Under the pieces are notes generated by a model. It was given only the letters and a program-made list of their open reading frames with translations, searched no databases and was not told the origin of the DNA. 64,000 nt of DNA from Comamonas sp. JUb58 (GTDB lineage: Bacteria; Pseudomonadota; Gammaproteobacteria; Burkholderiales; Burkholderiaceae_C), in the NCBI RefSeq assembly GCF_004364775.1, contig NZ_SOAL01000010.1, positions 62,001-126,000 on the forward strand. Direction: 5' to 3'. Positions 1 through 64,000 of the stretch are shown piece after piece. The number at the start of each line of letters is the position of its first letter. The stretch's first letter is position 1. A program made the translations under genes and the position numbers.

Positions 1-248
1 AGCAGCGACAACATTTCGTCAATGTCCGCCTGCGACGGCGCCGGCTGCTTGGCCATGGTCTCGCGCATATGGCCGTCAAGCAAGTCGGCCATCAGGCCGT
101 GTACGGCCCCGCGCATGGCGGCGAGCTGCTGCAGGATGGGGGCGCAATCACTGCCGGCCTCCACCGCCCGCTCCAGGGCCTCCGCCTGGCCCTTGATGCG
201 GCGCAGGCGGGTGATGGCGCGGTGCTTGTCTTCGGCGTTATGGGGCAT
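1..248 (-). CDS. CsoR/FrmR/RcnR-family transcriptional repressor (3' end cut by window edge)
   Basis: The 82 visible residues start MPHNAEDKHRAITRLRRIKG and continue with the DUF156 four-helix signature (C35-A-P-I-L-Q-Q, R46-G-A-V, G51-L-M, H60-M-R-E-T). Members of this family are small all-helical repressors that release DNA on binding metal, formaldehyde or sulfur species. His3, Cys35 and His60 are present, which are RcnR ligand positions. The HxRET segment matches FrmR, the formaldehyde sensor, and Thr64 replaces the fourth RcnR ligand His. A formaldehyde or metal sensor are both possible; FrmR-like is my inference. The C-terminus lies outside the window. An operator-like palindrome lies about 110 bp upstream, and whatever the regulator controls is probably off the left edge. 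Confidence 0.85.
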   Translation of the reverse strand, partial: MPHNAEDKHRAITRLRRIKGQAEALERAVEAGSDCAPILQQLAAMRGAVHGLMADLLDGHMRETMAKQPAPSQADIDEMLSL

Positions 249-357
249 GGCAGGCGGTGTTCGCAACGGCGTAAAAGCACGCCAAACTCAGGTACTGGGC
301 CAGAGTATAAATGCAATTTATAAAAATTACATATGAAAAATAGATGAAAACACTAGG

Positions 358-372
358 TACCCCCTGGGGGTA
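358..372. promoter_or_regulatory. Candidate CsoR/FrmR-type operator (TACCCCC-T-GGGGGTA)
   Basis: A 15-bp near-perfect palindrome with 7-bp arms around a central T. The TAC(C)n/(G)nGTA layout resembles operators known for CsoR-type repressors. It lies upstream of the CsoR/FrmR-like gene that reads leftward, so autoregulation is the simple inference. Confidence 0.5.
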
Positions 373-410
373 TGCCGGATATCTAGGATGCTCTCAGGCC
401 GAGCAGGCAC

Positions 411-441
411 AAAAAAAGACCGCAGCCTCGGCTGCGGTCTT
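411..441 (-). terminator. Intrinsic terminator of the gltBD operon
   Basis: Read on the minus strand, a 12-bp perfect stem (AAGACCGCAGCC and its complement) is followed by seven T residues. It sits 24 bp past the gltD stop. Confidence 0.9.
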
Positions 442-464
442 GGGTCGGTGAGTGGCTACCGGTT

Positions 465-1940
<1,476 letters not shown>

Positions 1941-2044
1941 GATCGGATCTCTTGCTTGGCTGCTGCCCGCGCCGCGTTGGCGGGGACAGCAATCGTGGTC
2001 ATTAATAAGGGGCTGGGTGCTTGGCGGCCAGGCCGCCAGGGGCC

Positions 2045-5000
2045 TCACTTTGCGGCGGCGTCCACACTCTTCTTGGCCGAGGTCTTGGCCTTGGCGACCT
2101 GCGCCTTGGCTTCGGCGCGGGCATGGATTTCACCCAGCGCGCGCTTGTACTCGGTTGGGAAGACCTTGACGAACTTGCTGCGCACTTCCGCCCAGTTGTC
2201 CAGCAGATCACGGGCACGCTTGCTGCCGGTCCAGCGCAGGTGGTCGGCGAGCAGGCGCTTGAGCTGCGCTTCGTCGGTCTGGCCGTTGTGCCAGATGCCC
2301 TTGTCGATGCTGGCCTCTTGCTCGGACTGGCTCAGCACCTTGTCCATGGTCACCATCGTCGTGTTGCAGCGGCTGGCGAACTGGCCGTCCTCGTCATAGA
2401 CGTAGGCCACGCCACCGCTCATGCCGGCTGCAAAGTTGCGGCCGGTCTTGCCCAGCACCAGCACGGTGCCGCCGGTCATGTATTCGCAACCATGGTCACC
2501 CGTGCCTTCGACCACGGCCGTGGCACCCGACAGGCGCACCGCAAAGCGCTCGCCAGCCACGCCGCTCAGGAAGGCCTCACCGGTGGTCGCGCCGTACATC
2601 ACGGTGTTGCCCACGATGATGTTCTTGTGCGCTTCGCCACGGAAATCCAGGCTCGGACGCACTACCACGCGGCCGCCGGACAGGCCCTTGCCGGTGTAGT
2701 CGTTCGCGTCGCCGACCAGGTACAGGGTGATACCGTTGCACAGGAAGGCGCCAAAGGACTGGCCGCCCGTGCCTTCGACACGGATGTGGATGGTGTCGTC
2801 AGGCAGGCCTTCGGCATGCACCTTGGTCACCGCGCCCGAGAGCATGGCGCCCACGGTGCGGTTCACATTGCGCACGGTCTCCAGGATCTTGACCCGCTCG
2901 CCCTTGTCGATGGCGGGGCGCGACTTCTCGATCAGGATGTTGTCGAAGGCCTTTTCCAGACCATGGTCCTGGTTTTGCGTGTGGTACAGCGGCACATCGT
3001 CCGCCACTTCGGCACGGGCCAGCAGACGGTTGAAGTCCAGACCCTTGGCCTTCCAGTGGGTGATACCGGCCTTCATGTCCAGCAGGTCAGCACGGCCCAC
3101 CAGGTCGTCGAACTTGGAGATACCCAGCTGGGCCATGATCTGGCGCGCTTCTTCGGCGATGAAGAAGAAGAAGTTCACGACATGCTCGGGCTTGCCGCTG
3201 AATTTCTTGCGCAGCTCGGGGTCTTGCGTGGCCACGCCCACCGGGCAGGTGTTGAGGTGGCATTTGCGCATCATGATGCAGCCCTCGACCACCAGCGGTG
3301 CGGTGGCAAAGCCGAACTCATCAGCGCCCAGCAGCGCACCAATCACCACGTCGCGGCCGGTCTTCATCTGGCCGTCTGCCTGCACACGGATACGGCTGCG
3401 CAGGCCGTTGAGCACCAGGGTCTGCTGGGTTTCGGCCAGACCGATTTCCCAAGGCGAGCCTGCATGCTTGATCGACGACCAGGGCGATGCGCCCGTGCCG
3501 CCGTCATGGCCGGCGATCACCACATGGTCGGCCTTGCACTTGGCAACGCCGGCGGCAATCGTGCCCACACCCACTTCGGACACCAGCTTGACACTGATGG
3601 TCGAATGCGTGGCGACGTTCTTCAGGTCGTGGATCAGCTGGGCCAAGTCCTCGATCGAGTAGATGTCGTGGTGCGGTGGGGGCGAGATCAGGCCCACACC
3701 AGGCACCGAGTATCGCTGCTTGCCGATGTACTCGGTCACCTTGCCGCCTGGCAGCTGACCGCCTTCACCGGGCTTGGCACCCTGCGCCATCTTGATCTGG
3801 ATCTGGTCCGCAGAGGCCAGGTACTCAGCCGTCACACCAAAGCGGCCCGATGCCACTTGCTTGATGCGCGAGCGCAGGCTGTCGCCGTCTTGCAGCACGT
3901 AGTCGGATTCGATCTGGTCCTTGCCGATGATCGATGCCAGCGACTCGCCCTGCTTGATTGGGATGCCCTTGAGCTCGTTGCGGTAACGGGCGGGGTCTTC
4001 ACCGCCTTCGCCGGTGTTGCTCTTGCCGCCAATACGGTTCATCGCCACGGCCAGGGTCACGTGGGCTTCGGTACTGATCGAGCCCAGCGACATGGCGCCG
4101 GTGGCAAAGCGCTTGACGATCTCGGCTGCCGATTCGACCTGCTCGACCGGGATGGCCTTGGCAGGGTCGATCTTGAACTCGAACAGGCCACGCAAGGTCA
4201 TGTGGCGCTTGCTCTGGTCGTTGATCAGCTGCGCGTATTCCTTGTAAGTGTTGAAGCTGTTGGCGCGGGTCGAGTGCTGCAGCTTGGCAATCGCATCGGG
4301 GCTCCACATATGCTCTTCACCACGGGCACGCCAGGCGTATTCGCCACCGGTGTCCAGCATGGTGGCCAGCACCGGGTCGTTGCCAAAGGCTGCCTTGTGG
4401 CGGCGGATGGCTTCTTCACCGATTTCGAACACGCCCAGGCCTTCGACGCGGCTGGAGGTGCCGGTGAAGTACTTGTCGATGGTTTCGCTGTTGATGCCGA
4501 CGGCCTCGAACAGCTGCGCACCGCAGTAGGACATATAGGTGGACACACCCATCTTCGACATGATCTTGGACAGACCCTTGCCGATGGCCTTGATGTAGTT
4601 GTAGATCGCCTTGTCTGCCGACAGATCGCCAGGCAGGTGCTTGTGGATCGAGGTGATCGTTTCCAGCGCCAGGTAGGGGTGCACGGCTTCGGCACCGTAG
4701 CCGGCCAGCACGCCGAAGTGGTGCACTTCGCGGGCGGTGCCGGTTTCCACCACCAGGCCGCAGGCCGTACGCAGGCCTTCGCGGATCAGGTGCTGGTGGA
4801 TGGCAGACAGCGCCAGCAGTGCCTGGATGGCCACGCGGTCCTTGCTGACACCCTTGTCGCTGATGATCAGGATGTTGTTGCCGGTCTTGATCGCATCAAC
4901 CGCTTGTGCGCACAGCGATGCCAGGCGCGCTTCCACGCCTTCACTGCCCCATTCCAGCGGGTAGGTGATGTCAAGCACGGCCGAGCTAAATTTGCCAGCG

Positions 5001-6826
5001 GTGTGCGAGCGGATGTTGCGCAGCTTCACCATGTCGGTGAAGTCCAGCACCGGCTGGGTCACTTCCAGACGCAGCGGCGGGTTCACCTGGTTGATGTCCA
5101 GCAGGTTGGGCTTGGGGCCGATGAAGGACACCAGGCTCATCACGATCGCTTCACGGATCGGATCGATCGGCGGGTTGGTCACCTGCGCGAACATCTGGCG
5201 GAAGTAGTTGTAGAGCGGCTTGTTCTTGTCCGACAGCACGGCCAGCGGGCTGTCATTGCCCATCGAGCCAATGCCTTCTTCGCCGTTGGCCGCCATCGGG
5301 CTCATCAGGAACTTGATGTCTTCCTGGGTGTAGCCAAAGGCTTGCTGCAGGTCCAGCAGCTCAGGCGACTTTTGCTCATCGGCAATCGCGCCGAACTCTT
5401 GCGAAGCCTTGGCCTGCTGGTCCACCTGCGATTCGCCAGCCACGGGCTTGACCACATCGTCCAGGCGGATGCGCAGGTCTTCGATCCAGCGCATGTAGGG
5501 CTTGGCATTGGTCAGCGAAGACTTGACTTCTTCGTCGTCGATCAGACGGCCCTGGTCCAGATCGATCAGGAACATCTTGCCGGGCTGCAGGCGCCACTTG
5601 CGCACGATCTTGTGCTCAGGCACAGGCAGCACGCCCGATTCGGAACCCATGATGACGAAGTCATCGTCGGTCACGCAGTAACGCGCAGGGCGCAGGCCGT
5701 TGCGGTCCAGGGTGGCGCCGATCTGGCGGCCATCGGTGAACACGATCGATGCAGGGCCATCCCAGGGCTCGATCATCGCGGCATGGTATTCATAGAATGC
5801 GCGGCGGCGCGAATCCATCGTGGCGTGCTGTTCCCATGGCTCGGGAATCATCATCATCACGGCCTGGGCCAGCGGGTAGCCCGCCATGGTCAGCAGCTCC
5901 AGGCAGTTGTCGAAGGTGGCCGTGTCGGACTGGTGCGCAAAGCTGATCGGGTAGAGCTTTTGCAGGTCGTTGCCCAGCACCGGCGAGCTCATCACGCCTT
6001 CGCGGGCGCGCATCCAGTTGTAGTTGCCCTTGACGGTGTTGATTTCACCGTTGTGCGCCACATAGCGGTAAGGGTGGGCCAGTGGCCACTCGGGGAAGGT
6101 GTTGGTCGAGAAGCGCTGGTGCACCAGGCCCAGCGCCGAGACGCAGCGCTCATCTTCCAGATCACGGAAGTAGGTGCCCACCTGGTCGGCCAGCAGCAGA
6201 CCCTTGTAGATCACGGTGCGGCTGCTCATGCTGGGCACGTAGTACTCTTTGCTGTACTTGAGCTGCAGGTTCTGAATGGCGGCACTGGCGGTCTTGCGGA
6301 TCACATACAGCTTGCGCTCCAGCGCATCCTGCACAATCACATCGGCGCCACGGCCGATGAACACCTGGCGGATGACCGGCTCTTTCTCGCGCACGGTGGG
6401 CGACATCGGCATTTCGCGGTTGACCGGCACATCGCGCCAGCCCAACAGCACCTGGCCTTCGGCCTTGATGGCGCGCTCCAGCTCTTCCTCGCAAGCCAGA
6501 CGCGATGCATGTTCCTTGGGCAGGAACACCATGCCCACGCCGTATTCGCCAAACGGCGGCAGCTTGACGCCCTGGGCGGCCATCTCGTCGCGGTAGAGCG
6601 CGTCAGGCAGCTGGATCAGGATACCGGCGCCATCCCCCATCAGCTTGTCGGCACCCACCGCACCCCGGTGGTCCAGGTTCTCCAGAATCTTCAGAGCCTG
6701 GGTCACGATGGCATGGCTCTTCTGGCCCTTGATGTGGGCCACAAAACCGACGCCGCAGGCATCGTGTTCCAGAGTCGGGTCATACAGACCCTGAGCTTGC
6801 ATGTGCTCGCGTGCAGAAGCCGACAT
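2045..6826 (-). CDS. gltB: Glutamate synthase (NADPH) large subunit
   Basis: 1593 residues. It makes two glutamates from glutamine and 2-oxoglutarate with electrons from GltD. The catalytic N-terminal Cys of the class II glutamine amidotransferase is Cys24 in the HDACGVGF motif, so a 23-residue propeptide is expected to be removed. The [3Fe-4S] ligands are Cys1183, Cys1189 and Cys1194 (C-x5-C-x4-C) inside the FMN-binding synthase domain, and the C-terminal part has the glycine-rich beta-helix repeats ([19 protein letters not shown]). The start at 6826 ([10 protein letters not shown]) has an AAGGA ribosome site 9 bp upstream; an upstream in-frame extension is AT-rich spacer. An open frame almost as long runs antisense through the whole gene and is a codon-bias shadow. 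Confidence 0.97.
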
Positions 6827-6900
6827 GGCGCAATCCTTCAAATAATCTATCGCGGGAAGGTCAATGTAGAGCAGCTGGCAATACCCGAGCAAGATTTTTA

Positions 6901-6958
6901 TTTAGGGTCAGATACTAATTATTTTCAAATGATTTTTCTCAACAATTAATTAGGGTCA
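6901..6958. repeat. Pair of TTAGGGTCA direct repeats in AT-rich DNA beside the RAYT transposase
   Basis: TTAGGGTCA occurs at 6902-6910 and 6950-6958, in a strongly AT-rich stretch between gltB and the transposase gene. Each copy sits next to AATTA/TAATT runs. Short GGGTCA-type repeats next to REP-associated transposases are plausible recognition or REP-like sites. Confidence 0.5.
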
Positions 6959-7004
6959 TATTTAAATCAGCAAAATTATCGTTGATTTATATGACATTTT
7001 TAAT

Positions 7005-7706
7005 TCATTCGTCGGAGGGAGCTACCAAACGAGGACGACCCGCACTCTTTTTGTGCAACCTGCGCACCGTTTTGGACTGCAGGGATTGCACGAAGTCCTC
7101 ACTACCCATCGCCCAACCGCCTTGCACGGCATCGGTCAGCGCGCCAGACTCGCGCTGCGACAGGCCATAGGCCAGCATTTGGGCGTAGCGGGCCTCCCGC
7201 GCAAAGGGGGTGTTGCCCAAGGCCCAGAAAGCGGCCGGATCGCGCAACCAGGCCAGCGGTCTTGCACCCAAATGGTGCGCACAGCTGGACCAGGGGTAGT
7301 CTTCCGCCTTGGCAACCAGGCCTGCGCGCTGCGGGTTGGAATCGATATAGATGATGCATTGCAGCAACGGCTCGGCCGGTTCAAGCACCGTCGAGCGGTA
7401 GCGCCCTTCCCACAAAGTGCCGCTGCGCCCGTGCCGGGCATTGAAATAACGCACATAGGCCCGGCCCAGCGCCTGCATCAGCAACGGCAGGCCCTGCTCG
7501 GTCTGAGGTGTTATCAGCAGGTGAAAGTGGTTGGGCATCAGCACAAAGGCATGCACTGCCACCAGATGGGTCTGCGCCAGCTGGCGCAGAAAATCGCTGA
7601 AATGCTGGAAATCCTCGTCATCGACAAAAACCGTCTGCCGGTTGTTGCCCCGGTGCAGCACATGGTGCGGCATGTCAGGAAGACTGAGTCGGGGAAGGCG
7701 GGCCAT
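7005..7706 (-). CDS. REP-associated tyrosine transposase (RAYT, Y1/HUH family)
   Basis: 233 residues. RAYTs are single-copy, IS200/IS605-related HUH endonucleases linked to REP palindromes. The sequence shows the family start MARLPRLSLPDMPHHVLHRG, the HUH pair His60 and His62 (MPNHFHLL), then YFNARHGRSGTLWEGR and IIYIDSNPQRAG. Tyr120 is spaced like the nucleophile of Y1 transposases, though Tyr84 or Tyr87 cannot be excluded. I chose the ATG at 7706 because conserved sequence begins there. The C-terminal tail is basic (RRLHKKSAGRPR). No classical IS ends are visible; the gene appears domesticated between gltB and an iron receptor. Confidence 0.9.
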   Translation of the reverse strand: MARLPRLSLPDMPHHVLHRGNNRQTVFVDDEDFQHFSDFLRQLAQTHLVAVHAFVLMPNHFHLLITPQTEQGLPLLMQALGRAYVRYFNARHGRSGTLWEGRYRSTVLEPAEPLLQCIIYIDSNPQRAGLVAKAEDYPWSSCAHHLGARPLAWLRDPAAFWALGNTPFAREARYAQMLAYGLSQRESGALTDAVQGGWAMGSEDFVQSLQSKTVRRLHKKSAGRPRLVAPSDE

Positions 7707-7860
7707 GGTGAAAACGTCGGCAAAGGACGGCAGAGGAGAAGCCGCTCCATTATCAACGCTCTGCCCTCTGCAGCACCCAATCGCAGCACGGAGCCCTCGA
7801 TTCGCAAGCACCTTGCGCATACAGACTGCCCCAACGCTTCTCAGCACCAACATCAACGAC

Positions 7861-7894
7861 AAAAGGCCATCCGCGCACGGCAGATGGCCTTTTT
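7861..7894. terminator. Intrinsic terminator after the TonB receptor gene
   Basis: Stem AAAAGGCCATC paired with GATGGCCTTTT, loop about 11 nt, T-rich on both strands. It lies 19 bp beyond the receptor stop codon. Confidence 0.85.
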
Positions 7895-7912
7895 CCATAA
7901 CGGCTTTGCAGC

Positions 7913-10015
7913 TTAGAAGCGGTAACGCGCCACCAGTTGCACTGAGCGCGGCGCGCCCGGCAGGTTCAGGTTGGGCGAGGAGCCGTGGCCGGCCACGATG
8001 TAGCGCTTGTCCAGAAGGTTGTTGAGCTTGAGCTGCAGGTCCACGTTGTTCAGGCGGTAGTAGGCCATGGCATCCAGGGTGACGTAGCCTGGCAGCACGA
8101 CGGTATTGCCGGGGTTGGCAAAACGCGCGCCGACATAGTTGATGCCGCCACCGGCGCCAAAGCCATGGCCCAGGGCCTTGGTTACCCAGATATTGGCGCT
8201 GTGCTTGGGCGTCAGGGTGGCGCGCTTGCCTTCCACCGCCTGGCCGGCATCCACCGCTGGCGACGAGGTCATCTCGCTCAGCAGGTAGGCATAGCCCGAC
8301 CAGATCTGCCAGCCCTGGGACAGGTCACCGGCAAAGCTCAGCTCCAGGCCTCGGGTGCGCTGCACGCCCAGCGGCACCAGGGTGTTGCTGACGGGGTCCA
8401 CGCTCTTGATATTGGTGCGCTCGATCTCGAACAGCGCAGCATTGGCGCTGGCCTTGCCGTCGAGCAGATCCCACTTCACACCAACCTCGCGGCTGGTGGT
8501 CTTCTCAGGCGCCAGCTGGGCATTGTTGGCCGCCAGTGCAAAGGTCTCACCCGAGGGCTGGAACGACTTGCTGAACGACACGTAGTACGACAGTGCATTG
8601 CTGGGCTGGTAGACCAGACCGACGCGCGGGCTCCAGGCCACATCGGTGCGGCCCAGGTTGACGCTGCCTGGCGTGTAGTTGTCGGTTTCCTGGCGGAAGC
8701 GGTCATAGCGCACGCCGGCCAGCAGCTTCCATTCCGGGGCCAGGGTCACCATGTCCTGCACATAGGCGCTGGCCACGCTGAAGACGCTGTCGTTGTTGGC
8801 CGAAGGTGCAGCCGTCAGCACCGGCGAGACGACCGGCAGCACCGGGTTGAACAGCGACACCGTACCCACATTGTTCTGGTTGATGCTCAGCAGGCCCTTG
8901 TTCTGGCGGCCCAGCTCCAGCCCGTACAGCACCTGGTGCTGCATGCCCGCCAGGTCCAGCTTCTGCGTCAGTTCCAGCTGGTTGAAAAAGCCATGCTCGT
9001 CGCGCTCCAGATGGCCACGGTTGAGGGTCGCCGTCTGCGCCTTCTCATTGACCGAGCCGACCAGGGTGTTGCTGCGGTCCAGCGTGTAATCGTAGTAACG
9101 CAGCACATTGCGCAGGCTCAGGCTGTCGTTGAAGCGGTGGCTCAAGGTGGCCGAAGCCGAGTACACCTCCGAGGTGCTCACATCGGTATCACGGGCATTG
9201 GCCGCGCCATAGTAGGTGCGGGGCGACACATTCACCGGGCGGCCCTGGAAGGCGGGGATACCAAAGTCGGTCAGGCGGCTGTCCTTGAGGTAGTCGGCCT
9301 GCAGCAGCAGCTGCGTGTCCGCGCTGAACTTGAACTGCACCGAGCCAGCCAGCGCCTTGCGGTCCAGAAACTGCTGGTCGCGGTAGCTGTCGGCACGCTC
9401 GATGGCGCCGGTCAGGCGGTAGGAGACGATGCTGTCCTGTGGCGCACGTGCCAGGTCAAACTCGCCCCGGCGCTGGTTCCAGCTACCCAGGGTCAGGCCC
9501 ACTTCGCTGCGGTCAATGCCGGGCTTCTTGGTGATGCGGTTGATCAAACCACCCGAAGAGCCCCGGCCGTACAGCACCGATGCCGGGCCCTTGAGCACTT
9601 CGACCTGCTCGACATTGGACAGATCGCGGAAGTACAGCGCGTCATCGCGCACGCCATCGACAAACTGGTCGGCAATGGCAGAGAAGCCACGGATCGTCAC
9701 CTGGTCGCGCTGGCCATCGCCATGCGACAGGCCAATGCCGGGCACAGCCTTGAGCACGTCCTGCATCGACTGCACTGCCTGGTCGCGCATCAGCTGCTGG
9801 GGCACCACGTTCACGGTTTGCGGAATATCGCGCAAAGGCGCTTCAATCTTGGTAGCGCTCTTGGCCGTGGGCGCTGCATAGCCCACATCCGCTGCGGTAT
9901 CGCCCTGCACGCGCACTTCCTGCAAGGTCGTCTCAGCCGGCGCTTGCTGCGCCGCTGCATAGCCCGCGCACAGCAGCGCCACTGCTGCCACCACGGGTTG
10001 GGTTTTGAAAGCCAT
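7913..10015 (-). CDS. TonB-dependent siderophore receptor
   Basis: 700 residues. An outer-membrane beta-barrel importing a ferric siderophore with energy from TonB-ExbBD. Residues 1-22 are a Sec signal peptide (hydrophobic AAVALLCAGYAAA, cleavage near AAA-QQ). Residues about 50-165 form the plug: TonB-box region (LQEVRVQG), IPQTVNVVPQQLM, VTIRGF, VEQVEVLKGPASVLYGRG. The C-terminal barrel ends in the terminal Phe (VARYRF) typical of barrel assembly signals. The plug resembles the FhuA/FpvA/FoxA-like siderophore group; the ligand cannot be told. The start at 10015 has an AAGGA ribosome site. A Fur-box candidate lies about 110 bp upstream. No siderophore biosynthesis, sigma factor or TonB genes are adjacent. 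Confidence 0.93.
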   Translation of the reverse strand: MAFKTQPVVAAVALLCAGYAAAQQAPAETTLQEVRVQGDTAADVGYAAPTAKSATKIEAPLRDIPQTVNVVPQQLMRDQAVQSMQDVLKAVPGIGLSHGDGQRDQVTIRGFSAIADQFVDGVRDDALYFRDLSNVEQVEVLKGPASVLYGRGSSGGLINRITKKPGIDRSEVGLTLGSWNQRRGEFDLARAPQDSIVSYRLTGAIERADSYRDQQFLDRKALAGSVQFKFSADTQLLLQADYLKDSRLTDFGIPAFQGRPVNVSPRTYYGAANARDTDVSTSEVYSASATLSHRFNDSLSLRNVLRYYDYTLDRSNTLVGSVNEKAQTATLNRGHLERDEHGFFNQLELTQKLDLAGMQHQVLYGLELGRQNKGLLSINQNNVGTVSLFNPVLPVVSPVLTAAPSANNDSVFSVASAYVQDMVTLAPEWKLLAGVRYDRFRQETDNYTPGSVNLGRTDVAWSPRVGLVYQPSNALSYYVSFSKSFQPSGETFALAANNAQLAPEKTTSREVGVKWDLLDGKASANAALFEIERTNIKSVDPVSNTLVPLGVQRTRGLELSFAGDLSQGWQIWSGYAYLLSEMTSSPAVDAGQAVEGKRATLTPKHSANIWVTKALGHGFGAGGGINYVGARFANPGNTVVLPGYVTLDAMAYYRLNNVDLQLKLNNLLDKRYIVAGHGSSPNLNLPGAPRSVQLVARYRF

Positions 10016-10402
10016 TCCAGTTCCTTTATTGCCTTGGTATGTGTTCGGTCTGGCTGTACCGCATGGGAAATCCGCACTCTGGTTGGCTACCACCGTGAAA
10101 AAGCTCGCACATCTTAAAGAGGAAAATGGTTCTCATTTACATATCTTTAAGAATGGGATACACAGAGGCGACAAAGCCACAGCAAGCGGTTTCTTAAGAC
10201 TTCTTCAGGTTTTCTTAAGAAATGGCTGAAGTGCAGTACGGATGCAGGCTGCGCGCGATCGCAGCCCGTGCATGGCGCGGCGCAAGGCCATCGAATCCCG
10301 CCCTCAGCCAAGGGCTACCCGGGTTGCGACAGGGCGCAGCTCAGCCGGCACCCGGCGGCGCCATGAAGCAAAGAAGAGGAAATAAGGAGCCGCGCCTGCG
10401 GC
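10016..10402. promoter_or_regulatory. Intergenic region between the siderophore receptor and pcaR
   Basis: 387 bp without a convincing gene. It holds the receptor promoter with a Fur-box candidate (10122-10140), a cluster of four TCTT-AAGA palindromes (10112-10220) and a weak terminator of pcaR at its right edge. The rest is GC-rich with no further structure that I can defend. Confidence 0.6.
10122..10140 (-). promoter_or_regulatory. Candidate Fur box upstream of the TonB receptor
   Basis: On the minus strand GTAAATGAGAACCATTTTC matches the 19-bp Fur consensus GATAATGATAATCATTATC at 14 positions. Its place upstream of a siderophore receptor fits iron repression. Confidence 0.65.
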
Positions 10403-10404
10403 TC
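10387..10404 (-). terminator. Weak terminator-like hairpin at the end of pcaR
   Basis: A 7-bp stem GAGCCGC/GCGGCTC with a GCCT loop overlaps the pcaR stop codon. On the minus strand it is followed by a pyrimidine-rich but not uniform T tract (CTTATTTCC). Confidence 0.4.
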
Positions 10405-11224
10405 AGCGGGGCGCCAGCTTGCCGCCAATGCCCCGGCCCGCCTGGTAGCCCAGCAGGCCCGAGACGCGCCCGGCCGCCTGCAACAGCTGGGGCAGCAGCT
10501 CGCCCTGCATGATCTCGGGCGTGGTGCGGTTGGCCTGGCCGCTGATGTTCATCGCAGCAACGACTTGGCCGCTGGCATTGCGGATGGGGGCAGCGACCGA
10601 GGTGAGGCCCTCTTCCAGCTCCTGGTTGAGCAGGCACCAGCCTTCCGCGCGCACCTGCGCCAGCTCAGTCAGCAACTGGGCATCGTCCTGAATGGTGAAA
10701 CGGGTGAACATCGTGCGGTCACGACCATCGAGCAAGGGCTGCAGCTCTTGCTCCGGAAGCTCGGCCAGCAGCACCCGGCCCAGCGACGTCCAGAAACTCG
10801 GCAGGCGCGAGCCCATGCCCAGGTTGGTGCTCATGATCTTGTGCGTGTGCACGCGCAACACGTAGACAACGTCCTGGCCATCGAGCACCGCGATGGAGCA
10901 GGACTCATGCGTCTGCTCGACCAGTGCATCCATCACCGGCTGGGCCAGGTTCCAGACCGGCATCGACGACAGATAGGCAAAGCCCAGATCCAGGATGCGC
11001 GGCGTGAGCGCAAACAAACGGCCCTCCACCCGCACATAGCCCAGGGTCTGCAAGGTCAGCAGAATGCGGCGCGCCCCGGCCCGCGTCATGCCGGTGGCCT
11101 CGGCCACTTCCGTCAAGGTCTGGCGCGGCGCTGCCGCGCCAAAGCTGCGGATGACCTCCAGCCCGCGCGCGAAGGACTGCACATAGCTGTCACTGGGGCG
11201 GAGGGTCGGGTCTTCTTCTTTCAT
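10403..11224 (-). CDS. pcaR: IclR-family regulator of the beta-ketoadipate pathway
   Basis: 273 residues, IclR architecture: an N-terminal winged helix (about 15-75, with FARGLEVIRSFG and LTEVAEATGMTRAGARRILLTL) and a C-terminal effector-binding GAF-like domain (VYVLRVHTHKIMSTNLGMGSRLPSFWTSLGRVLLA). It closely resembles PcaR/PcaU/PobR, which respond to 3-oxoadipate, protocatechuate or 4-hydroxybenzoate. It is transcribed away from pcaIJFD, the usual arrangement. Start at the ATG at 11224 (MKEEDPTLRP). The 470-bp divergent gap holds a three-half-site operator candidate. The effector is inferred, not shown by sequence. Confidence 0.9.
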   Translation of the reverse strand: MKEEDPTLRPSDSYVQSFARGLEVIRSFGAAAPRQTLTEVAEATGMTRAGARRILLTLQTLGYVRVEGRLFALTPRILDLGFAYLSSMPVWNLAQPVMDALVEQTHESCSIAVLDGQDVVYVLRVHTHKIMSTNLGMGSRLPSFWTSLGRVLLAELPEQELQPLLDGRDRTMFTRFTIQDDAQLLTELAQVRAEGWCLLNQELEEGLTSVAAPIRNASGQVVAAMNISGQANRTTPEIMQGELLPQLLQAAGRVSGLLGYQAGRGIGGKLAPR

Positions 11225-11329
11225 AGGCCGCAATCGTGGTCGTTGGCGTGGAGCGGATCCCTGGCAATACAAAAGCAAATCGCAGGGACATCGGGTAGCG
11301 GATTATCCGGCAGTCTATAATTCTTTTAG

Positions 11330-11356
11330 CGAACTAATGTTCTATATACGAACATT
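11330..11356. promoter_or_regulatory. Candidate PcaR operator with three GAAC/GTTC half-sites
   Basis: Half-sites GAAC (11331-11334), GTTC (11339-11342) and GAAC (11350-11353). The last two form a perfect inverted repeat AATGTTC-N7-GAACATT; the first repeats CGAAC directly. IclR regulator PcaU is known to use three repeats, two inverted and one direct, so the layout fits. Confidence 0.6.
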
Positions 11357-11377
11357 TCTATTAAGAGCCTCTGGGAG

Positions 11378-11529
11378 GTTCTGCAAAACCCTCGCCAAGC
11401 GGGATGGACGCGGATCGGGATGAGATGCAAGGCGTCTTTTGCAGTCAATAGCCAGCTATTGACAAGAAAGACAACGCAGCAGATCGCCCGAGCCCGCGTG
11501 CAGACCACGGCAGGGAGTTTTGCAGGAAC
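11378..11529. repeat. MITE-like hairpin element bounded by CTGCAAAAC inverted repeats
   Basis: CTGCAAAAC at 11381-11389 is inverted as GTTTTGCAG at 11517-11525, with partial extension outward (GGTTC/GGAAC). Inside is a perfect 9-bp hairpin, GTCAATAGC (11444-11452) and GCTATTGAC (11455-11463) with a 2-nt loop, extended by GTCTTT/AAAGAC. The core resembles the element at 22279-22567. Confidence 0.6.
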
Positions 11530-11694
11530 GCCCTAAGGGCCGCCGATCCTCTCAAATGCATTCCCAAGTCTCGCGCAGGCAGCCTTGGCATTGCATTTGT
11601 CGCACGCGGTACAGGCACTGCCACAGCGCAGCGCGACCATGCCGCAGCGGGATCAGCAGCCTGTTGCGACCCGTGTTCAGAACCAGGAGACAAG

Positions 11695-12396
11695 ATGATC
11701 AACAAGATTTCGGACTCGATTGCCGAGTCCCTCAGCCGCGTCCAGGACGGCTCGACCGTGCTCATCGGCGGCTTTGGCACCGCCGGCATTCCGGCGGCCC
11801 TGATTGATGGCCTGATTGCACAGGGTGCGCGCGACCTCACGGTGGTCAACAACAACGCCGGCAATGGCGACACGGGCCTGGCGGCCCTGCTCAAGACCGG
11901 CGCCGTGCGCAAGATCATTTGCAGCTTTCCGCGCCAGGTCGACAGCTATGTGTTTGACGAGCTCTACCGCAGCGGCAAGATCGAGCTCGAAGTGGTGCCC
12001 CAGGGCAATCTGGCCGAGCGCATGCGCGCTGCCGGTGCCGGCATCGGCGCCTTCTTCTGCCCCACCGCCTACGGCACCGAGCTGGCCGCCGGCAAGGAAA
12101 CGCGTGAGATCAATGGCAAGCACTATGTGCTGGAGTACCCCATCTATGGCGATGTGGCGCTGATCAAGGCCGAGCAAGGCGACCGCTGGGGCAACCTGAC
12201 CTACCGCAAGTCGGCACGCAACTTTGGCCCGGTGATGGCCACCGCTGCGAAGTACACCATTGCCACCGTGCATGAGATCGTGGAGCTGGGCCAGCTCGAC
12301 CCCGAGGCCGTGGTCACCCCTGGCATCTATGTCAACCAGGTCATCAAGATCGAGCGCGTTGCCACGCAAGCCGGTGGCTTCAAAAAAACAGCCTGA
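11695..12396 (+). CDS. pcaI: 3-oxoadipate CoA-transferase subunit A
   Basis: 233 residues. With PcaJ it moves CoA from succinyl-CoA to 3-oxoadipate, the penultimate step of the beta-ketoadipate pathway. The family I CoA-transferase alpha-subunit signature is seen in VLIGGFGTAGIP (about 22-33), followed by VVNNNAGNGDTGLAALL and the conserved FPRQVDSYVFDELYRSG. Length is normal for subunit A. ATG at 11695 follows AGGAGACAAG. It is the first gene of a plus-strand cluster; pcaJ begins 16 bp after its stop, so the subunits are co-translated from one mRNA. The wider family also includes acetoacetate CoA-transferase subunits, but the pcaF/pcaD neighbours favour 3-oxoadipate. Confidence 0.94.
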   Translation: MINKISDSIAESLSRVQDGSTVLIGGFGTAGIPAALIDGLIAQGARDLTVVNNNAGNGDTGLAALLKTGAVRKIICSFPRQVDSYVFDELYRSGKIELEVVPQGNLAERMRAAGAGIGAFFCPTAYGTELAAGKETREINGKHYVLEYPIYGDVALIKAEQGDRWGNLTYRKSARNFGPVMATAAKYTIATVHEIVELGQLDPEAVVTPGIYVNQVIKIERVATQAGGFKKTA

Positions 12397-12412
12397 AGCA
12401 GGAGACAAGACC

Positions 12413-13054
12413 ATGAGCAGCTACCAAAAACGCACGAAAGACGAACTGGCCGCCCGCGTGGCGCAGGACATCAATGACGGCGCCTACGTGAACCTGGGCA
12501 TTGGCCAGCCGACGGCCGTGGCCAACCACATCCCCAAGGACCGCGAAGTCATCCTGCAGTCGGAAAACGGCATCCTGGGCATGGGCCCGGCACCCGCCGC
12601 TGGCGAGGAAGACTATGACCTCACCAACGCCGGCAAGCAGCCCGTCACCTTGCTGGCAGGCGGCAGCTTTTTCCACCATGCCGACAGCTTTGCGATGATG
12701 CGCGGCGGTCACCTCGACATCTGCGTGCTCGGCGCTTTCCAGGTGGCAGAGAACGGCGACCTGGCCAACTGGAGCACCGGTGAAGCCGGTGCCATTCCCG
12801 CCGTGGGCGGCGCGATGGACCTGGCCATTGGTGCCAAGCAGACCTGGGTGATGATGGACCTGCTGACCAAGAAGGGCGAGAGCAAGATCGTCAAGCAATG
12901 CAGCTACCCGCTGACCGGCATTGGCTGCGTCAAGCGCATCTACACCGATGTGGCCACCATCGAGGTCACCGACCAGGGCCTCAAGCTCATCGACACCGTT
13001 GTAGGTCTGGACAAGGCCGAACTCGAAAAAATGATTGGCCTGCGCCTGCTGTAA
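12413..13054 (+). CDS. pcaJ: 3-oxoadipate CoA-transferase subunit B
   Basis: 213 residues, the beta subunit that carries the catalytic glutamate. The active-site motif SENGILGMGP is at about 48-57, with NLGIGQPTAVANHI before it and GGHLDICVLGAFQV and the GGAMDLAIGAKQ segment after it, as in PcaJ and ScoB. The ATG at 12413 (MSSYQKRTKDEL) has an AGGAGACAAGACC leader nearly identical to that of pcaI. The gap to pcaF is 37 bp with another copy of this ribosome site. Both subunits being intact and adjacent supports a working enzyme. Confidence 0.94.
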   Translation: MSSYQKRTKDELAARVAQDINDGAYVNLGIGQPTAVANHIPKDREVILQSENGILGMGPAPAAGEEDYDLTNAGKQPVTLLAGGSFFHHADSFAMMRGGHLDICVLGAFQVAENGDLANWSTGEAGAIPAVGGAMDLAIGAKQTWVMMDLLTKKGESKIVKQCSYPLTGIGCVKRIYTDVATIEVTDQGLKLIDTVVGLDKAELEKMIGLRLL

Positions 13055-13091
13055 GCGCAGCGCCGATCTGTATTCATCCAAGGAGACCAAG

Positions 13092-14294
13092 ATGACCAAC
13101 GCCTATATCTGCGACGCCGTGCGCACCCCCTTTGGCCGCTACGGCGGCGCACTTGCCGGTGTGCGCACCGATGACCTGGGCGCCGTGCCCATCAAGGCGC
13201 TGATGGAGCGCAACCCCGGTGTGGACTGGACGGCAGTGACCGATGTGATCTACGGCTGCGCCAACCAGGCCGGCGAAGACAACCGCAATGTGGCCCGCAT
13301 GTCCAGTCTGCTCGCGGGCCTGCCCATCGACGTGCCCGGCGCCACCGTCAACCGTCTCTGCGGCTCGGGCCTGGATGCCGTGGGCTCCGCTGCCCGCGCC
13401 ATCAAGTCCGGCGAAGCACGCCTGATGATCGCCGGTGGTGTGGAATCGATGAGCCGCGCACCCTTTGTGATGCCCAAGGCCGAATCCGCCTTCAGCCGCA
13501 ACAATGCCGTCTACGACACCACCATTGGCTGGCGCTTTGTCAACAAGCAGATGAAGGCGCTGTACGGCGTGGACTCCATGCCCGAGACGGCTGAGAACGT
13601 GGCCGACGACTTCAAGATCGAGCGCGAAGCCCAGGACCGCATGGCTTTAGCCTCGCAGCAAAAGGCCGCAGCGGCCATCGCTGCTGGCCACCTGGCCCGC
13701 GAGATCGTGGCCGTGACCATTCCGCAGAAAAAGGGCGATGCACTGGTGATCAGCCAGGACGAGCACCCCCGCGCCACCACGATCGAAGCGCTGGCCAAGC
13801 TCAAGGGCGTGGTGCGCGAAGGCGGTACCGTGACGGCCGGCAATGCCTCGGGCGTGAACGACGGCGCCTGCGCCCTGCTGCTGGCCAATGAAGAAGCTGC
13901 CCAGCAATACGGCCTGACCCCTCGCGCCCGTGTGGTGGCCATGGCGACTGCCGGTGTGGCACCGCGCATCATGGGCTTTGGCCCGGCACCTGCCGTGCGC
14001 AAGGTGCTGGCACTGGCCGGCCTGACCTTGGCCGACATGGATGTCATCGAGCTGAACGAAGCCTTTGCCGCCCAAGGCCTGGCCGTGCTGCGCGACCTGG
14101 GCATTGCGGATGACGACCAACGCGTCAACCAATGGGGCGGCGCGATTGCGCTGGGCCACCCGCTAGGCGCATCGGGCGCACGCCTCGCTACCACCGCCGT
14201 CAACCAGCTGCATGCACTGGGTGGCCGCTACGCGCTGTGCACCATGTGCATCGGCGTCGGCCAGGGCATTGCCGTGGTTCTCGAAAAAGTCTGA
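13092..14294 (+). CDS. pcaF: 3-oxoadipyl-CoA thiolase
   Basis: 400 residues. It cleaves 3-oxoadipyl-CoA with CoA to succinyl-CoA and acetyl-CoA. Thiolase features: the nucleophile Cys90 in NRLCGSGLDAV, GGVESMSRAPFV, the NEAFAAQG motif, His in GGAIALGHPLGASGAR, and the second catalytic Cys in CTMCIGVGQG near the C-terminus. The N-terminus (AYICDAVRTPFGRYGGAL) matches the PcaF/PaaJ subgroup rather than acetoacetyl-CoA thiolases. Start at 13092 behind AAGGAGACCAAG. It could also serve the phenylacetate pathway, but no paa gene is nearby. Confidence 0.95.
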   Translation: MTNAYICDAVRTPFGRYGGALAGVRTDDLGAVPIKALMERNPGVDWTAVTDVIYGCANQAGEDNRNVARMSSLLAGLPIDVPGATVNRLCGSGLDAVGSAARAIKSGEARLMIAGGVESMSRAPFVMPKAESAFSRNNAVYDTTIGWRFVNKQMKALYGVDSMPETAENVADDFKIEREAQDRMALASQQKAAAAIAAGHLAREIVAVTIPQKKGDALVISQDEHPRATTIEALAKLKGVVREGGTVTAGNASGVNDGACALLLANEEAAQQYGLTPRARVVAMATAGVAPRIMGFGPAPAVRKVLALAGLTLADMDVIELNEAFAAQGLAVLRDLGIADDDQRVNQWGGAIALGHPLGASGARLATTAVNQLHALGGRYALCTMCIGVGQGIAVVLEKV

Positions 14295-14455
14295 CGCTCC
14301 ACTGCGGCGGCAAGCGCAGGCCTGCAAAGGCCGCGCCTTGCCCCGCATCTCCCGACACCCTCCCCCCTAAAAACACCAGCGCTGCTGCCTAGCCCGCCTT
14401 GGCGCAGCCACGCCCGCGCAGCGATGCAGGGGCACTTTTTGAAGGACAGAACGCC

Positions 14456-15253
14456 ATGGCAACACAACAAATCACCACTGCGACCGGCATGTTCAACATC
14501 GATCTGCAAGGCCCCGAGGGCGCGCCGGTGCTGGTTTTCTCCAACTCGCTGGGCACCACCTTGGACATGTGGGACGCCCAGGCACGCACCTTCAGCAGCC
14601 AGTACCGCGTGCTGCGCTATGACACCCGTGGCCACGGTGCCAGCGTCGTGAGCCCTGGCCCCTACCAGTTCGCCCAACTGGGCGGCGATGTGCTGGCCAT
14701 TCTCGACAGCCTGGGCATCGACCAGGCCCATTTCTGCGGTATCTCGATGGGCGGCCTCACCGGACTGTGGCTGGGCGTGCATGCCGGCGCACGCATGCGC
14801 AGCATCACCGTGGCCAACAGCGCCGCCAAGATTGGCGCCGAAGCCGGCTGGCGCGACCGCGCTGCCCTGGTGCGTGCCAATGGCGCAGCAGCCATGCAGA
14901 CCCTGGCCGATTCATCGCCCAGCCGCTGGTTCACCGAAGGCTTTATCGCCAGCCAGCCCCAGGTGGTGCAGACCGCCCAGGCCTGGATTGCCGGCATTGC
15001 CCCCGAAGGCTATGCCAGCTGCTGCGAGGCCCTGGCCGTGGAAGACCTGCGTGCCGATATCGCCCGCATCCAGACCCCCACCCTGCTGATTGGCGGCAGC
15101 GCCGACCCGGTCACCACGGTGGCCGATGCCGAGGCCATGCATGCCGCCATTGCCGGCTCGGAGCTGGCGACGGTGCCGGCCTCGCACCTGTCCAACCTCG
15201 AAGTGCCCCAGGCCTTTGACCTGGCACTGGGCAGCTTTTTGCAAAAACACTGA
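14456..15253 (+). CDS. pcaD: 3-oxoadipate enol-lactonase
   Basis: 265 residues, alpha/beta hydrolase. It opens 3-oxoadipate enol-lactone to 3-oxoadipate. The nucleophile elbow is GISMGG with Ser97; the acid is in GGSADPVT and the catalytic His in PASHLSN. SNSLGTTLDMWD near residue 29 (oxyanion region) is typical of PcaD. A 161-bp gap separates it from pcaF. The ATG at 14456 follows GAAGGACAG. No pcaC (4-carboxymuconolactone decarboxylase) domain is fused, and pcaB, pcaC and pcaGH are absent from the window, so the upper pathway must be encoded elsewhere. Confidence 0.92.
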   Translation: MATQQITTATGMFNIDLQGPEGAPVLVFSNSLGTTLDMWDAQARTFSSQYRVLRYDTRGHGASVVSPGPYQFAQLGGDVLAILDSLGIDQAHFCGISMGGLTGLWLGVHAGARMRSITVANSAAKIGAEAGWRDRAALVRANGAAAMQTLADSSPSRWFTEGFIASQPQVVQTAQAWIAGIAPEGYASCCEALAVEDLRADIARIQTPTLLIGGSADPVTTVADAEAMHAAIAGSELATVPASHLSNLEVPQAFDLALGSFLQKH

Positions 15254-15334
15254 GGCAGCCGCCTTGAACCATGCAGACGGGTACCAAGAACAACAATCGC
15301 CCGCTGCAGCCCTTCCTCAACCAAGGAGACAAGC

Positions 15335-16393
15335 ATGTCCGATGCCAATCCACGCTGGAAGCAGCGCCCTGCAGGATCGACCTGGGGCGACTTCGGCCCC
15401 GATGACCAACTGGGCCGCCTCAACCTGCTGACGGCCGCCAAGGTGCGCCAAGGCGTTGCCGAGGTGCAGGAAGGCCTGCGCTTTTCGCTCAGCCTGCCGC
15501 TCGACTACCCCGGCGGCAGCGCGCTCAACCCCAACCGCAAGCCGCCTGTGCTGCGCCCCTTGCAGCGCAATGGCCTGGTCAATTTCAACTGCCTGCTTGG
15601 CGACCTGGAGCCCGGCCGCACCGATGTGCTGTCCGACGACATGGCCGTGCTGTCGCTGCAGTACTCCACCCAGTGGGATGGCCTGGCCCATGCCGGCCAG
15701 CTGTTCGATGCCAATGGCGACGGCGTTCCCGAGCCGCTCTACTACAACGGTTTTGCCGCTGGCCGTGATGTGCTGGGGCCGCTGCTGGTCAGCGACACCG
15801 GCATGCCCACGGCCGAGAGCAGCGGCAGCACCAGCTGCGCCAAGGCGCTGGGCATTGAGGGCATGGCGCAGAACGGCGTGCAAGGCCGAGGCGTGATGAT
15901 GGACCTGCATGCGCACTACGGCGATGCCCGCAGCCTGATCGGCTACGACGAGTGGATGCGTGTGATCGAGGCCGACCGCCTGGAGATCGAGCCCGGCGAC
16001 ATGCTCTGCCTGCACACCGGTTTTGCCCAGGCCGTGCTGGCGATGCAGAAGAACCCCGACCCGGTGGTGCTGAACAACAGCTGCGCGGTGCTCAATGGCC
16101 GCGACGAGAAGCTGCTGCAGTGGATCAGCGACAGCCAGATCGCCGTGATTGCGGCCGACAACTATGCCGTCGAAGCGCACCCGGCGCAGCCCGGTGCCGA
16201 TTGCTGCGCGGCGCTGCCGCTGCATGAGCACTGCCTGTTCAAACTGGGCCTACATCTGGGCGAGCTCTGGCACCTGACGCCGCTGGCGCAGTGGCTACGT
16301 GCCCATGGCCGCAGCCGCTTTCTGCTGACCGCCCCACCGCTGAACCTGCCCGGCGCCATTGCCTCGCCCGTGACCCCGATTGCCACGGTCTGA
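15335..16393 (+). CDS. Cyclase-family (kynurenine formamidase-like) metal hydrolase
   Basis: 352 residues of the PF04199 cyclase family, in the longer subgroup whose metal motif reads QWDGLAHAG instead of HTGTHxD of KynB. Other conserved blocks are WGDFGPDDQLGRLNLL near the start, GRGVMMDLHAHYG, GDMLCLHTGF and IAADNYAVEAHP. Members hydrolyse amides, lactones or cyclic diones; the substrate here is unknown. It carries the same AAGGAGACAAG ribosome site as pcaI, pcaJ and pcaF and lies 81 bp behind pcaD, so it probably belongs to the same regulon and may open a ring or lactone feeding the pathway (inference). Confidence 0.85.
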   Translation: MSDANPRWKQRPAGSTWGDFGPDDQLGRLNLLTAAKVRQGVAEVQEGLRFSLSLPLDYPGGSALNPNRKPPVLRPLQRNGLVNFNCLLGDLEPGRTDVLSDDMAVLSLQYSTQWDGLAHAGQLFDANGDGVPEPLYYNGFAAGRDVLGPLLVSDTGMPTAESSGSTSCAKALGIEGMAQNGVQGRGVMMDLHAHYGDARSLIGYDEWMRVIEADRLEIEPGDMLCLHTGFAQAVLAMQKNPDPVVLNNSCAVLNGRDEKLLQWISDSQIAVIAADNYAVEAHPAQPGADCCAALPLHEHCLFKLGLHLGELWHLTPLAQWLRAHGRSRFLLTAPPLNLPGAIASPVTPIATV

Positions 16394-16467
16394 GACCGGC
16401 CTTCAGAGAACCGCTTTACCGCGGCAGCAGCCCAGGCTCGCCTGCCACACCCTACCCCGGAGCCACC

Positions 16468-16764
16468 ATGCCCTACATCATTGAGACTTTCGACAAGCCC
16501 GAACACCAGGCCGTGCGCCAGGCCCACCGCCCGGCGCACCTGGACTTTCTGGCACGCAACGCGGAGCTGCTGCTGGCCTGCGGCGCCAAGCTGCAGGACG
16601 ACGGCAGCGACATGGGCGGTGGCCTCTATGTGGTGGACCTGGACACGCGCGAAGCCGCCCAGGCCTTTATCGAATCCGATCCCTTCTACCAGGCTGCACT
16701 GTTTGCCCAGGTGCGCATCACGCGCTGGCGCAAGGCCTATGTGGCCGGCCAGTGCTGCCTGTGA
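16468..16764 (+). CDS. YciI-like small protein
   Basis: 98 residues with the ferredoxin-like YciI fold pattern: MPYIIETFDKPEH, then RQAHRPAHLDFL with a conserved His/Asp pair, GGGLYVVDLDTREAAQAFIESDPF and the final VRITRWRKAYV. YciI proteins are related in fold to muconolactone isomerase, and some have lyase, dehydrochlorinase or isomerase roles; this one has no assigned reaction. The position between the cyclase and an SDR gene, with only 20 bp to the latter, points to a small catabolic enzyme in the same route. The ribosome site is weak, so translation may be coupled or low. Confidence 0.82.
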   Translation: MPYIIETFDKPEHQAVRQAHRPAHLDFLARNAELLLACGAKLQDDGSDMGGGLYVVDLDTREAAQAFIESDPFYQAALFAQVRITRWRKAYVAGQCCL

Positions 16765-16784
16765 CGCCTTTCTTGGAAACCTCT

Positions 16785-17534
16785 ATGTCCACTCCAACGA
16801 CTCCATCGACCTCCGCACGCCCCCGCGTGCTCATTACCGGCGGCGGCGCTGGCATTGGTGCAGCCGCTGCGCTGCGCTGCCATGCCGATGGCTATGACCC
16901 GGTCATCATCGACCGCCAGATTGACCAGGTGCCGGCCGGCTTTGTCGCGATCCAGGCCGACCTCAGCAGTGCCGAAGACACGGCACGTGCGCTGAACGAA
17001 GCGCTCGCTGGCGGCCCCATCACCCGCCTGGTGAACAACGTTGGCATCGTGGTGCCCAACGACGCCGCCAGCCAGACCCTGGCCGAGTTCGACCTCGCCG
17101 TATCGCTGAACCTGCGCTGCGCCTTCCAGTGCATGCAGGCCTTGCTGCCGGGCATGCAGGAGGCGCGCTTTGGCCGCATCGTCAACATGTCCTCGCGCGC
17201 GGCGCTGGGCAAGGACCTGCGCACGGCTTACGCCGCCACCAAGGCCGGCCTGATCGGCATGACCCGCGTCTGGGCGCTGGAGCTGGGCCAATGGGGCATC
17301 ACCGCCAATGCGATCGGCCCCGGCCCCATCCGTACCGAGCTGTTCGACAAGGCCAACCCGCCAGGCGCCGAGCGCACGCAAAAGATCATCCAGTCCGTGC
17401 CCGTCAAGCGCGTGGGCACGCCCGACGACGTGGCCCATGCCGTGGCCTACATGCTCGACGAGCGCAGCGGTTTTGTCACCGGCCAGGCGCTCTATGTCTG
17501 CGGCGGCATGACCGTGGGCGTGGCACCGGTCTAG
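16785..17534 (+). CDS. SDR-family NAD(P)-dependent oxidoreductase
   Basis: 249 residues, classical short-chain dehydrogenase. The cofactor motif is TGGGAGIG (18-25), NNVG (84-87) stabilises the central sheet, and the catalytic triad is Ser136, Tyr149 and Lys153. Asp43 at the end of beta-2 (IIDRQ) favours NAD over NADP. The C-terminal FVTGQALYVCGGMTVG is FabG-like. FabG-type names are often given to such proteins, but position in the catabolic cluster suggests a hydroxyacyl or cyclic alcohol dehydrogenase. Starts 20 bp after the YciI-like gene. Confidence 0.88.
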   Translation: MSTPTTPSTSARPRVLITGGGAGIGAAAALRCHADGYDPVIIDRQIDQVPAGFVAIQADLSSAEDTARALNEALAGGPITRLVNNVGIVVPNDAASQTLAEFDLAVSLNLRCAFQCMQALLPGMQEARFGRIVNMSSRAALGKDLRTAYAATKAGLIGMTRVWALELGQWGITANAIGPGPIRTELFDKANPPGAERTQKIIQSVPVKRVGTPDDVAHAVAYMLDERSGFVTGQALYVCGGMTVGVAPV

Positions 17535-17542
17535 CCCTTTTG

Positions 17543-17569
17543 GCCGGGCCTGTCTGTTGCGGGCCCGGC
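17543..17569 (+). terminator. Hairpin between the SDR and AtoE-like genes
   Basis: 8-bp perfect stem GCCGGGCC/GGCCCGGC with an 11-nt loop. Only a short, broken T tract (TTTGCTCC) follows, so partial termination or mRNA protection is more likely than full stop. Confidence 0.45.
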
Positions 17570-17601
17570 TTTGCTCCTTCCATCGATAACAAGAGACATT
17601 G

Positions 17602-18936
17602 ATGTCAAAAATCACCGCTTTTTTCACCGAGCTGATGCGCAAGTATCTGCCCGACCCCTTTGTGTTCGCGATTTTGCTGACCTTGCTGACCATGGTGCTG
17701 GCCTTTGCCGTGGAGAGCCGGCCCATCAACCTGGTGGTGCAGGACTGGGGCAAGGGCTTTTGGAGCCTGCTGGCTTTCACCACCCAGATGGCGGTGATCC
17801 TGGTGATGGGCTATGTGCTGGCCGCTGCGCCGGTGGTGGACCGCTTCCTCAACCGCATTGCCGGCATGGTGCACACGCCGCGTGGCGCCATCATCATGGC
17901 CACCATCGTGGGCTGCGTGGGCAGCTACCTGAACTGGGGTTTTGGTCTGGTGATTGGCGGCATCATGGCCAAGAAGCTGGCCGTGCGCGTCAAGGGTGTG
18001 CACTACCCGCTGATCATCGCCTCGGCCTACACCGGCTTCACGATGTACAGCCTGGGGCTGTCGGCCACCATTCCGGTGCTGATCTCCACCAAGGGCCACA
18101 GCTTTGAAAAGCAGATGGGCATCATCCCGCTGAGCGAAACCATCTTCTCGCCCCACATCCTGCTGACCGCGTTGGTCGTGCTGATTGTGCTGCCGCTGAT
18201 CAATGCCGCGATGCACCCCAAAGCCGGTGAAAAAGTCACCGAAATCAGCCCCGAGCTGGCCAGCAACGAAGAAGCCAAGGGCCCATCGGCCGCCAACCTG
18301 CTGGGCGATGAAAAGACCTTTGCCGGCCGCCTGAACAACAGCCGCATCCTGAGCTGGCTGATTGGCCTGACCGGCATGGCCTTTGTGGTCATGCACTTTG
18401 TGCAGAACGGCAGCCTCGATCTGAACATGATCAATTTCTTCATCCTGTTCCTGGGCATCTTGCTGCTGGGCACGCCGATGAAGTATGTGGAAAAGGTCAA
18501 TGAAGGCGTCAAGACCATTGGCGGCATCATTCTGCAGTTCCCGTTCTACGCCGGCATCATGGCCATCATGCATGCCTCGGGCCTGGTCGAATCGATCGCC
18601 CATGTGTTCGTGAGCTTCTCGACCGCCTACACCCTGCCGCTGTGGGGCCTGGTGAGCTCCTTCTTCATCAACTTCTTTGCGCCCTCGGGCGGCGGCCACT
18701 GGGTGCTGCAAGGCCCCTTCATGATCGAAGCGGCCAAGACCCTGGGCGCATCGCAGGCCCATACCGCCATGTCGGTGATGCTGGGCAATGGCTGGAACGA
18801 CCTGGTGCAGCCTTTCTGGATCCTGCCTGCACTGGCGCTGTCCAAGCTCAAGCTCAAGGACATCATGGGCTACACCGTGGTCTCGATGTTCGTCGTGGGG
18901 GCCATCTATATCGGCTCCTCCCTCTTCTGGCCATAA
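17602..18936 (+). CDS. Short-chain fatty acid transporter, AtoE family
   Basis: 444 residues, strongly hydrophobic with about ten to twelve membrane segments. The start MSKITAFFTELMRKYLPDPFVFAI and later GSYLNWGFGLVIGG, GFTMYSLGLSATIPVLIS and NFFAPSGGGHWVLQGPF are hallmarks of the AtoE/SCFA family, which takes up acetoacetate, butyrate or other small acids. Start at the ATG at 17602; a TTG codon lies directly before it. It follows the SDR gene by 67 bp and precedes a Bug-type binding protein. Probably the importer for the substrate of the preceding enzymes (inference). Confidence 0.88.
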   Translation: MSKITAFFTELMRKYLPDPFVFAILLTLLTMVLAFAVESRPINLVVQDWGKGFWSLLAFTTQMAVILVMGYVLAAAPVVDRFLNRIAGMVHTPRGAIIMATIVGCVGSYLNWGFGLVIGGIMAKKLAVRVKGVHYPLIIASAYTGFTMYSLGLSATIPVLISTKGHSFEKQMGIIPLSETIFSPHILLTALVVLIVLPLINAAMHPKAGEKVTEISPELASNEEAKGPSAANLLGDEKTFAGRLNNSRILSWLIGLTGMAFVVMHFVQNGSLDLNMINFFILFLGILLLGTPMKYVEKVNEGVKTIGGIILQFPFYAGIMAIMHASGLVESIAHVFVSFSTAYTLPLWGLVSSFFINFFAPSGGGHWVLQGPFMIEAAKTLGASQAHTAMSVMLGNGWNDLVQPFWILPALALSKLKLKDIMGYTVVSMFVVGAIYIGSSLFWP

Positions 18937-19034
18937 AACACGCCAGACCGTCCCTTCCTCCGGCTGTCACGCGAGACCCAACAAGCATTGACAAAACAAG
19001 TGGCAGCCTTTTTCACCTTGCTTTGGAGATACCC

Positions 19035-20033
19035 ATGAACACCATCCGTTTCAACGCCCGCCGCACCGTGCTGCAAGCCATTGCCGCTGCCAGCCTGGGC
19101 GCCGCCCTGCAGCCAGCAGCCTTTGCGGCCGAGGCCTTCCCGAACAAGCCCATCACGCTGATCGTGCCCTTTGTGGCTGGTGGCACCACCGACATCCTGG
19201 CCCGCATCGTTGGCCAGTCGCTGGGCGAAGAACTGGGCCAGCCGGTGATCATCGACAACCGCGCCGGTGCCGGTGGCAATATCGGCGGCCAGTTTGCTGC
19301 ACGTGCGCCGGCCGATGGCTACACCATCTTCATGGGCACCGTGGGTACCCATGCGATCAATGAATGGCTCTACAAGAAGATGCCCTTCAACCCCAACAAG
19401 GACTTTGTGCCGCTGACCCGCGTGGCCAATGTGCCCAACCTGCTGGTGGCCAACCCTGCGCAGCCTTTCAAGAACGTTAAGGAGCTGATCAGCTATGCCC
19501 AGGCCCACCCCGGCCAGGTGAACTTTGGCTCCTCGGGCAGCGGCAGCTCCATCCACCTGTCGGGCGAGCTGTTCAAGATGATGGCCAAGGTCGACATGAT
19601 CCACATCCCCTACAAGGGCAGCGCACCGGCCGTGACCGACCTGCTGGGCAACCAGATTGCGATCATGTTTGACAACATGCCCTCTGCGATCCAGCACGTG
19701 CGTTCTGGCAAGCTGCGCCCCCTGGCGGTGACCACCGCCAAGCGCTCGCCCGAGCTGCCCGATGTGCCAACCGTTGCTGAAGCAGGCGTGCCCGGCTACG
19801 AAGCCACCTCCTGGTTTGGCCTGTTCGCCCCCACCAAGACGCCCGCCGATGTGCAGGCCAAGTTGCATGCCGCCATCATCAAGGTGTTGCAAAAGCCTGA
19901 CGTGATCAAAAAAATTGGCGACCAGGGCGGCGAAGTGGTGACCGAATCGCAGGCCGAATTTGGCAAGTTTATCGCTGCTGAAAACGAAAAGTGGAAGCAA
20001 GTGGTGAAGACCTCGGGCGCGACCGCAGGCTAA
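19035..20033 (+). CDS. Tripartite tricarboxylate transporter substrate-binding protein (Bug family)
   Basis: 332 residues. The export signal has twin arginines (NARRTVLQAIAAASLGAAL, cleavage near AFA-AE). The mature part shows Bug/TctC blocks: PNKPITLIVPFVAGGTTDILAR, IIDNRAGAGGNIGG, VNFGSSGSGSSIHLSGELF, IHIPYKGSAPAVTDLLGNQI, LAVTTAKRSPELPDVPTVAEAG. Bug proteins bind carboxylates in the periplasm. No tctA or tctB is adjacent, so it is an orphan or works with another membrane unit such as that at 61.3-63.3 kb. A strong terminator follows. Confidence 0.92.
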   Translation: MNTIRFNARRTVLQAIAAASLGAALQPAAFAAEAFPNKPITLIVPFVAGGTTDILARIVGQSLGEELGQPVIIDNRAGAGGNIGGQFAARAPADGYTIFMGTVGTHAINEWLYKKMPFNPNKDFVPLTRVANVPNLLVANPAQPFKNVKELISYAQAHPGQVNFGSSGSGSSIHLSGELFKMMAKVDMIHIPYKGSAPAVTDLLGNQIAIMFDNMPSAIQHVRSGKLRPLAVTTAKRSPELPDVPTVAEAGVPGYEATSWFGLFAPTKTPADVQAKLHAAIIKVLQKPDVIKKIGDQGGEVVTESQAEFGKFIAAENEKWKQVVKTSGATAG

Positions 20034-20054
20034 TCCACCCAAGCGTACACAGCA

Positions 20055-20093
20055 AAGCCGCCGATCCTGGACGCCCAGGGTCGGCGGCTTTTT
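20055..20093 (+). terminator. Intrinsic terminator ending the catabolic cluster
   Basis: Long stem beginning AAAGCCGCCGA and ending TCGGCGGCTTTTT with inner CCTGG/CCAGG pairing. It lies between the Bug protein gene and the convergent phoX gene, with the T run on the plus strand. Confidence 0.9.
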
Positions 20094-20114
20094 CTATGCA
20101 GCGCGGCTAGCGGA

Positions 20115-22148
20115 TCACACGCCGATCGGGCCGCCGTCCACCTTCTGGATCACCACCGTCGACGAGCGCGGGCGCACCGTGCCCTCAGGCGCGCGGGTGG
20201 CATCGGCCGTGCCATAGGCGGGCCAGTTCACCGGGTGCTGGATGTTGAGGAAGATGCTGGTGTGGTCGGGCGTATAGGCAAAGCCGGTGATCTCGGCCTC
20301 GTTCGGGCCGACAAAGAAGCGGCGCAGCTCGGCCTGGTTGGCGGCGTTGATGACCGGGCCTGTGCCCTTGGCATCCTTCAGCGCGCCCGGCACCACGGCC
20401 AGCATCTGGTCGTTGGTGGCCTTGGCAACCGCATTGTTGCGGCCACCATCGATGCCGTTGTCGGTCTGGATCCACAGAATGCCGCGGTCATCGAAAGCAA
20501 TGCCATCGGGGCTGGCGAGCTGGTTCAGCTCGGTCAGACCCGAGCGGTTGGTGTCGGCGTTGGAGGCGGCATCAGAGCCAAAGACAAAGATGTCCCAGCG
20601 GAAGGTGTTGGCACCGGCGTCGTCGTGCCAGCGCACGATATGGCCGTTCACATTGTTCAGGCGCGGGTTGGCGGCATTGGTGCCGCGCTCGGCATTGCGG
20701 CTGGTGTTGTTGGTCAGGGTCAGGTAGACATCGCCATTGCTGGGGTGCACGGCTGTCCACTCGGGGCGGTCCATCGGTGTGGCACCGACAAAGTCTGCCG
20801 CGCCACGGGTGTTGATCAGGATGGCATCGATATTGCCAAAGGCCTCGCCCAGGCTGCGGCCGTCCTTGCCCTTGGTGGCAGGGGTCAGCGCCAGCCATTC
20901 GCCCTTGCCTTCGGCATCAAAGCGCGCCACGTACAGGGTGCCCTTGTCCAGGTACTTGTTGCCCACGGCAATGCGGTCGCTGCGCGCGGCATCCTTGGGG
21001 TCCCACAGCGCTTCGGACACAAAGCGGTAGATGTACTCAAAGCGCGAATCATCGCCGCTGTAGAAGGCCAGCGGCTTGCCGGCTACCGGGATACCGTAGG
21101 CAGCGCCTTCGTGAGCAAAGCGGCCCATCGCGGTGCGCTTGGTGGCCGTGCTGCCGGGGTCATAGGGATCAATCTCGACCAGGTAGCCAAAACCGTTGAC
21201 CTCGTTGCGCCAGTCCTGCAGGCCATCCGCGCCAGTAGCGGTGATGTTGAAGCGGGCAAATTCGCCTTGCTGCTCCGTCGCATCGCCGGCGGCTGTTTCC
21301 CACTGGTAGCGGCCCAGCTTGGCCTGCACGCCCACCCGCTTTTGCGCGGCGGTTTGCTCGCCGGTGTTGACAAAGCAGGCGGCCCAGTTTTCTTCGGCGG
21401 TGATGTAGGTTCCCCAAGGGGTGGTGCCATTGCCGCAGTTGTTGTTGGTGCCGCGCACCTGGGTGCCTGCGGTGGAAAACGGCGTCTTGACCCAGTCCGT
21501 GCCCGCCACAGGGCCGGACAGGTTCATCGGCGTGGCCGAAGTGAAGCGGCGGTTGTAGCGCGAGTTCTGGATGATCTCCCACTGGCTGCCCTGCTTGCGC
21601 ACATGCATCACGGCAACGCCATGGGCATTGACCTCTTTGCGCACCTCTTCTGCCGGGCGCTTGCCGTCCACCGAAGTGGGGCCGTTCGGGTGCAAGGCTT
21701 TTTCGTCGATGTACTCGTGGTTGACGACCAGCAGGCCCTCGCTTGAGCTGCCGGCCAGCGGGAAGTAGTGCATGCCGTCATGGTGCATGCCGGTGGAGTG
21801 CAGCAGATCCTGCGAGGTGTTGCGGCCTTCATTGCTCCAGGGCGCTGCCTGGTCGTTGAGCGGCGTGCCCCAGGCACCGATGGCCGAGGCCACGTAGCCG
21901 GCGGGGACCACGCAGGCATCCGTCATCGAGTTGGGCAGCGACGCAAAGCCGAGCTTGACGGCCTTGTCATCATCGCCATCACTGCCGCCACCGCAGGCGG
22001 AAATGCTGGCACCGGCAAACAGCGCCAGGGCCGAGCCCAGGCTGCCGCGCATCACCAGACGGCGCGACATGTTCGCTTCGAGAATGGTGCTGAAAGGGGT
22101 GTTGCCGTCCGTGTTGCGGACGACCTTGTCGGAAATGGATTTGCTCAT
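20115..22148 (-). CDS. PhoX-family alkaline phosphatase, Tat-exported
   Basis: 677 residues. PhoX enzymes are calcium/iron-dependent periplasmic phosphatases exported folded by Tat. The N-terminus has SRRLVMRG with Arg29-Arg30, a hydrophobic stretch and then ISACGGGSDGDD, so Cys52 could also be lipidated. Conserved blocks include LLVVNHEYIDE, GVAVMHVRK, NNNCGNGTTPWGTYITAEENW, GYLVEIDPYDP, RFAHEGAAY, YSGDDSRFEYIYRFVS, RPEWTAVHPSNGDVYLTLTNN, SPDGIAFDDRGILWIQTDN and GPNEAEITGFAYTPD. The start at 22148 (MSKSISDK) follows a GGAGAGTC site. No convincing Pho box is visible upstream. Confidence 0.92.
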   Translation of the reverse strand: MSKSISDKVVRNTDGNTPFSTILEANMSRRLVMRGSLGSALALFAGASISACGGGSDGDDDKAVKLGFASLPNSMTDACVVPAGYVASAIGAWGTPLNDQAAPWSNEGRNTSQDLLHSTGMHHDGMHYFPLAGSSSEGLLVVNHEYIDEKALHPNGPTSVDGKRPAEEVRKEVNAHGVAVMHVRKQGSQWEIIQNSRYNRRFTSATPMNLSGPVAGTDWVKTPFSTAGTQVRGTNNNCGNGTTPWGTYITAEENWAACFVNTGEQTAAQKRVGVQAKLGRYQWETAAGDATEQQGEFARFNITATGADGLQDWRNEVNGFGYLVEIDPYDPGSTATKRTAMGRFAHEGAAYGIPVAGKPLAFYSGDDSRFEYIYRFVSEALWDPKDAARSDRIAVGNKYLDKGTLYVARFDAEGKGEWLALTPATKGKDGRSLGEAFGNIDAILINTRGAADFVGATPMDRPEWTAVHPSNGDVYLTLTNNTSRNAERGTNAANPRLNNVNGHIVRWHDDAGANTFRWDIFVFGSDAASNADTNRSGLTELNQLASPDGIAFDDRGILWIQTDNGIDGGRNNAVAKATNDQMLAVVPGALKDAKGTGPVINAANQAELRRFFVGPNEAEITGFAYTPDHTSIFLNIQHPVNWPAYGTADATRAPEGTVRPRSSTVVIQKVDGGPIGV

Positions 22149-22600
22149 CGCTTCGACTCTCCAGATTATTGAACCACCGTAGGGAAGGCCCAGTCTAGAA
22201 AGCGGCACAGCGACTTTTGTGAATCTCCGATGACGTCACAGCACTGTCATCGATGCGATAAGTTTGTGCGTTATAAGTCCCTGTTCAAAGTCTCTACGCA
22301 GCCGCGTTGGAGTGCAATCGGGATGAGTTCGAAGCGATGGTCCGCCGCTTGCACCGGGGTGCAAGCAAGGGCCAGCGCGCAGAAATCGCCCGATTTCACT
22401 CCAACCCGTAGGGACAGTGGCTTTGCGCTGCCCGGGTAGGGAGCGGTCTGCGTCGTTGCAAATCCTCGCAATAGCGCGGCTATTGCTGCGGTGTTGCGCG
22501 GCTGGGCGCCCCCTCGCATCCCATCTCGCAAAGACACTGTCGCGGCGCGAGGAGACTTTGAACAGGGTCCAAGCCGCGCCACGCCCGCACAAACTGCCAA
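22149..22600. other. phoX upstream region with a structured repeat
   Basis: 452 bp without a believable gene. The left 130 bp is the phoX upstream region, including a short palindromic TGACGTCA. The remainder is the inverted-repeat element described separately. Open frames across it follow its internal symmetry rather than coding bias. Confidence 0.65.
22279..22567. repeat. 289-bp element with perfect 16-bp terminal inverted repeats
   Basis: CCCTGTTCAAAGTCTC at 22279-22294 is exactly inverted at 22552-22567. Inside are a 9-bp hairpin GCTTGCACC/GGTGCAAGC (22347-22366), a 7-bp hairpin GAAATCG/CGATTTC (22382-22397), an enclosing stem GTTGGAGTG/CACTCCAAC (22306-22405), and GCAATAGC/GCTATTGC (22468-22486). 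No target duplication is obvious. MITE-like or a decayed insertion sequence. Confidence 0.7.
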
Positions 22601-23491
22601 TTAATCCAGGCGGTACCGATGCTGCAGGGACTGGTCCAGACCGAACTCGACCAAGAGCTGTTGCAAGCGTTCAGCCGCTGCTCGCTTTTTCTGGCCGGTG
22701 TATTTGGCCAAGATCAGCTCGTTCTTCATGCTGTGTTCCCAACCAACCAGCTCGGTCACGGTGACCTGGTAGCCCTGGCTTTCCAGGTAGAGGCAGCGCA
22801 GCACATTGGTGATCTGGCTGCCCATCTCGCGGGTGTGGATGGGGTGGCGCCAGAGTTCGGCCAGGGGCGTGCGCGACAGGCTCATGGCCTTGTTCTGGCG
22901 CAGGCATGCGGCTACTTCGGCCTGGCAGCAAGGCACCAGTACCATGGCGCGGGCATGCTTTTCCAGGCCAAAGGCGATGGCGTCATCGGTGGCGGTATCG
23001 CAGGCATGCAGCGCGGTGACCACATCAAAGCGCTCGGGCACCGCATCGGTACGGGTCGAATCGGCGACCGACATGTTCAGGAACGACATGCGGTCAAAAC
23101 CCAGATCGGCCGCCAGCTGCTGCGAGGCCTCGACCAGCGGCGCACGGGTTTCGATGCCGTAGATATGGCCACGGCCCAGGTTCTTGAAGAACAGGTCGTA
23201 GAGGATAAAACCCAGGTAGGACTTGCCGGCGCCATGGTCGGCCAGGCTGACCGGGTGGTCTTGCGCCGACAGCTCGGTCAGCAAAGGCTCGATGAACTGG
23301 TAGAGGTGATAGACCTGCTTGAGCTTGCGGCGCGAATCCTGGTTCAGCTTGCCATCGCGCGTGAGGATGTGCAGCGCCTTGAGCAGCTCAATCGACTGGC
23401 CGGGCTTGAGCTCCAGCTGCTGGGCGACATCGGGGGCGGCGGGCTTGGGGGTGCTACGGCCTGCGGCGCGCGGTGCTTTCATCGTTTTCAT
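22601..23491 (-). CDS. SAM-dependent methyltransferase (METTL25/TRM13-like class)
   Basis: 296 residues. A lysine/proline-rich N-terminus leads to a helical segment and a class I methyltransferase domain: VSLADHGAGKSYLGFILYDLFF (motif I), IYGIETRAPLVEAS (motif II) and FDVVTALHACDTATDDAI. VPCCQAEV is a PCC-type motif seen in this group. The substrate is unknown; tRNA or rRNA modification is possible. The first ATG overlaps the stop of the DUF1415 gene as ATGA, suggesting coupling. A second ATG nine bases inside (23482) has a better-spaced AAGGA, so the start is uncertain by three codons. Confidence 0.8.
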   Translation of the reverse strand: MKTMKAPRAAGRSTPKPAAPDVAQQLELKPGQSIELLKALHILTRDGKLNQDSRRKLKQVYHLYQFIEPLLTELSAQDHPVSLADHGAGKSYLGFILYDLFFKNLGRGHIYGIETRAPLVEASQQLAADLGFDRMSFLNMSVADSTRTDAVPERFDVVTALHACDTATDDAIAFGLEKHARAMVLVPCCQAEVAACLRQNKAMSLSRTPLAELWRHPIHTREMGSQITNVLRCLYLESQGYQVTVTELVGWEHSMKNELILAKYTGQKKRAAAERLQQLLVEFGLDQSLQHRYRLD

Positions 23492-24117
23492 TCCTTGGCC
23501 TTATCGCTGGGCGCATCCTGGTGCGGGAAGGGGCAGCGCGGGCCGACGCCCAGATCCAGCCAGCCTTCCAGACCCAGCGCATCGAGCGTGTCCATGTTCT
23601 TTTCGTAAATCGCATCGGCTTCGGGGAAGGCTTCGACGGCCTTGTCGATGCTCTCCTCGCGCAGCAGGTGCAGGATGGGGTATGGCGAGCGATTCGTGCA
23701 GTTGGTCACGTCATCGACCGTCGTGCCCTCGAACTGGAACAGAGGGTGGAACGAGGCCACCTGCAGAATGCCGCCCAGATCCAGCTCTTCGATCATTTCG
23801 TCAGCGATTTCCAGGAAATCGTTGAAATCCAGAAAATCATGCAAGGCCAGTGGCAGGATCAGCAGGGTGGTATCGCGCTTGTCCGGATTGGCTTCGGCCA
23901 GCGCTTCGAGCTCGCGGTGCAGATCATGCGCTACCGCTTCGGCATCCTGCGCATCGCTCACCACATAGTGGATCTGGTCCTTGACATGCACGCCCTTGGC
24001 AAAGGGGCAGAGGTTCAGGCCGATGACGGCTTTTTCCAGCCAGTTCACGGTGTCGGCCATCACCACCTGGTGCAAGGCCTCATCCGCAGGCGCGGGCGCA
24101 GCATGGGTATCGGTCAT
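23488..24117 (-). CDS. DUF1415 family protein
   Basis: 209 residues, a compact cytosolic protein of a family widespread in proteobacteria with no settled role. Recognisable blocks are WLEKAVIGLNLCPFAKG near residue 26, HDFLDFNDFLEIADEMI, GILQVASFHPLFQFEG and TNRSPYPILHLLRE. The C-terminal GLEGWLDLGVGPRCPFP contains a CPF motif like the N-terminal one. It starts 199 bp from dgt and overlaps the next methyltransferase gene by four bases, so the two are likely one transcription unit. Confidence 0.88.
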   Translation of the reverse strand: MTDTHAAPAPADEALHQVVMADTVNWLEKAVIGLNLCPFAKGVHVKDQIHYVVSDAQDAEAVAHDLHRELEALAEANPDKRDTTLLILPLALHDFLDFNDFLEIADEMIEELDLGGILQVASFHPLFQFEGTTVDDVTNCTNRSPYPILHLLREESIDKAVEAFPEADAIYEKNMDTLDALGLEGWLDLGVGPRCPFPHQDAPSDKAKE

Positions 24118-24316
24118 CGTGGGGCTTTCTGGTGGAGTTATAGGTGGCCAGCGGGGGCCGTCTGCGCGCCATCACCCTGCAAAGGGGTGGGCGCCAGGCG
24201 CAAGGGCGGCGCAGGGCCGCAGGCAGGCAGAGGCTGACGCTGGGCCTGCCATTGTAGCGAGGGGCGCTTTGCCACTTGCAGCGCTAAGCCATGCCCGGCG
24301 TGCAGGCGTCCGGCTG

Positions 24317-25537
24317 TCAGGGCACCAGCACGCGCTGGCCGGTCAGGCGCTCATGCTCGCGCAGGGCATAGCGGTCGGTCATGCCGGCGATGAAATCGGC
24401 CACCACGCGGGCGCAAGCGATCGGGTCCAGACCGGCGGCACGGGCGGCAAAGCGCGGCTTCATTTGGGCGGGGTCGGCCAGGTAGATGTCAAACAGCTCG
24501 CGCACCACGACCTTGGCCTGGCCGGTGGTCTGCACCACCTGCGGGTGGCGGTACAGGTTCTTGAACAAAAAGCGCTTGAGCTCGGCCGACTCGGCCGCCA
24601 TCGTGCTGCTGAAACCGACCAGGGCGGGCAGCTGGCGCACGGCATCCACATCGGCCGGCTGCGCAGCCTGCAGGCCTGCGCTGGTGTGGCGGATCACGTC
24701 GTAGATCTGCTCGCTGAGCATGCGGCGCGTGGCCTCGTACAGCCATTTGCGCTGCCAGCGCGGCTCCTGCAACTGTGGGTACTCGGCCAGTGCCTCTTGG
24801 GCATAGCGGGCAAACAGCGGCACGCCCATCAACTGCTCCAGGCTGATCAGGCCGGAGCGCACGCCGTCGTCGGCATCATGGGCGTTGTAGGCGATCTCAT
24901 CGGCCAGATTGGCCAGTTGGGCTTCCAGACCAGGCCGCTGGCCAAGCAGGAAACGCTGGCCTACGCCACCGGGTTCACGGGCCTCCAGCTGCCGCGCATG
25001 CTTGGCGGAGCAGTGCTTCAGAATCCCTTCCCGGGTTTCAAAGCAGAGGTTCAGACCGCTGTAATCGGGGTAGCGCTCTTCCAGCGTATCGACCACGCGC
25101 AGGCTCTGCATATTGTGCTCAAAGCCGCCAAAGTCCTGCATGCAGTCATTGAGCACATCCTGGCCCGCATGGCCAAAAGGCGTGTGGCCCAGGTCATGGG
25201 CCAGGCAGATGGCTTCGGTCAGGTCTTCATTGATGCGTAGCGCCCGCGCCACCGAGCGACCCAGTTGCGCCACCTCGATCGAGTGCGTGAGGCGGGTGCG
25301 AAACAGGTCGCCTTCATGGTTCAAAAAAACCTGGGTCTTGTAGACCAGACGGCGGAACGCGGTGGAGTGGACGATGCGGTCGCGGTCGCGCTGGAAGGCG
25401 CTGCGCGTGGGCGCCGCCTCTTGCGCATGCAGACGGCCCTGGCTGTGGTGGGAGAAGCAGGCATAAGGCGCCAGGCCCAGCTCGGTCCAGACTTGCTGGG
25501 GCTCGGCTGGCTGCATCAGCGGCGCTGGGCGGTCCAT
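24317..25537 (-). CDS. dgt: Deoxyguanosinetriphosphate triphosphohydrolase-like protein
   Basis: 406 residues, HD-domain phosphohydrolase that splits dNTPs (typically dGTP) to nucleoside and triphosphate. HD ligands are His85 (RLTHSIEVAQ), His114-Asp115 (CLAHDLGHTPFGHAG) and the later Asp in LANLADEIAYNAHDADDG. The N-terminal SRSAFQRDRDRIVHSTAFRRL-like block is the dGTPase signature. Start chosen at 25537, four bases past the aroB stop; an ATG at 25516 is an alternative and neither has a strong ribosome site. Linked to aroK-aroB as in many betaproteobacteria. Confidence 0.92.
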   Translation of the reverse strand: MDRPAPLMQPAEPQQVWTELGLAPYACFSHHSQGRLHAQEAAPTRSAFQRDRDRIVHSTAFRRLVYKTQVFLNHEGDLFRTRLTHSIEVAQLGRSVARALRINEDLTEAICLAHDLGHTPFGHAGQDVLNDCMQDFGGFEHNMQSLRVVDTLEERYPDYSGLNLCFETREGILKHCSAKHARQLEAREPGGVGQRFLLGQRPGLEAQLANLADEIAYNAHDADDGVRSGLISLEQLMGVPLFARYAQEALAEYPQLQEPRWQRKWLYEATRRMLSEQIYDVIRHTSAGLQAAQPADVDAVRQLPALVGFSSTMAAESAELKRFLFKNLYRHPQVVQTTGQAKVVVRELFDIYLADPAQMKPRFAARAAGLDPIACARVVADFIAGMTDRYALREHERLTGQRVLVP

Positions 25538-25541
25538 CCGC

Positions 25542-26651
25542 TCAGGCCTGTGCTGCCTCGGTGCAGCAGAGGTCGATGACTTCGCGCACCAGCGCATCGG
25601 GCGCTTCGCGTACCACCGCCTTACCTGGGCCATCGATCAGCACAAAGCGGATCGCACCAGCCTGGGATTTCTTGTCGTGGCGCATCAGTTCGAGATAGCG
25701 GCCCGCATTGTCATCAGCATCCAGAATGGCACCGCGCACCGGCAAGCCCGCACGTGCAATCAAGGCGCGCAGGCGCTGTACAAAGGCCGCATCGACCAGG
25801 CCCAGACGCTGGGACAGCTCGGCGGCCATCACCATGCCGGCGCCGACGCCTTCGCCATGCAGCCAGACGCCATAGCCCATGCCAGCTTCGATGGCGTGGC
25901 CAAAGGTGTGGCCAAAGTTCAGAATAGCGCGCAGGTCCGCCTCGCGCTCGTCCTTCGAGACCACATCGGCCTTGATCTCGCAGCTGCGGCGCACGGCATG
26001 GGCCAGCGCGCGCTTGTCGCCAGCGATCAGCGCAGGCATCTCGGCCTCCAGCCAATCCATGAAGGCCATGTCCGCAATCGGGCCGTATTTGATGACTTCG
26101 GCCAGACCGGCGCTCAGTTCGCGCGCGGGCAAGGTGTCAAAGGTGTCCAGGTCGCAGACCACCAGTTGGGGCTGGTAGAAGGCGCCGATCATGTTCTTGC
26201 CCAGCGGATGGTTGATGCCGGTCTTGCCGCCGACAGACGAATCCACCTGGGACAGCAAGGTGGTGGGCACCTGCACAAAAGGCACGCCGCGCATAAAGCT
26301 GGCCGCAGCAAAGCCGGTCATATCGCCCACGACACCGCCCCCCAAAGCAAAAAGCACCGTCTTGCGATCGGCGCCGTTTTGCATCAGGGCATCAAAGATG
26401 CCTTGCAGGGTTGTCCAGTTCTTGTGCGCTTCGCCATCGGGCAGCACTACCAGTTCGACCTTGGGGTAGTGGGGCGCCAACGCAGCCTGCAGTTGGCGGG
26501 CATAGAGCGGGGCAACCGTGTCATTGCTGACGATCAGCGCCTGCGAGGCTTTGGGGCAGTGCGCAAAGGTGTCCGCCTGGGCAAGCAAGCCAGAAGCAAT
26601 CAGGATGGGGTAGGAGCGGTCGCCCAGGTCAATATGAACAGTGTCGGTCAC
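25542..26651 (-). CDS. aroB: 3-dehydroquinate synthase
   Basis: 369 residues. Second step of the shikimate pathway, converting DAHP to 3-dehydroquinate with NAD and a divalent metal. The NAD-binding [19 protein letters not shown] (104-122) and [20 protein letters not shown] (128-147) are intact. Metal ligands are Glu in [10 protein letters not shown] (about 185), His in [11 protein letters not shown] and His in [11 protein letters not shown]. No in-frame ATG precedes the conserved start, and GTG at 26651 gives [15 protein letters not shown], so GTG initiation is inferred. It lies 40 bp after aroK and 4 bp before dgt. Confidence 0.95.
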
Positions 26652-26691
26652 AGGTGTTTGCGTCGGGAAGTTGTACGGTTTCGCCCGCCCA

Positions 26692-27249
26692 TTATCGGGG
26701 AGTTGCCAGATTCGCGCCCAGCTGCGGCACCAAGCCGGCAAGCTCGGCCTGCATGCTGACCTTGCGCATGACCTGGCCGGTACCACAACGCAAGGTGTCG
26801 ATGGTGTAGTGCGCCGTCTCTTCGTACAGGGCGGCACGCACAGCCAGCAGGTCCTTGAGGCGCTTGAGCGTGTCATCGCCCTGCAGCAGCGGCCGGCCGG
26901 TATCGTTGCGCAGGCGCCGGGCAATGTCTTCGGGGCTGGAATGCAGGTAGAACACCGTCGTGTGGGCATGCAGCACGGTGCGGTTCTCGGGCCGTAGCAC
27001 GGCGCCACCGCCAGTAGACAGAATGCAGGCCCGCTCCCGTGTCGCCAACGCGGCAATCACCTGGGCCTCGACATCGCGAAAAGCCTGCTCGCCCTGGGCT
27101 GAGAAGTACTCCTTGATCGTGCAGCCCAGCTGCGCCTCGATCACATGGTCGGAATCGACAAAATCCACACCCCAAAGGCGTGCCAGCTGCCGGCCGATGG
27201 TGGATTTACCACTGCCGGGCAGCCCAATCAAACACACGGAAGGTGCCAT
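26692..27249 (-). CDS. aroK: Shikimate kinase
   Basis: 185 residues. It phosphorylates shikimate at O3. P-loop GLPGSGKST at 9-17, shikimate-binding DSDHVIEAQ, then [11 protein letters not shown] and [13 protein letters not shown], and the lid [10 protein letters not shown]. Start at 27249. In related genomes aroK follows pilQ directly; here an Ig-domain lipoprotein gene and a terminator lie between, so aroK must have its own promoter in the 117-bp gap or depend on read-through. Confidence 0.95.
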
Positions 27250-27299
27250 CGCGCTACATCCTGAAAACGGACTGCACATGATAGGGCAATGGCGGGCAT

Positions 27300-27327
27300 A
27301 AAAAAACCTCCGGCGGGCCGGAGGTTT
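27300..27327 (-). terminator. Intrinsic terminator after the pil/Ig-lipoprotein operon
   Basis: On the minus strand a stem of about ten base pairs (AAACCTCCGG with CCGGAGGTTT) and a short loop is followed by seven T residues. It separates the Ig-domain lipoprotein gene from aroK. Confidence 0.9.
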
Positions 27328-27366
27328 CTTGGGCTAGACCCGTTGGAAGGGTCTACAACAACGCTA

Positions 27367-28935
27367 TCACGGTGTCGTGGGTGTCGTGGGTGTCGTTGGT
27401 TCTTCCTCCGTACAGGTCTTGGCCGTGTCCGTGATCCGGAAGGTTACTTCACGGGTCACCGAGTTAGCGGAGTTCTTTGCCGTCACAAACATGCGGTAGG
27501 TACCGACTTGCGCACAGGTCAACAATGAACCCGAGCCGATGCGGCCAGTCGAGCCTTGACCCACCACCTGCATCCAACCTGGCGCACCTTCCAGAACCCA
27601 GGTCACATTGTCACCCGTCGCCGTGAAGGCGTAGGTGTAAGAGGTTCCCACATCCATCGATGCAATTTCGCAAGGCGTGGTCGAAGAGCCGGTGCAACCA
27701 TTGATGGTGAAAGCTACAGGGGTGTCTGGCAGGTTACCCACCACGGTCAGCACCAAGGTGTTGCGTGCAACTGCGCCATTGGCATCACGCACATTCAGCA
27801 CAATGGTGTACGCACCGGGGGTCTTGACATTAGGCGTACCCGAGATCAAGCCATCGGAACTCAGACTCAAACCGGCAGGCAGGGTCGAACTGGTGGACCA
27901 CAGGAAGGGGGCCACACCGCCTTCGGCAATCAAGGCATGGGCATAAGGAGCAGCATTCTGCACAGTCTGGGTCAATTCCGAATCAGGAATGCTCAGCGCG
28001 CTGGTTGCAATCGCATGCACCACGGGAATCACGGCGTATTGCGTGATGGGATCCTGGATACCGTTGGAGACATCATTGTCAGCGCGGTCCACGGTCAGAC
28101 GCAGCAACAGGGAGCCCGATGCTGGGCCGCTAGCCACCGAGAACTGACCCACACCATTGACGGTGTTGATCTGCATGGAACCACCGTTGGACTGGCCGTT
28201 GGCCAGCAGCTTGGCGCCATCCGAGGCAGCATTGGGCACAATGCTGACCTGCAGATTGGCATTGCCCGCGCTGCTCACTGGCTGGTCATTGTCGTTCTTG
28301 AGGATTGCCTGCACCACCACGCTGTTGGGGATATTGTTCAGGTTGTCACGCGAACCAACGTAGGCGGTCTGCTTGGTCAGGGTGACCGTTGCAGGGGTTG
28401 CGGTGCTACCACCGCCTACCTTTACCGTTGCACGGTCGCTGTACACCTTGCTATCACGTGGATCGGTCACGCTGCACTGTACGGTAACTTCTCCGGCAAT
28501 GTCGTGCGAGATGATATGGAACGACGCACCACCGGCGTTGGAGCCCAGGGTGATATTGCGATACGCGCCTGGAACCTTGGCAGTGGTAGTTCCGGATGGG
28601 ATCTCCACGGTATGCTCATCCTTACCATCCAGGTAATAAAGCGCGCCGGAGTCCAGACCCGAGGTGATATTGCAGGAGAAAGCACCATCTTCCTGGTTAG
28701 GAATTGGGTTATTGCCTGCGCTGGCCTGGATGTAGAGTGTAGACATGTAGGGGTAGTAGTCCCCGTTTCCATAGCCTGGCAAACTACCACCAACATTCAC
28801 GGGCACTGTAGCCTTGGAGGCCGTCAGCTTGATGCTGTACTGCTGCTGCGATTCACCACCACTGCCACCACCGCCGCCACATGCGGCCAACAGCAGCGGG
28901 GCGACCAGCACCAAGGGTTTCAACAAATTTCTCAT
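27367..28935 (-). CDS. Putative Ig-domain lipoprotein downstream of pilQ
   Basis: 522 residues. Lipoprotein signal with LLLAAC (Cys19) followed by a glycine linker. The body is beta-rich. Residues about 335-400 match the putative-Ig (He_PIG) pattern: GGVAPFLWSTSS, LPAGLSLSSDGLISGTP, GAYTIVLNVRDANGA. Two upstream regions (about 30-170 and 180-300) look like Ig or cadherin-like domains; six Cys are scattered in the mature part. The C-terminus is a TTP repeat encoded by three tandem 9-bp units. Start at 28935 behind GGGAGAG, only 21 bp after pilQ, so it is co-transcribed with the pilus operon. Surface adhesion or secretin support are guesses. Confidence 0.75.
   Translation of the reverse strand: MRNLLKPLVLVAPLLLAACGGGGGSGGESQQQYSIKLTASKATVPVNVGGSLPGYGNGDYYPYMSTLYIQASAGNNPIPNQEDGAFSCNITSGLDSGALYYLDGKDEHTVEIPSGTTTAKVPGAYRNITLGSNAGGASFHIISHDIAGEVTVQCSVTDPRDSKVYSDRATVKVGGGSTATPATVTLTKQTAYVGSRDNLNNIPNSVVVQAILKNDNDQPVSSAGNANLQVSIVPNAASDGAKLLANGQSNGGSMQINTVNGVGQFSVASGPASGSLLLRLTVDRADNDVSNGIQDPITQYAVIPVVHAIATSALSIPDSELTQTVQNAAPYAHALIAEGGVAPFLWSTSSTLPAGLSLSSDGLISGTPNVKTPGAYTIVLNVRDANGAVARNTLVLTVVGNLPDTPVAFTINGCTGSSTTPCEIASMDVGTSYTYAFTATGDNVTWVLEGAPGWMQVVGQGSTGRIGSGSLLTCAQVGTYRMFVTAKNSANSVTREVTFRITDTAKTCTEEEPTTPTTPTTP
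27371..27397. repeat. Three tandem 9-bp repeats (GGTGTCGTG) in the Ig lipoprotein C-terminus
   Basis: GGTGTCGTG occurs twice and GGTGTCGTT once in direct succession. Unit length is a multiple of three, so copy-number change alters the TPT tail without shifting the frame. Confidence 0.7.
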
Positions 28936-28956
28936 AACTCTCCCTGTCTATCTTAA

Positions 28957-31080
28957 TTAACGCATTTCACCGCGGTCTGAAATCATCTTTGGGGTGATGA
29001 ATACCAGCATTTCGCGCTTTTCCGATTCACGAACATTGTTCTTGAACAGATTTCCCACCACGGGAATATCTCCCAACAAAGGGATCTTGTTGGTGGTCGA
29101 TGTCTCGGACAGCTCGAAAATACCGCCAATCACCACGGTTCCGCCATTTTCCACCAGCACCTGGGTCTTGATATGCTTGGTATCGATTGCGGGGCCTGCC
29201 GTGGTATTCGCACCCTGGGAATCCTTGGAGACATCCAAGTCCAAGATGATGCTCCCTTCAGGTGTGATCTGAGGCACCACTTCTAGCTTCAACACCGCTT
29301 TTTTGAATTCCACCGTCGTCGCACCATTCTGGGCCGAGTTCTGGTATGGAATTTCCGTACCTTGCTCGATCAGAGCCTTGGTTTGATCCGCAGTGATCAA
29401 ACGTGGACTGGAGACAATCTTGCCCTTGCCATCTGCTTCCATCGCTGACAATTCCAGCGACAAAAAGCGGTTAGCGGCTGAGTTGAAAATGGACAGCGCA
29501 AATGTACCACTGCTAGCCCCGGTGGACAGAGCGGCTGCGGGCAGATTGACGAAGTTACCAGTGGATGTATTGGTTCCGCCCATCCCTGTGGTCCCCACCG
29601 CATTGTCATAGCTGGTGCCAAAGCCCACGCGGTTTCCGCCACCAATGCTGTAGCCGCCATCACCGCCACTGGCGGCGCGCATATCGCCGCCGCCCAGGCG
29701 GACGCCCAACGCTCGGCCAAAGGTGTCACGCGCTTCCACAATGCGCGCTTCGATCAGCACTTGGCGAACAGGAATATCCAGGCTGACCAGCAGACGGCGG
29801 AACTCTTCGAGCTTGGCGGGGATATCGGTGATGAACAGCTGGTTGGTACGAGGCTCTGCAATGGCCGAACCGCGCGCCGTCAGAAAACGACTTTGGGTGC
29901 CGCCGGTACCACCACCACCGCCGCCAGTATTGCTGGTGATTTGCTTGAGCAACTCAGTCGCTTTGGCGTAGTTCAGTTGGAAGGCCTGGGTCTGCAGCGG
30001 CACCTTGTCTTCCAGCTTGGCAACGGCATCAAAGTCTTTCTGGATGCGTTCATCGATTTCGTCCTTAGGTGCAATCCACAGCACCGTACCGGACTTGCGC
30101 ATGCCCAGGCCCTTGGCATCCAGAATGATCTGCAAGGCCTGGTCCCAGGGAACATCCTTCAGGCGCAGGGTCAGTGCGCCATTGACGGTGTCCGAAGTGA
30201 CGATATTGAAGTTGGTGAAGTCGGCAATCACCTGCAGCAGCGAACGCACTTCAATGTTCTGGAAGCTCAACGACAGCTTTTCGCCGGTGAAAGTGCCCGA
30301 AGAACCCAGCTTGTTTGGATCGGTCTTGCGCTGGCGCACTTCGACGACAAACTGGTTGTCGCTTTGGTACGCGCTGTGCTCCCACTCGCCAGAATTTTTC
30401 AGCTGCACAAACACGGTGCTGCCCGCTTGGCGTGCCGAGATCATGCCGACAGGCGTGCCAAAGTCAGCCACATCGAGCTTGCGGCGCAGGGCTTCGGGCA
30501 GCAGGGTGTGCTGCAGCTCCAAGGTCAGGCCATCGCCTTGCTTGGAAATATTCACGCCCACCTTGTTGTTGGGCAAGGAGATCACCAGACGACCCGCACC
30601 ATCGGTACCACGGCGGAAATCCAGGTCCGACAGTGGCTGCGAGTAGTTGTTGCCATCTTCGGCAAACTGGGTGTTTTGCGTATTGGCGCTGGCGACTGCC
30701 TTCGCAGCAGGCTCCAGAGCCACCAGCAGGTCATTGCCGCTGACTTCCGTCTTGTAGTTGGTGCTTTCCTTCAGGTTCAGTACCACGCGGGCCTTGGTGT
30801 CCGTCTCCACGACATTCAAGGAACGCAGATTGCCCTGGTTGAGCTCCAAGCGGTTGTTGGGCATCGCACTCTTAAACCCTGGCAAGTCCAATACCACGCG
30901 CGCGGGCGATTGGATGCTAAAGGTTTCCGGCATGACCAGCGGCGCGCCGTCGGTCTCGATCTTGACCATTTCCACGCCGTCACGCACCAGGGTCGAGACT
31001 TTGTTGATGCGTCCCTGCGCCAGCGCCCAGGATGGCAGCAGCATGGCCATCAAAGGAATAAGTACGCTGAATTTCTTCAT
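28957..31080 (-). CDS. pilQ: Type IV pilus secretin
   Basis: 707 residues. PilQ forms the outer-membrane channel for the pilus fibre. Signal peptide 1-21 (LIPLMAMLLPSWALA). Two AMIN domains follow (about 25-130 and 145-255: VVLDLPGF, VFVQLKNSGEWEHS), then the secretin/TonB short N-terminal domain (ISLSFQNIEVRSLLQVIADF-like), the N1 domain (FQLNYAKATELLKQI, followed by a Gly-rich loop), and the C-terminal secretin domain (VRQVLIEARIVEA, IVSSPRLITADQTKALIEQGTEIPY, VGNLFKNNVRESEKREMLVFITPKMI). The start overlaps the pilP stop by four bases. Confidence 0.96.
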   Translation of the reverse strand: MKKFSVLIPLMAMLLPSWALAQGRINKVSTLVRDGVEMVKIETDGAPLVMPETFSIQSPARVVLDLPGFKSAMPNNRLELNQGNLRSLNVVETDTKARVVLNLKESTNYKTEVSGNDLLVALEPAAKAVASANTQNTQFAEDGNNYSQPLSDLDFRRGTDGAGRLVISLPNNKVGVNISKQGDGLTLELQHTLLPEALRRKLDVADFGTPVGMISARQAGSTVFVQLKNSGEWEHSAYQSDNQFVVEVRQRKTDPNKLGSSGTFTGEKLSLSFQNIEVRSLLQVIADFTNFNIVTSDTVNGALTLRLKDVPWDQALQIILDAKGLGMRKSGTVLWIAPKDEIDERIQKDFDAVAKLEDKVPLQTQAFQLNYAKATELLKQITSNTGGGGGGTGGTQSRFLTARGSAIAEPRTNQLFITDIPAKLEEFRRLLVSLDIPVRQVLIEARIVEARDTFGRALGVRLGGGDMRAASGGDGGYSIGGGNRVGFGTSYDNAVGTTGMGGTNTSTGNFVNLPAAALSTGASSGTFALSIFNSAANRFLSLELSAMEADGKGKIVSSPRLITADQTKALIEQGTEIPYQNSAQNGATTVEFKKAVLKLEVVPQITPEGSIILDLDVSKDSQGANTTAGPAIDTKHIKTQVLVENGGTVVIGGIFELSETSTTNKIPLLGDIPVVGNLFKNNVRESEKREMLVFITPKMISDRGEMR

Positions 31081-31622
31081 TTTTTGGCCTCCTGCAGCTC
31101 AAGCACTGCATCTCTCTCTATCCATTCACCCACACCATCTTGCACAATCTCCCGCAGGGTGATTGCGCTCTCGTTGATGCTTTTTATCTTTCCGTAATTC
31201 TGGCCCATGTACATGCCCTTGCTGACCTGGTAGATCAGGCTATCGGCCTTGACCAGGGCCACATCCTGGCTGCCCTTTTTCAAAAAGCCCACCATCGAAA
31301 TGGTGTCGAGCGGAAACGACTCGAGCTGCTCTTTGCGTCGCGCGCGCTCCGGCGCCACCAGGGCATCCGAGATGGTTGCAGGTGCATTGGCGCTCGCACC
31401 CAGCAAAGCTGCCAGCCGCTCCTTGCTGAAAGGGTCCAGGGTCGCACTGGCCAAATAGCCCTGGGGAACAAATTCCTTAGGCGCCGTGATGGGCTTGACC
31501 GAAGGCCGGGTGCTCGCCTGTTCCTGCTGCATCCATTGCTGCAGGTCATCACTCTCATCACTACAAGCTGCCAGCAGCGATACCGCCAGCGCAGCTCCAA
31601 TCCATTTAGACAAAGTATGCAT
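31077..31622 (-). CDS. pilP: Type IV pilus inner-membrane-anchored lipoprotein PilP
   Basis: 181 residues. Lipobox SLLAAC with Cys20. PilP links the PilMNO inner-membrane platform to the PilQ secretin. The C-terminal beta-domain shows LESFPLDTISMVGFLKKG, VALVKADSLIYQVSKGMYMGQNYGKI and ITLREIVQDGVGEWIER, the usual PilP pattern. It starts 8 bp after pilO and overlaps pilQ by ATGA. Confidence 0.93.
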   Translation of the reverse strand: MHTLSKWIGAALAVSLLAACSDESDDLQQWMQQEQASTRPSVKPITAPKEFVPQGYLASATLDPFSKERLAALLGASANAPATISDALVAPERARRKEQLESFPLDTISMVGFLKKGSQDVALVKADSLIYQVSKGMYMGQNYGKIKSINESAITLREIVQDGVGEWIERDAVLELQEAKK

Positions 31623-31630
31623 ATCCCACC

Positions 31631-32302
31631 CTACTTCTTCCCATTCTGTTTGGACTTCGCAGCTTGCTGCTCTTGGAGTTCTTGCGGATCCAAATAACGG
31701 AAGGTTCTTGCGGTTGCATTCAACACCAAGGTCGCACTGTCCTTATTCGTTGGTGCCAACGCAATATTGTTCAAGGTCACAATACGCGAGAGATTGGCCA
31801 CGTCTGCAGCGAAGAAACCGATATCGTGGTACCTGCCATTTACCTGCAACGTAATAGGCAGTTCGGCATAGTAGTCACGAACCACCGTCTGCCCAGGCTT
31901 GAACAAGTCAAACTGCAGGCTGCGGCCAATGCCCGCCTGGTTGATGTCCGACAGCAGGGCTGCCATTTCTGCCTTGCTCGGCAGTTGCTTTTCCAGCTGG
32001 GTCACGTACTGCAAGACCTGCTCACGCTGTTTGCGCAGCGCATCAAGATTGACAGCTTTGCGCAAGCGGGTCTTGTAGTCTTCCTTGAGTTGGAGTTCCT
32101 GCGCTTGTGAGGCGGTCAGCTCGTCTTCAAAACTGCTCAGGTAGGCATACCAGCCCAGGCCAATCACTACGGCGGCAATAAATACCAACAGCACCGCACG
32201 TGGTGCGGCCGGCCAAACGGAAGGGTCCTTGGGGTCGAGGTTTTGAAACTGGCGCTGAAAGTTCTTCAGCGCATCACCCATTTGAATATTTTTCGTTGCC
32301 AT
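31631..32302 (-). CDS. pilO: Type IV pilus assembly protein PilO
   Basis: 223 residues. One N-terminal membrane segment (about 36-56, AVLLVFIAAVVIGLGWYAYL), a coiled-coil stretch (60-110, SQAQELQLKEDYKTRLRKAV), and a ferredoxin-like C-terminal domain (PITLQVNGRYHDIGFFAADVANLSRIVTL-type). PilO pairs with PilN in the periplasm to form the alignment complex. The length and the position between pilN and pilP are normal. Confidence 0.94.
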   Translation of the reverse strand: MATKNIQMGDALKNFQRQFQNLDPKDPSVWPAAPRAVLLVFIAAVVIGLGWYAYLSSFEDELTASQAQELQLKEDYKTRLRKAVNLDALRKQREQVLQYVTQLEKQLPSKAEMAALLSDINQAGIGRSLQFDLFKPGQTVVRDYYAELPITLQVNGRYHDIGFFAADVANLSRIVTLNNIALAPTNKDSATLVLNATARTFRYLDPQELQEQQAAKSKQNGKK

Positions 32303-32310
32303 GGCCGCCC

Positions 32311-32913
32311 TTACTTTTTCAGCGCCTGCGCGTTGTTGGCCTGCTCCACATCACTGGAGCGCACCAAGCCAAAACGAAGGTTGAAGCCAGCCACTCGCTT
32401 ACGCTCACGGGCATTGATCTGGGTGGTCGTACCGACGACCTCCACCAATTCGGGCTTGGACAGCCAAGGCGTCTTGGTCGCCAGACTGTTGAGCAATTCG
32501 GACACCCGCTCATTGGATTGAGCAATGCCCTGAATCTGCACAGTCTGGTCCTGCTGCTTGAGGCTTTCGATGTAGACGCCATCAGGCAGTTGCAGTACCA
32601 GTTCATTGAGCAAATGCACTGGCAGATTGCGGTCGGATTGCAGATCCTCCACCGCTTTCTGCCGCGCCTTCAGCGCAGCAATTTCCGCATCAATCTTGGC
32701 CACATCGGCGATCTTGATATCCAGCGCCTTGATCTCGCGCGTCAGCAGTGCATTGCGCTCCGCTTGCTGATCGATCTGGTACTGGTAAAACATGTAGACA
32801 GCACCGCAAGCCAGCGCACCCACCAGGGCGGCGGCCACCATCGATGCCTGAAAACTTTCTTTGCGCTTTTTGCGCGCAACTTCGCGGTGCGGTAGCAGAT
32901 TGATCAAAATCAT
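32311..32913 (-). CDS. pilN: Type IV pilus assembly protein PilN
   Basis: 200 residues. It begins MILINLLPHREVARKKRK, the INLLP motif that docks in PilM. A single membrane segment follows (about 27-46), then a periplasmic coiled coil (50-95, NALLTREIKALDIKIADVAK) and a small alpha/beta domain. The ATG overlaps the pilM stop as ATGA, as expected for co-translated partners. Confidence 0.95.
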   Translation of the reverse strand: MILINLLPHREVARKKRKESFQASMVAAALVGALACGAVYMFYQYQIDQQAERNALLTREIKALDIKIADVAKIDAEIAALKARQKAVEDLQSDRNLPVHLLNELVLQLPDGVYIESLKQQDQTVQIQGIAQSNERVSELLNSLATKTPWLSKPELVEVVGTTTQINARERKRVAGFNLRFGLVRSSDVEQANNAQALKK

Positions 32914-33989
32914 GCTGCATACCTCCGCAGCGCCAGGCCACAGGCAGTGAGATAGGTGGTGAAATCCTTGCTTTTGGCACGCGAACGTACGGCGGCATCC
33001 ATCACCATGTCTTCAAACGGGTTGGCAGCAGACGCCGCAAAACCCGTGGCATCGATCACCGCATCCGTCAGCCCGCTGAGAACGGCGGAACCGCCTGCCA
33101 ACAAGATGTGGTCAATGCGGTTGTGCGGGGTGCTGGTGAAGAAGAATTGCAGAGCGCGGTTGATCTCTTGACCGACACTTTCTACAAAAGGCTTGAGCAC
33201 GACTTGCTTGTAGTCAGCGGGCAAATCACCACCGCGCTTTTTCTGCTCAGCTTCTTCTTGCGAGAAGCCATACTGGCGCATGATCATCTGCGTGAGCTGC
33301 CCCCCATTGAAGGACTGGTCACGCTCATAGATCACCTGATTGTTGTGGATGATCTGCAGGAAGGAGGCATTACCGCCAATTTCGAAAATGGCGATGAAGG
33401 CGTCCTTGCCCTTGCTGGGCATATTGCCGATCAGGCGCCGGGCCGCCAGGGCAGTGGCATTGGATTCAATCTCCAACACCACGGGCTTCAGGCCTGCCGC
33501 TTCTGCCAGACCTTGCCGGTCTTGAACTGTTTCTTTGCGCGCAGCCGCGATCAGTACGTCGACATCGCCCACCGAGTTGGAAGACGGGCCAATCACGTAG
33601 AAATCCAGGTTCACCTCGTCGAGGGAAAATGGTATGTATTGGTTAGCTTCTGATTCAACTTGAAACTCCATCTCCAGCTCCGAGAGCCCCGATGGCAGCA
33701 CAATCTTCTTTTGAATCACGGCAGAAAGCGGCAACGCCAAGGCAGCTTGCTTGGTACGTGTGCCGCTTTTCTTGACCAGGCGCCGCAAGGAATCGGCCAC
33801 CTCGTCAAAGCGCTCGATGCCTGACTCGGTGACCCAGCCTGGCTCCAGCAGCTCCTGTGCACAGCGCTCAACAATGTATTGACCGCTGCCATTCCTCCCC
33901 AGTTCAACCAACTTGATGCTCGACGCGCTCACGTCTATCCCCAAGAGGCTAGACGGCTGGCGTCGGAACAAAGATCCCATTGAGACCAA
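32910..33989 (-). CDS. pilM: Type IV pilus cytoplasmic ATPase-fold protein PilM
   Basis: 359 residues, actin/FtsA-like fold that binds the PilN N-terminus. The phosphate-1 motif is LLGIDVSASSIKLVELGRNG (about 15-34), followed by IPFSLDEVNLDF, FEIGGNASFLQI, the SxEEAEQKKRGG block and HILLAGGSAVLSGL. A TTG at 33989 is six bases after a perfect GGAGGAG ribosome site, whereas the ATG at 33980 is fifteen bases away, so I favour TTG. First gene of pilMNOPQ, divergent from ponA across 261 bp. Confidence 0.94.
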   Translation of the reverse strand: MVSMGSLFRRQPSSLLGIDVSASSIKLVELGRNGSGQYIVERCAQELLEPGWVTESGIERFDEVADSLRRLVKKSGTRTKQAALALPLSAVIQKKIVLPSGLSELEMEFQVESEANQYIPFSLDEVNLDFYVIGPSSNSVGDVDVLIAAARKETVQDRQGLAEAAGLKPVVLEIESNATALAARRLIGNMPSKGKDAFIAIFEIGGNASFLQIIHNNQVIYERDQSFNGGQLTQMIMRQYGFSQEEAEQKKRGGDLPADYKQVVLKPFVESVGQEINRALQFFFTSTPHNRIDHILLAGGSAVLSGLTDAVIDATGFAASAANPFEDMVMDAAVRSRAKSKDFTTYLTACGLALRRYAA

Positions 33990-34250
33990 GATGGGCTCCT
34001 CCCTAATTTGCTCTATGTTGAGCTACAAAACTTAACACCCCCTATGAATGCTATCAGCAAGATAGTCGTGCAGCAAAGAACCACCTGCGCTCAGACCCAA
34101 TTCGTTGTCAAAACAATACGATACAAGGGATACATTGGACGCAGCATGACATTTGTCACAAGCTAATTCAAAACCGGCGCGCACCCCAGCCAAAGCAGCC
34201 GCGTGATAGCATTCCCTGCTTATGCAAGCTCCTCTCGACGGTCTGACCCC

Positions 34251-36647
34251 ATGAATCCAGACGCTCCGATCTCGCGCAGAACGCCTGAAAAGCCTCCCGC
34301 CAAATCCCCCAAGCAAGCCAAGCCCTCCAGCTTCGCCACCAAGACGCTGAAGTTCTTTGGCTGGCTGCTGGCCTTGCTGGTGGCTGGCGCCATCGCCGGT
34401 GCGGCGGTCGTCGCCGTGGGCCTGGCCATGGCCTACCCCAACCTGCCCGATGTCTCCGAGCTGGCCGACTACCGCCCCAAGCTGCCGATGCGCGTCTACT
34501 CCTCCGAAGGCGCCTTGCTGGGCGAGTTCGGCGAAGAACGCCGCAATTTGACGCCGATTGGCGAAATTCCCAAGGTGATGGTGGACGCCGTGCTGGCCAT
34601 CGAAGACACGCGCTTCTTCGAGCACAGCGGTGTGGACTACAAGGGCATGGCGCGCGCCTTGCTCGCCAACCTGGGGCGCGAGAAGGCCCAGGGCGCGTCC
34701 ACGATCACGATGCAGGTGGCCCGCAATGTCTATCTGTCGTCTGAAAAAACCTATACCCGCAAGATATATGAGATCCTGCTGACCCTGAAGCTAGAGCACA
34801 CCTTGAGCAAGAATCAGATTCTGGAAATCTATATGAACCAGATCTATTTAGGCAACCGTGCCTATGGCTTTTCGGCCGCATCCGAGACCTATTTCGGCAA
34901 GCCGCTCAAGGATGTGACCGTCGCCGAGGCAGCCATGCTCGCCGGCCTGCCCAAGGCCCCTTCGGCCTACAACCCGATCAGCAACCCCAAGCGCGCCCGC
35001 ATCCGCCAGCTCTACATCATTGACCGGATGGAAGAGAACCACTTCATCACGCCCGCCCAGGCCAGCCAGGCACGTGAGGAATCACTCAAGATCCGCTCCA
35101 GCTATGCAGACAACCGCGTGCATGCCGAGTATGTGGCCGAAATGGCACGCCAGTTGATCTTTGCCCAGTACGGCAGCGAGGCCTACACCCGTGGCCTCAA
35201 CGTCTACACTACCCTGATCGCCAGCGACCAGGAAAAAGCCTATGAGTCGCTGCGCAAGGGCATCATGGACTACGAAAAGCGCCAGCACTATCGCGGCCCG
35301 GAGAAATTCATCAACCTGCCGGCCGCCGGCCAGGAGCGAGACGAGGCCATCGACGAGGTGCTGGCCCAGCACCCGGACAACGGCAATATCCTCTCTGCCG
35401 TGGTTTTGGAGGCAGCACCACGCAAGGTCGTGGTCATCCGCGCCGATGGCGATCCGATCGAGATCACCGGTGAAGGCCTCAAGCCCGTGCAATCGGGCCT
35501 GAGCGACAAGGCGCCGCCTAACACCAAGCTGCGCCCTGGCGCCGTGGTGCGCATCATGGAAACCGCCAAGAAGACCTTTGAGCTGACCCAACTGCCCGAG
35601 GTGGAAGGCGCCTTTGTCTCACTCGATCCGCGCAGCGGTGCCATCAAGGCGCTGGTCGGTGGTTTTGATTTCGACAAGAACAAGTTCAACCATGTGACCC
35701 AGGCTTGGCGCCAGCCCGGCTCCAGCTTCAAGCCCTTTATCTACTCGGCGGCGCTGGAAAAAGGCTTCTCGCCCACCACCGTGATCAATGATGCACCGCT
35801 GAGCTTCCCTGGATCTGCCGGCCAACAGCCTTGGGAGCCGAAGAACTCCGACGGCCGCTTTGATGGCCCGATGACCATGCGCCAGGCGCTGGCACGCTCC
35901 AAGAACCTGGTGACCATCCGCGTGATGCAGTCGGTGGGCCCCAAAAAGGCCCAGGAATGGGTGACCAAGTTCGGCTTTGATGCCGACAAGCAGCCGCCCT
36001 ACCTGCCCATGGCCTTAGGCGCCGGCTCGGTCACGCCCATGCAGATGGTGTCCGCCTATTCGGTGTTCGCCAACGGTGGCCACCGGGTCAATCCTTATCT
36101 GATTGCCAAGATCACCGACCATCGCGGCAATGTGCTGTCGGAGTTCGCACCGCCAGCCACCGAAGACCTGCCGCGCGCCATCGATGCCCGCAATGCCTTT
36201 GTGATGGACTCGCTGCTGCAGGATGTCGCCCGCTACGGCACCGCTGCCAAGGCCCAGGCCCAGCTCAAGCGCCCGGACATCTATGGCAAGACCGGTACCA
36301 CCAATGACTCGGTGGACGCCTGGTTCGCCGGCTTCCAGCCCACCAACGCGGCCGTGGTCTGGATGGGTTATGACAACCCCCGCAGCCTGGGTGCCCGCGA
36401 ATACGGCGGTGGCCTGAGCCTGCCGATCTGGATCAACTACATGCAGCATGCACTCAAGGATGTGCCTGTGGCCAAGATGACGCCGCCCAGCGGCCTGGTC
36501 AATGTGGGCGGTGACTGGCTCTACGAAGAGTACGCACGCAGCGCCCCCAACCTGGGCCTGGACTCTCCCGCGTCGACCGCTGGCACCATGGTGCCGCCGC
36601 CCAACTCGGAAGAGCGCAACAAGATCCTGGATCTGTTCCGCAACTGA
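34251..36647 (+). CDS. mrcA: Penicillin-binding protein 1A (bifunctional transglycosylase/transpeptidase)
   Basis: 798 residues. Cytoplasmic basic tail, one membrane anchor (about 33-61), then the GT51 glycosyltransferase with catalytic Glu118 in IEDTRFFEHSG and QGASTITMQVARN, an OB-like insert, and the transpeptidase with SxxK in PGSSFKPFIYS, SKN in ARSKNLVTI and KTGT in YGKTGTTND. The ATG at 34251 (MNPDAPISRR) is chosen over a GTG at 34203; the extension is not family-like. Divergent from pilM, as in many gamma- and betaproteobacteria. Confidence 0.96.
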   Translation: MNPDAPISRRTPEKPPAKSPKQAKPSSFATKTLKFFGWLLALLVAGAIAGAAVVAVGLAMAYPNLPDVSELADYRPKLPMRVYSSEGALLGEFGEERRNLTPIGEIPKVMVDAVLAIEDTRFFEHSGVDYKGMARALLANLGREKAQGASTITMQVARNVYLSSEKTYTRKIYEILLTLKLEHTLSKNQILEIYMNQIYLGNRAYGFSAASETYFGKPLKDVTVAEAAMLAGLPKAPSAYNPISNPKRARIRQLYIIDRMEENHFITPAQASQAREESLKIRSSYADNRVHAEYVAEMARQLIFAQYGSEAYTRGLNVYTTLIASDQEKAYESLRKGIMDYEKRQHYRGPEKFINLPAAGQERDEAIDEVLAQHPDNGNILSAVVLEAAPRKVVVIRADGDPIEITGEGLKPVQSGLSDKAPPNTKLRPGAVVRIMETAKKTFELTQLPEVEGAFVSLDPRSGAIKALVGGFDFDKNKFNHVTQAWRQPGSSFKPFIYSAALEKGFSPTTVINDAPLSFPGSAGQQPWEPKNSDGRFDGPMTMRQALARSKNLVTIRVMQSVGPKKAQEWVTKFGFDADKQPPYLPMALGAGSVTPMQMVSAYSVFANGGHRVNPYLIAKITDHRGNVLSEFAPPATEDLPRAIDARNAFVMDSLLQDVARYGTAAKAQAQLKRPDIYGKTGTTNDSVDAWFAGFQPTNAAVVWMGYDNPRSLGAREYGGGLSLPIWINYMQHALKDVPVAKMTPPSGLVNVGGDWLYEEYARSAPNLGLDSPASTAGTMVPPPNSEERNKILDLFRN

Positions 36648-36668
36648 CCTAGCGCCAACACCCAAAGC

Positions 36669-36705
36669 AAAGGCCAGCCCGTATCGCTACGGGCTGGCCT
36701 TTTTA
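36669..36705. terminator. Bidirectional terminator between mrcA and cyaY
   Basis: 15-bp perfect stem AAAGGCCAGCCCGTA with its complement and a TCGC loop; T run on the plus strand and A-rich 5' side on the other. It serves the convergent mrcA and cyaY genes. Confidence 0.92.
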
Positions 36706-36719
36706 TTGGGGGTATCGCG

Positions 36720-37049
36720 TCAGGCCTTGAAAACCAGCGCCAGACCCGACTGCACGCCGGCATCCCGGGTCAGATCGGCAAAGAAATCATTGCCGGTCTT
36801 GGTGTCACGCCACACGCTGCCATCGAACTTGTAGTGGTAGCCACCGGACTTGGCCGCCAGCCACACCTCATGCAGCGGCGGCTGCAGGTTGATGATGATC
36901 TGGCTGCGGTTGGCAAAAACCAGGGTCAGCAGACCACCGACGCGCTGGGCATCGATATCGGCATCGGTTTCATCGTTGATGCGGTCGCAGGTCTGTTCAA
37001 CCGCCAGCAAGAGTTTTTCGGCCGCATCCAGGTATTCGAGTTCGTTCAT
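36720..37049 (-). CDS. cyaY: Iron donor protein CyaY (frataxin-like)
   Basis: 109 residues. Bacterial frataxin binds iron and modulates the IscS/IscU machinery. The acidic first helix is [20 protein letters not shown], followed by [20 protein letters not shown], the sheet segment [25 protein letters not shown] and [16 protein letters not shown]. Its start codon lies only 12 bp from the divergent lptM start, so the two promoters must lie inside each other's genes. Confidence 0.94.
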
Positions 37050-37055
37050 TACAAT
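37050..37055 (+). promoter_or_regulatory. Possible -10 element (TACAAT) of lptM
   Basis: TACAAT ends seven bases before the lptM ATG, so transcription would begin at or very near the start codon. The -35 region is weak. No ribosome site is visible before the ATG. Confidence 0.35.
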
Positions 37056-37061
37056 GCTTCA

Positions 37062-37280
37062 ATGTGGAGTATTTACCAAATTGTATGCAGGACCATTGTC
37101 CTTGCCACCGGTGCGGCACTATTGGCGGCTTGCGGCCAGCGCGGGCCGCTGTATCTGCCGACGGAGCCTGCAGCAGCCAACCGCGCAACATTGCCGCAAA
37201 CGCTGGATCCCAGCGCACCAGATCGGCCTGAGCCCCAGCTGCAGCCCTCCACCGTGATGCAGCCGGCCGCCAAGCCCTGA
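37062..37280 (+). CDS. lptM: LPS translocon maturation lipoprotein LptM (YifL-like)
   Basis: 72 residues. Lipobox LLAACGQRGPLYLP with Cys24; the CGxRGPLYLP block right after the lipid Cys is diagnostic of LptM, which assists oxidative maturation of LptD. The tail is proline- and glutamine-rich and probably disordered. In relatives lptM lies between divergent cyaY and lysA; here lysA does not follow. Small but clearly real from the motif and the divergent cyaY partner. Confidence 0.88.
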   Translation: MWSIYQIVCRTIVLATGAALLAACGQRGPLYLPTEPAAANRATLPQTLDPSAPDRPEPQLQPSTVMQPAAKP

Positions 37281-37286
37281 TTCAGC

Positions 37287-37317
37287 GCGGGCTGCTGTGC
37301 GCAAGTGTGCAGCCCGC
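37287..37317 (+). terminator. Hairpin after lptM
   Basis: 9-bp perfect stem GCGGGCTGC/GCAGCCCGC with a 13-nt loop, 6 bp past the lptM stop. No T tract follows, so it is a weak terminator or an mRNA-stabilising structure. Confidence 0.4.
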
Positions 37318-37397
37318 ATCCTTGATCCACCTCAAGGCCCAACCCACTACACCCCGTTACAGTCACGCCCGTTGCAATTGATAACTGGGCGGAAGAG

Positions 37398-38207
37398 ATG
37401 GCGTTGGAACCTGTGGAACTGTACCGTGACGAGCAGCACGCTTGCCTGATGTTCACCGATCTGGTGGAAGAGGATGCGCAGGCCGTGCAGGCCAACCAGT
37501 TCCTGATTGTCGACCATGGCACCGGCGCCATCATCGATCCGGGCGGCAACCTCGCCTTCAATGAGCTCTACATGGGCATGGTGCGCTATTTCTCGCCGCA
37601 CAAGCTGTCCTACCTGATCGCCTCGCATGCGGACCCGGACATCATCGCCTCGCTGGACCGCTGGCTCACCTCCACCCGCGCATCCTTGGTGATCTCCCGC
37701 GTCTGGGAACGCTTTGTGCCGCATTTCACCAAGGTTGGCAAGACGGAAAACCGGGTCATTCCCGTGCAGGACCCCGGTGGTATTCTGCCGCTGGGCCAAA
37801 GCCAGCTGCACATCCTGCCGGCGCATTTTCTGCATGCGGAAGGCAACTTCCATTTCTACGACCCGATCAGCCGCATCCTGTTCACCGGGGACCTGGGCGT
37901 TTCGATGACCGATGGCTATATTGCACGCACGCCGGTGACCGACCTGGCGCCGCATATTCCGCGCATGGAAGGCTTTCACCGGCGCTACATGGTGTCCAAC
38001 AAGGTGCTGCGCCTGTGGGTGGCCATGGCGCGCCAGTTGGATATCTCATTGATCGTGCCCCAGCACGGCGCGCCCATCATGGGCCCGGCCATTGCCCAGT
38101 TCTTTGACTGGCTCGACCACCTGATGTGCGGGGTCGATCTGATGGACAACCAGAACTACACCCTGCCCCAACAGCCTATCTCGCCGCAGCCGCAACGCCC
38201 CCAGTAA
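37398..38207 (+). CDS. Oxygen-binding diiron protein-like metallo-beta-lactamase-fold protein
   Basis: 269 residues. It resembles stand-alone diiron MBL domains of the flavodiiron protein group: VDHGTGAIIDPGG, LIASHADPDI (His77, Asp79, Asp81), PAHFLHAEGNFHFYDP (His143, His146), LFTGDLG (Asp165) and IVPQHGAPIMG. In classical flavodiiron proteins the first motif ends in His; here that position is Ile82. No flavodoxin domain follows. O2 or NO sensing/reduction is a family-based guess. It is convergent with the cytochrome c maturation genes and 117 bp from lptM. Confidence 0.78.
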   Translation: MALEPVELYRDEQHACLMFTDLVEEDAQAVQANQFLIVDHGTGAIIDPGGNLAFNELYMGMVRYFSPHKLSYLIASHADPDIIASLDRWLTSTRASLVISRVWERFVPHFTKVGKTENRVIPVQDPGGILPLGQSQLHILPAHFLHAEGNFHFYDPISRILFTGDLGVSMTDGYIARTPVTDLAPHIPRMEGFHRRYMVSNKVLRLWVAMARQLDISLIVPQHGAPIMGPAIAQFFDWLDHLMCGVDLMDNQNYTLPQQPISPQPQRPQ

Positions 38208-38223
38208 GCCTGTTCCGCAGCGC

Positions 38224-39597
38224 TTACAGCGTGCCGTAGCTGTGCAAGCCCGACAGGAACATGTTCACACCGAGGAAAGCAAAGGTGGTGACCACCAGGC
38301 CCACCAGCGCCCACCAGGCCGAGACCGCACCGCGCAGGCCCTTGACAAGGCGCATGTGCAGCCAGGCGGCATAGTTCAGCCAAACGATCAGCGCCCAGGT
38401 CTCCTTGGGGTCCCAGCTCCAGTAGCCGCCCCAGGCCTCGGCCGCCCAGAGTGCGCCCAGCACGGTGGCAATGGTGAAAAACGCAAAGCCCACGGCGATG
38501 GCCTTGTACATCAGGTCATCCATGATCTGCAGGCGCGGCGTGCCCCGGTTGATCCAGCTGCGCAGCAGAATCATCAGGCCGAAGAACAGCTCCAGCGGCA
38601 AGGCCATGCGCAAGGTCTTGTCAAGCGAGGGGTAGAGGCTCTCATCGCCCCAGATGCGGAAGGCCACCAGCGGCAGCACCAGCACCAGCATGGGCACCAG
38701 CACCAGGCCGATCCACAGCGCACGCTGCGTGGCGGCCTTCAGCAGGTAGGCCAGCGCCACCATGGCCGCCAGCGCAAAGGTGCCGTAGCCGACAAAGTTG
38801 GCCGGCACATGCAGCTTCATCCACCAGCTTTGCAGCGCGGGCACCAGCGGTTGGATCTCATGGGCCTGGCGGGCGACGGTGTACCACAGCAGAAAACCGA
38901 CCGAGGCACTGACCACCAGCATCACAAAGCCGCCCAGCGCCCGGGTCTGGTAGTGCGCTTCAAAGTAGAGGTAGAAAAGTGCCGTCATCCAGGCAAACAG
39001 CACAAACACTTCATAGAGATTGCTGACGGGGATATGGCCGATGTCCGGCCCCATCAGGTAGCTCTCATACCAGCGCGCCATCGTGCCCACCAGCGCCATC
39101 ACAATGGCCAGCCAGGTCAGGCGGCTGCCCACCGCCGTCAGCGCCGATCCCTCGCCCTTGGACAGCAGGCCGATCCAGTAAAACACCGTGCTCATGAAGA
39201 ACAGCACGCTCATCCACAGGATGGCCGACTGGCTGGACAGAAAGTACTTGAGGCCAAACACCGTTTCCGAGCGGGCGATCTGCCCTGCGCCATCGACTCG
39301 GTACAGGCCAATGGCCAGCAGCGACAGCGCAGCCACCACCAGCATCAACAGCTGCAAGGGCCGCCAGAACCAGCCCAGCCAGATGAAAAACGGCACCGAT
39401 GCAATCAGGATGCCTTTTTCATAGCCATCCATATGGTGGCCATACAGAAACAGCGCAAAACCGCCGCCAATGGCCAAGGCCAACGCAAACAGCCAGTCCC
39501 AGACCGAGCGGCTGCTGAAATAGCCGGGGTTGAGTTGCACCGTTTGAACCACGGTGCCCGCCTGGGCGGGCGGCAGGTTGGTGGAAGCAGTATTCAT
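38224..39597 (-). CDS. ccsB: System II cytochrome c biogenesis WWD protein (CcsB/CcsA/ResC)
   Basis: 457 residues, about eight to ten membrane segments. The haem-handling WWD motif is WGGYWSWDPKETWALIVWL near residue 390, flanked by conserved histidines (KLHVPANFVGYG upstream and LHMRLVKG downstream). With ResB it exports haem and attaches it to CxxCH apocytochromes in the periplasm. Its start overlaps the resB stop by four bases. Naming differs between databases: this WWD component is called CcsB, CcsA or ResC. Confidence 0.93.
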   Translation of the reverse strand: MNTASTNLPPAQAGTVVQTVQLNPGYFSSRSVWDWLFALALAIGGGFALFLYGHHMDGYEKGILIASVPFFIWLGWFWRPLQLLMLVVAALSLLAIGLYRVDGAGQIARSETVFGLKYFLSSQSAILWMSVLFFMSTVFYWIGLLSKGEGSALTAVGSRLTWLAIVMALVGTMARWYESYLMGPDIGHIPVSNLYEVFVLFAWMTALFYLYFEAHYQTRALGGFVMLVVSASVGFLLWYTVARQAHEIQPLVPALQSWWMKLHVPANFVGYGTFALAAMVALAYLLKAATQRALWIGLVLVPMLVLVLPLVAFRIWGDESLYPSLDKTLRMALPLELFFGLMILLRSWINRGTPRLQIMDDLMYKAIAVGFAFFTIATVLGALWAAEAWGGYWSWDPKETWALIVWLNYAAWLHMRLVKGLRGAVSAWWALVGLVVTTFAFLGVNMFLSGLHSYGTL

Positions 39598-41729
39598 CGT
39601 TGTTCTCCGCTGGGGCTCGTACCCAGAAGCTTTTGACTCAGGCCCTCAAAATCGCGGTCCACATCCAGGGTTCGGCGGTTGGTAGACAAGGCCATGCGCG
39701 CATCGGCGCTGCCATCGGCGCGCGGCGCCAGCCAGACCCAGAGGCGCCGGTCGCGCACATACAGCATCGCAAATACCCCCAGAATCAGGAACAGGCAACC
39801 CAGGTACACAACCAGCTTGCCCGGTGCCTTGGCCACCTGGAAGACGCTGGCCTGTACCTGGTCAAACTGGGTCAGCTCAAACACCAGCGGCTCCGGGTAG
39901 AGCAGCGCATCGCTGAGCGACAGCACCGACTGGGTCATGAAGCGCTGTGTCTGCTCATTGGGCTCCAGCGGTGCCAGGCCCTCGTCGGCCCGCGCCACCT
40001 GCATCAGCTCAAACAGCACACCGTTCAAGATGCGCACCAGCACTTCGCCCGCCTTGGCGCGTTCGCCTTCGGGCACATTTTGCTCCATGAAGGCCGAAAT
40101 CGCCTGCAAGCCGGTGACGCTGCTCGCGCCCGCCTGGCCGTCACCTGCAAAAATCACCAAGGCCTTGAGCGCCGAGGCATAAAGCTGCTCGCGCAGCGCA
40201 GGGCGGCTCGCCTCCACGGCTCCTGCCACATACTGCTGCACGGCCCGCTCGCGCATCGCCGGCGTCTGCAGCGCCGCCTTCAAACGCAAGAAGCCCCGGT
40301 AGCTGGATTGATCATCCGCCGGAATGCGCAGGTAGCGGAACTGGTCGGCCAGGGTCTCGCGCACACCCCAGAGGTAGACCGGCTGGCCGTCGCCCATGTC
40401 GACGGGCAGCATGTAGTTGTTGAACTCGCGCGCCTGGCCCGAGGCGTCGCGCAGCTTGTAGCTGACGCTGGGGCCCACATTGCGCAGATCGCGCGGCGTG
40501 GTCACCTTGTTGCCGGCGCCCAGGTGGTTGTCCAGGCTGGATCTCAAATCCACCTTGCGCACATCGGTGCCGCCTTGTGCCGCATCGCCCGGGTTGGCGC
40601 CCATGTTTTCCACATTGATGGTGCGCAGGCCGGTGAACTCCATCTCCAGCGGTGGCTGACCCTCGCCCATCGTGATCTGGGTGGAGGCACCCACTTCGCC
40701 CTTCACCTCAAAGCTCTTCATACCCGGTACCAGCGGCACCGCGCGCAGCTGCAGGCGCGATCCGCCGTCTTCAAAGCTCGATTGGTAGATTTCGATGCCC
40801 TGGTAGCTGGCGGGATGGTTCACCTCGATGCGCTTTTCCAGCGAGGCACCGGTTTTCTTGTCGTGCAGTACCACCTCGCTGGCAAACAGCCGGGGCATGC
40901 CGGTGGAGTAGTACTCGACGATGAATTTCTTCAGTTCCACCGAAAACGGCAAATCCTGCAGCAGGATGCCGTCCGACTGGTTGAGGATGGCCGTGCCCGA
41001 CTGTGCGCCTTCGGCCACGATCAGGTTGCCACGGAAGGTCGGGTTGCTGGCGGACAGCCGGTGCTGCTCGGGCACATCGGCAATCATGCCGCCGCCGCTG
41101 AAGGTGGTCTTGCCGCCCAGCAGCATTTGCGCGCGCACAATCAAATCACCATCCAGCAGACCACCCAGGCAGATCAGCACGATGGCGCTGTGCGCTGCCA
41201 GGTAGCCAATCTTGTGGGCGGCACCGGCCTTGGCCGCCACCATCCAGCCATCGCTGCGCTCTTGCAGGCGCACCTTCCAGCCGCTACCGGCCAGTTGCGA
41301 TCCCACCCGCTGCGCCGCCTGCGCCGGGGTCTCTGCCAAATGGGCACTGGCCTGGTGGTGGAAGGCCTGCAGGCTTTGCACGCGCAGATTCTCTTTGTAC
41401 TGGCGCAAATCCGCCAGGTACTTGGGCGCATGCTTGGCAATGCACAGGCTGGTGCTGGTCACCAGGAAGGCCAGGATCAGCAGAAACCACCAGGCGCTGT
41501 AGACCGCATTGAGCTTGAGCGACAGAAACAGCTGCGCCCAGAAGGGGCCAAACTGGTTAACGTAGTTGACGGCCGGCTCATGCTGGCGCAGCACGGTGCC
41601 GATGACCGAGGCAATGCAGATGATGGACAGCAGCGCAATCGCAAAGCGCATCGACGACAGCATCTCATAGACGGCACGGGTGCCCAACTGAGGCTGTAAC
41701 TGCGGTTGCGGGGGAGAGGATTCAGACAT
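39594..41729 (-). CDS. resB: Cytochrome c biogenesis protein ResB
   Basis: 711 residues. ResB/Ccs1 architecture: three N-terminal membrane segments (about 20-45, 75-100, 165-185), a large periplasmic domain with NHPASYQGIEIYQSSFEDGGS, and a fourth segment near 630-650 (LVVYLGCLFLILGVFAMLYV). It works with the WWD protein as the haem-attachment synthase. The start at 41729 (MSESSPPQPQ) lacks a strong ribosome site; an upstream in-frame ATG at 41789 is possible but less family-like. Downstream of cytochrome c4 by 221 bp. Confidence 0.92.
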   Translation of the reverse strand: MSESSPPQPQLQPQLGTRAVYEMLSSMRFAIALLSIICIASVIGTVLRQHEPAVNYVNQFGPFWAQLFLSLKLNAVYSAWWFLLILAFLVTSTSLCIAKHAPKYLADLRQYKENLRVQSLQAFHHQASAHLAETPAQAAQRVGSQLAGSGWKVRLQERSDGWMVAAKAGAAHKIGYLAAHSAIVLICLGGLLDGDLIVRAQMLLGGKTTFSGGGMIADVPEQHRLSASNPTFRGNLIVAEGAQSGTAILNQSDGILLQDLPFSVELKKFIVEYYSTGMPRLFASEVVLHDKKTGASLEKRIEVNHPASYQGIEIYQSSFEDGGSRLQLRAVPLVPGMKSFEVKGEVGASTQITMGEGQPPLEMEFTGLRTINVENMGANPGDAAQGGTDVRKVDLRSSLDNHLGAGNKVTTPRDLRNVGPSVSYKLRDASGQAREFNNYMLPVDMGDGQPVYLWGVRETLADQFRYLRIPADDQSSYRGFLRLKAALQTPAMRERAVQQYVAGAVEASRPALREQLYASALKALVIFAGDGQAGASSVTGLQAISAFMEQNVPEGERAKAGEVLVRILNGVLFELMQVARADEGLAPLEPNEQTQRFMTQSVLSLSDALLYPEPLVFELTQFDQVQASVFQVAKAPGKLVVYLGCLFLILGVFAMLYVRDRRLWVWLAPRADGSADARMALSTNRRTLDVDRDFEGLSQKLLGTSPSGEQR

Positions 41730-41950
41730 GGGTACGACGCTATCGGTGAAAAGCAGGAGCAGGACCGCTGCTGCGCTGCCAGTCCGCACCCCATGGAGTC
41801 GCCACCAGAGTACAAGTTCGCAGAACGCCGAGTTTAGTCTGCAACCCTAGGGATAGCCCTGAGGCCCGGAAAATGCCCAGCAACGCGCTCAATGTCTTGG
41901 CGCGGGGGCTTATCCCCTGGCAGCACAGGCCCAACGCACAAGGCGCCGGC

Positions 41951-42583
41951 CTAGCGCAGGCCCGCAATATAGTCCGACACCGCCTTGATTTCCTTGTCGT
42001 TCATCTTCGCGGTGACGCCTGTCATCTGCAGGCTGTTGCCGCGCTTGCCGTCGCGGAAATCATGCAAGGTCTTGCTGACGTAATCAGCGTTCTGGCCAGA
42101 CAGTCGGGGGTACTGCGCGGGAATGCCCGCGCCATTGGGGCTGTGGCAGCCCGCGCAGGCGGCAATCTGGCGGTCAGGCAGGCCGCCGCGGTAGATGCGC
42201 TCGCCCAGGGCAACGCTGTCCTTGTCCTTGGCAAAGCCCAGCTTGCCGGGCTTGCTGGCCAGCCAGGCCGAGATATTGAGCATGTCCGCATCCGAAAGGC
42301 CTGCGACCATGCCCTGCATCACCGGGTCCTTGCGCTTGCCGGATTTGAACTCCTGCAGCTGCTTGAGCAGGTACTCGGGGTGCTGCTGCGACAGTTTGGG
42401 GTTGATGGCGATGGAGGCATTGCCGTCGGCATTGTGGCAGGCCACGCAGACGGCGGTGTAACTGGCCTCCCCCTTGGCCAGGTCCGGCTTGGGCGACCGG
42501 TTGGGCGTCTCCGACGCCGAATACACAGAAACGGAAGAAAAAGCCAGTACAGCCGTTGTCAGCAAAGGGGCGATCAACTTCAT
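41951..42583 (-). CDS. Cytochrome c4 (dihaem, periplasmic)
   Basis: 210 residues. Signal peptide 1-23 (LLTTAVLAFSSVSVYSA). Two class I haem domains with CVACH (46-50) and CAGCH (143-147); distal Met ligands are offered by DPVMQGMV and LQMTGVTAKM. Cytochrome c4 passes electrons to terminal oxidases. It is upstream of and on the same strand as the ResB/CcsB maturation pair, a logical client-machinery linkage. Confidence 0.94.
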   Translation of the reverse strand: MKLIAPLLTTAVLAFSSVSVYSASETPNRSPKPDLAKGEASYTAVCVACHNADGNASIAINPKLSQQHPEYLLKQLQEFKSGKRKDPVMQGMVAGLSDADMLNISAWLASKPGKLGFAKDKDSVALGERIYRGGLPDRQIAACAGCHSPNGAGIPAQYPRLSGQNADYVSKTLHDFRDGKRGNSLQMTGVTAKMNDKEIKAVSDYIAGLR

Positions 42584-42666
42584 ATCGTGGGTCTTTGTCT
42601 GGTTTATGGGTATAAGGCCAAAGCGGCCAGATTCTACAATGATGCCTTAGATAGACTCGAACGCAC

Positions 42667-43401
42667 ATGACGACAACACCTAGTACCCCCCAAGCCGTTG
42701 CAGACACGCCAAGCCCAGGAATCGATGGCAAGGCGGCTTTGGGCTGGATGCACACCGCCCGCTTCTTCACCACCGCTGCGCAGCTGCACCAATTGCCTGT
42801 CGTCGATGTGCCAGAGTTCGCCTTTGTGGGCCGCTCCAATGCGGGCAAGTCCACATCGATCAACACCCTGACCCAGCAGAACCAGTTGGCCTTTGCCTCG
42901 AAAAAGCCCGGCCGCACCCAGCACATCAACCTGTTTTCGCTGGGCAAGAAGGGCGTGACCGATGCCGTGCTGGCCGACCTGCCCGGTTACGGCTATGCCG
43001 CCGTCTCGCGCGAGGACAAGAAACGCTGGCAGCAGGTCATGGTGAACTACCTGGTCAGCCGCCCCAGCCTGACCGGCATTGTGCTGCTCTGCGATCCGCG
43101 CCTGGGCCTGACCGAGCTGGACGAAGCCCTGCTGGACATCATCCGCCCCCGCGTGGAGCAAGGCCTCAAGTTCTTGATTTTGCTGACCAAGGCCGACAAG
43201 CTGACCCGCGTCGAGCAGGCCAAGATCCTGTCCATCACCAAGCTCAATGCCGGTGGTGGTGAGGTGATGCTGTTCAGCGCGCTGAAAAAGCAGAATGTGG
43301 ACAAGGTCGCCCAGCTGCTGTGGCAGTGGTCGCATCCGGAAGGGCTGGTCAGCCCCGAGGCCGCGCCTGCAGCGCCAGAAGCCCCTGCGGACGGTCAATA
43401 A
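42667..43401 (+). CDS. engB: Ribosome biogenesis GTPase EngB/YihA
   Basis: 244 residues. G1 GRSNAGKS at 55-62, G2 around PGRTQ, G3 DLPGYGYA, G4 TKADKL, all intact. EngB assists large-subunit assembly. An N-terminal extension of about 25 residues (TTTPSTPQAVADTPSPG) and an alanine/proline-rich tail differ from shorter homologues. Divergent from cytochrome c4 across 83 bp; a TACAAT at 42635-42640 is a plausible -10. Confidence 0.95.
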   Translation: MTTTPSTPQAVADTPSPGIDGKAALGWMHTARFFTTAAQLHQLPVVDVPEFAFVGRSNAGKSTSINTLTQQNQLAFASKKPGRTQHINLFSLGKKGVTDAVLADLPGYGYAAVSREDKKRWQQVMVNYLVSRPSLTGIVLLCDPRLGLTELDEALLDIIRPRVEQGLKFLILLTKADKLTRVEQAKILSITKLNAGGGEVMLFSALKKQNVDKVAQLLWQWSHPEGLVSPEAAPAAPEAPADGQ

Positions 43402-43424
43402 GCCGCGCGCCAGCCAAGGCACAG

Positions 43425-43455
43425 AACAACAAAGGCCCGAAAGGGCCTTTGTTGT
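43425..43455. terminator. Bidirectional terminator between engB and the acyltransferase gene
   Basis: 11-bp perfect stem AACAAAGGCCC/GGGCCTTTGTT with a GAAA tetraloop, T-rich on both strands; it reaches to the stop of the convergent acyltransferase gene. Confidence 0.9.
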
Positions 43456-44325
43456 TTATGCATAGAGCGAAGGCTCGCCTTCCGGCCGGGTCTTGAAGCG
43501 CTTGTGCACCCAGTAGTACTGGGGCACCATGCTGCGGATCTGGGCTTCGAGCTCGCGGTTCTGGCGTGTGGTGTCGGCCACCACATCCTCACTCGGAAAA
43601 TCCTGCCAGGCCGGCGAGATGGTCACCTCATAGCCCTGGGGTGTCAGCCGCGTATACATGCCAATCACCTTGGCCTTGCCCAGCCGCGCAAAGCGCGACA
43701 GCGAGGGAATGGTCGCGACCACCTGACCAAAGTAAGGCACAAACAGCGAGTCGCTCGGGCCAAAGTCCATGTCCGGCAGCAGGTACAACAGCCCATGGTC
43801 CTTGCGCAGGCTGGCAATGATGGGCTTGATGCCATCGTCGCGGTTGAGCATGCGCACATCGCCAAAGCGCTGGCGGCCCTTGCGGATCCAGGCATCGACA
43901 TCGGCATTGGGCTGGGTCGAGAAGATGCTGGTGAAGGGCCGGCTGCAGTGGATGGTGAGCGCCGTGCCCCCGGCATCCATGCTGTAGAAGTGCGGTGCAA
44001 AGATGATGGTTGGCGTATCGCCTTCCAGCTCCTCCAGCGCACCCGTCATGCGGGTGCGTTTCTCCAAGGTCTTTTGCGGCGCAAACCACAGCCAGCTGCG
44101 ATCCAGCCAGGTTTGGCAGAACACCACAAAGCTTTCCTTGGCCCAGGCCAAGCGCTGCGCCTCACTCGCTTCGGGAAAGCACAGCTCCAGATTGCGCAGC
44201 GCAATGCGGCGGCGCGAGGGCACCAGATAGAACAGCACGCGGCCCATCAACCAGCCCAGGCCGCGCAATACCGACAAAGGCAGGTGCGACATCAGCCACA
44301 TCCACCCGATAAACAACTTACCCAT
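43456..44325 (-). CDS. Lipid A biosynthesis acyltransferase (LpxL/HtrB family), copy with HX4D
   Basis: 289 residues. N-terminal membrane anchor (about 1-35), then the LPLAT signature HX4D in FAPHFYSMD, followed by FSTQPNADVDAWIRKGRQRFG and LPDMDFGPSDSLFVPYFG and a C-terminal PQYYWVHKRFKTRP. It adds a secondary acyl chain to Kdo-lipid A at the inner membrane. Start at 44325, overlapping the end of the upstream paralogue by 8 bp. Acyl-chain preference cannot be read from sequence. Confidence 0.9.
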   Translation of the reverse strand: MGKLFIGWMWLMSHLPLSVLRGLGWLMGRVLFYLVPSRRRIALRNLELCFPEASEAQRLAWAKESFVVFCQTWLDRSWLWFAPQKTLEKRTRMTGALEELEGDTPTIIFAPHFYSMDAGGTALTIHCSRPFTSIFSTQPNADVDAWIRKGRQRFGDVRMLNRDDGIKPIIASLRKDHGLLYLLPDMDFGPSDSLFVPYFGQVVATIPSLSRFARLGKAKVIGMYTRLTPQGYEVTISPAWQDFPSEDVVADTTRQNRELEAQIRSMVPQYYWVHKRFKTRPEGEPSLYA

Positions 44326-45178
44326 GCTTTTGACCTTCCGAAGGAGCGGCAGCCTGATTGCGTGGCTGCTTGTAGCGCGCATAGCCCCAGAGGTATTGCT
44401 CAGGGCTCTCGCGGATCAAACGCTCCATTTCCTGGTTGATCTGCAGCACGGCGGCTTCGGCCTCCTGGGCCAGCGGGGCCTGCAGGCCGCGCACATACAG
44501 ATCAAAGCCCCGGCCCAGTGGCCGGCGCACACAGCGCGCCAATATAACAGCCGCACCGGTCTGCTGGGCCAACTTGGCGGCCAAGGTCATCGAGTAGGCA
44601 GGCTTGCCAAAAAACGGCACCCACATGCCCTGGCCATCGGGCGGCACCTGGTCGGGCAGCAGCCCCACGCTATGGCCTTGGCGCAAGGCCTTGATCATCT
44701 GCCGCACCCCCGCCATCGTCGTCGGTGCCGAAGCCAGACCGGGCCGGGCCCGTGCCGTCTCCATCAGCTTGGCCAGCCAGGCCTGGCGTGCCGGGCGGTA
44801 GAGCACGGTGATGGGACCATGCACCACGCCCCAGCGCCGCGCCATGTACTGGGCCGAGAGCTCGAAGCAGCCCATGTGCGGGGTCAAAAACACAATCCCC
44901 TTGCCATCGGCCAGCGCCTGCTCGATCACCTCGGCGCCATGGATATCGCAGGGCAGCGGCGCGCCAAACCACAGGCGCGGCACCTCGGCCACCATGCGGC
45001 CGGCATGGGCCACGGCTTTTTTCACATCGGCAAAGCGGTAACCCGCCTGCTGGGCATTGGCCAGAAAGCGCCGGCGGTAGGTAGGCGAGGCGGCAAAGGT
45101 GAGCCAGCCCAGGACAGCGCCCAGGCCATGCAATAGCCACAACGGCAGCGCAGCAAATAGTCGAAACAAGAAAGGCAT
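44318..45178 (-). CDS. Lipid A biosynthesis acyltransferase (LpxL/HtrB family), copy with HX4E
   Basis: 286 residues. The same LPLAT fold with HX4E in LTPHMGCFE, PITVLYRPARQAWLAKLMETAR, GLLPDQVPPDGQGMWVPFFG and ending in EQYLWGYARYKQPR. Tandem and overlapping with the HX4D paralogue, so both secondary acylations of lipid A are probably encoded here. The start at 45178 lies on the edge of the metK leader; the likely metK promoter overlaps this start codon. Confidence 0.9.
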   Translation of the reverse strand: MPFLFRLFAALPLWLLHGLGAVLGWLTFAASPTYRRRFLANAQQAGYRFADVKKAVAHAGRMVAEVPRLWFGAPLPCDIHGAEVIEQALADGKGIVFLTPHMGCFELSAQYMARRWGVVHGPITVLYRPARQAWLAKLMETARARPGLASAPTTMAGVRQMIKALRQGHSVGLLPDQVPPDGQGMWVPFFGKPAYSMTLAAKLAQQTGAAVILARCVRRPLGRGFDLYVRGLQAPLAQEAEAAVLQINQEMERLIRESPEQYLWGYARYKQPRNQAAAPSEGQKHG

Positions 45179-45184
45179 TAGAAT
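45179..45184 (+). promoter_or_regulatory. Possible -10 element (TAGAAT) of metK
   Basis: TAGAAT matches the -10 consensus at five of six bases. The -35 region (TAGTCG, 15-bp spacing) is poor. Use of this site would give a metK leader of about 120 nt. Confidence 0.35.
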
Positions 45185-45213
45185 GTGTCGGTCGCTGAGT
45201 TAAAGAGCAACTT

Positions 45214-45300
45214 GCAGGGCGACGTTAAAAACAAACTGCTAAAGCGTTCGCCAGGCTCCTTTAAGGCTCGGGCAACGCAATTGCCCAAGCTTTGAAGGAG
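45214..45300 (+). promoter_or_regulatory. Structured metK leader: possible pseudoknot plus SD-sequestering terminator-like hairpin
   Basis: The 5' arm (45256-45275) and 3' arm (45281-45300) form a 20-bp stem with 17 Watson-Crick pairs, two G-U pairs and one C-A mismatch around a CGCAA loop. The 3' arm ends in AAGGAG, the metK ribosome site, pairing with CTCCTT. A TTTTTTGTTT run follows, so the same hairpin can act as a terminator. Just upstream, GGCGACG (45218-45224) can pair with CGTTCGCC (45245-45252) and GCAG (45214-45217) with CTGC (45236-45239), which is an H-type pseudoknot order. The hairpin is certain; the pseudoknot is inference. Confidence 0.7.
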
Positions 45301-45310
45301 TTTTTTGTTT

Positions 45311-46495
45311 ATGGCAAACAGCGATTTTCTGTTTACCTCGGAATCAGTTTCCGAAGGCCATCCCGATAAAGTGGCCGACCAGATCTCTGATGCGATTTTG
45401 GACGCTATTTTCACCCAAGATCCACACAGCCGCGTGGCTGCAGAGACACTGACCAACACTGGTTTGGTGGTATTGGCTGGTGAGATCACCACCGGCGCCA
45501 ACGTGGACTACATCCAGGTGGCCCGCGACACCATCAAGCGCATCGGCTACGACAACACCGACTACGGCATCGACTACAAGGGCTGCGCCGTGCTCGTGGC
45601 CTACGACAAGCAAAGCCAGGACATCGCCCAGGGCGTGGACAAGGCCAGCGACGACGAGCTGAACACCGGTGCCGGCGACCAGGGCCTGATGTTTGGCTAT
45701 GCCTGCGACGAAACGCCCGAGCTGATGCCCGCGCCGATCTACTACGCACACCGTCTGGTCGAGCGCCAGGCCCAGCTGCGCAAGGATGGCCGTCTGCCTT
45801 TCCTGCGCCCTGACGCCAAGAGCCAGGTCACCATGCGCTATGTGGATGGCAAGCCCCACAGCATCGACACCGTGGTGCTGTCCACCCAGCACAGCCCCGA
45901 CCAGTCGGAAACCGCCACCAAGATGAAGGCCAGCTTCACCGAAGCCATCATCGAAGAGATCATCAAGCCCGTGCTGCCATCGGAATGGCTGCAGGACACC
46001 AAGTACCTGATCAACCCCACCGGCCGCTTCGTCGTGGGCGGCCCCCAGGGCGACTGTGGCCTCACCGGCCGCAAGATCATTGTGGACACCTACGGCGGTG
46101 CCTGCCCCCACGGCGGCGGTGCCTTCTCCGGCAAGGACCCAACGAAGGTGGACCGCTCTGCCGCCTACGCAGCCCGCTACGTCGCCAAGAACGTGGTCGC
46201 TGCCGGTCTGGCGCGCCAGTGCCAGGTGCAGGTGGCCTATGCGATCGGCGTGGCCCGCCCGATGAACATCACCGTCTACACCGAAGGCACCGGCGTGATC
46301 CCCGACGCCGAGATCGCCAAGCTGGTGGCCGCGCACTTTGACCTGCGCCCCAAGGGCATCATCCAGATGCTGGACCTGCTGCGCCCGATCTACAGCAAGA
46401 CGGCGGCTTATGGCCACTTTGGCCGTGAGGAACCTGAGTTTACTTGGGAAAGAACCGACAAGGCAGCAGTGCTGCGCGCTGCTGCGGGCCTGTAA
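45311..46495 (+). CDS. metK: S-adenosylmethionine synthetase
   Basis: 394 residues. It makes SAM from methionine and ATP. Signature motifs: [19 protein letters not shown] near the start (ATP/Mg), [12 protein letters not shown] hexapeptide, and [22 protein letters not shown] (P-loop-like). Length is normal. The ATG at 45311 is used; a TTG six bases earlier is in frame. The AAGGAG ribosome site is locked in a leader hairpin. The last 13 codons are repeated 133 bp downstream with mostly synonymous changes. Confidence 0.97.
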
Positions 46496-46526
46496 GGCCC
46501 TGAGCGGAGCGAGTTTGTCGGTTCTT
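46449..46526 (+). repeat. Inverted repeat spanning the metK stop codon
   Basis: AAGAACCGACAA within the metK end is inverted as TTGTCGGTTCTT downstream. An inner GGGCC-TGTAA-GGCCC hairpin holds the stop codon in its loop. The structure may act as a terminator or protect the mRNA end. Confidence 0.55.
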
Positions 46527-46586
46527 CGGCAAAGGCTCACATCGCTTGCGATGTGAAGGGCCGCAAGGCCCGGCCGAAGCCAACGT

Positions 46587-46631
46587 ACCGACAAGGCAGC
46601 GCTGCTTCGTGCTGCTGCCGGTCTGAAGTAA
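46587..46631 (+). pseudogene. Vestigial duplicate of the metK 3' end
   Basis: Read in frame, this stretch encodes TDKAALLRAAAGLK and a stop, against [13 protein letters not shown] and a stop at the end of metK. The 42-base match has differences almost only at silent positions. It is not in the metK frame and has no start. Between the copies are hairpins TCACATCGC/GCGATGTGA and GGGCC/GGCCC. Confidence 0.75.
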
Positions 46632-46651
46632 TTCAGGTCTGTCTTCACAAG

Positions 46652-46683
46652 AAATCCGCTCGGAGTGATCCAGCGGATTTTTT
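46652..46683 (+). terminator. Intrinsic terminator downstream of metK
   Basis: 9-bp stem AAATCCGCT/AGCGGATTT, 11-nt loop, then TTTC on the plus strand. It lies after the duplicated metK tail. Confidence 0.85.
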
Positions 46684-46713
46684 CATGGGTGCTCGTCAGT
46701 CCAGGCAACGCAG

Positions 46714-47397
46714 TCACAATCCCCGGGCACTCAGCGCCAGCTGCTGCCTGAACTCCGGCCGCACCCGGTACAGTTGCGCCGGCCGATGCGCGCCACCGGC
46801 CTGCATTTCGCCGGGCACGGGCTCGAGCATGCCCAGCTCGTCCATCTTGCGGCGAAAGCTCACCTTGTTCAGCGGCTCGCCCAGAATGCTTTCATAGACC
46901 TGCTGCAGCTGCGGCAGGGTAAAGCTCTCGCCAAAAAAATGCACTGGCAGCGAGGAGTACTGGCTCTTGCTGCGCACCCGCGCCAGCGCTGCCTGCAGGA
47001 TCTGTGCATGGTCAAACGGCAGCTGGCCGGTGGCAGCGACGGGCACCAGCTTCAGCCCCGGCCTTTGCGTGGGCAGCTTTTGCTGCGGGATCAGCGCGCA
47101 ATAGCTGATGGCGACCGACCAGCCGCGCGGGTCCCGCGCCGGGCCGGTAAACGTGGCCAGCTGCTCCAGGTAGGCCTCTTCAATCCCCGCCTTGCTGCGC
47201 AGTACGCGGGCGGCACTGGCATGGGCGTCGGCGTCTTCTTGCGCATGGATATAGCCGCCCGGCAAAGCCCAGACCCCGGCAAACGGCGCGCGCTCGCGCT
47301 GCACCAGCACCACATTCAGCACCCCGTCCACCAAGGTCAGCACCACCACGTCCACGGTGGTCAGCACCTGGCCCAAGGCGGTTTCACTTTGCATCAT
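46714..47397 (-). CDS. nrtR: NrtR-type Nudix-related transcriptional regulator of NAD metabolism
   Basis: 227 residues. An N-terminal Nudix-like domain (about 10-145) with degenerate box ALPGGYIHAQE-SAARVLRSKAGI, in which the catalytic REXXEE residues are lost, is followed by a C-terminal winged helix (about 150-227, FTLPQLQQVYESILGEPLNKVSFRRKM). NrtR uses the Nudix fold to sense ADP-ribose-like ligands and represses NAD genes. It is divergent from a nicotinamidase-like gene, pncB, nadE and nadM, which fits. A functional Nudix hydrolase is less likely because the box is broken. Two adjacent ATGs (47397, 47394) are possible starts. Confidence 0.85.
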   Translation of the reverse strand: MMQSETALGQVLTTVDVVVLTLVDGVLNVVLVQRERAPFAGVWALPGGYIHAQEDADAHASAARVLRSKAGIEEAYLEQLATFTGPARDPRGWSVAISYCALIPQQKLPTQRPGLKLVPVAATGQLPFDHAQILQAALARVRSKSQYSSLPVHFFGESFTLPQLQQVYESILGEPLNKVSFRRKMDELGMLEPVPGEMQAGGAHRPAQLYRVRPEFRQQLALSARGL

Positions 47398-47509
47398 TTC
47401 TGTACCAAGTCTTTCTCATGACAGGCAGTATGCCGCTGCAGCTACCCAGAATCAATAAAAACACAGGCTTCAGGCAAAAGATTTGTTGCAAGTCCTCTTC
47501 ATTAGTTAG

Positions 47510-47529
47510 TTGCAAAAATATTTTAACAA
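47510..47529. promoter_or_regulatory. Candidate NrtR operator upstream of the NAD salvage genes
   Basis: Imperfect palindrome TTG-N2-AAAATATTTT-N2-CAA, centred about 43 bp before the first salvage gene. A second TTGCAA half-site lies near 47485. NrtR motifs differ between lineages, so the match is judged on symmetry and place only. Confidence 0.45.
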
Positions 47530-47561
47530 GCGTAGACTGCCTCACATCGAAGGAGAAAGAC

Positions 47562-48419
47562 ATGCGCCAACGCACACAGCTGCTTATCATCGACCCGCAA
47601 AACGACTTTTGCGATCTGCCGCCAGCCTGGCGCCCCAGCAGCGCGGCAAGCCCCGCGCCATTTGCCCCCAGCCTGCCGGTGGCCGGCGCCCATGCCGACA
47701 TGCAACGCCTGGCGCAATGGCTGCTGCAGCATGCTGCGCAACTCGATGGCATCACCGTCACGCTCGACTCCCACCAGGCCTATGACATTGCCCACCCTGC
47801 CTTCTGGCAGCAAGGCGATGGCCGCGCAGTGCCACCCTTTACCGCCATCACGGCTGCCCAGATGCGCGACGGCCGCTTCCGGCCCCGCAACCCGGACGAG
47901 CAGGACCGGACCCTCGCCTACCTGGATGCGCTGGAAGCCCAGGGCCGCTACACCTTGATGATCTGGCCGCTGCACTGCGAGATCGGCAGCATCGGCCAAG
48001 GCGTGCATGCCGACATTCTGAACGCCTGCCGCCAATGGCAAAACCAACGCCAGCGTGCAGTCAAGCATGTGTTCAAGGGCATGAACCCCTACACCGAGCA
48101 CTACAGCGCCATCTGCGCCGAGGTGCCCGATGCGCAGGATGCGGAAACTGGCCTCAACACCGCCCTGCTCCAGCAGCTGGCGCAGGCCGATACCCTGGTG
48201 ATTGCCGGTGAGGCGGGCAGCCACTGCGTGCGCGCCACCACCGAACACATCGTGCAGCATATTGTGCCGCTTTGGGGCGCCGAGGATTTCTCGCGCATCG
48301 TCCTGCTGACCGACTGCATGAGCCCGGTCGCCGGCTTTGAGGCAGAGCAAGAAACCTTTTTGCAGCAGATACGCGCCATCGGTGTACGCTGCTGCTCCAG
48401 CACAGCTTTCCATTTATAA
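47562..48419 (+). CDS. Nicotinamidase-like cysteine hydrolase (isochorismatase superfamily)
   Basis: 285 residues. Catalytic Asp11 in [10 protein letters not shown], metal site in [16 protein letters not shown], Lys in [16 protein letters not shown] and nucleophile Cys in [15 protein letters not shown]. Nicotinamidases release nicotinate from nicotinamide. It is longer than E. coli PncA because of insertions around residues 20-45 and 85-120, but belongs to a longer nicotinamidase group I recognise from proteobacteria. First gene of the NAD salvage run; the start at 47562 follows AAGGAGAAAG. Confidence 0.82.
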
Positions 48420-48487
48420 ATACTTCCGCGCCAGCACGGACTGAACTGGCGCTGGCAGCTCTCATTTTTGACAGAGAAAGACGCGGT

Positions 48488-49675
48488 ATGCAGCCCATCA
48501 TCACCAGCCTGCTCGACACCGATTTGTACAAGTTCACGATGTGGCAGGCCATGCTCCATCGCCATCCACAGACCCAGTCCACTTACCGCTTTGTCTGCCG
48601 CTCGCAGACCGAGTTTCCGCTGGTGGATCTGCTGGGCGAAGTGCGCGCCGAGATCGATGCGCTGTGCAGCCTGAAGTTCAAGAAGGACGAGCTCGACTAC
48701 CTGGCCAGCCTGCGCTTCATGAAGAGCGACTTCATCGACTTTCTGCGCATCTTCCAGTTCCAACGTGATTTCATCGAGGTCGAACCCGATGGCGACGGCC
48801 TGCATATCGTTGCCCACGGCCCCCAGGTGCATGTGATGGGCTTCGAGATCTTTGTGCTGTCCATCGTCAACGAGCTGTACTTCCGACGCTTTGACCAGGC
48901 CAGCGCGCTGGCCGAAGGGCGCAAGCGCCTGGGTGCCAAGATCGTGCGACTGCAGGAGCTGGCGCAAGAGGCCAAGCACCGCCACCCCTTCGAGCTGTTT
49001 GACTTTGGCGTGCGCCGGCGCTTTTCGGCCCCCTGGCAGCGCGAGGTGGTGCAGGCCTTCGCCACGCAGACGGCGCAGTGGTTCAAAGGCACCTCCAACG
49101 TGCTGCTGGCGCGCGACCTGAACCTGGTGCCCATCGGCACCATGGCCCATGAGTATCTGCAAAGCTACCAGGCCCATGGCGTGCGCCTGCGTGATTTCCA
49201 GATCGCCGCGCTGGAAGACTGGGTGCAGGAGTACCGAGGCGACCTGGGTATTGCGCTGACCGACACCGTCGGCATGGATGCCTTCCTCGCCGATTTCGAC
49301 ATGTACTTTGCCAAGCTTTTCGACGGCTTGCGCCATGACTCGGGCGACCCCTATGAATGGGGCGAGAAAGCGCTGGCCCACTACGCCAAGCTGCGCATCA
49401 ATGCGCATGCCAAGCGCCTGGTGTTCTCCGATGGCCTGACCCTGGACAGCGCGCTGGCGCTCTACCAGCACTTTGCCGATCGCATCCAGTGCGGCTTTGG
49501 GATTGGCACCCAGCTGGCCAATGACATGGGTCTCAAGCAGCTCAACATCGTGATGAAGCTCACCCATGCCAACGGCCAGCCGGTGGCCAAGCTCAGCGAC
49601 AGCCCGGGCAAGACCCTGTGCGATGACGAGACCTACCTGGCCTACCTCAAGCAAGTGTTCCATGTGACGCATTAA
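48488..49675 (+). CDS. pncB: Nicotinate phosphoribosyltransferase
   Basis: 395 residues. It converts nicotinate and PRPP to nicotinate mononucleotide with ATP. Recognisable segments: [17 protein letters not shown] at the N-terminus, [39 protein letters not shown] (with the His phosphorylated in this family), and [32 protein letters not shown] and [13 protein letters not shown] for phosphate binding. Complete and typical. Nine bases before nadE. Confidence 0.96.
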
Positions 49676-49684
49676 GGAGCCGCC

Positions 49685-51385
49685 ATGCTCAAGATCACCC
49701 TGGCCCAGCTCAACCCCACCGTGGGCGACATGGACGGCAACATCGACCAGATGGTGGCCGCCGCCCGCCAGGCGCAGGCCGACGGCGCGCAACTGGTCGT
49801 GTTTGCCGAGCTGTCGCTGACCGCCTACTACCCCGGCGACCTGCTCGACGAGCCCGATTTTCTGGCCCGTGTGGATGCCGGCATTGCGCGGCTGCTGCAA
49901 GAGAGCCAGCAGCTGCCCGAGCTGCACTGGGTGCTGGGCGCGCCCACCCGCGCCGCCGGCCCCGGCAAGCATCTGCACAACAGCCTCTTGGTGCTGCACA
50001 ACGGCGCCATCCGCCTGCAGTACGACAAGCAGCTGCTGCCCACCTACAACATCTTTGACGAACGGCGCCATTTCGAGCCCGGCCGCGATGTGGCCAAGGT
50101 GCTGCGCATCGGCCAGATGCAGGTCGGCTTTCTGATCTGTGAGGACGGCTGGAACGACAGCGGCGCCGACTACGCCACCAACCCCTTCGAGCGCATGGCC
50201 GATGCCGCCCCCGATGTGGTCGTCAGCATCAATGCCAGCCCCAGCCACCTGGGCAAGCGCGAGGAGCGCCACCAGATCTTCAGCCATGCCGCCCGCCGCC
50301 ATGGCCTGCCGATCCTGTATGTCAACCAGATCGGAGGCCAGGACCAGATCGTGTTCGATGGCGCATCGTTTGCGGTGCAGCCCGAGCGCGGCATCGTCTG
50401 GGAAGCACCGCGTTTTGTGCAAACCGTCTGCACGCTGGGCTTTGACAACGGCGACTTCTGCCTGCCCGATGGCACACGACCCGCCACCCCTCCGGCAGAA
50501 GGCCTGCCGACGATGGAGTTCTACCGCCAGCAGATCATTCTGGGTCTGCGCGACTACGCGCGCCGCTGCGGTTTTCGCCAGGTGGTGGTCGGCAGCTCCG
50601 GCGGTATCGATTCGGCGTTGACCCTAGCACTGGCGGCCGAGGCGCTCGGACCCGAGAACGTGGTCGGCATCACGATGCCCTCGCGCTACTCCTCCAGCGG
50701 CTCGGTGGACGATTCGGTGGCGCTGTGCCGCAACCTGGGCATTGCGCTGCACACGCACCCGATTGCCGATCTGGTGCAGGGCTATGCCCAGCAGTTTGAG
50801 ACCAGCTTTGGCGCGCCCTTGCAAGGCCTGCCGCTGGAGAACGTCCAGGCCCGCATTCGCGGCACCATCCTGATGGAGTACAGCAATGCCTTCGGCCACC
50901 TGCTGCTGACCACGGGCAACAAGTCCGAGATCTCGGTGGGCTACTGCACCTTGTATGGCGACACCAATGGCGGCCTGGGCCTGATCGGCGACCTGTACAA
51001 GACGGAGGTCTTCGCGCTCTCGCGCCATATCAACGCCAGCGCCGGGCGCGAGATCATCCCCGAAGCCATCATTGACAAGCCGCCATCGGCCGAGCTGGCC
51101 CCCGACCAGAAGGACGAGGACAGCCTGCCGCCCTATGCCCTGCTCGACGAGATCCTCAAGATCCTCATCGAAGGCCAGCGCCTGTCGAGCCTGGAGTACG
51201 ACGCCGCCCGCCTGTTTGTTGATCGCTTTGTGCAAACCGAGGCCGGGCGCCAGACCCTTGCCAAGGTGCAGCGCATGGTCCATCGCAGCGAGTACAAGCG
51301 CCGCCAGGCGCCACCCATCCTGCGCCTGCGCCCGCGCGCCTTTGGCACCGGCCGGCAAATGCCGATTGCGGCCTACTACCCCTGA
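49685..51385 (+). CDS. nadE: Glutamine-dependent NAD+ synthetase
   Basis: 566 residues. An N-terminal nitrilase-type glutaminase (about 1-260) with the triad Glu42 (FAELSLTAYYPGD), Lys115 (YDKQLLPTYNIFDE) and Cys152 (LICEDGWND). A C-terminal synthetase (about 280-566) with the P-loop VGSSGGIDSALTLALAAEALG, TTGNKSEISVGYCTLYGD and PEAIIDKPPSAEL follows. It amidates NaAD to NAD with glutamine as donor. The AAGGAG ribosome site overlaps the pncB stop region, indicating tight coupling. Confidence 0.97.
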   Translation: MLKITLAQLNPTVGDMDGNIDQMVAAARQAQADGAQLVVFAELSLTAYYPGDLLDEPDFLARVDAGIARLLQESQQLPELHWVLGAPTRAAGPGKHLHNSLLVLHNGAIRLQYDKQLLPTYNIFDERRHFEPGRDVAKVLRIGQMQVGFLICEDGWNDSGADYATNPFERMADAAPDVVVSINASPSHLGKREERHQIFSHAARRHGLPILYVNQIGGQDQIVFDGASFAVQPERGIVWEAPRFVQTVCTLGFDNGDFCLPDGTRPATPPAEGLPTMEFYRQQIILGLRDYARRCGFRQVVVGSSGGIDSALTLALAAEALGPENVVGITMPSRYSSSGSVDDSVALCRNLGIALHTHPIADLVQGYAQQFETSFGAPLQGLPLENVQARIRGTILMEYSNAFGHLLLTTGNKSEISVGYCTLYGDTNGGLGLIGDLYKTEVFALSRHINASAGREIIPEAIIDKPPSAELAPDQKDEDSLPPYALLDEILKILIEGQRLSSLEYDAARLFVDRFVQTEAGRQTLAKVQRMVHRSEYKRRQAPPILRLRPRAFGTGRQMPIAAYYP

Positions 51386-51453
51386 AACGCCCCGCCGCAT
51401 CCGCAGCGCATAATCCCCAACCAGCACACCAGCAGGCACCAAGACAACGAGAC

Positions 51454-52503
51454 ATGACCGCAGCTACCGAGCACTATGACCTGGCCGTATTGATTGGCCG
51501 CTTCCAGCCGCCGCACCTGGGCCACCTGGCCTTGCTGCAGCAGGCACTTGCCCGCGCCAGCAAGGTGGTGGTGGTATTGGGATCTGCACTGCAGGCCCGC
51601 AGCCCCAAGAACCCCTTCACCTGGCAAGAGCGTGCGCAGATGTTTGCTGCAGCGCTGAGCCCCGCCGATGCGGCACGCCTGATGTTTGTGCCCATCCGCG
51701 ACTACTACGACGAGCCGCGCTGGGTGACTGCCGTGCGCGAAGCCGTCACCAGCCACAGCAGCCCGGGTGCCCGCATTGGCCTGGTGGGCCATTTCAAGGA
51801 CGAAAGCAGCAGCTATCTGGCCCACTTCCCCGGTTGGGAGCTGGTCATCCTGCCGCGCCAGAACAGCATCGACGCCACCCCCATCCGCGACGCCTACTTT
51901 GGCTTGCAAGGCGATGATTCCGCCGCAGGCCTGGCCGCCTTGGCCGAGATGCTGCCAGCCAGCTCGCTGCAGTTTCTGCAGCAGTTTCGCAGCTCCCCGG
52001 AATACGCCGCACTGCAAACCGAATGGCAGATGCTGCGCCGCTACCAGGCCTCCTGGGCGACAGCGCCCTACCCGCCAGTCTTTGTCACCGTCGATGCGCT
52101 GCTGCGCTGCGGCAACGAGGTGCTGCTCATCCGCCGAGGCCATGCGCCCGGCAAAGGCCTGCTGGCTTTGCCCGGCGGCTTTGTCGAGCCGCGCGACAAC
52201 CTCTGGCAATCCTGCCTGCGCGAGCTGCAGGAAGAGACGCATTGCGCGCTGGACGAAGCGCAGTTGCAGGCCAGCCTGCAATCGGTGACCGTGTTCGACC
52301 ACCCCGACCGCAGCCAGCGCGGCCGCACCATCACCCATGTGCACTACTTCGACCTGCAGCGCAGCCCCAAGCCCGCCGTGCGCGCCGACGATGACGCCGC
52401 CGAGGCCTTCTGGCTCAGCATCGATGCGATACGCGCCCGCGAGGCCGAGTTTTTTGAGGACCATTTCCAGATTCTGCAAAAACTGGTGGCAGCCTCGCAT
52501 TGA
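51454..52503 (+). CDS. nadM: Bifunctional NMN adenylyltransferase / Nudix hydrolase
   Basis: 349 residues. The N-terminal nucleotidyltransferase (about 8-170) has GRFQPPHLGHLALLQ and NSIDATPIRDAYFG, as in archaeal-type NadM. The C-terminal Nudix domain (about 205-340) has LPGGFVEPRDNLWQSCLRELQEETHC, where Asp replaces the first Glu of the Nudix box. Two-domain proteins of this type couple NMN-to-NAD synthesis with ADP-ribose hydrolysis. Its presence next to pncB and nadE gives two routes to NAD, although an NMN-forming enzyme is not seen here. Confidence 0.93.
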   Translation: MTAATEHYDLAVLIGRFQPPHLGHLALLQQALARASKVVVVLGSALQARSPKNPFTWQERAQMFAAALSPADAARLMFVPIRDYYDEPRWVTAVREAVTSHSSPGARIGLVGHFKDESSSYLAHFPGWELVILPRQNSIDATPIRDAYFGLQGDDSAAGLAALAEMLPASSLQFLQQFRSSPEYAALQTEWQMLRRYQASWATAPYPPVFVTVDALLRCGNEVLLIRRGHAPGKGLLALPGGFVEPRDNLWQSCLRELQEETHCALDEAQLQASLQSVTVFDHPDRSQRGRTITHVHYFDLQRSPKPAVRADDDAAEAFWLSIDAIRAREAEFFEDHFQILQKLVAASH

Positions 52504-52622
52504 TGGGCAGCGCCAACGCAACGCGGGCGCAAGCTTCCCCATACCACAGCCAACCCTGTAGGCCGCCCGCTGCACGGCCTGCATTTATTGACTCGCCAGG
52601 GCTACCCTCTAGCCACCGACCT

Positions 52623-53108
52623 ATGACAACAGCGCTTCACATCCGTCCCGCCACCATCGACGACACCAACACCATCCTGCGCTTTGTGCGCGATCTGGCG
52701 GTCTATGAGAACGCCGAGCACGAGGTGCTCTCCACACCCGCCCATGTGCACAAGACCATGTTCAACGCGGGCGCCACTGCGCATGGCCTGATCTGCGAGC
52801 AGGATGGCCAGGCCATTGGCTTTGCGGTGTATTTCTTCAACTACTCCACCTGGCAGGGTCGCAATGGCCTCTACCTGGAAGACCTCTATGTGGACCCCAG
52901 CCACCGTGGCAGTGGCGCGGGCAAGGCCTTGCTGCGCCATCTGGCGCGCATTGCCGTGGACAAGGATTGCGGGCGCTTCGAGTGGAGCGTGCTGGACTGG
53001 AACACGCCCTCGATCCAGTTCTATGACAGCCTGGGTGCCAAGCCGCAGAGCGAATGGATTCGCTACCGGATGACGGGCGAGACGCTGGAGGCTTTTGCCA
53101 AGGGTTGA
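52623..53108 (+). CDS. GNAT-family N-acetyltransferase (SSAT/thialysine-type)
   Basis: 161 residues. GNAT motif A is YLEDLYVDPSHRGSGAGKALLRHLA (about 80-105), with FVRDLAVYENAEHEV near the N-terminus, a block typical of diamine or thialysine acetyltransferases. The C-terminal DWNTPSIQFYDSLGAK is also SSAT-like. A polyamine or aminoalkyl-lysine substrate is likely but unproved. The start at 52623 has no clear ribosome site. 119 bp after nadM; probably separate. Confidence 0.85.
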   Translation: MTTALHIRPATIDDTNTILRFVRDLAVYENAEHEVLSTPAHVHKTMFNAGATAHGLICEQDGQAIGFAVYFFNYSTWQGRNGLYLEDLYVDPSHRGSGAGKALLRHLARIAVDKDCGRFEWSVLDWNTPSIQFYDSLGAKPQSEWIRYRMTGETLEAFAKG

Positions 53109-53114
53109 GGACAA

Positions 53115-53138
53115 GGCTCAGCCCAAAGGGGCCGAGCC
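53115..53138. terminator. Hairpin between convergent acetyltransferase and PfkB kinase genes
   Basis: GGCTC/GAGCC stem with inner GCCC/GGGC pairing separated by an A-C mismatch. No T tract on either side; weak evidence for termination. Confidence 0.3.
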
Positions 53139-53144
53139 ATCGCC

Positions 53145-54047
53145 TCAGACCGCTGCCGGGTCAAAATCCAGCTGGTAGTTTTGCGGGCCGCGTGCGGCGA
53201 TCTTCAAGGCGCCCATGCGGTTGCCCAGTTCCACACAGCTGCGCAGCGGACGGCCTTGCTCCAGGCCCCAGAGCAAACCACCGCGCCAGGCATCGCCACA
53301 GCCGGTCGGATCGACGACGGCAGTAGCCTGGATGCCAGGCACATGGGTCCGCACACCGTTTTCCCAGAGGTCGCAGCCCTCGGCGCCCAGGGTCACCATC
53401 AGGCCTTGCACCTGGGTGGAGATCTCGGCAAACGACAGACCGGTGCGCTCGCTCAGCATTTTGCCTTCGTAGTCGTTCACGGTCACCCAGGTGGCCAGGC
53501 TGATGAAGTGGCGCAGGTCATTGCCATCGAACATCGGCAGGCCCTGGCCGGGGTCAAACACAAAGGGAATACCGGCGGCATGCAGCTGCTCGGCGTGCTG
53601 CAGCATGGCATCACGGCCATCCGGCGCCACGATGCCAATAGCGGCGCCGCAGTCCTTGGTGATGATGTTTTCATGGGCCTGCATCATCGCGCCGGGGTGG
53701 AAGGCGGTGATCTGGTTGTTGTCCATGTCGGTGGTGATCATGCACTGAGCGGTGTAGTGGTCGTCGAGCTTCTTGATGAAGCGCGTGTCGATGCCCAGCT
53801 GCTTGAAATGCGCCACATAGCCATCACCGTCATGGCCTACCACAGCCATCGGCAGGGCCTGGCCGCCCAGCAGGTGCAGCGCATAGGCAATATTGCCGGC
53901 GCAGCCGCCAAAATCCCGGCGCAAGGTCGGCACCAGAAAGGACACGTTCAGGATATGAATCTGATCGGGCATGATCTGGTCGGCAAAGCGGCCAGAGAAG
54001 GTCATGATGTTGTCAAACGCGAGCGAGCCGCAGATCAGCGAAGCCAT
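53145..54047 (-). CDS. PfkB-family sugar/nucleoside kinase (adenosine kinase-like)
   Basis: 300 residues. N-terminal SLAFDNIMTFSGRF, glycine-rich FGGCAGNIAYALHLLGG (about 46-62), and the PfkB signature VVDPTGCGDAWRGGLLWGL with the catalytic Asp in the GCGD motif. The proteins closest in layout are annotated as adenosine kinase or generic carbohydrate kinase; substrate not determinable. Located 27 bp after the DUF3426 gene on the same strand. Confidence 0.88.
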   Translation of the reverse strand: MASLICGSLAFDNIMTFSGRFADQIMPDQIHILNVSFLVPTLRRDFGGCAGNIAYALHLLGGQALPMAVVGHDGDGYVAHFKQLGIDTRFIKKLDDHYTAQCMITTDMDNNQITAFHPGAMMQAHENIITKDCGAAIGIVAPDGRDAMLQHAEQLHAAGIPFVFDPGQGLPMFDGNDLRHFISLATWVTVNDYEGKMLSERTGLSFAEISTQVQGLMVTLGAEGCDLWENGVRTHVPGIQATAVVDPTGCGDAWRGGLLWGLEQGRPLRSCVELGNRMGALKIAARGPQNYQLDFDPAAV

Positions 54048-54074
54048 GAAGCTATTCTTTCTGTTATCAAAAAT

Positions 54075-55559
54075 TCAAGGGTAGAACGCGAGCACACGGT
54101 AGCCCACCACATCACCGGCAGCCTCTGCCACCTGGATGACCATCTCGGCCGTCCACTCGCCATGCGCGTCCAGCGCGGCCGGTGCCTGCAGCTCCTGTGG
54201 GCTCAGCACGCGGCGCAGCACCAGCTTTTCTGCCGCGTCATTGAGGCTCAGTTCCAACGCAGGCACTGCTACCGGGTAGTCCGCCCCATTGCGCAAGACC
54301 ACCCGCAGCCGGAACTGGCGCGCCCCCACGGCGTTGAAACTGGTGCTGTCGATAGAGACGGCCTGCAGCAGCCGAGGCGGCGCAATCTCGCAATCCGCCA
54401 GGCGGCAAGCCGCTTGCAGTGCTGGCCGCCACTGGGGTTGGGCCAGCGCCAGGCGGTCCCGCTGGGTCAGCGCGATCTGCAGCAACAAGGCTGCCAACAG
54501 CAGCAGACTGAGCAACAGCGACAGCACGACCACCCAGGGCTTGCGCCAGAATGCCTTGCGCTTGGCAGCGCGCACAAAGCCTGGCTCTGCCGCTATATCC
54601 ATGCCAATGGCAGCTGCGGCATCCGCGGCCGCCACGGCCTCATCCATCTGCGCCACATAGTTGGTCGGCGCGGACAGCGAGGGCTCCACTTTGCCGGCGT
54701 GCATGCTTCTGCCCGCCATCTCGGGCGCCAGCAGCAGCGCATCCTCTTGCCGCGCCACTGGGTCAGGGTCGGACAGATCATGGGCGCTGCTCTGCCTCAA
54801 ATACGGCGGAGGTGAAGCAGGCTCCTGGACCTGCAGGTCTTTCGCAGCCGGGGCAGCGGCAGCTGCCACCACCTCCTCCGCGACCAGCGGTAAGGCCTCG
54901 GGCGCTGCCTCTGGCGGCACAGGCGCTGGTGCGGGCTTCTGGCGCTCGGCAATGGCTTCCAGCAATCGGCTCTCGCGGGCTTGCAGCTCTGCCAGGTCGT
55001 CGGTGGCCGAAAAATCTACCTTGCTGCTGCGCAGCGATTCGGGGCGCTGGTCCGCCATCGGCTGCCATTCGCTCTCCAGGCCGCTGCGGTCCTGGCCTGC
55101 AGGGGGCGCGACCGGGGTTTGCGCCTGGGCCTCTTCCTCATAGGCCTGCATCCAGGACGAGTCCACATAGCCCGAATCCCCGCTGGCATTGGCGCGGCGC
55201 GGAAACACCAGCACCGACAGCTCGGGCACCTGGGCATTGGGGTCGACCTGCAGCGAGTTCTCGGTCCGAAGCACGGCAGCCCCATCCTGCGCCGGCTCGG
55301 CGCTGGGCATGGGCACGACGGGCGCAGCCACCTGCGGCTGCGCCGCTTCCGGGGCCGGCGCGGCAACAGAGGCATGCTCCACAGCGGGTGCCTGCGGGCC
55401 GGCGGGCGCTGCCGCCGGCGCACCGGCTACCAGGTGCGTGAGCGCATCAAATACCGCCTTGCACTTGCCACAGCGCACCCAGCCATCGGAGATGCGCAAT
55501 TGGTCATCCACCACCTTGAAGCGGGTCTGGCACTGGGGGCAACGCGTTATCTGGCTCAT
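54075..55559 (-). CDS. Zinc-ribbon and DUF3426 domain membrane protein
   Basis: 494 residues. N-terminal MJ0042-type zinc ribbon with CPQCQTRF (Cys8, Cys11) and VRCGKCKAVF (Cys30, Cys33). A long Pro/Ala-rich acidic linker (about 50-325) is likely disordered. One membrane segment (WVVVLSLLLSLLLLAALLLQIAL) precedes a C-terminal DUF3426 beta-domain (about 375-494). Function unknown; a membrane-tethered protein with cytoplasmic zinc ribbon. The conserved position next to prmA and accBC is typical of Burkholderiales. Confidence 0.88.
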   Translation of the reverse strand: MSQITRCPQCQTRFKVVDDQLRISDGWVRCGKCKAVFDALTHLVAGAPAAAPAGPQAPAVEHASVAAPAPEAAQPQVAAPVVPMPSAEPAQDGAAVLRTENSLQVDPNAQVPELSVLVFPRRANASGDSGYVDSSWMQAYEEEAQAQTPVAPPAGQDRSGLESEWQPMADQRPESLRSSKVDFSATDDLAELQARESRLLEAIAERQKPAPAPVPPEAAPEALPLVAEEVVAAAAAPAAKDLQVQEPASPPPYLRQSSAHDLSDPDPVARQEDALLLAPEMAGRSMHAGKVEPSLSAPTNYVAQMDEAVAAADAAAAIGMDIAAEPGFVRAAKRKAFWRKPWVVVLSLLLSLLLLAALLLQIALTQRDRLALAQPQWRPALQAACRLADCEIAPPRLLQAVSIDSTSFNAVGARQFRLRVVLRNGADYPVAVPALELSLNDAAEKLVLRRVLSPQELQAPAALDAHGEWTAEMVIQVAEAAGDVVGYRVLAFYP

Positions 55560-55584
55560 CGCAGTGGATTGTAGGGTCTGAAGT

Positions 55585-56505
55585 TCAGCGGCCTGTTCCG
55601 GCGGCGGAATCTGCTGCGCGCCGTGCTGTCATCAGCACCCAGCCGTCTTCGGTATCGGCTACGTCCAGCTGCAGATAAGGCGCATAGGCGGCCTTGAGCT
55701 CATCGGTCTGGCGCTCCAGAATGCCGGCCAGCACCAGGTGACCGCCCTGTGCAACATGGGCGCAGAGCAAGGGAGCCAGCACCTTCAGCGGGGTGGCCAG
55801 GATGTTGGCCAGCACCGTCTGGTACTCGCCCTGGGCCGCATCGGGCAAGCCGGCGCGCAGCTGCACATGGTTGGCCTGGGCGTTATACTCGGTCGATTCC
55901 ACCGCAGCGGTGTCGATGTCCACCGCATCAATGTCCAGCGCGCCAAACTTGGCGGCGCCAATGGCCAGAATGCCGGAGCCGCAGCCGTAGTCCAGCACGC
56001 GGCCCAAGTCCTGCCCCTCTGCACCGCGCTGCGCAATCCAGCGCAGGCACATGCGGGTGGTGGGGTGGGTGCCGGTGCCAAAGGCCAGGCCCGGGTCCAG
56101 GCGGATGCTGCGGGTGGCAGCTGCTGGCAGCTCATGCCAGGTGGGCACAATCCAGAAATCCGGGGTGATGTCCACCGGCGCGAACTGCGATTGGGTCAGA
56201 CGCACCCAGTCCTGTTCGGCCACTTCACGGATGCCCAGCAGGCTGCAGCCTGCAAAGAAATCCTGCAGCTGCAGCAGGCTCTGCGCCTCTTCGGCCGCAC
56301 CGCGCTGTGGGAACAGCGCGACGATGCGGCTGCGCTGCCAACCATCCTTGGGCGGCGGCATGCCGGGCTCGCCAAACAGTGCCTGCTCGGCATCGGTCTG
56401 GGCATCGGCATCTTCGACCGAGACGCTGAGCGCATCGAGCGCATCCAGCGCTTCGCTCACGCTCTCGACCCGGTCTTCCGGGCACATCAGGCACAGTTCG
56501 TACAT
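55585..56505 (-). CDS. prmA: Ribosomal protein L11 methyltransferase
   Basis: 306 residues. It trimethylates L11. N-terminal substrate-recognition domain (MYELCLMCPEDRVESVSEAL) and a methyltransferase domain with LDPGLAFGTGTHPTTRMCLRWI, VLDYGCGSGILAIGAAKFGA (motif I), and VLANILATPLKVLAP (post-I/IV). Start at 56505 behind AAGGAAACC. Separated from accC by a terminator but otherwise in the common accBC-prmA order. Confidence 0.95.
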   Translation of the reverse strand: MYELCLMCPEDRVESVSEALDALDALSVSVEDADAQTDAEQALFGEPGMPPPKDGWQRSRIVALFPQRGAAEEAQSLLQLQDFFAGCSLLGIREVAEQDWVRLTQSQFAPVDITPDFWIVPTWHELPAAATRSIRLDPGLAFGTGTHPTTRMCLRWIAQRGAEGQDLGRVLDYGCGSGILAIGAAKFGALDIDAVDIDTAAVESTEYNAQANHVQLRAGLPDAAQGEYQTVLANILATPLKVLAPLLCAHVAQGGHLVLAGILERQTDELKAAYAPYLQLDVADTEDGWVLMTARRAADSAAGTGR

Positions 56506-56522
56506 GACAGGGTTTCCTTAAT

Positions 56523-56555
56523 GCAAAAAGCTGGCATTCCCTTGGAAATGCCAGC
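56523..56555 (-). terminator. Intrinsic terminator after accBC
   Basis: 9-bp perfect stem GCTGGCATT/AATGCCAGC, 8-nt loop, followed on the minus strand by TTTTTGCAT. Confidence 0.85.
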
Positions 56556-56580
56556 ATCTATCACGATGAAAGGGGGCGCG

Positions 56581-57936
56581 TCAACGCTTGCGCGCAGCCA
56601 GCCACTCTTCCAGATAGTGGATATTGGTGCCGCCAGCATTGAACTTGGCATCCACCATCAGTTCAGCGTGCAGCGGGATATTGGTCGAAATTCCTTCGAC
56701 CGCCGTCTCCAGCAGCGCGGTGCGCATGCGGGCGATGGCTTGCTCGCGGGTGTCGCCGTAGACGATCAGCTTGCCGATCATCGAATCATAGTTCGGTGGC
56801 ACGAAGTAGTTTGCATACACGTGCGAGTCCACGCGCACACCAGGGCCGCCAGGCATGTGCCAGGTGGTGACCCGGCCAGGCGACGGGGTGAACTTGTAGG
56901 CATCTTCGGCGTTGATCCGGCATTCGATCGCATGACCGCGCATCTGTGCGTTGATCTGGCGCTGCGTGAACGGCAGTTTCTCGCCAGCAGCCACCATGAT
57001 CTGGGTGCCGACCACGTCCACACCGGTGATCCATTCGGTCACCGGGTGCTCCACCTGCACGCGGGTGTTCATTTCGATGAAGTAGAACTCGCCGTTTTCG
57101 TACAGGAACTCGAAGGTGCCCGCACCGCGGTAGCCGATCTTCTTGCAAGCGGCCACGCAACGGTCGCCGATCTTCTCGATCAGGCGGCGTGGAATGCCAG
57201 GGGCCGGCGCCTCTTCGATGACCTTCTGGTGGCGGCGCTGCATGGAGCAATCGCGCTCGCCCAGGTAGACGGCGTTCTTGAACTTGTCAGCCATCACCTG
57301 GATTTCGATGTGGCGCGGGTTCTGCAGGTACTTTTCCATGTACACCGCAGGATTGCCGAATGCCGCACCGGCTTCGGCCTTGGTCATCTGCACGGCATTG
57401 ACCAGGGCAGCCTCGGTGTGCACCACGCGCATGCCACGGCCACCGCCGCCGCCAGCGGCCTTAATGATCACCGGGTAGCCAATGGCCTTGGCAATGCGGC
57501 GGATCAGCGCAGGGTCGTCCGGCAGTTCGCCATCGGAGCCCGGCACGCAGGGCACGCCAGCCTTGATCATCGCCTGCTTGGCCGAGACCTTGTCACCCAT
57601 GATGCGGATGGACTCGGGCGTCGGGCCAATGAACTGGAAGCCGCTCTTTTCCACGCGCTCGGCAAAGTCGGCGTTCTCGGAGAGGAAGCCGTAGCCAGGG
57701 TGGATCGCCTCGGCGTCGGTCACCTCGGCAGCCGAGATGATCGCAGGCATGTTCAGGTAGCTTTGGGCCGACGGAGCCGGGCCAATGCAGACGGCCTCAT
57801 CGGCCAGCTTCACATACTTGGCGTCGCGGTCCGCTTCGGAGTAGACCATCACGGCCTTGATGCCCAGCTCGCGGCAAGCGCGCTGCACACGCAGTGCGAT
57901 CTCTCCGCGGTTGGCAACCAGAATTTTCTTGAACAT
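56581..57936 (-). CDS. accC: Acetyl-CoA carboxylase, biotin carboxylase subunit
   Basis: 451 residues. ATP-grasp biotin carboxylase: [46 protein letters not shown] (ATP loop), [26 protein letters not shown] (catalytic Glu and Arg) and [12 protein letters not shown]. It carboxylates biotin on AccB in the first step of fatty acid synthesis. It starts 10 bp after accB, the normal operon. Confidence 0.97.
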
Positions 57937-57946
57937 GGGCTAGGCC

Positions 57947-58402
57947 TTATTCAATGATGAACAAAGGCTGACCAAATTCCACGGCCTGGCCGTTTTCGCC
58001 CAGGATCTGCTTGATCGTTCCGGTCTTGTCGGCTTCGATCTCATTGAGGATCTTCATCGCTTCAATGATGCACACGGTGTCGCCTTCCTTGACCTGGCTG
58101 CCGACTTCGACAAAAGCCTTGGCGCCGGGTGCCGACGAACGGTAGAACGTGCCCACCATCGGCGACTTGACCGTATGGCCTTGCACCGCAGCGGGTGCAG
58201 CTTCTGCCGGCGCAGCGGCAGCAGCGGGCGCGGCTGCCACGGGGGCTGCAGCGGGCAGCACAGGTGCAGCCATCACTTGCTGCACCACAGCGCCGCCGCC
58301 CTTCACAATGCGAACCTTGCCTTCTGCTTCGGTGATTTCCAACTCCGAGACATTCGATTCGGACACGAGATCGATCAGGGTTTTCAGCTTGCGTAAATCC
58401 AT
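57947..58402 (-). CDS. accB: Acetyl-CoA carboxylase, biotin carboxyl carrier protein
   Basis: 151 residues. The N-terminal helix ([23 protein letters not shown]) leads to an Ala/Pro linker (about 50-75) and a C-terminal biotinyl domain with the biotin-accepting Lys in [36 protein letters not shown] is the protruding-thumb region of AccB. The 118-bp upstream gap is AT-rich and should hold the accBC promoter; accB often autoregulates, but no operator is recognisable. Confidence 0.97.
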
Positions 58403-58520
58403 GGGAGCTCCAACGGCTAGAAAATCAAACAGGGCGCAAATTTACTCCAATTTCGCCCTATTCGACTCAATATCTTTGATTTTTGATCAACGGCAATACT
58501 GCCGCCCCGGCTTGCACACC

Positions 58521-59099
58521 TTATAGACTTGCCCAATTTTGCAAGTCAGATGCAAGAAGTTGCCCCATTTTACGATGTTGAACGTCACCTTGCCTACCAA
58601 ATACCACTGTGAACGGTAGGCCGCCCGCAGAATTGCCCAGATCGCGCGTCAGCTGCGTACCGCTCATGCCGGCAATGCCGACGGGGAAGTTCAGCGGCGT
58701 GCGCTGCAGAAAACGCTGCACCGCAGCATCCTGGTCGACCGCCAAACCGACCACCTGCCAGCCCTTGGCGCGCTGTGCCTCATAGAACTGGTTGAGCATG
58801 GGCAGCTCTTCGACACAAGGCGGGCACCAGGTAGCCCAAAAGTTCAGCAGCAGGGGCCTGCCCTGGAAGGCCTGCATGCGCACTTCGGCCTGCCCGCCGG
58901 GCGCCGCAAAGGCCTGGCTCCACAGCCCATCCAGCGCGGGGCTGTTAGGTTCGGCCAGGCGGTGGCGCCACCAGGCCCAGCCCGCACCGGCGGCCAAAGC
59001 GGCCGCCGCCACGCCACCGGTCAGCAAGCGACGGCGGCTGGCGTTCTGCGCTGGCAAGGTTTGCGCTGCATCGACAGGCGCGCGTTCAGGTGTCGGCAT
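58521..59099 (-). CDS. TlpA-like thioredoxin-fold protein
   Basis: 192 residues. N-terminal SRRRLLTGGVAAAALAAGAG (21-40) is a Tat-like or uncleaved membrane signal. The redox motif is WCPPC with Cys92 and Cys95 in LLLNFWATWCPPCVEELPML, as in TlpA/ResA, which keep apocytochrome cysteines or other partners reduced in the periplasm. Six bases after the unknown gene upstream. Could support the system II cytochrome c pathway, which is encoded elsewhere in this window. Confidence 0.88.
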   Translation of the reverse strand: MPTPERAPVDAAQTLPAQNASRRRLLTGGVAAAALAAGAGWAWWRHRLAEPNSPALDGLWSQAFAAPGGQAEVRMQAFQGRPLLLNFWATWCPPCVEELPMLNQFYEAQRAKGWQVVGLAVDQDAAVQRFLQRTPLNFPVGIAGMSGTQLTRDLGNSAGGLPFTVVFGRQGDVQHRKMGQLLASDLQNWASL

Positions 59100-59105
59100 G
59101 GGGCA

Positions 59106-59711
59106 TCACTCCGTGGGTTGGGTCAGCAGGCGGCGTACCGCCTCCAGCGAGCCGCGCGGCGTGCGGCCCTGGGCATCGGGCTTCAAGGCACCGCGCAGGT
59201 CATCCAGGTCATAGACCAGGTAGTGCACACCAATGCTTTCGTTGAGCGGCTTGCACAAGCTGCTGATCGACAAGGCATCCACCGTCTCACCGTGGAAACC
59301 GTTGATCGACGATACCTCATAGCGCACGCCATGGTCAATCAGCGCAATCTCAGCCGATTTGGAGTCATCGCAGAACAACTGTATGTATATATCAGAGAGG
59401 CGCGTGGCCGTTCCATTCCAGACCGCCCCAGCCAAATAGGGCCGAAAGGCCTGCATACGCTCCATCCACACGACGGCCATCTCGCGCAAGGCGCGCAACT
59501 CGGCGGGCTGGGTGTCGCCACAGAACAGCTCCAGGTACTCGCGCACCGCCGCTTCCAGCACATCGTTGTCGGGCAGCGCCGTGCGGCCTGGCAGCCCCAG
59601 CTGCTTGACGGCGCGCTTCTTGGCCGGCCCCCACTCCAGGCCTTCCTCCACCACCATGCGTGCGGCGGTATTGGCGATTTCCCAGCTTGCATCAGTCTTC
59701 ATGCGTTCCAT
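59106..59711 (-). CDS. Conserved protein of unknown function next to mpl
   Basis: About 201 residues, not assigned to a named family. It looks like a soluble alpha/beta protein: a helical first half (TAARMVVEEGLEWGPAKKRA, VLEAAVREYLELFCG, LREMAVVWMERMQAFRPYL) and VWNGTATRLSDIYIQLFCDDSKSAEIALID, then SINGFHGETVDALSI and a C-terminal LVYDLDDLRGAL. The phrase NGTATRLSDIYIQLFCDD recalls nucleotidyltransferase sheets, but I do not see a clear GS-DxD active site. Starts considered: ATG 59711 or 59702. Forms a pair with the thioredoxin-like gene, divergent from mpl. Confidence 0.72.
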   Translation of the reverse strand: MERMKTDASWEIANTAARMVVEEGLEWGPAKKRAVKQLGLPGRTALPDNDVLEAAVREYLELFCGDTQPAELRALREMAVVWMERMQAFRPYLAGAVWNGTATRLSDIYIQLFCDDSKSAEIALIDHGVRYEVSSINGFHGETVDALSISSLCKPLNESIGVHYLVYDLDDLRGALKPDAQGRTPRGSLEAVRRLLTQPTE

Positions 59712-59805
59712 TGTGTCGGATTTACCCGGACCTCGCGGCACTTGCTTGCAATTACGGCCGCCGGGAGCGCGGGTTCTGCCTGGGCGCACCGTAGAATCGA
59801 CCTCC

Positions 59806-61209
59806 ATGCACATTCATATTCTGGGTATCTGTGGCACCTTTATGGGTGGCGTGGCAGCACTGGCACGTGAGGCCGGGCACAAGGTCACGGGCTGCGACAG
59901 CGGCGTCTACCCCCCCATGAGCGACCAGCTCCGCGCACTGGGCATCGAGCTGATCGAAGGCTTTGGCGCCGACCAGCTCGCGCTGCAGCCTGATATGTAT
60001 GTGGTGGGCAATGTGGTCAGCCGCGCGCGGCTGGACGATGGCTCACCCAAGTTTCCGCTGATGGAAGCCATCCTCGACACGGGCGCCCCCTACACCAGCG
60101 GCCCCCAATGGCTGGCCGAGCATGTGCTGCAAGGCCGCCATGTGCTGGCCGTGGCCGGCACCCATGGCAAGACCACTACGACCTCGATGCTGACCTGGAT
60201 TCTGGAAGCCGCCGGCCTGCAGCCGGGCTTTCTGGTCGGTGGCGTGCCACTGGATTTTGGCGTCTCCGCCCGCCTGGGCGCCCCCACCCGGCCCGGCGAT
60301 GGCGACCCGCGCCCCGTGTTTGTGATCGAGGCCGACGAGTACGACACCGCCTTTTTCGACAAGCGCAGCAAGTTTGTGCACTACCGCCCCCGCACGGCGG
60401 TGCTGAACAACCTGGAGTTCGACCACGCAGACATCTTTGATGACCTGGCCGCGATTGAGCGCCAGTTCCACCACCTGGTGCGTACCGTGCCCGCCAGCGG
60501 CCGCGTGGTGGCCAATGGTGTTGAAGAGAGCCTGACCCGCGTGCTGCACCAAGGCTGCTGGAGCGAAGTGGTGCGCTTTGGCGCCGCCATCGACGATATG
60601 CGCGCTGAAGGCGACCCGTCGAACTTTGAGGTGTTCTATAAAGATGCGCCCGCCGGCAGGGTGCAGTGGGGCCTGAGCGGCGTGCACAACCAGATGAACG
60701 CACTCGCCGCCATTGCCGCCGCCCAGCATGTGGGCGTGGCGCCTGCAGAGGCGGCCCAGGCCTTGTCGCGCTTTCAGAACGTCAAGCGCCGCATGGAATT
60801 GCGTGGCACCGCTGCCGGTATTCAGGTCTATGACGATTTTGCCCACCACCCCACCGCAATCCGCACCACCCTGGATGGCTTGCGCCAGCAAGTTGGCAAG
60901 CAAACCCGCATTCTTGCGGTGTTCGAGCCGCGCAGCAACACGATGAAGCTGGGCACGATGAAGTCGCAGCTGCCCTGGTCGCTGGAATCGGCCGACCTGG
61001 CCTTTTGCCACACCGCCGGCCTGGATTGGGACGCCGCCCAGGCCCTGGCCTCCATGGGCGCCCGCGCCCAGACCGCCAACAACATCGACAGCCTGATTGC
61101 CCAAGTACTGCAGGCAGCCAAGGCCGGAGACGTGATTGTCTGCATGAGCAATGGCGGCTTTGGCGGTATCCACGACAAATTGCTAAAAGCGCTCGCCGCC
61201 CGCAACTGA
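59806..61209 (+). CDS. mpl: UDP-N-acetylmuramate:L-alanyl-gamma-D-glutamyl-meso-diaminopimelate ligase
   Basis: 467 residues. Recycles the murein tripeptide by ligating it to UDP-MurNAc. N-terminal MHIHILGICGTFMGG (UDP-MurNAc-binding Rossmann motif), P-loop AGTHGKTTT (117-125), EADEYDTAFFDKRSKF, NNLEFDHADIF and YDDFAHHPTAI, all Mur-ligase and Mpl landmarks. The HILGICGTFM start separates Mpl from MurC. Ends before a strong bidirectional terminator. Confidence 0.96.
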   Translation: MHIHILGICGTFMGGVAALAREAGHKVTGCDSGVYPPMSDQLRALGIELIEGFGADQLALQPDMYVVGNVVSRARLDDGSPKFPLMEAILDTGAPYTSGPQWLAEHVLQGRHVLAVAGTHGKTTTTSMLTWILEAAGLQPGFLVGGVPLDFGVSARLGAPTRPGDGDPRPVFVIEADEYDTAFFDKRSKFVHYRPRTAVLNNLEFDHADIFDDLAAIERQFHHLVRTVPASGRVVANGVEESLTRVLHQGCWSEVVRFGAAIDDMRAEGDPSNFEVFYKDAPAGRVQWGLSGVHNQMNALAAIAAAQHVGVAPAEAAQALSRFQNVKRRMELRGTAAGIQVYDDFAHHPTAIRTTLDGLRQQVGKQTRILAVFEPRSNTMKLGTMKSQLPWSLESADLAFCHTAGLDWDAAQALASMGARAQTANNIDSLIAQVLQAAKAGDVIVCMSNGGFGGIHDKLLKALAARN

Positions 61210-61236
61210 TCGGTCTGCGCGTCCGCCCTCTCCAAG

Positions 61237-61267
61237 AAAAAGGCGAGCCCCAGGTGCTCGCCTTTCT
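61237..61267. terminator. Bidirectional terminator between mpl and tctA
   Basis: 10-bp perfect stem AAAGGCGAGC/GCTCGCCTTT with a 7-nt loop between convergent genes; T tract on each strand. Confidence 0.9.
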
Positions 61268-61290
61268 ACTAATAGCGCACTGTGCAGCCA

Positions 61291-62817
61291 TCAAGTGGCA
61301 GATGGCTCTGCCCGCTTGCGCTTGACCCACCAACGGTAGCCCATGGGCCCCAGCACCACAGCGGCAGCCAGCACCCAGAGGATGGTGCAGACGGTGCTGG
61401 CCCAGAGGATGGACACATCGCCATTGGTGATGGACAGCGCACGCCGCAGGTTCTGCTCCATCATAGTGCCCAGCACTACACCCAGCACCATCGGCGCCAT
61501 CGGCACCTGAAGCTTGCGCAGCAGGTAGCCGATCACGCCGATGACCACCACCGCCACCAAGTCAAAGGTGGTGGCACTGATGGCATAGACCCCAATGAAG
61601 CTGATCGCCAGAATGCCCGGCACCAGCAGCCAGCCCGGGATGGACAGCATCGCAGCAAACACCCGCACCATGGGGATGTTCATCACCAGCAGCATCACAT
61701 TGGCAATCAACAGCGAGGCGATCAGCCCCCAGACCAGCGCGGGCTGCTGCTCAAACAGCACCGGGCCGGGTGTGATGTTGTACAGCGTCAGCGCGCCCAT
61801 CATCACCGCCGTCGTCCCCGAGCCGGGCACGCCCAAGGTGAGCATGGGGATGAAGGAGCCAGTCGCCGCACTGTTGTTGGCCGCCTCCGGAGCGGCCAGC
61901 CCACGCATATCCCCCTGGCCAAACTTGGCGTCCGGGTCTTTGTCTTCTATATAGCGCTTTTCATTGGCATAGGCCACGGCCGATGCCACACTGGCGCCAG
62001 CGCCGGGCAGTACGCCCATCACAAACCCGAGCAGGCTGCCACGCGCGGTGCTGCCCGAGGTAAAACGCAGCTCGCGCAGATTGAAGAGCTTGCGTTGGCT
62101 CGGCGGCACCTCTACGCTTTGGCCCGACAGCTTGTTCTCCAGCATCTGCAGCATTTCAGCGACGGCAAACAAGCCAATGACCACCACGACGAAATCCAGG
62201 CCATCGGTCAGGTGCGGAATGTCAAAGGTGTAGCGGTAAACGCCGGAATTGGCATCCACCCCGATGGTCGCAATCGACAGCCCGATGGCCGCCGCCAAAA
62301 GCCCTTTGATCGGCTGCTCGCTCAGCAAGCTGGTGAGCGCGCAGAAGGCAAACACCATCAGTACAAAGTACTCCGCCGGGCCAAATGCCAAGGCCCACTG
62401 CGCCAGGAACGGTGCAAACGCGGCGATGCCGACAATCGCGATCAGCGAGCCGACAAAGGAAGACCAGGCCGACAAGGACAGGGCCACACTCCCCAGACCC
62501 TGGCGCGCCAGCGGGTAGCCGTCCAAGGTGGTCATCACCGCAGCGGCTTCGCCGGGCACATTGATCAGAATCGAGGTAATCCGGCCACCGTATTCGGCAC
62601 CCACATAGACGGCTGCCAGCAAGATCAAGGCGGTATCGGGCGGCAGGCCCATCGCAAAGGCAATCGGCACCAGCATGGCCACGCCATTGGTCGGCCCCAG
62701 GCCCGGCAATACACCAACGATGGTGCCAAAGAAGGAGCCAATCAGGGCCACCAGCAGGTTGGTGCCCGAGAAGGCAACACCAAACCCCAGGGCGAGGTTA
62801 TCCAGCATCGAACTCAT
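61291..62817 (-). CDS. tctA: Tripartite tricarboxylate transporter large permease
   Basis: 508 residues, about eleven to twelve membrane segments. TctA signatures: GTIVGVLPGLGPTNGVAMLVP (about 31-51), AVYVGAEYGGRITSILINVPGEAAAVMT, GFVMGVLPGAGASVASAVAYANEK and GVPGSGTTAVMMGALTLYNITPGP. Large membrane subunit of a secondary carboxylate importer. It overlaps the tctB stop by four bases. The C-terminus is short and basic (KRKRAEPSAT). Confidence 0.95.
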   Translation of the reverse strand: MSSMLDNLALGFGVAFSGTNLLVALIGSFFGTIVGVLPGLGPTNGVAMLVPIAFAMGLPPDTALILLAAVYVGAEYGGRITSILINVPGEAAAVMTTLDGYPLARQGLGSVALSLSAWSSFVGSLIAIVGIAAFAPFLAQWALAFGPAEYFVLMVFAFCALTSLLSEQPIKGLLAAAIGLSIATIGVDANSGVYRYTFDIPHLTDGLDFVVVVIGLFAVAEMLQMLENKLSGQSVEVPPSQRKLFNLRELRFTSGSTARGSLLGFVMGVLPGAGASVASAVAYANEKRYIEDKDPDAKFGQGDMRGLAAPEAANNSAATGSFIPMLTLGVPGSGTTAVMMGALTLYNITPGPVLFEQQPALVWGLIASLLIANVMLLVMNIPMVRVFAAMLSIPGWLLVPGILAISFIGVYAISATTFDLVAVVVIGVIGYLLRKLQVPMAPMVLGVVLGTMMEQNLRRALSITNGDVSILWASTVCTILWVLAAAVVLGPMGYRWWVKRKRAEPSAT

Positions 62818-63257
62818 AACAGACCCTCCAGCCAGCCCAGCGGCAGCACCACGTCCAGCAAACGGTCAAACAGAAAATAAAACAGCAGGCTCAGGCTGGC
62901 CCCGCCAATGCTGCATTGCAGCCAACTGCCACCAAAGAGACGCCCCACGCAGGCAGCAACCACTGCCGTGGCCAAGACAAAACCAATAACCTGGAACAGC
63001 CAGGCATACACCAGCACCAGCAGCACCATCACCGCGATGCGGCTATTGGCGCCCGGTGGGTTGGGCGCAGCCGGGTTGCCGCCCTTCACGATCAGGCGCA
63101 GGCCACACAGGCCAATCACGGCGGCCAACAACAAGGGAAAGGCGCGCGGGCCCACGGGCTCATAGGCAAATGCTGCCTCCAATCCGTGTCCAAACCACGC
63201 CAGAAAGGCTGCGAGCAGCAGTGCCGCCACGCCCAGGGTGCGATCATTCAGAACCAT
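62814..63257 (-). CDS. tctB: Tripartite tricarboxylate transporter small permease
   Basis: 147 residues with four predicted membrane segments (about 7-28, 37-53, 72-101, 118-137). The layout RTLGVAALLLAAFLAWFGHG, YEPVGPRAFPLLLA and FVLATAVVAACVGRLFGG is typical of TctB. Lies between tctC and tctA; a long hairpin separates it from tctC, and its stop overlaps the tctA start (ATGA). Confidence 0.92.
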   Translation of the reverse strand: MVLNDRTLGVAALLLAAFLAWFGHGLEAAFAYEPVGPRAFPLLLAAVIGLCGLRLIVKGGNPAAPNPPGANSRIAVMVLLVLVYAWLFQVIGFVLATAVVAACVGRLFGGSWLQCSIGGASLSLLFYFLFDRLLDVVLPLGWLEGLL

Positions 63258-63284
63258 AGCTATCTTTCTGCAAGAGTGGGAAGC

Positions 63285-63320
63285 GCAGCGGGCCAGGCGC
63301 GCCTGCGCCGTGGCCGCTGC
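63285..63320 (-). other. Intercistronic hairpin between tctC and tctB
   Basis: GCAGCGG/CCGCTGC, CCA/TGG and GGCGC/GCGCC stack around a 4-base loop with single-base bulges. No T tract follows on the minus strand. Such structures often raise the level of the upstream binding-protein mRNA relative to the membrane genes. Confidence 0.5.
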
Positions 63321-63325
63321 GAGCC

Positions 63326-64000
63326 TTACTTGATCAGGTCAAAGGAGGTGGCCAGCTCGGTGTAGTGCTGGGTGCGGGCTTTCACATAGCTGTCGAGCTC
63401 GGCCCCGGTCTTGTTGAACGGCATGAGACCCAGCTGCGCCTGTGCCTTGCTGAACTCAGGCGTTGCCATGGCTTTGTCAAACGCCTTCTTCCACCACTGG
63501 TAATCGGCATCCGATACCTTGGGTCCGACGTAAAAGCCTCGGATGATCGGCCACTCGATGTTGAAGCCCTGCTCAGCAGCGGTAGGCACGTCGGCCAGCT
63601 TGCCGGGCAAGCGCTCGGAATGGAACACCGCCAGCACGCGGATAGGCGCACCGCCGTCGAGCATGGTCACAGCTTCGGCCGCATCACCCATAAAGGCCTG
63701 GACATGGCCACCGCGCAGCGCAGTCACCGCTTCACCACCGCCTTCAAAAGCGACAAAGCGCATTTTCTTGTAGTCCACGCCGGCGGCGCGCGCCGTCAGC
63801 GCCGCCTTCATCCAGTCCTGGCTACCGATGGAGCCGCCAGCGCCCAGCACAATCTTGCTGGGGTCTTCCTTGAAAGCAGCCATCAAGCCCTTGAGATCCT
63901 GGTGTGGAGAATCTGCCCGCACTACCGCCACGCCGTAATCCGCTCCCACGGTCGCAAGCCAGCGCACATCATCCACGCTGTATTTGCCAAATTTGCCCTG
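63326..64000 (-). CDS. Tripartite tricarboxylate transporter binding protein TctC (5' end cut by window edge)
   Basis: 224 C-terminal residues are visible; signal peptide and first lobe lie beyond the right edge. Reading in frame from 64000 gives QGKFGKYSVDDVRWLATVG. Conserved Bug/TctC blocks: PSKIVLGAGGSIGSQDWMKAAL, MRFVAFEGGGEAVTALRGGHVQAFMGDAAEA, IRVLAVFHSERLPGKLADVPTAAEQG and the C-terminal FNKTGAELDSYVKARTQHY. With tctB and tctA it makes a complete three-part carboxylate importer; ligand unknown. Confidence 0.92.
   Translation of the reverse strand, partial: QGKFGKYSVDDVRWLATVGADYGVAVVRADSPHQDLKGLMAAFKEDPSKIVLGAGGSIGSQDWMKAALTARAAGVDYKKMRFVAFEGGGEAVTALRGGHVQAFMGDAAEAVTMLDGGAPIRVLAVFHSERLPGKLADVPTAAEQGFNIEWPIIRGFYVGPKVSDADYQWWKKAFDKAMATPEFSKAQAQLGLMPFNKTGAELDSYVKARTQHYTELATSFDLIK

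Follow-up and report, generated by a model that had tools for sequence, protein, structure and literature searches.

The stretch of DNA studied here (hereafter the window: 64 kb from Comamonas sp. JUb58, with all positions counted from its first base) harbors a nine-gene operon on the forward strand at 11695-20033 and, divergent from it, a gene for an IclR-family regulator. The unit and the hairpin that follows it are composed of these features:

10403-11278, reverse strand: IclR-family regulator of the PcaR/PcaU/PobR type (TIGR02431, 329.7 bits, cut-off 284.75; start codon uncertain)
11695-12396, forward strand: pcaI, 3-oxoacid CoA-transferase subunit A (TIGR02429 above cut-off)
12413-13054, forward strand: pcaJ, 3-oxoacid CoA-transferase subunit B (TIGR02428 above cut-off)
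13092-14294, forward strand: pcaF, 3-oxoadipyl-CoA thiolase (TIGR02430 above cut-off)
14456-15253, forward strand: pcaD, 3-oxoadipate enol-lactonase (TIGR02427, 267.3 bits, cut-off 255.85)
15335-16393, forward strand: cyclase-family hydrolase of the Gln type (PF04199 above cut-off)
16468-16764, forward strand: YciI-family protein (NF009503, 172.9 bits, cut-off 145)
16785-17534, forward strand: SDR oxidoreductase (PF13561/PF00106)
17602-18936, forward strand: AtoE-type (short-chain fatty acid) carrier (PF02667, 429.6 bits; TIGR00366 match below cut-off)
19035-20033, forward strand: Bug/TctC periplasmic binding protein (PF03401, 271.5 bits)
20054-20091, forward strand: terminator-like hairpin with a 17-bp stem and a 4-base loop (fold of 20034-20110, -40.1 kcal/mol)

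The last five genes (hereafter, together with the pca genes, the module) had been placed behind pcaD, on one strand and with short gaps, by the initial annotation; coordinates and profile matches agree with this, the gaps from pcaD through to the Bug gene being 81, 74, 20, 67 and 98 bases. The ribosome site said to be shared by the cyclase gene, pcaI and pcaJ also proved exact: AGGAGACAAG occurs three times in the 64-kb window, 5' of these three genes, against 0.10 copies expected from shuffles. The gaps, the gene order and the hairpin after the Bug gene suggest that the operon is co-transcribed. A T run in this region (20089-20093) lies partly within the hairpin stem, and the hairpin is absent from the list of consensus terminators, probably because too few T residues extend beyond the full stem. 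The terminator scan returned nine terminator-like sites versus a shuffle mean of 6.6 (sd 3.2), and the consensus promoter scan returned one promoter-like site versus a shuffle mean of 1.5. The divergent placement of the IclR gene is kept in relatives.

PcaD, PcaI, PcaJ and PcaF all score at or above the curated NCBIfam cut-offs, and the operon thus contains the lower β-ketoadipate pathway. Profile searches found no intradiol dioxygenase or cycloisomerase in the operon, which is therefore not a full ortho-cleavage cluster. The earlier remark that ring-cleavage genes are missing holds for the cluster but not for the genome, in which catA, catB and catC lie on another contig (C8). For pcaC, PF02627 was too broad a probe: it also hits 12 of the 14 genomes used as controls. 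At E 1e-40, this genome yields a single pcaD match, the gene of the window; because no other was found, the operon of this strain should also complete catechol breakdown. Indeed, given the catA, catB and catC genes elsewhere, the module may simply finish that breakdown. The unit would then be an ordinary lower catechol ortho pathway whose extra genes salvage leaked side lactones and whose uptake genes recover excreted intermediates, an explanation that we consider unlikely.

In close relatives, the module stays together. A cyclase at least 76% identical is encoded at 11 of the 80 loci kept, and at all 11 the five genes occur alongside pcaF and pcaD; in these relatives, the separation of these genes from each other and from pca, which the initial annotation had named as evidence against its proposal, was not found. 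Among 41 loci fetched from the family, seven hold complete modules and one is short of AtoE alone. Of 299 family genomes, 10 encode a YciI protein that exceeds the NF009503 cut-off, namely the nine whose modules include the cyclase and one more (G231) whose module lacks it; the cyclase is therefore not always needed. Among the carriers are Comamonadaceae, Pseudomonas, the bee-gut bacterium Bartonella apis and a Rhodobacterales plasmid. In B. apis (G302), the cyclase, SDR, AtoE and pcaIJF genes are present and catC is absent, a point against the reading favored below. In a supported clade of the cyclase tree, 21 of 22 rows are module genes, which come from Alpha-, Beta- and Gammaproteobacteria.

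The gene for muconolactone isomerase, catC, lies inside the module at 8 of the 11 close loci and in five of eight family relatives, and also in Rhodovulum, Pseudomonas and a Rhodobacterales plasmid; the copies scanned exceed the TIGR03221 cut-off. Judging from gene content, gene order, conservation and intact active-site motifs, the IclR gene and the nine-gene operon may constitute a catabolic unit for external muconolactone-type C6 lactone acids. This is the reading that we favor, tentatively and at just short of an even chance.

Several relatives keep the module yet apparently cannot produce these lactones from catechol. Among 22 carriers of the whole or partial module, catA (catechol 1,2-dioxygenase, TIGR02439) is above cut-off in eight and not above it in 14; in eight of the latter, TIGR02439 has no match at 1e-10. 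The catB gene (muconate cycloisomerase) is missing from 9 of 21 carriers by the limits used, which were either 0.001 plus the curated cut-off or 1e-60; the 21 are all carriers but G231. None of these nine has catA above cut-off, and six have no TIGR02439 match. Completeness figures are lacking for some of the genomes behind these absence counts (G299-G310); G190, a single contig that is 100% complete, has neither catA nor catB, nor any PF00775. That carriers without catA or catB keep the module, whole or partial, argues against the ordinary catechol pathway outlined above, and because of such carriers a plain catechol or protocatechuate cluster was rejected as the full explanation. The same survey holds points in that pathway's favor: five of the eight catA-positive carriers have no catC in the module, and five catA-negative ones (G175, G016, G088, G147 and G299) encode lower-scoring intradiol dioxygenases, at best 145-178 bits against a cut-off of 392, which might still act on catechol. 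Further, G302 has a pcaGH-like pair. Presence of catC in the module and absence of catA are only weakly linked (Fisher one-sided p = 0.032, two-sided p = 0.052, over 22 related, non-independent genomes), and G231, G304 and G305 have both genes. One Pseudomonas genome (G306) has catC in the module yet no pcaD match at 1e-40; a CatC-PcaD line would therefore need another lactonase there.

Another possibility is that external muconate is the substrate and is lactonized by a CatB encoded elsewhere. Operons of LysR, catB, Bug and, in some cases, catC genes that include no dioxygenase gene (in G265, G088, G147, G016 and G307) would suit such a route. An older study of MucK reportedly consisted of growth work in Acinetobacter. 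In the available text of PMC11258901, MucK provides a precedent for muconate import. It resembles our proposal in the uptake of an intermediate formed after ring cleavage, but it is an MFS carrier rather than AtoE plus Bug, and its substrate is muconate rather than the proposed lactone. The carriers that lack catB by the limits given count against this explanation, to which we accord little probability.

The cyclase bears the motif Q109-x3-Q113-x-D115-x3-H119, together with R68, H297 and E310, all invariant across 19 aligned sequences. The pattern Q-x3-Q-x-D-x3-H is that given, in the available text of PMC5341072, for the modified cyclase-like motif of the trans-dienelactone hydrolase of Pseudomonas reinekei MT1, which the accessible parts of that paper and of PMC4108320 describe as zinc-dependent. 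The two enzymes are thus alike in motif as described there, but they differ in gene context, and the window enzyme is known by sequence alone. The only PDB sequence match at 0.01 is 5ibz (E 1.7e-33), which is MGS0169, a metal-dependent esterase from a metagenome. All seven active-site residues that the accessible portions of PMC5341072 link to motif, binding or mutant effect are kept in the cyclase, whereas Phe84 of 5ibz is replaced by Asn65, in a comparison that left out Phe110, Lys112 and Phe117 of 5ibz. The structure model of the cyclase (mean pLDDT 47.7) was too poor for use. We know of no physiological role for MGS0169. A role as isatin hydrolase or kynurenine formamidase is not favored for the cyclase, because it has Gln in place of the first two His of the motif of those enzymes.

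In structure comparison, the AF2 model of the YciI-family protein (mean pLDDT 93.5) reached a Z of 14.5 to TftG and of 9.8-10.4 to ClcF, which has the muconolactone-isomerase fold. TftG, a 5-chlorohydroxyquinol dehydrochlorinase, is the best PDB match in both structure and sequence; the two share the YciI fold but are only 28-29% identical and belong to different pathways. At 0.001, the protein matched neither PF02426 nor TIGR03221 (the muconolactone isomerase family), only PF03795 and YciI-type NCBIfam models. This closeness to TftG and next to ClcF, like the motif shared with the P. reinekei hydrolase, would accord with the breakdown of halogenated muconolactones, in which YciI dehalogenates as TftG does, CatC resembles ClcF, the cyclase, working like that hydrolase, turns 4-halomuconolactones into maleylacetate and the SDR is a maleylacetate reductase. 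So would a Caballeronia cluster in which a 62%-identical cyclase is flanked by dioxygenase and cycloisomerase-like genes and then by a maleylacetate reductase gene. This scheme is nonetheless improbable in our estimation: the wide spread of the carriers argues against a purely man-made substrate, and we know of no SDR that acts as a maleylacetate reductase.

Inspection of the SDR sequence found the Ser and the Tyr-x3-Lys; an Asp ends strand 2, which suggests NAD as the cofactor. A 3HCDH-type gene adjoins the SDR gene at three relatives' loci (L125, L126 and L128) and precedes the cyclase gene at a fourth (L202); L128 also has a flavin monooxygenase-like gene. Such neighbors would be at home in a pathway for alicyclic compounds or diones, comparable to the fermentation of phloroglucinol, with reduction or oxidation of a ring by the SDR, a C-C cut (retro-Claisen) by the cyclase, and then a 3-hydroxyacid dehydrogenase, CoA transferase and thiolase. 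The pathway of Clostridium scatologenes (PGR, DPGC, TfD and TAL, in the available text of PMC10470551) indeed shares the SDR, cyclase-family hydrolase, CoA transferase and thiolase types with our unit, and the 3HCDH type with some relatives; unlike our unit, it has TAL, and that text names no CatC, PcaD or YciI. The ten proteins that the unit encodes include neither the β-keto acid cleavage enzyme TAL nor a 3HCDH, and the unit is thus not a phloroglucinol cluster; CatC and PcaD, which act on lactones, are moreover enzymes of the module. On chemical grounds, cutting a plain six-carbon ring by a retro-Claisen reaction would leave a single acid end instead of 3-oxoadipate. We therefore regard a dione pathway as improbable. 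The original idea that a cyclic acid is imported and opened into 3-oxoadipate is still the best reading, but a dione is a less likely substrate than a muconolactone-type lactone, because of catC in most close modules and the trans-dienelactone-hydrolase-type motif of the cyclase.

If the substrate is such a lactone acid, it would be taken up by the Bug protein and the AtoE carrier. PDB relatives of the Bug protein include a terephthalate-binding protein; PDB 5oei is presumably adipate-binding. Among the operon proteins there is only Bug/TctC and no TctA or TctB membrane part, and the operon thus does not encode a full tripartite tricarboxylate transporter. CatC, encoded in the operon in many relatives and on the other contig here, would convert muconolactone to 3-oxoadipate enol-lactone, PcaD would open the latter, and PcaIJ and PcaF would carry 3-oxoadipate to succinyl-CoA and acetyl-CoA. 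The cyclase may be a metal-dependent lactonase for related lactones outside the reach of CatC and PcaD, a role for which its kept active-site residues and the Caballeronia cluster also speak; candidates are 3-hydroxyadipate 3,6-lactone, dienelactones and 4-substituted muconolactones. The SDR could oxidize the opened 3-hydroxy acid, perhaps paired in some relatives with the 3-hydroxyacid-dehydrogenase-type protein, or reduce maleylacetate to 3-oxoadipate, and YciI might be a second lactone isomerase or an eliminating enzyme; in G016, its gene sits between Bug and catB, in the slot held by catC in C. avium. Like the β-ketoadipate pathway, the unit has PcaD, PcaIJ, PcaF, a PcaR-type regulator and, in many relatives, CatC; it differs in having no ring-cleavage gene, in its five extra genes, including those for uptake, and in that several carriers have no genomic catA match.

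These considerations raise the possibility, which we hold to be rather doubtful, of a dioxygenase-free branch of the β-ketoadipate pathway in Alpha-, Beta- and Gammaproteobacteria. Its members, lacking ortho ring cleavage, would live on butenolide acids (e.g., muconolactone) that other organisms release, by means of a dedicated carrier and two new kinds of lactone-handling enzyme, namely a lactonase of the Gln-type cyclase family and a protein with the YciI fold. In the available text of PMC10154247, putative ortho-pathway genes of C. testosteroni KF-1, a strain outside the genomes searched here, were uninduced, or their proteins undetected, on 4-hydroxybenzoate, vanillate and terephthalate. 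Such a branch, if real, would explain the leftover-looking ortho-pathway genes of C. testosteroni and its relatives, silent on protocatechuate-type substrates. It would also give the long Gln-type cyclases and the NF009503 YciI proteins a testable role, and make cross-feeding on ring-opened lactones a way of life.

Among the papers listed by the literature searches, no title or abstract opening dealt with this gene set; new here are the catC gene of the module, the missing catA and catB of carriers, the cyclase motif and the fold matches of YciI. Cyclases of 62-71% identity are also used by other clusters, which counts against the favored reading. A plasmid search gave 40 records, 38 of them at <60% identity; among the four inspected, H1 and H28 represent other contexts.

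The window's genome spans 5.46 Mb in 60 contigs (the window is C10:62001-126000), and the cyclase of Comamonas koreensis KCTC 12005 is 99% identical to the window protein. The module has these features:

10403-11278, divergent from the operon: IclR gene of the PcaR/PcaU/PobR type
11695-20033, + strand: pcaI, pcaJ, pcaF, pcaD, cyclase, YciI, SDR, AtoE and Bug, nine genes in that order
20054-20091, 3' of Bug: 17-bp hairpin and T run

Gaps within the operon measure 16-161 bases, and the window has exactly three copies of the AGGAGACAAG site versus 0.10 expected. The five genes that the initial annotation placed behind pcaD, and the ribosome site that the cyclase gene shares with pcaI and pcaJ, are borne out as parts of a nine-gene + strand operon, which, judged from its sequence, is likely co-transcribed. 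Because catA, catB and catC of this strain are encoded elsewhere and the sole pcaD found is the window copy, the operon should be expected to serve catechol breakdown too. The strain's catC (locus L204, G000:C8:80000-97000, 4708-5982) lies ~6 kb from catA and catB and adjoins a Bug gene 70% like the Bug of C. avium.

A cyclase search of 299 genomes of the family (threshold 1e-40) matched 39 genomes at 44 listed places. Besides the window itself, these comprise 41 loci that were examined (L009, L040-L079) and the second places of G018 and G162, which were left out. The whole ten-gene order is intact in 7 of the 41 examined loci and complete except for AtoE in one (G079); in 33, the cyclase is at most 67% identical and has different neighbours. 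A wider contig search gave 569 confirmed stretches, of which the best 80 were analysed. Among these 80, the proposed tie between the five genes and pca held in the close relatives: all 11 loci with a cyclase of at least 76% identity carry the five genes, pcaF and pcaD (in L119 and L120, Bug sits between pcaF and pcaD). Eight further loci (L124-L128, L130, L135, L138) hold module parts at identities of at least 50%, and the other 61 stretches do not. The YciI family NF009503 exceeded its cut-off in 10 of the 299 family genomes, namely the nine that have the module complete with cyclase, plus G231, which has a module without one and a 56% cyclase at another site. When 97 cyclases were placed in a tree, one supported clade (99/92) of 22 rows held 21 from whole or partial modules, drawn from Comamonadaceae, Pseudomonas, Pluralibacter, Rhodovulum, Bartonella and Paraburkholderia. 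The sole non-module row is L123, where a 3HCDH-type gene lies near the cyclase; two module rows fall outside: L202, whose branch is long, and L128's second copy. The module is a real, old unit and not a chance neighbourhood.

What might the cyclase do? Its sole match in a sequence search of the PDB (threshold 0.01) is 5ibz, the esterase MGS0169. A modified motif, Q-x3-Q-x-D-x3-H, is reported to be common to MGS0169 and the trans-dienelactone hydrolase of P. reinekei MT1; MGS0169 is sensitive to changes in the motif residues, Arg87, His286 and Glu299, and its His137 mutant is insoluble (PMC5341072). By an alignment read by eye, the window cyclase has 7 of 7 such residues (R68, Q109, Q113, D115, H119, H297 and E310), which are invariant across 19 sequences; Phe84 of 5ibz is Asn65 in the window protein. 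The window cyclase is a likely lactonase. A 3HCDH-type dehydrogenase adjoins in L125, L126, L128 and L202, as would be expected if a lactone were opened to a 3-hydroxy acid that is then oxidised.

On a Caballeronia sp. SBC2 plasmid (L200, 8115-12279), a dioxygenase, a 62% cyclase relative, a cycloisomerase-like gene and a maleylacetate reductase (known by gene annotation) are consecutive. The dioxygenase is of chlorocatechol/catechol type, below cut-offs, and the enolase-superfamily protein scores 332.6 bits against the muconate cycloisomerase cut-off of 334.95, short by ~2 bits. In chlorocatechol operons, dienelactone hydrolase occupies this cyclase's place; the plasmid enzyme may represent a dienelactone hydrolase of a new type, encoded in an operon resembling those for chlorocatechol.

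An AF2 model of YciI, built from 12 sequences (mean pLDDT 93.5), best matches TftG (Z 14.5) and HI0828 (Z 14.1). The 5-chloromuconolactone isomerase ClcF is next (Z 9.8-10.4, rmsd 2.6-3.2 over 85-87 residues), and the first match below it has Z 8.6. G016 has a second YciI copy between Bug and catB; C. avium has catC between catB and Bug. This position and the modelled fold point the same way, the fold alone showing no function. In locus L209 (8487-10960), Bug, YciI and catB stand in a row on one strand, with YciI in catC's place.

The gene most informative about the substrate, catC (muconolactone isomerase), is absent from the window. Many relatives include it in the module: it sits between AtoE and Bug in five of eight family relatives, and 8 of the 11 close loci among the best 80 of 569 have it as a module gene, as do Rhodovulum and Pseudomonas. 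On the Qingshengfaniella plasmid it adjoins YciI. All four CatC proteins scanned (L042, L135, L202 and, from a different operon, L211) pass TIGR03221. Among the 22 genomes with all or part of the module, TIGR02439 (catA, catechol 1,2-dioxygenase) exceeds its cut-off in eight, matches more weakly in six and has no match at 1e-10 in eight. Five of the weak matches have best scores of 145-178 bits (cut-off 392) and may be other intradiol dioxygenases; the sixth, in Bartonella, is pcaGH-like. No catB was found in 9 of 21 carriers (2 of 9 and 7 of 12, under different limits). All nine also lack catA over the cut-off, six (G190, G300, G306, G308, G309, G310) have no TIGR02439 match, and eight, Bartonella apis being the exception, have the module catC. 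PF00775 gave zero matches in 5 of 21 carriers. G190 shows this most plainly: its genome, one contig with a completeness rating of 100%, has the module catC but no catA, no catB over the cut-off and no PF00775. The module lacks catC in five of the eight catA-positive carriers and has it in 12 of the 14 catA-negative ones, an association (one-sided p 0.032, two-sided 0.052) that is only suggestive, since the genomes are related. With the module catC so common and catA and catB so often missing, the simple inference is that the module's own substrate requires muconolactone isomerase, and that several carriers do not derive this substrate from catechol in the usual way.

A second kind of operon, which would fit muconate import and lactonisation, has a LysR gene divergent from catB and Bug (G265, G088, G147) or from catB, catC and Bug (G016, C. 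avium):

L206, 6914-9256: LysR, catB (catC), Bug
L207, 6759-9119: LysR, catB (catC), Bug
L208, 8033-10304: LysR, catB (catC), Bug
L210, 7039-9473: LysR, catB (catC), Bug
L211, 7176-9736: LysR, catB (catC), Bug

No dioxygenase gene is in this set; the neighbours named from a scan, three in L209 and one in L211, comprise a recG-like gene, queA, tgt and an exonuclease gene.

We tentatively suggest, at a little under an even chance, that the module represents a conserved version of the lower beta-ketoadipate pathway adapted to take up and process lactones, its substrates most likely being acids of the muconolactone type. The earlier interpretation is supported in part: uptake and opening of a cyclic acid that feeds the pca enzymes is still the preferred reading, and the module catC and the cyclase motif make a muconolactone-type lactone a likelier substrate than a dione. 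Several findings speak against this reading: the catA, catB and catC that the window's own strain has elsewhere, the G231 module without a cyclase, the module catC kept in three catA-positive carriers, cyclase relatives in other clusters (with AtuA, thiolase and ABC transporter genes), the low-scoring dioxygenase matches of five carriers, and Pseudomonas G306, which has the module catC and in which no pcaD match was found at 1e-40. Lactonase-like genes are present in the G306-type cluster. Bartonella also counts against it: catC is missing there, and since pcaD and a pcaGH-like pair are encoded at other sites of the genome, its pcaIJF may serve protocatechuate.

In Comamonas testosteroni, the module is present in the strain examined here, ATCC 11996 (L119). 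For a different strain, KF-1, a published study reports dispersed potential ortho genes with pcaG unannotated, no differential expression or undetected proteins on 4-hydroxybenzoate, vanillate and terephthalate, and inactive ortho cleavage by labelling (PMC10154247).

A metallo-beta-lactamase-fold protein, 47-63% alike among loci and weakly AidB-lactonase-like in L135, recurs next to cyclase, pcaIJ or catC:

L128, 11930
L130, 2981
L135, 7959-8849
L138, 7986
L213, 11396-12289

In L137, L144, L152, L170 and similar loci, the cyclase lies amid another conserved set (AtuA, thiolase, CoA ligase and branched-chain-type ABC transporter genes), for a different, perhaps terpene-like substrate. Near the module of the Qingshengfaniella alkalisoli plasmid (L202, 11644-15456) are an SDR gene and a complete tripartite tricarboxylate transporter (TctA, TctB and binding protein). 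A second cyclase cluster in the window's genome (L009, G000:C16:16000-34000, 3257-12396) has a 54% cyclase, a 45% SDR, Bug, an old-yellow-enzyme-type oxidoreductase, acyl-CoA dehydrogenase, acyl-CoA ligase and a divergent IclR gene, and probably represents another ring-opening pathway.
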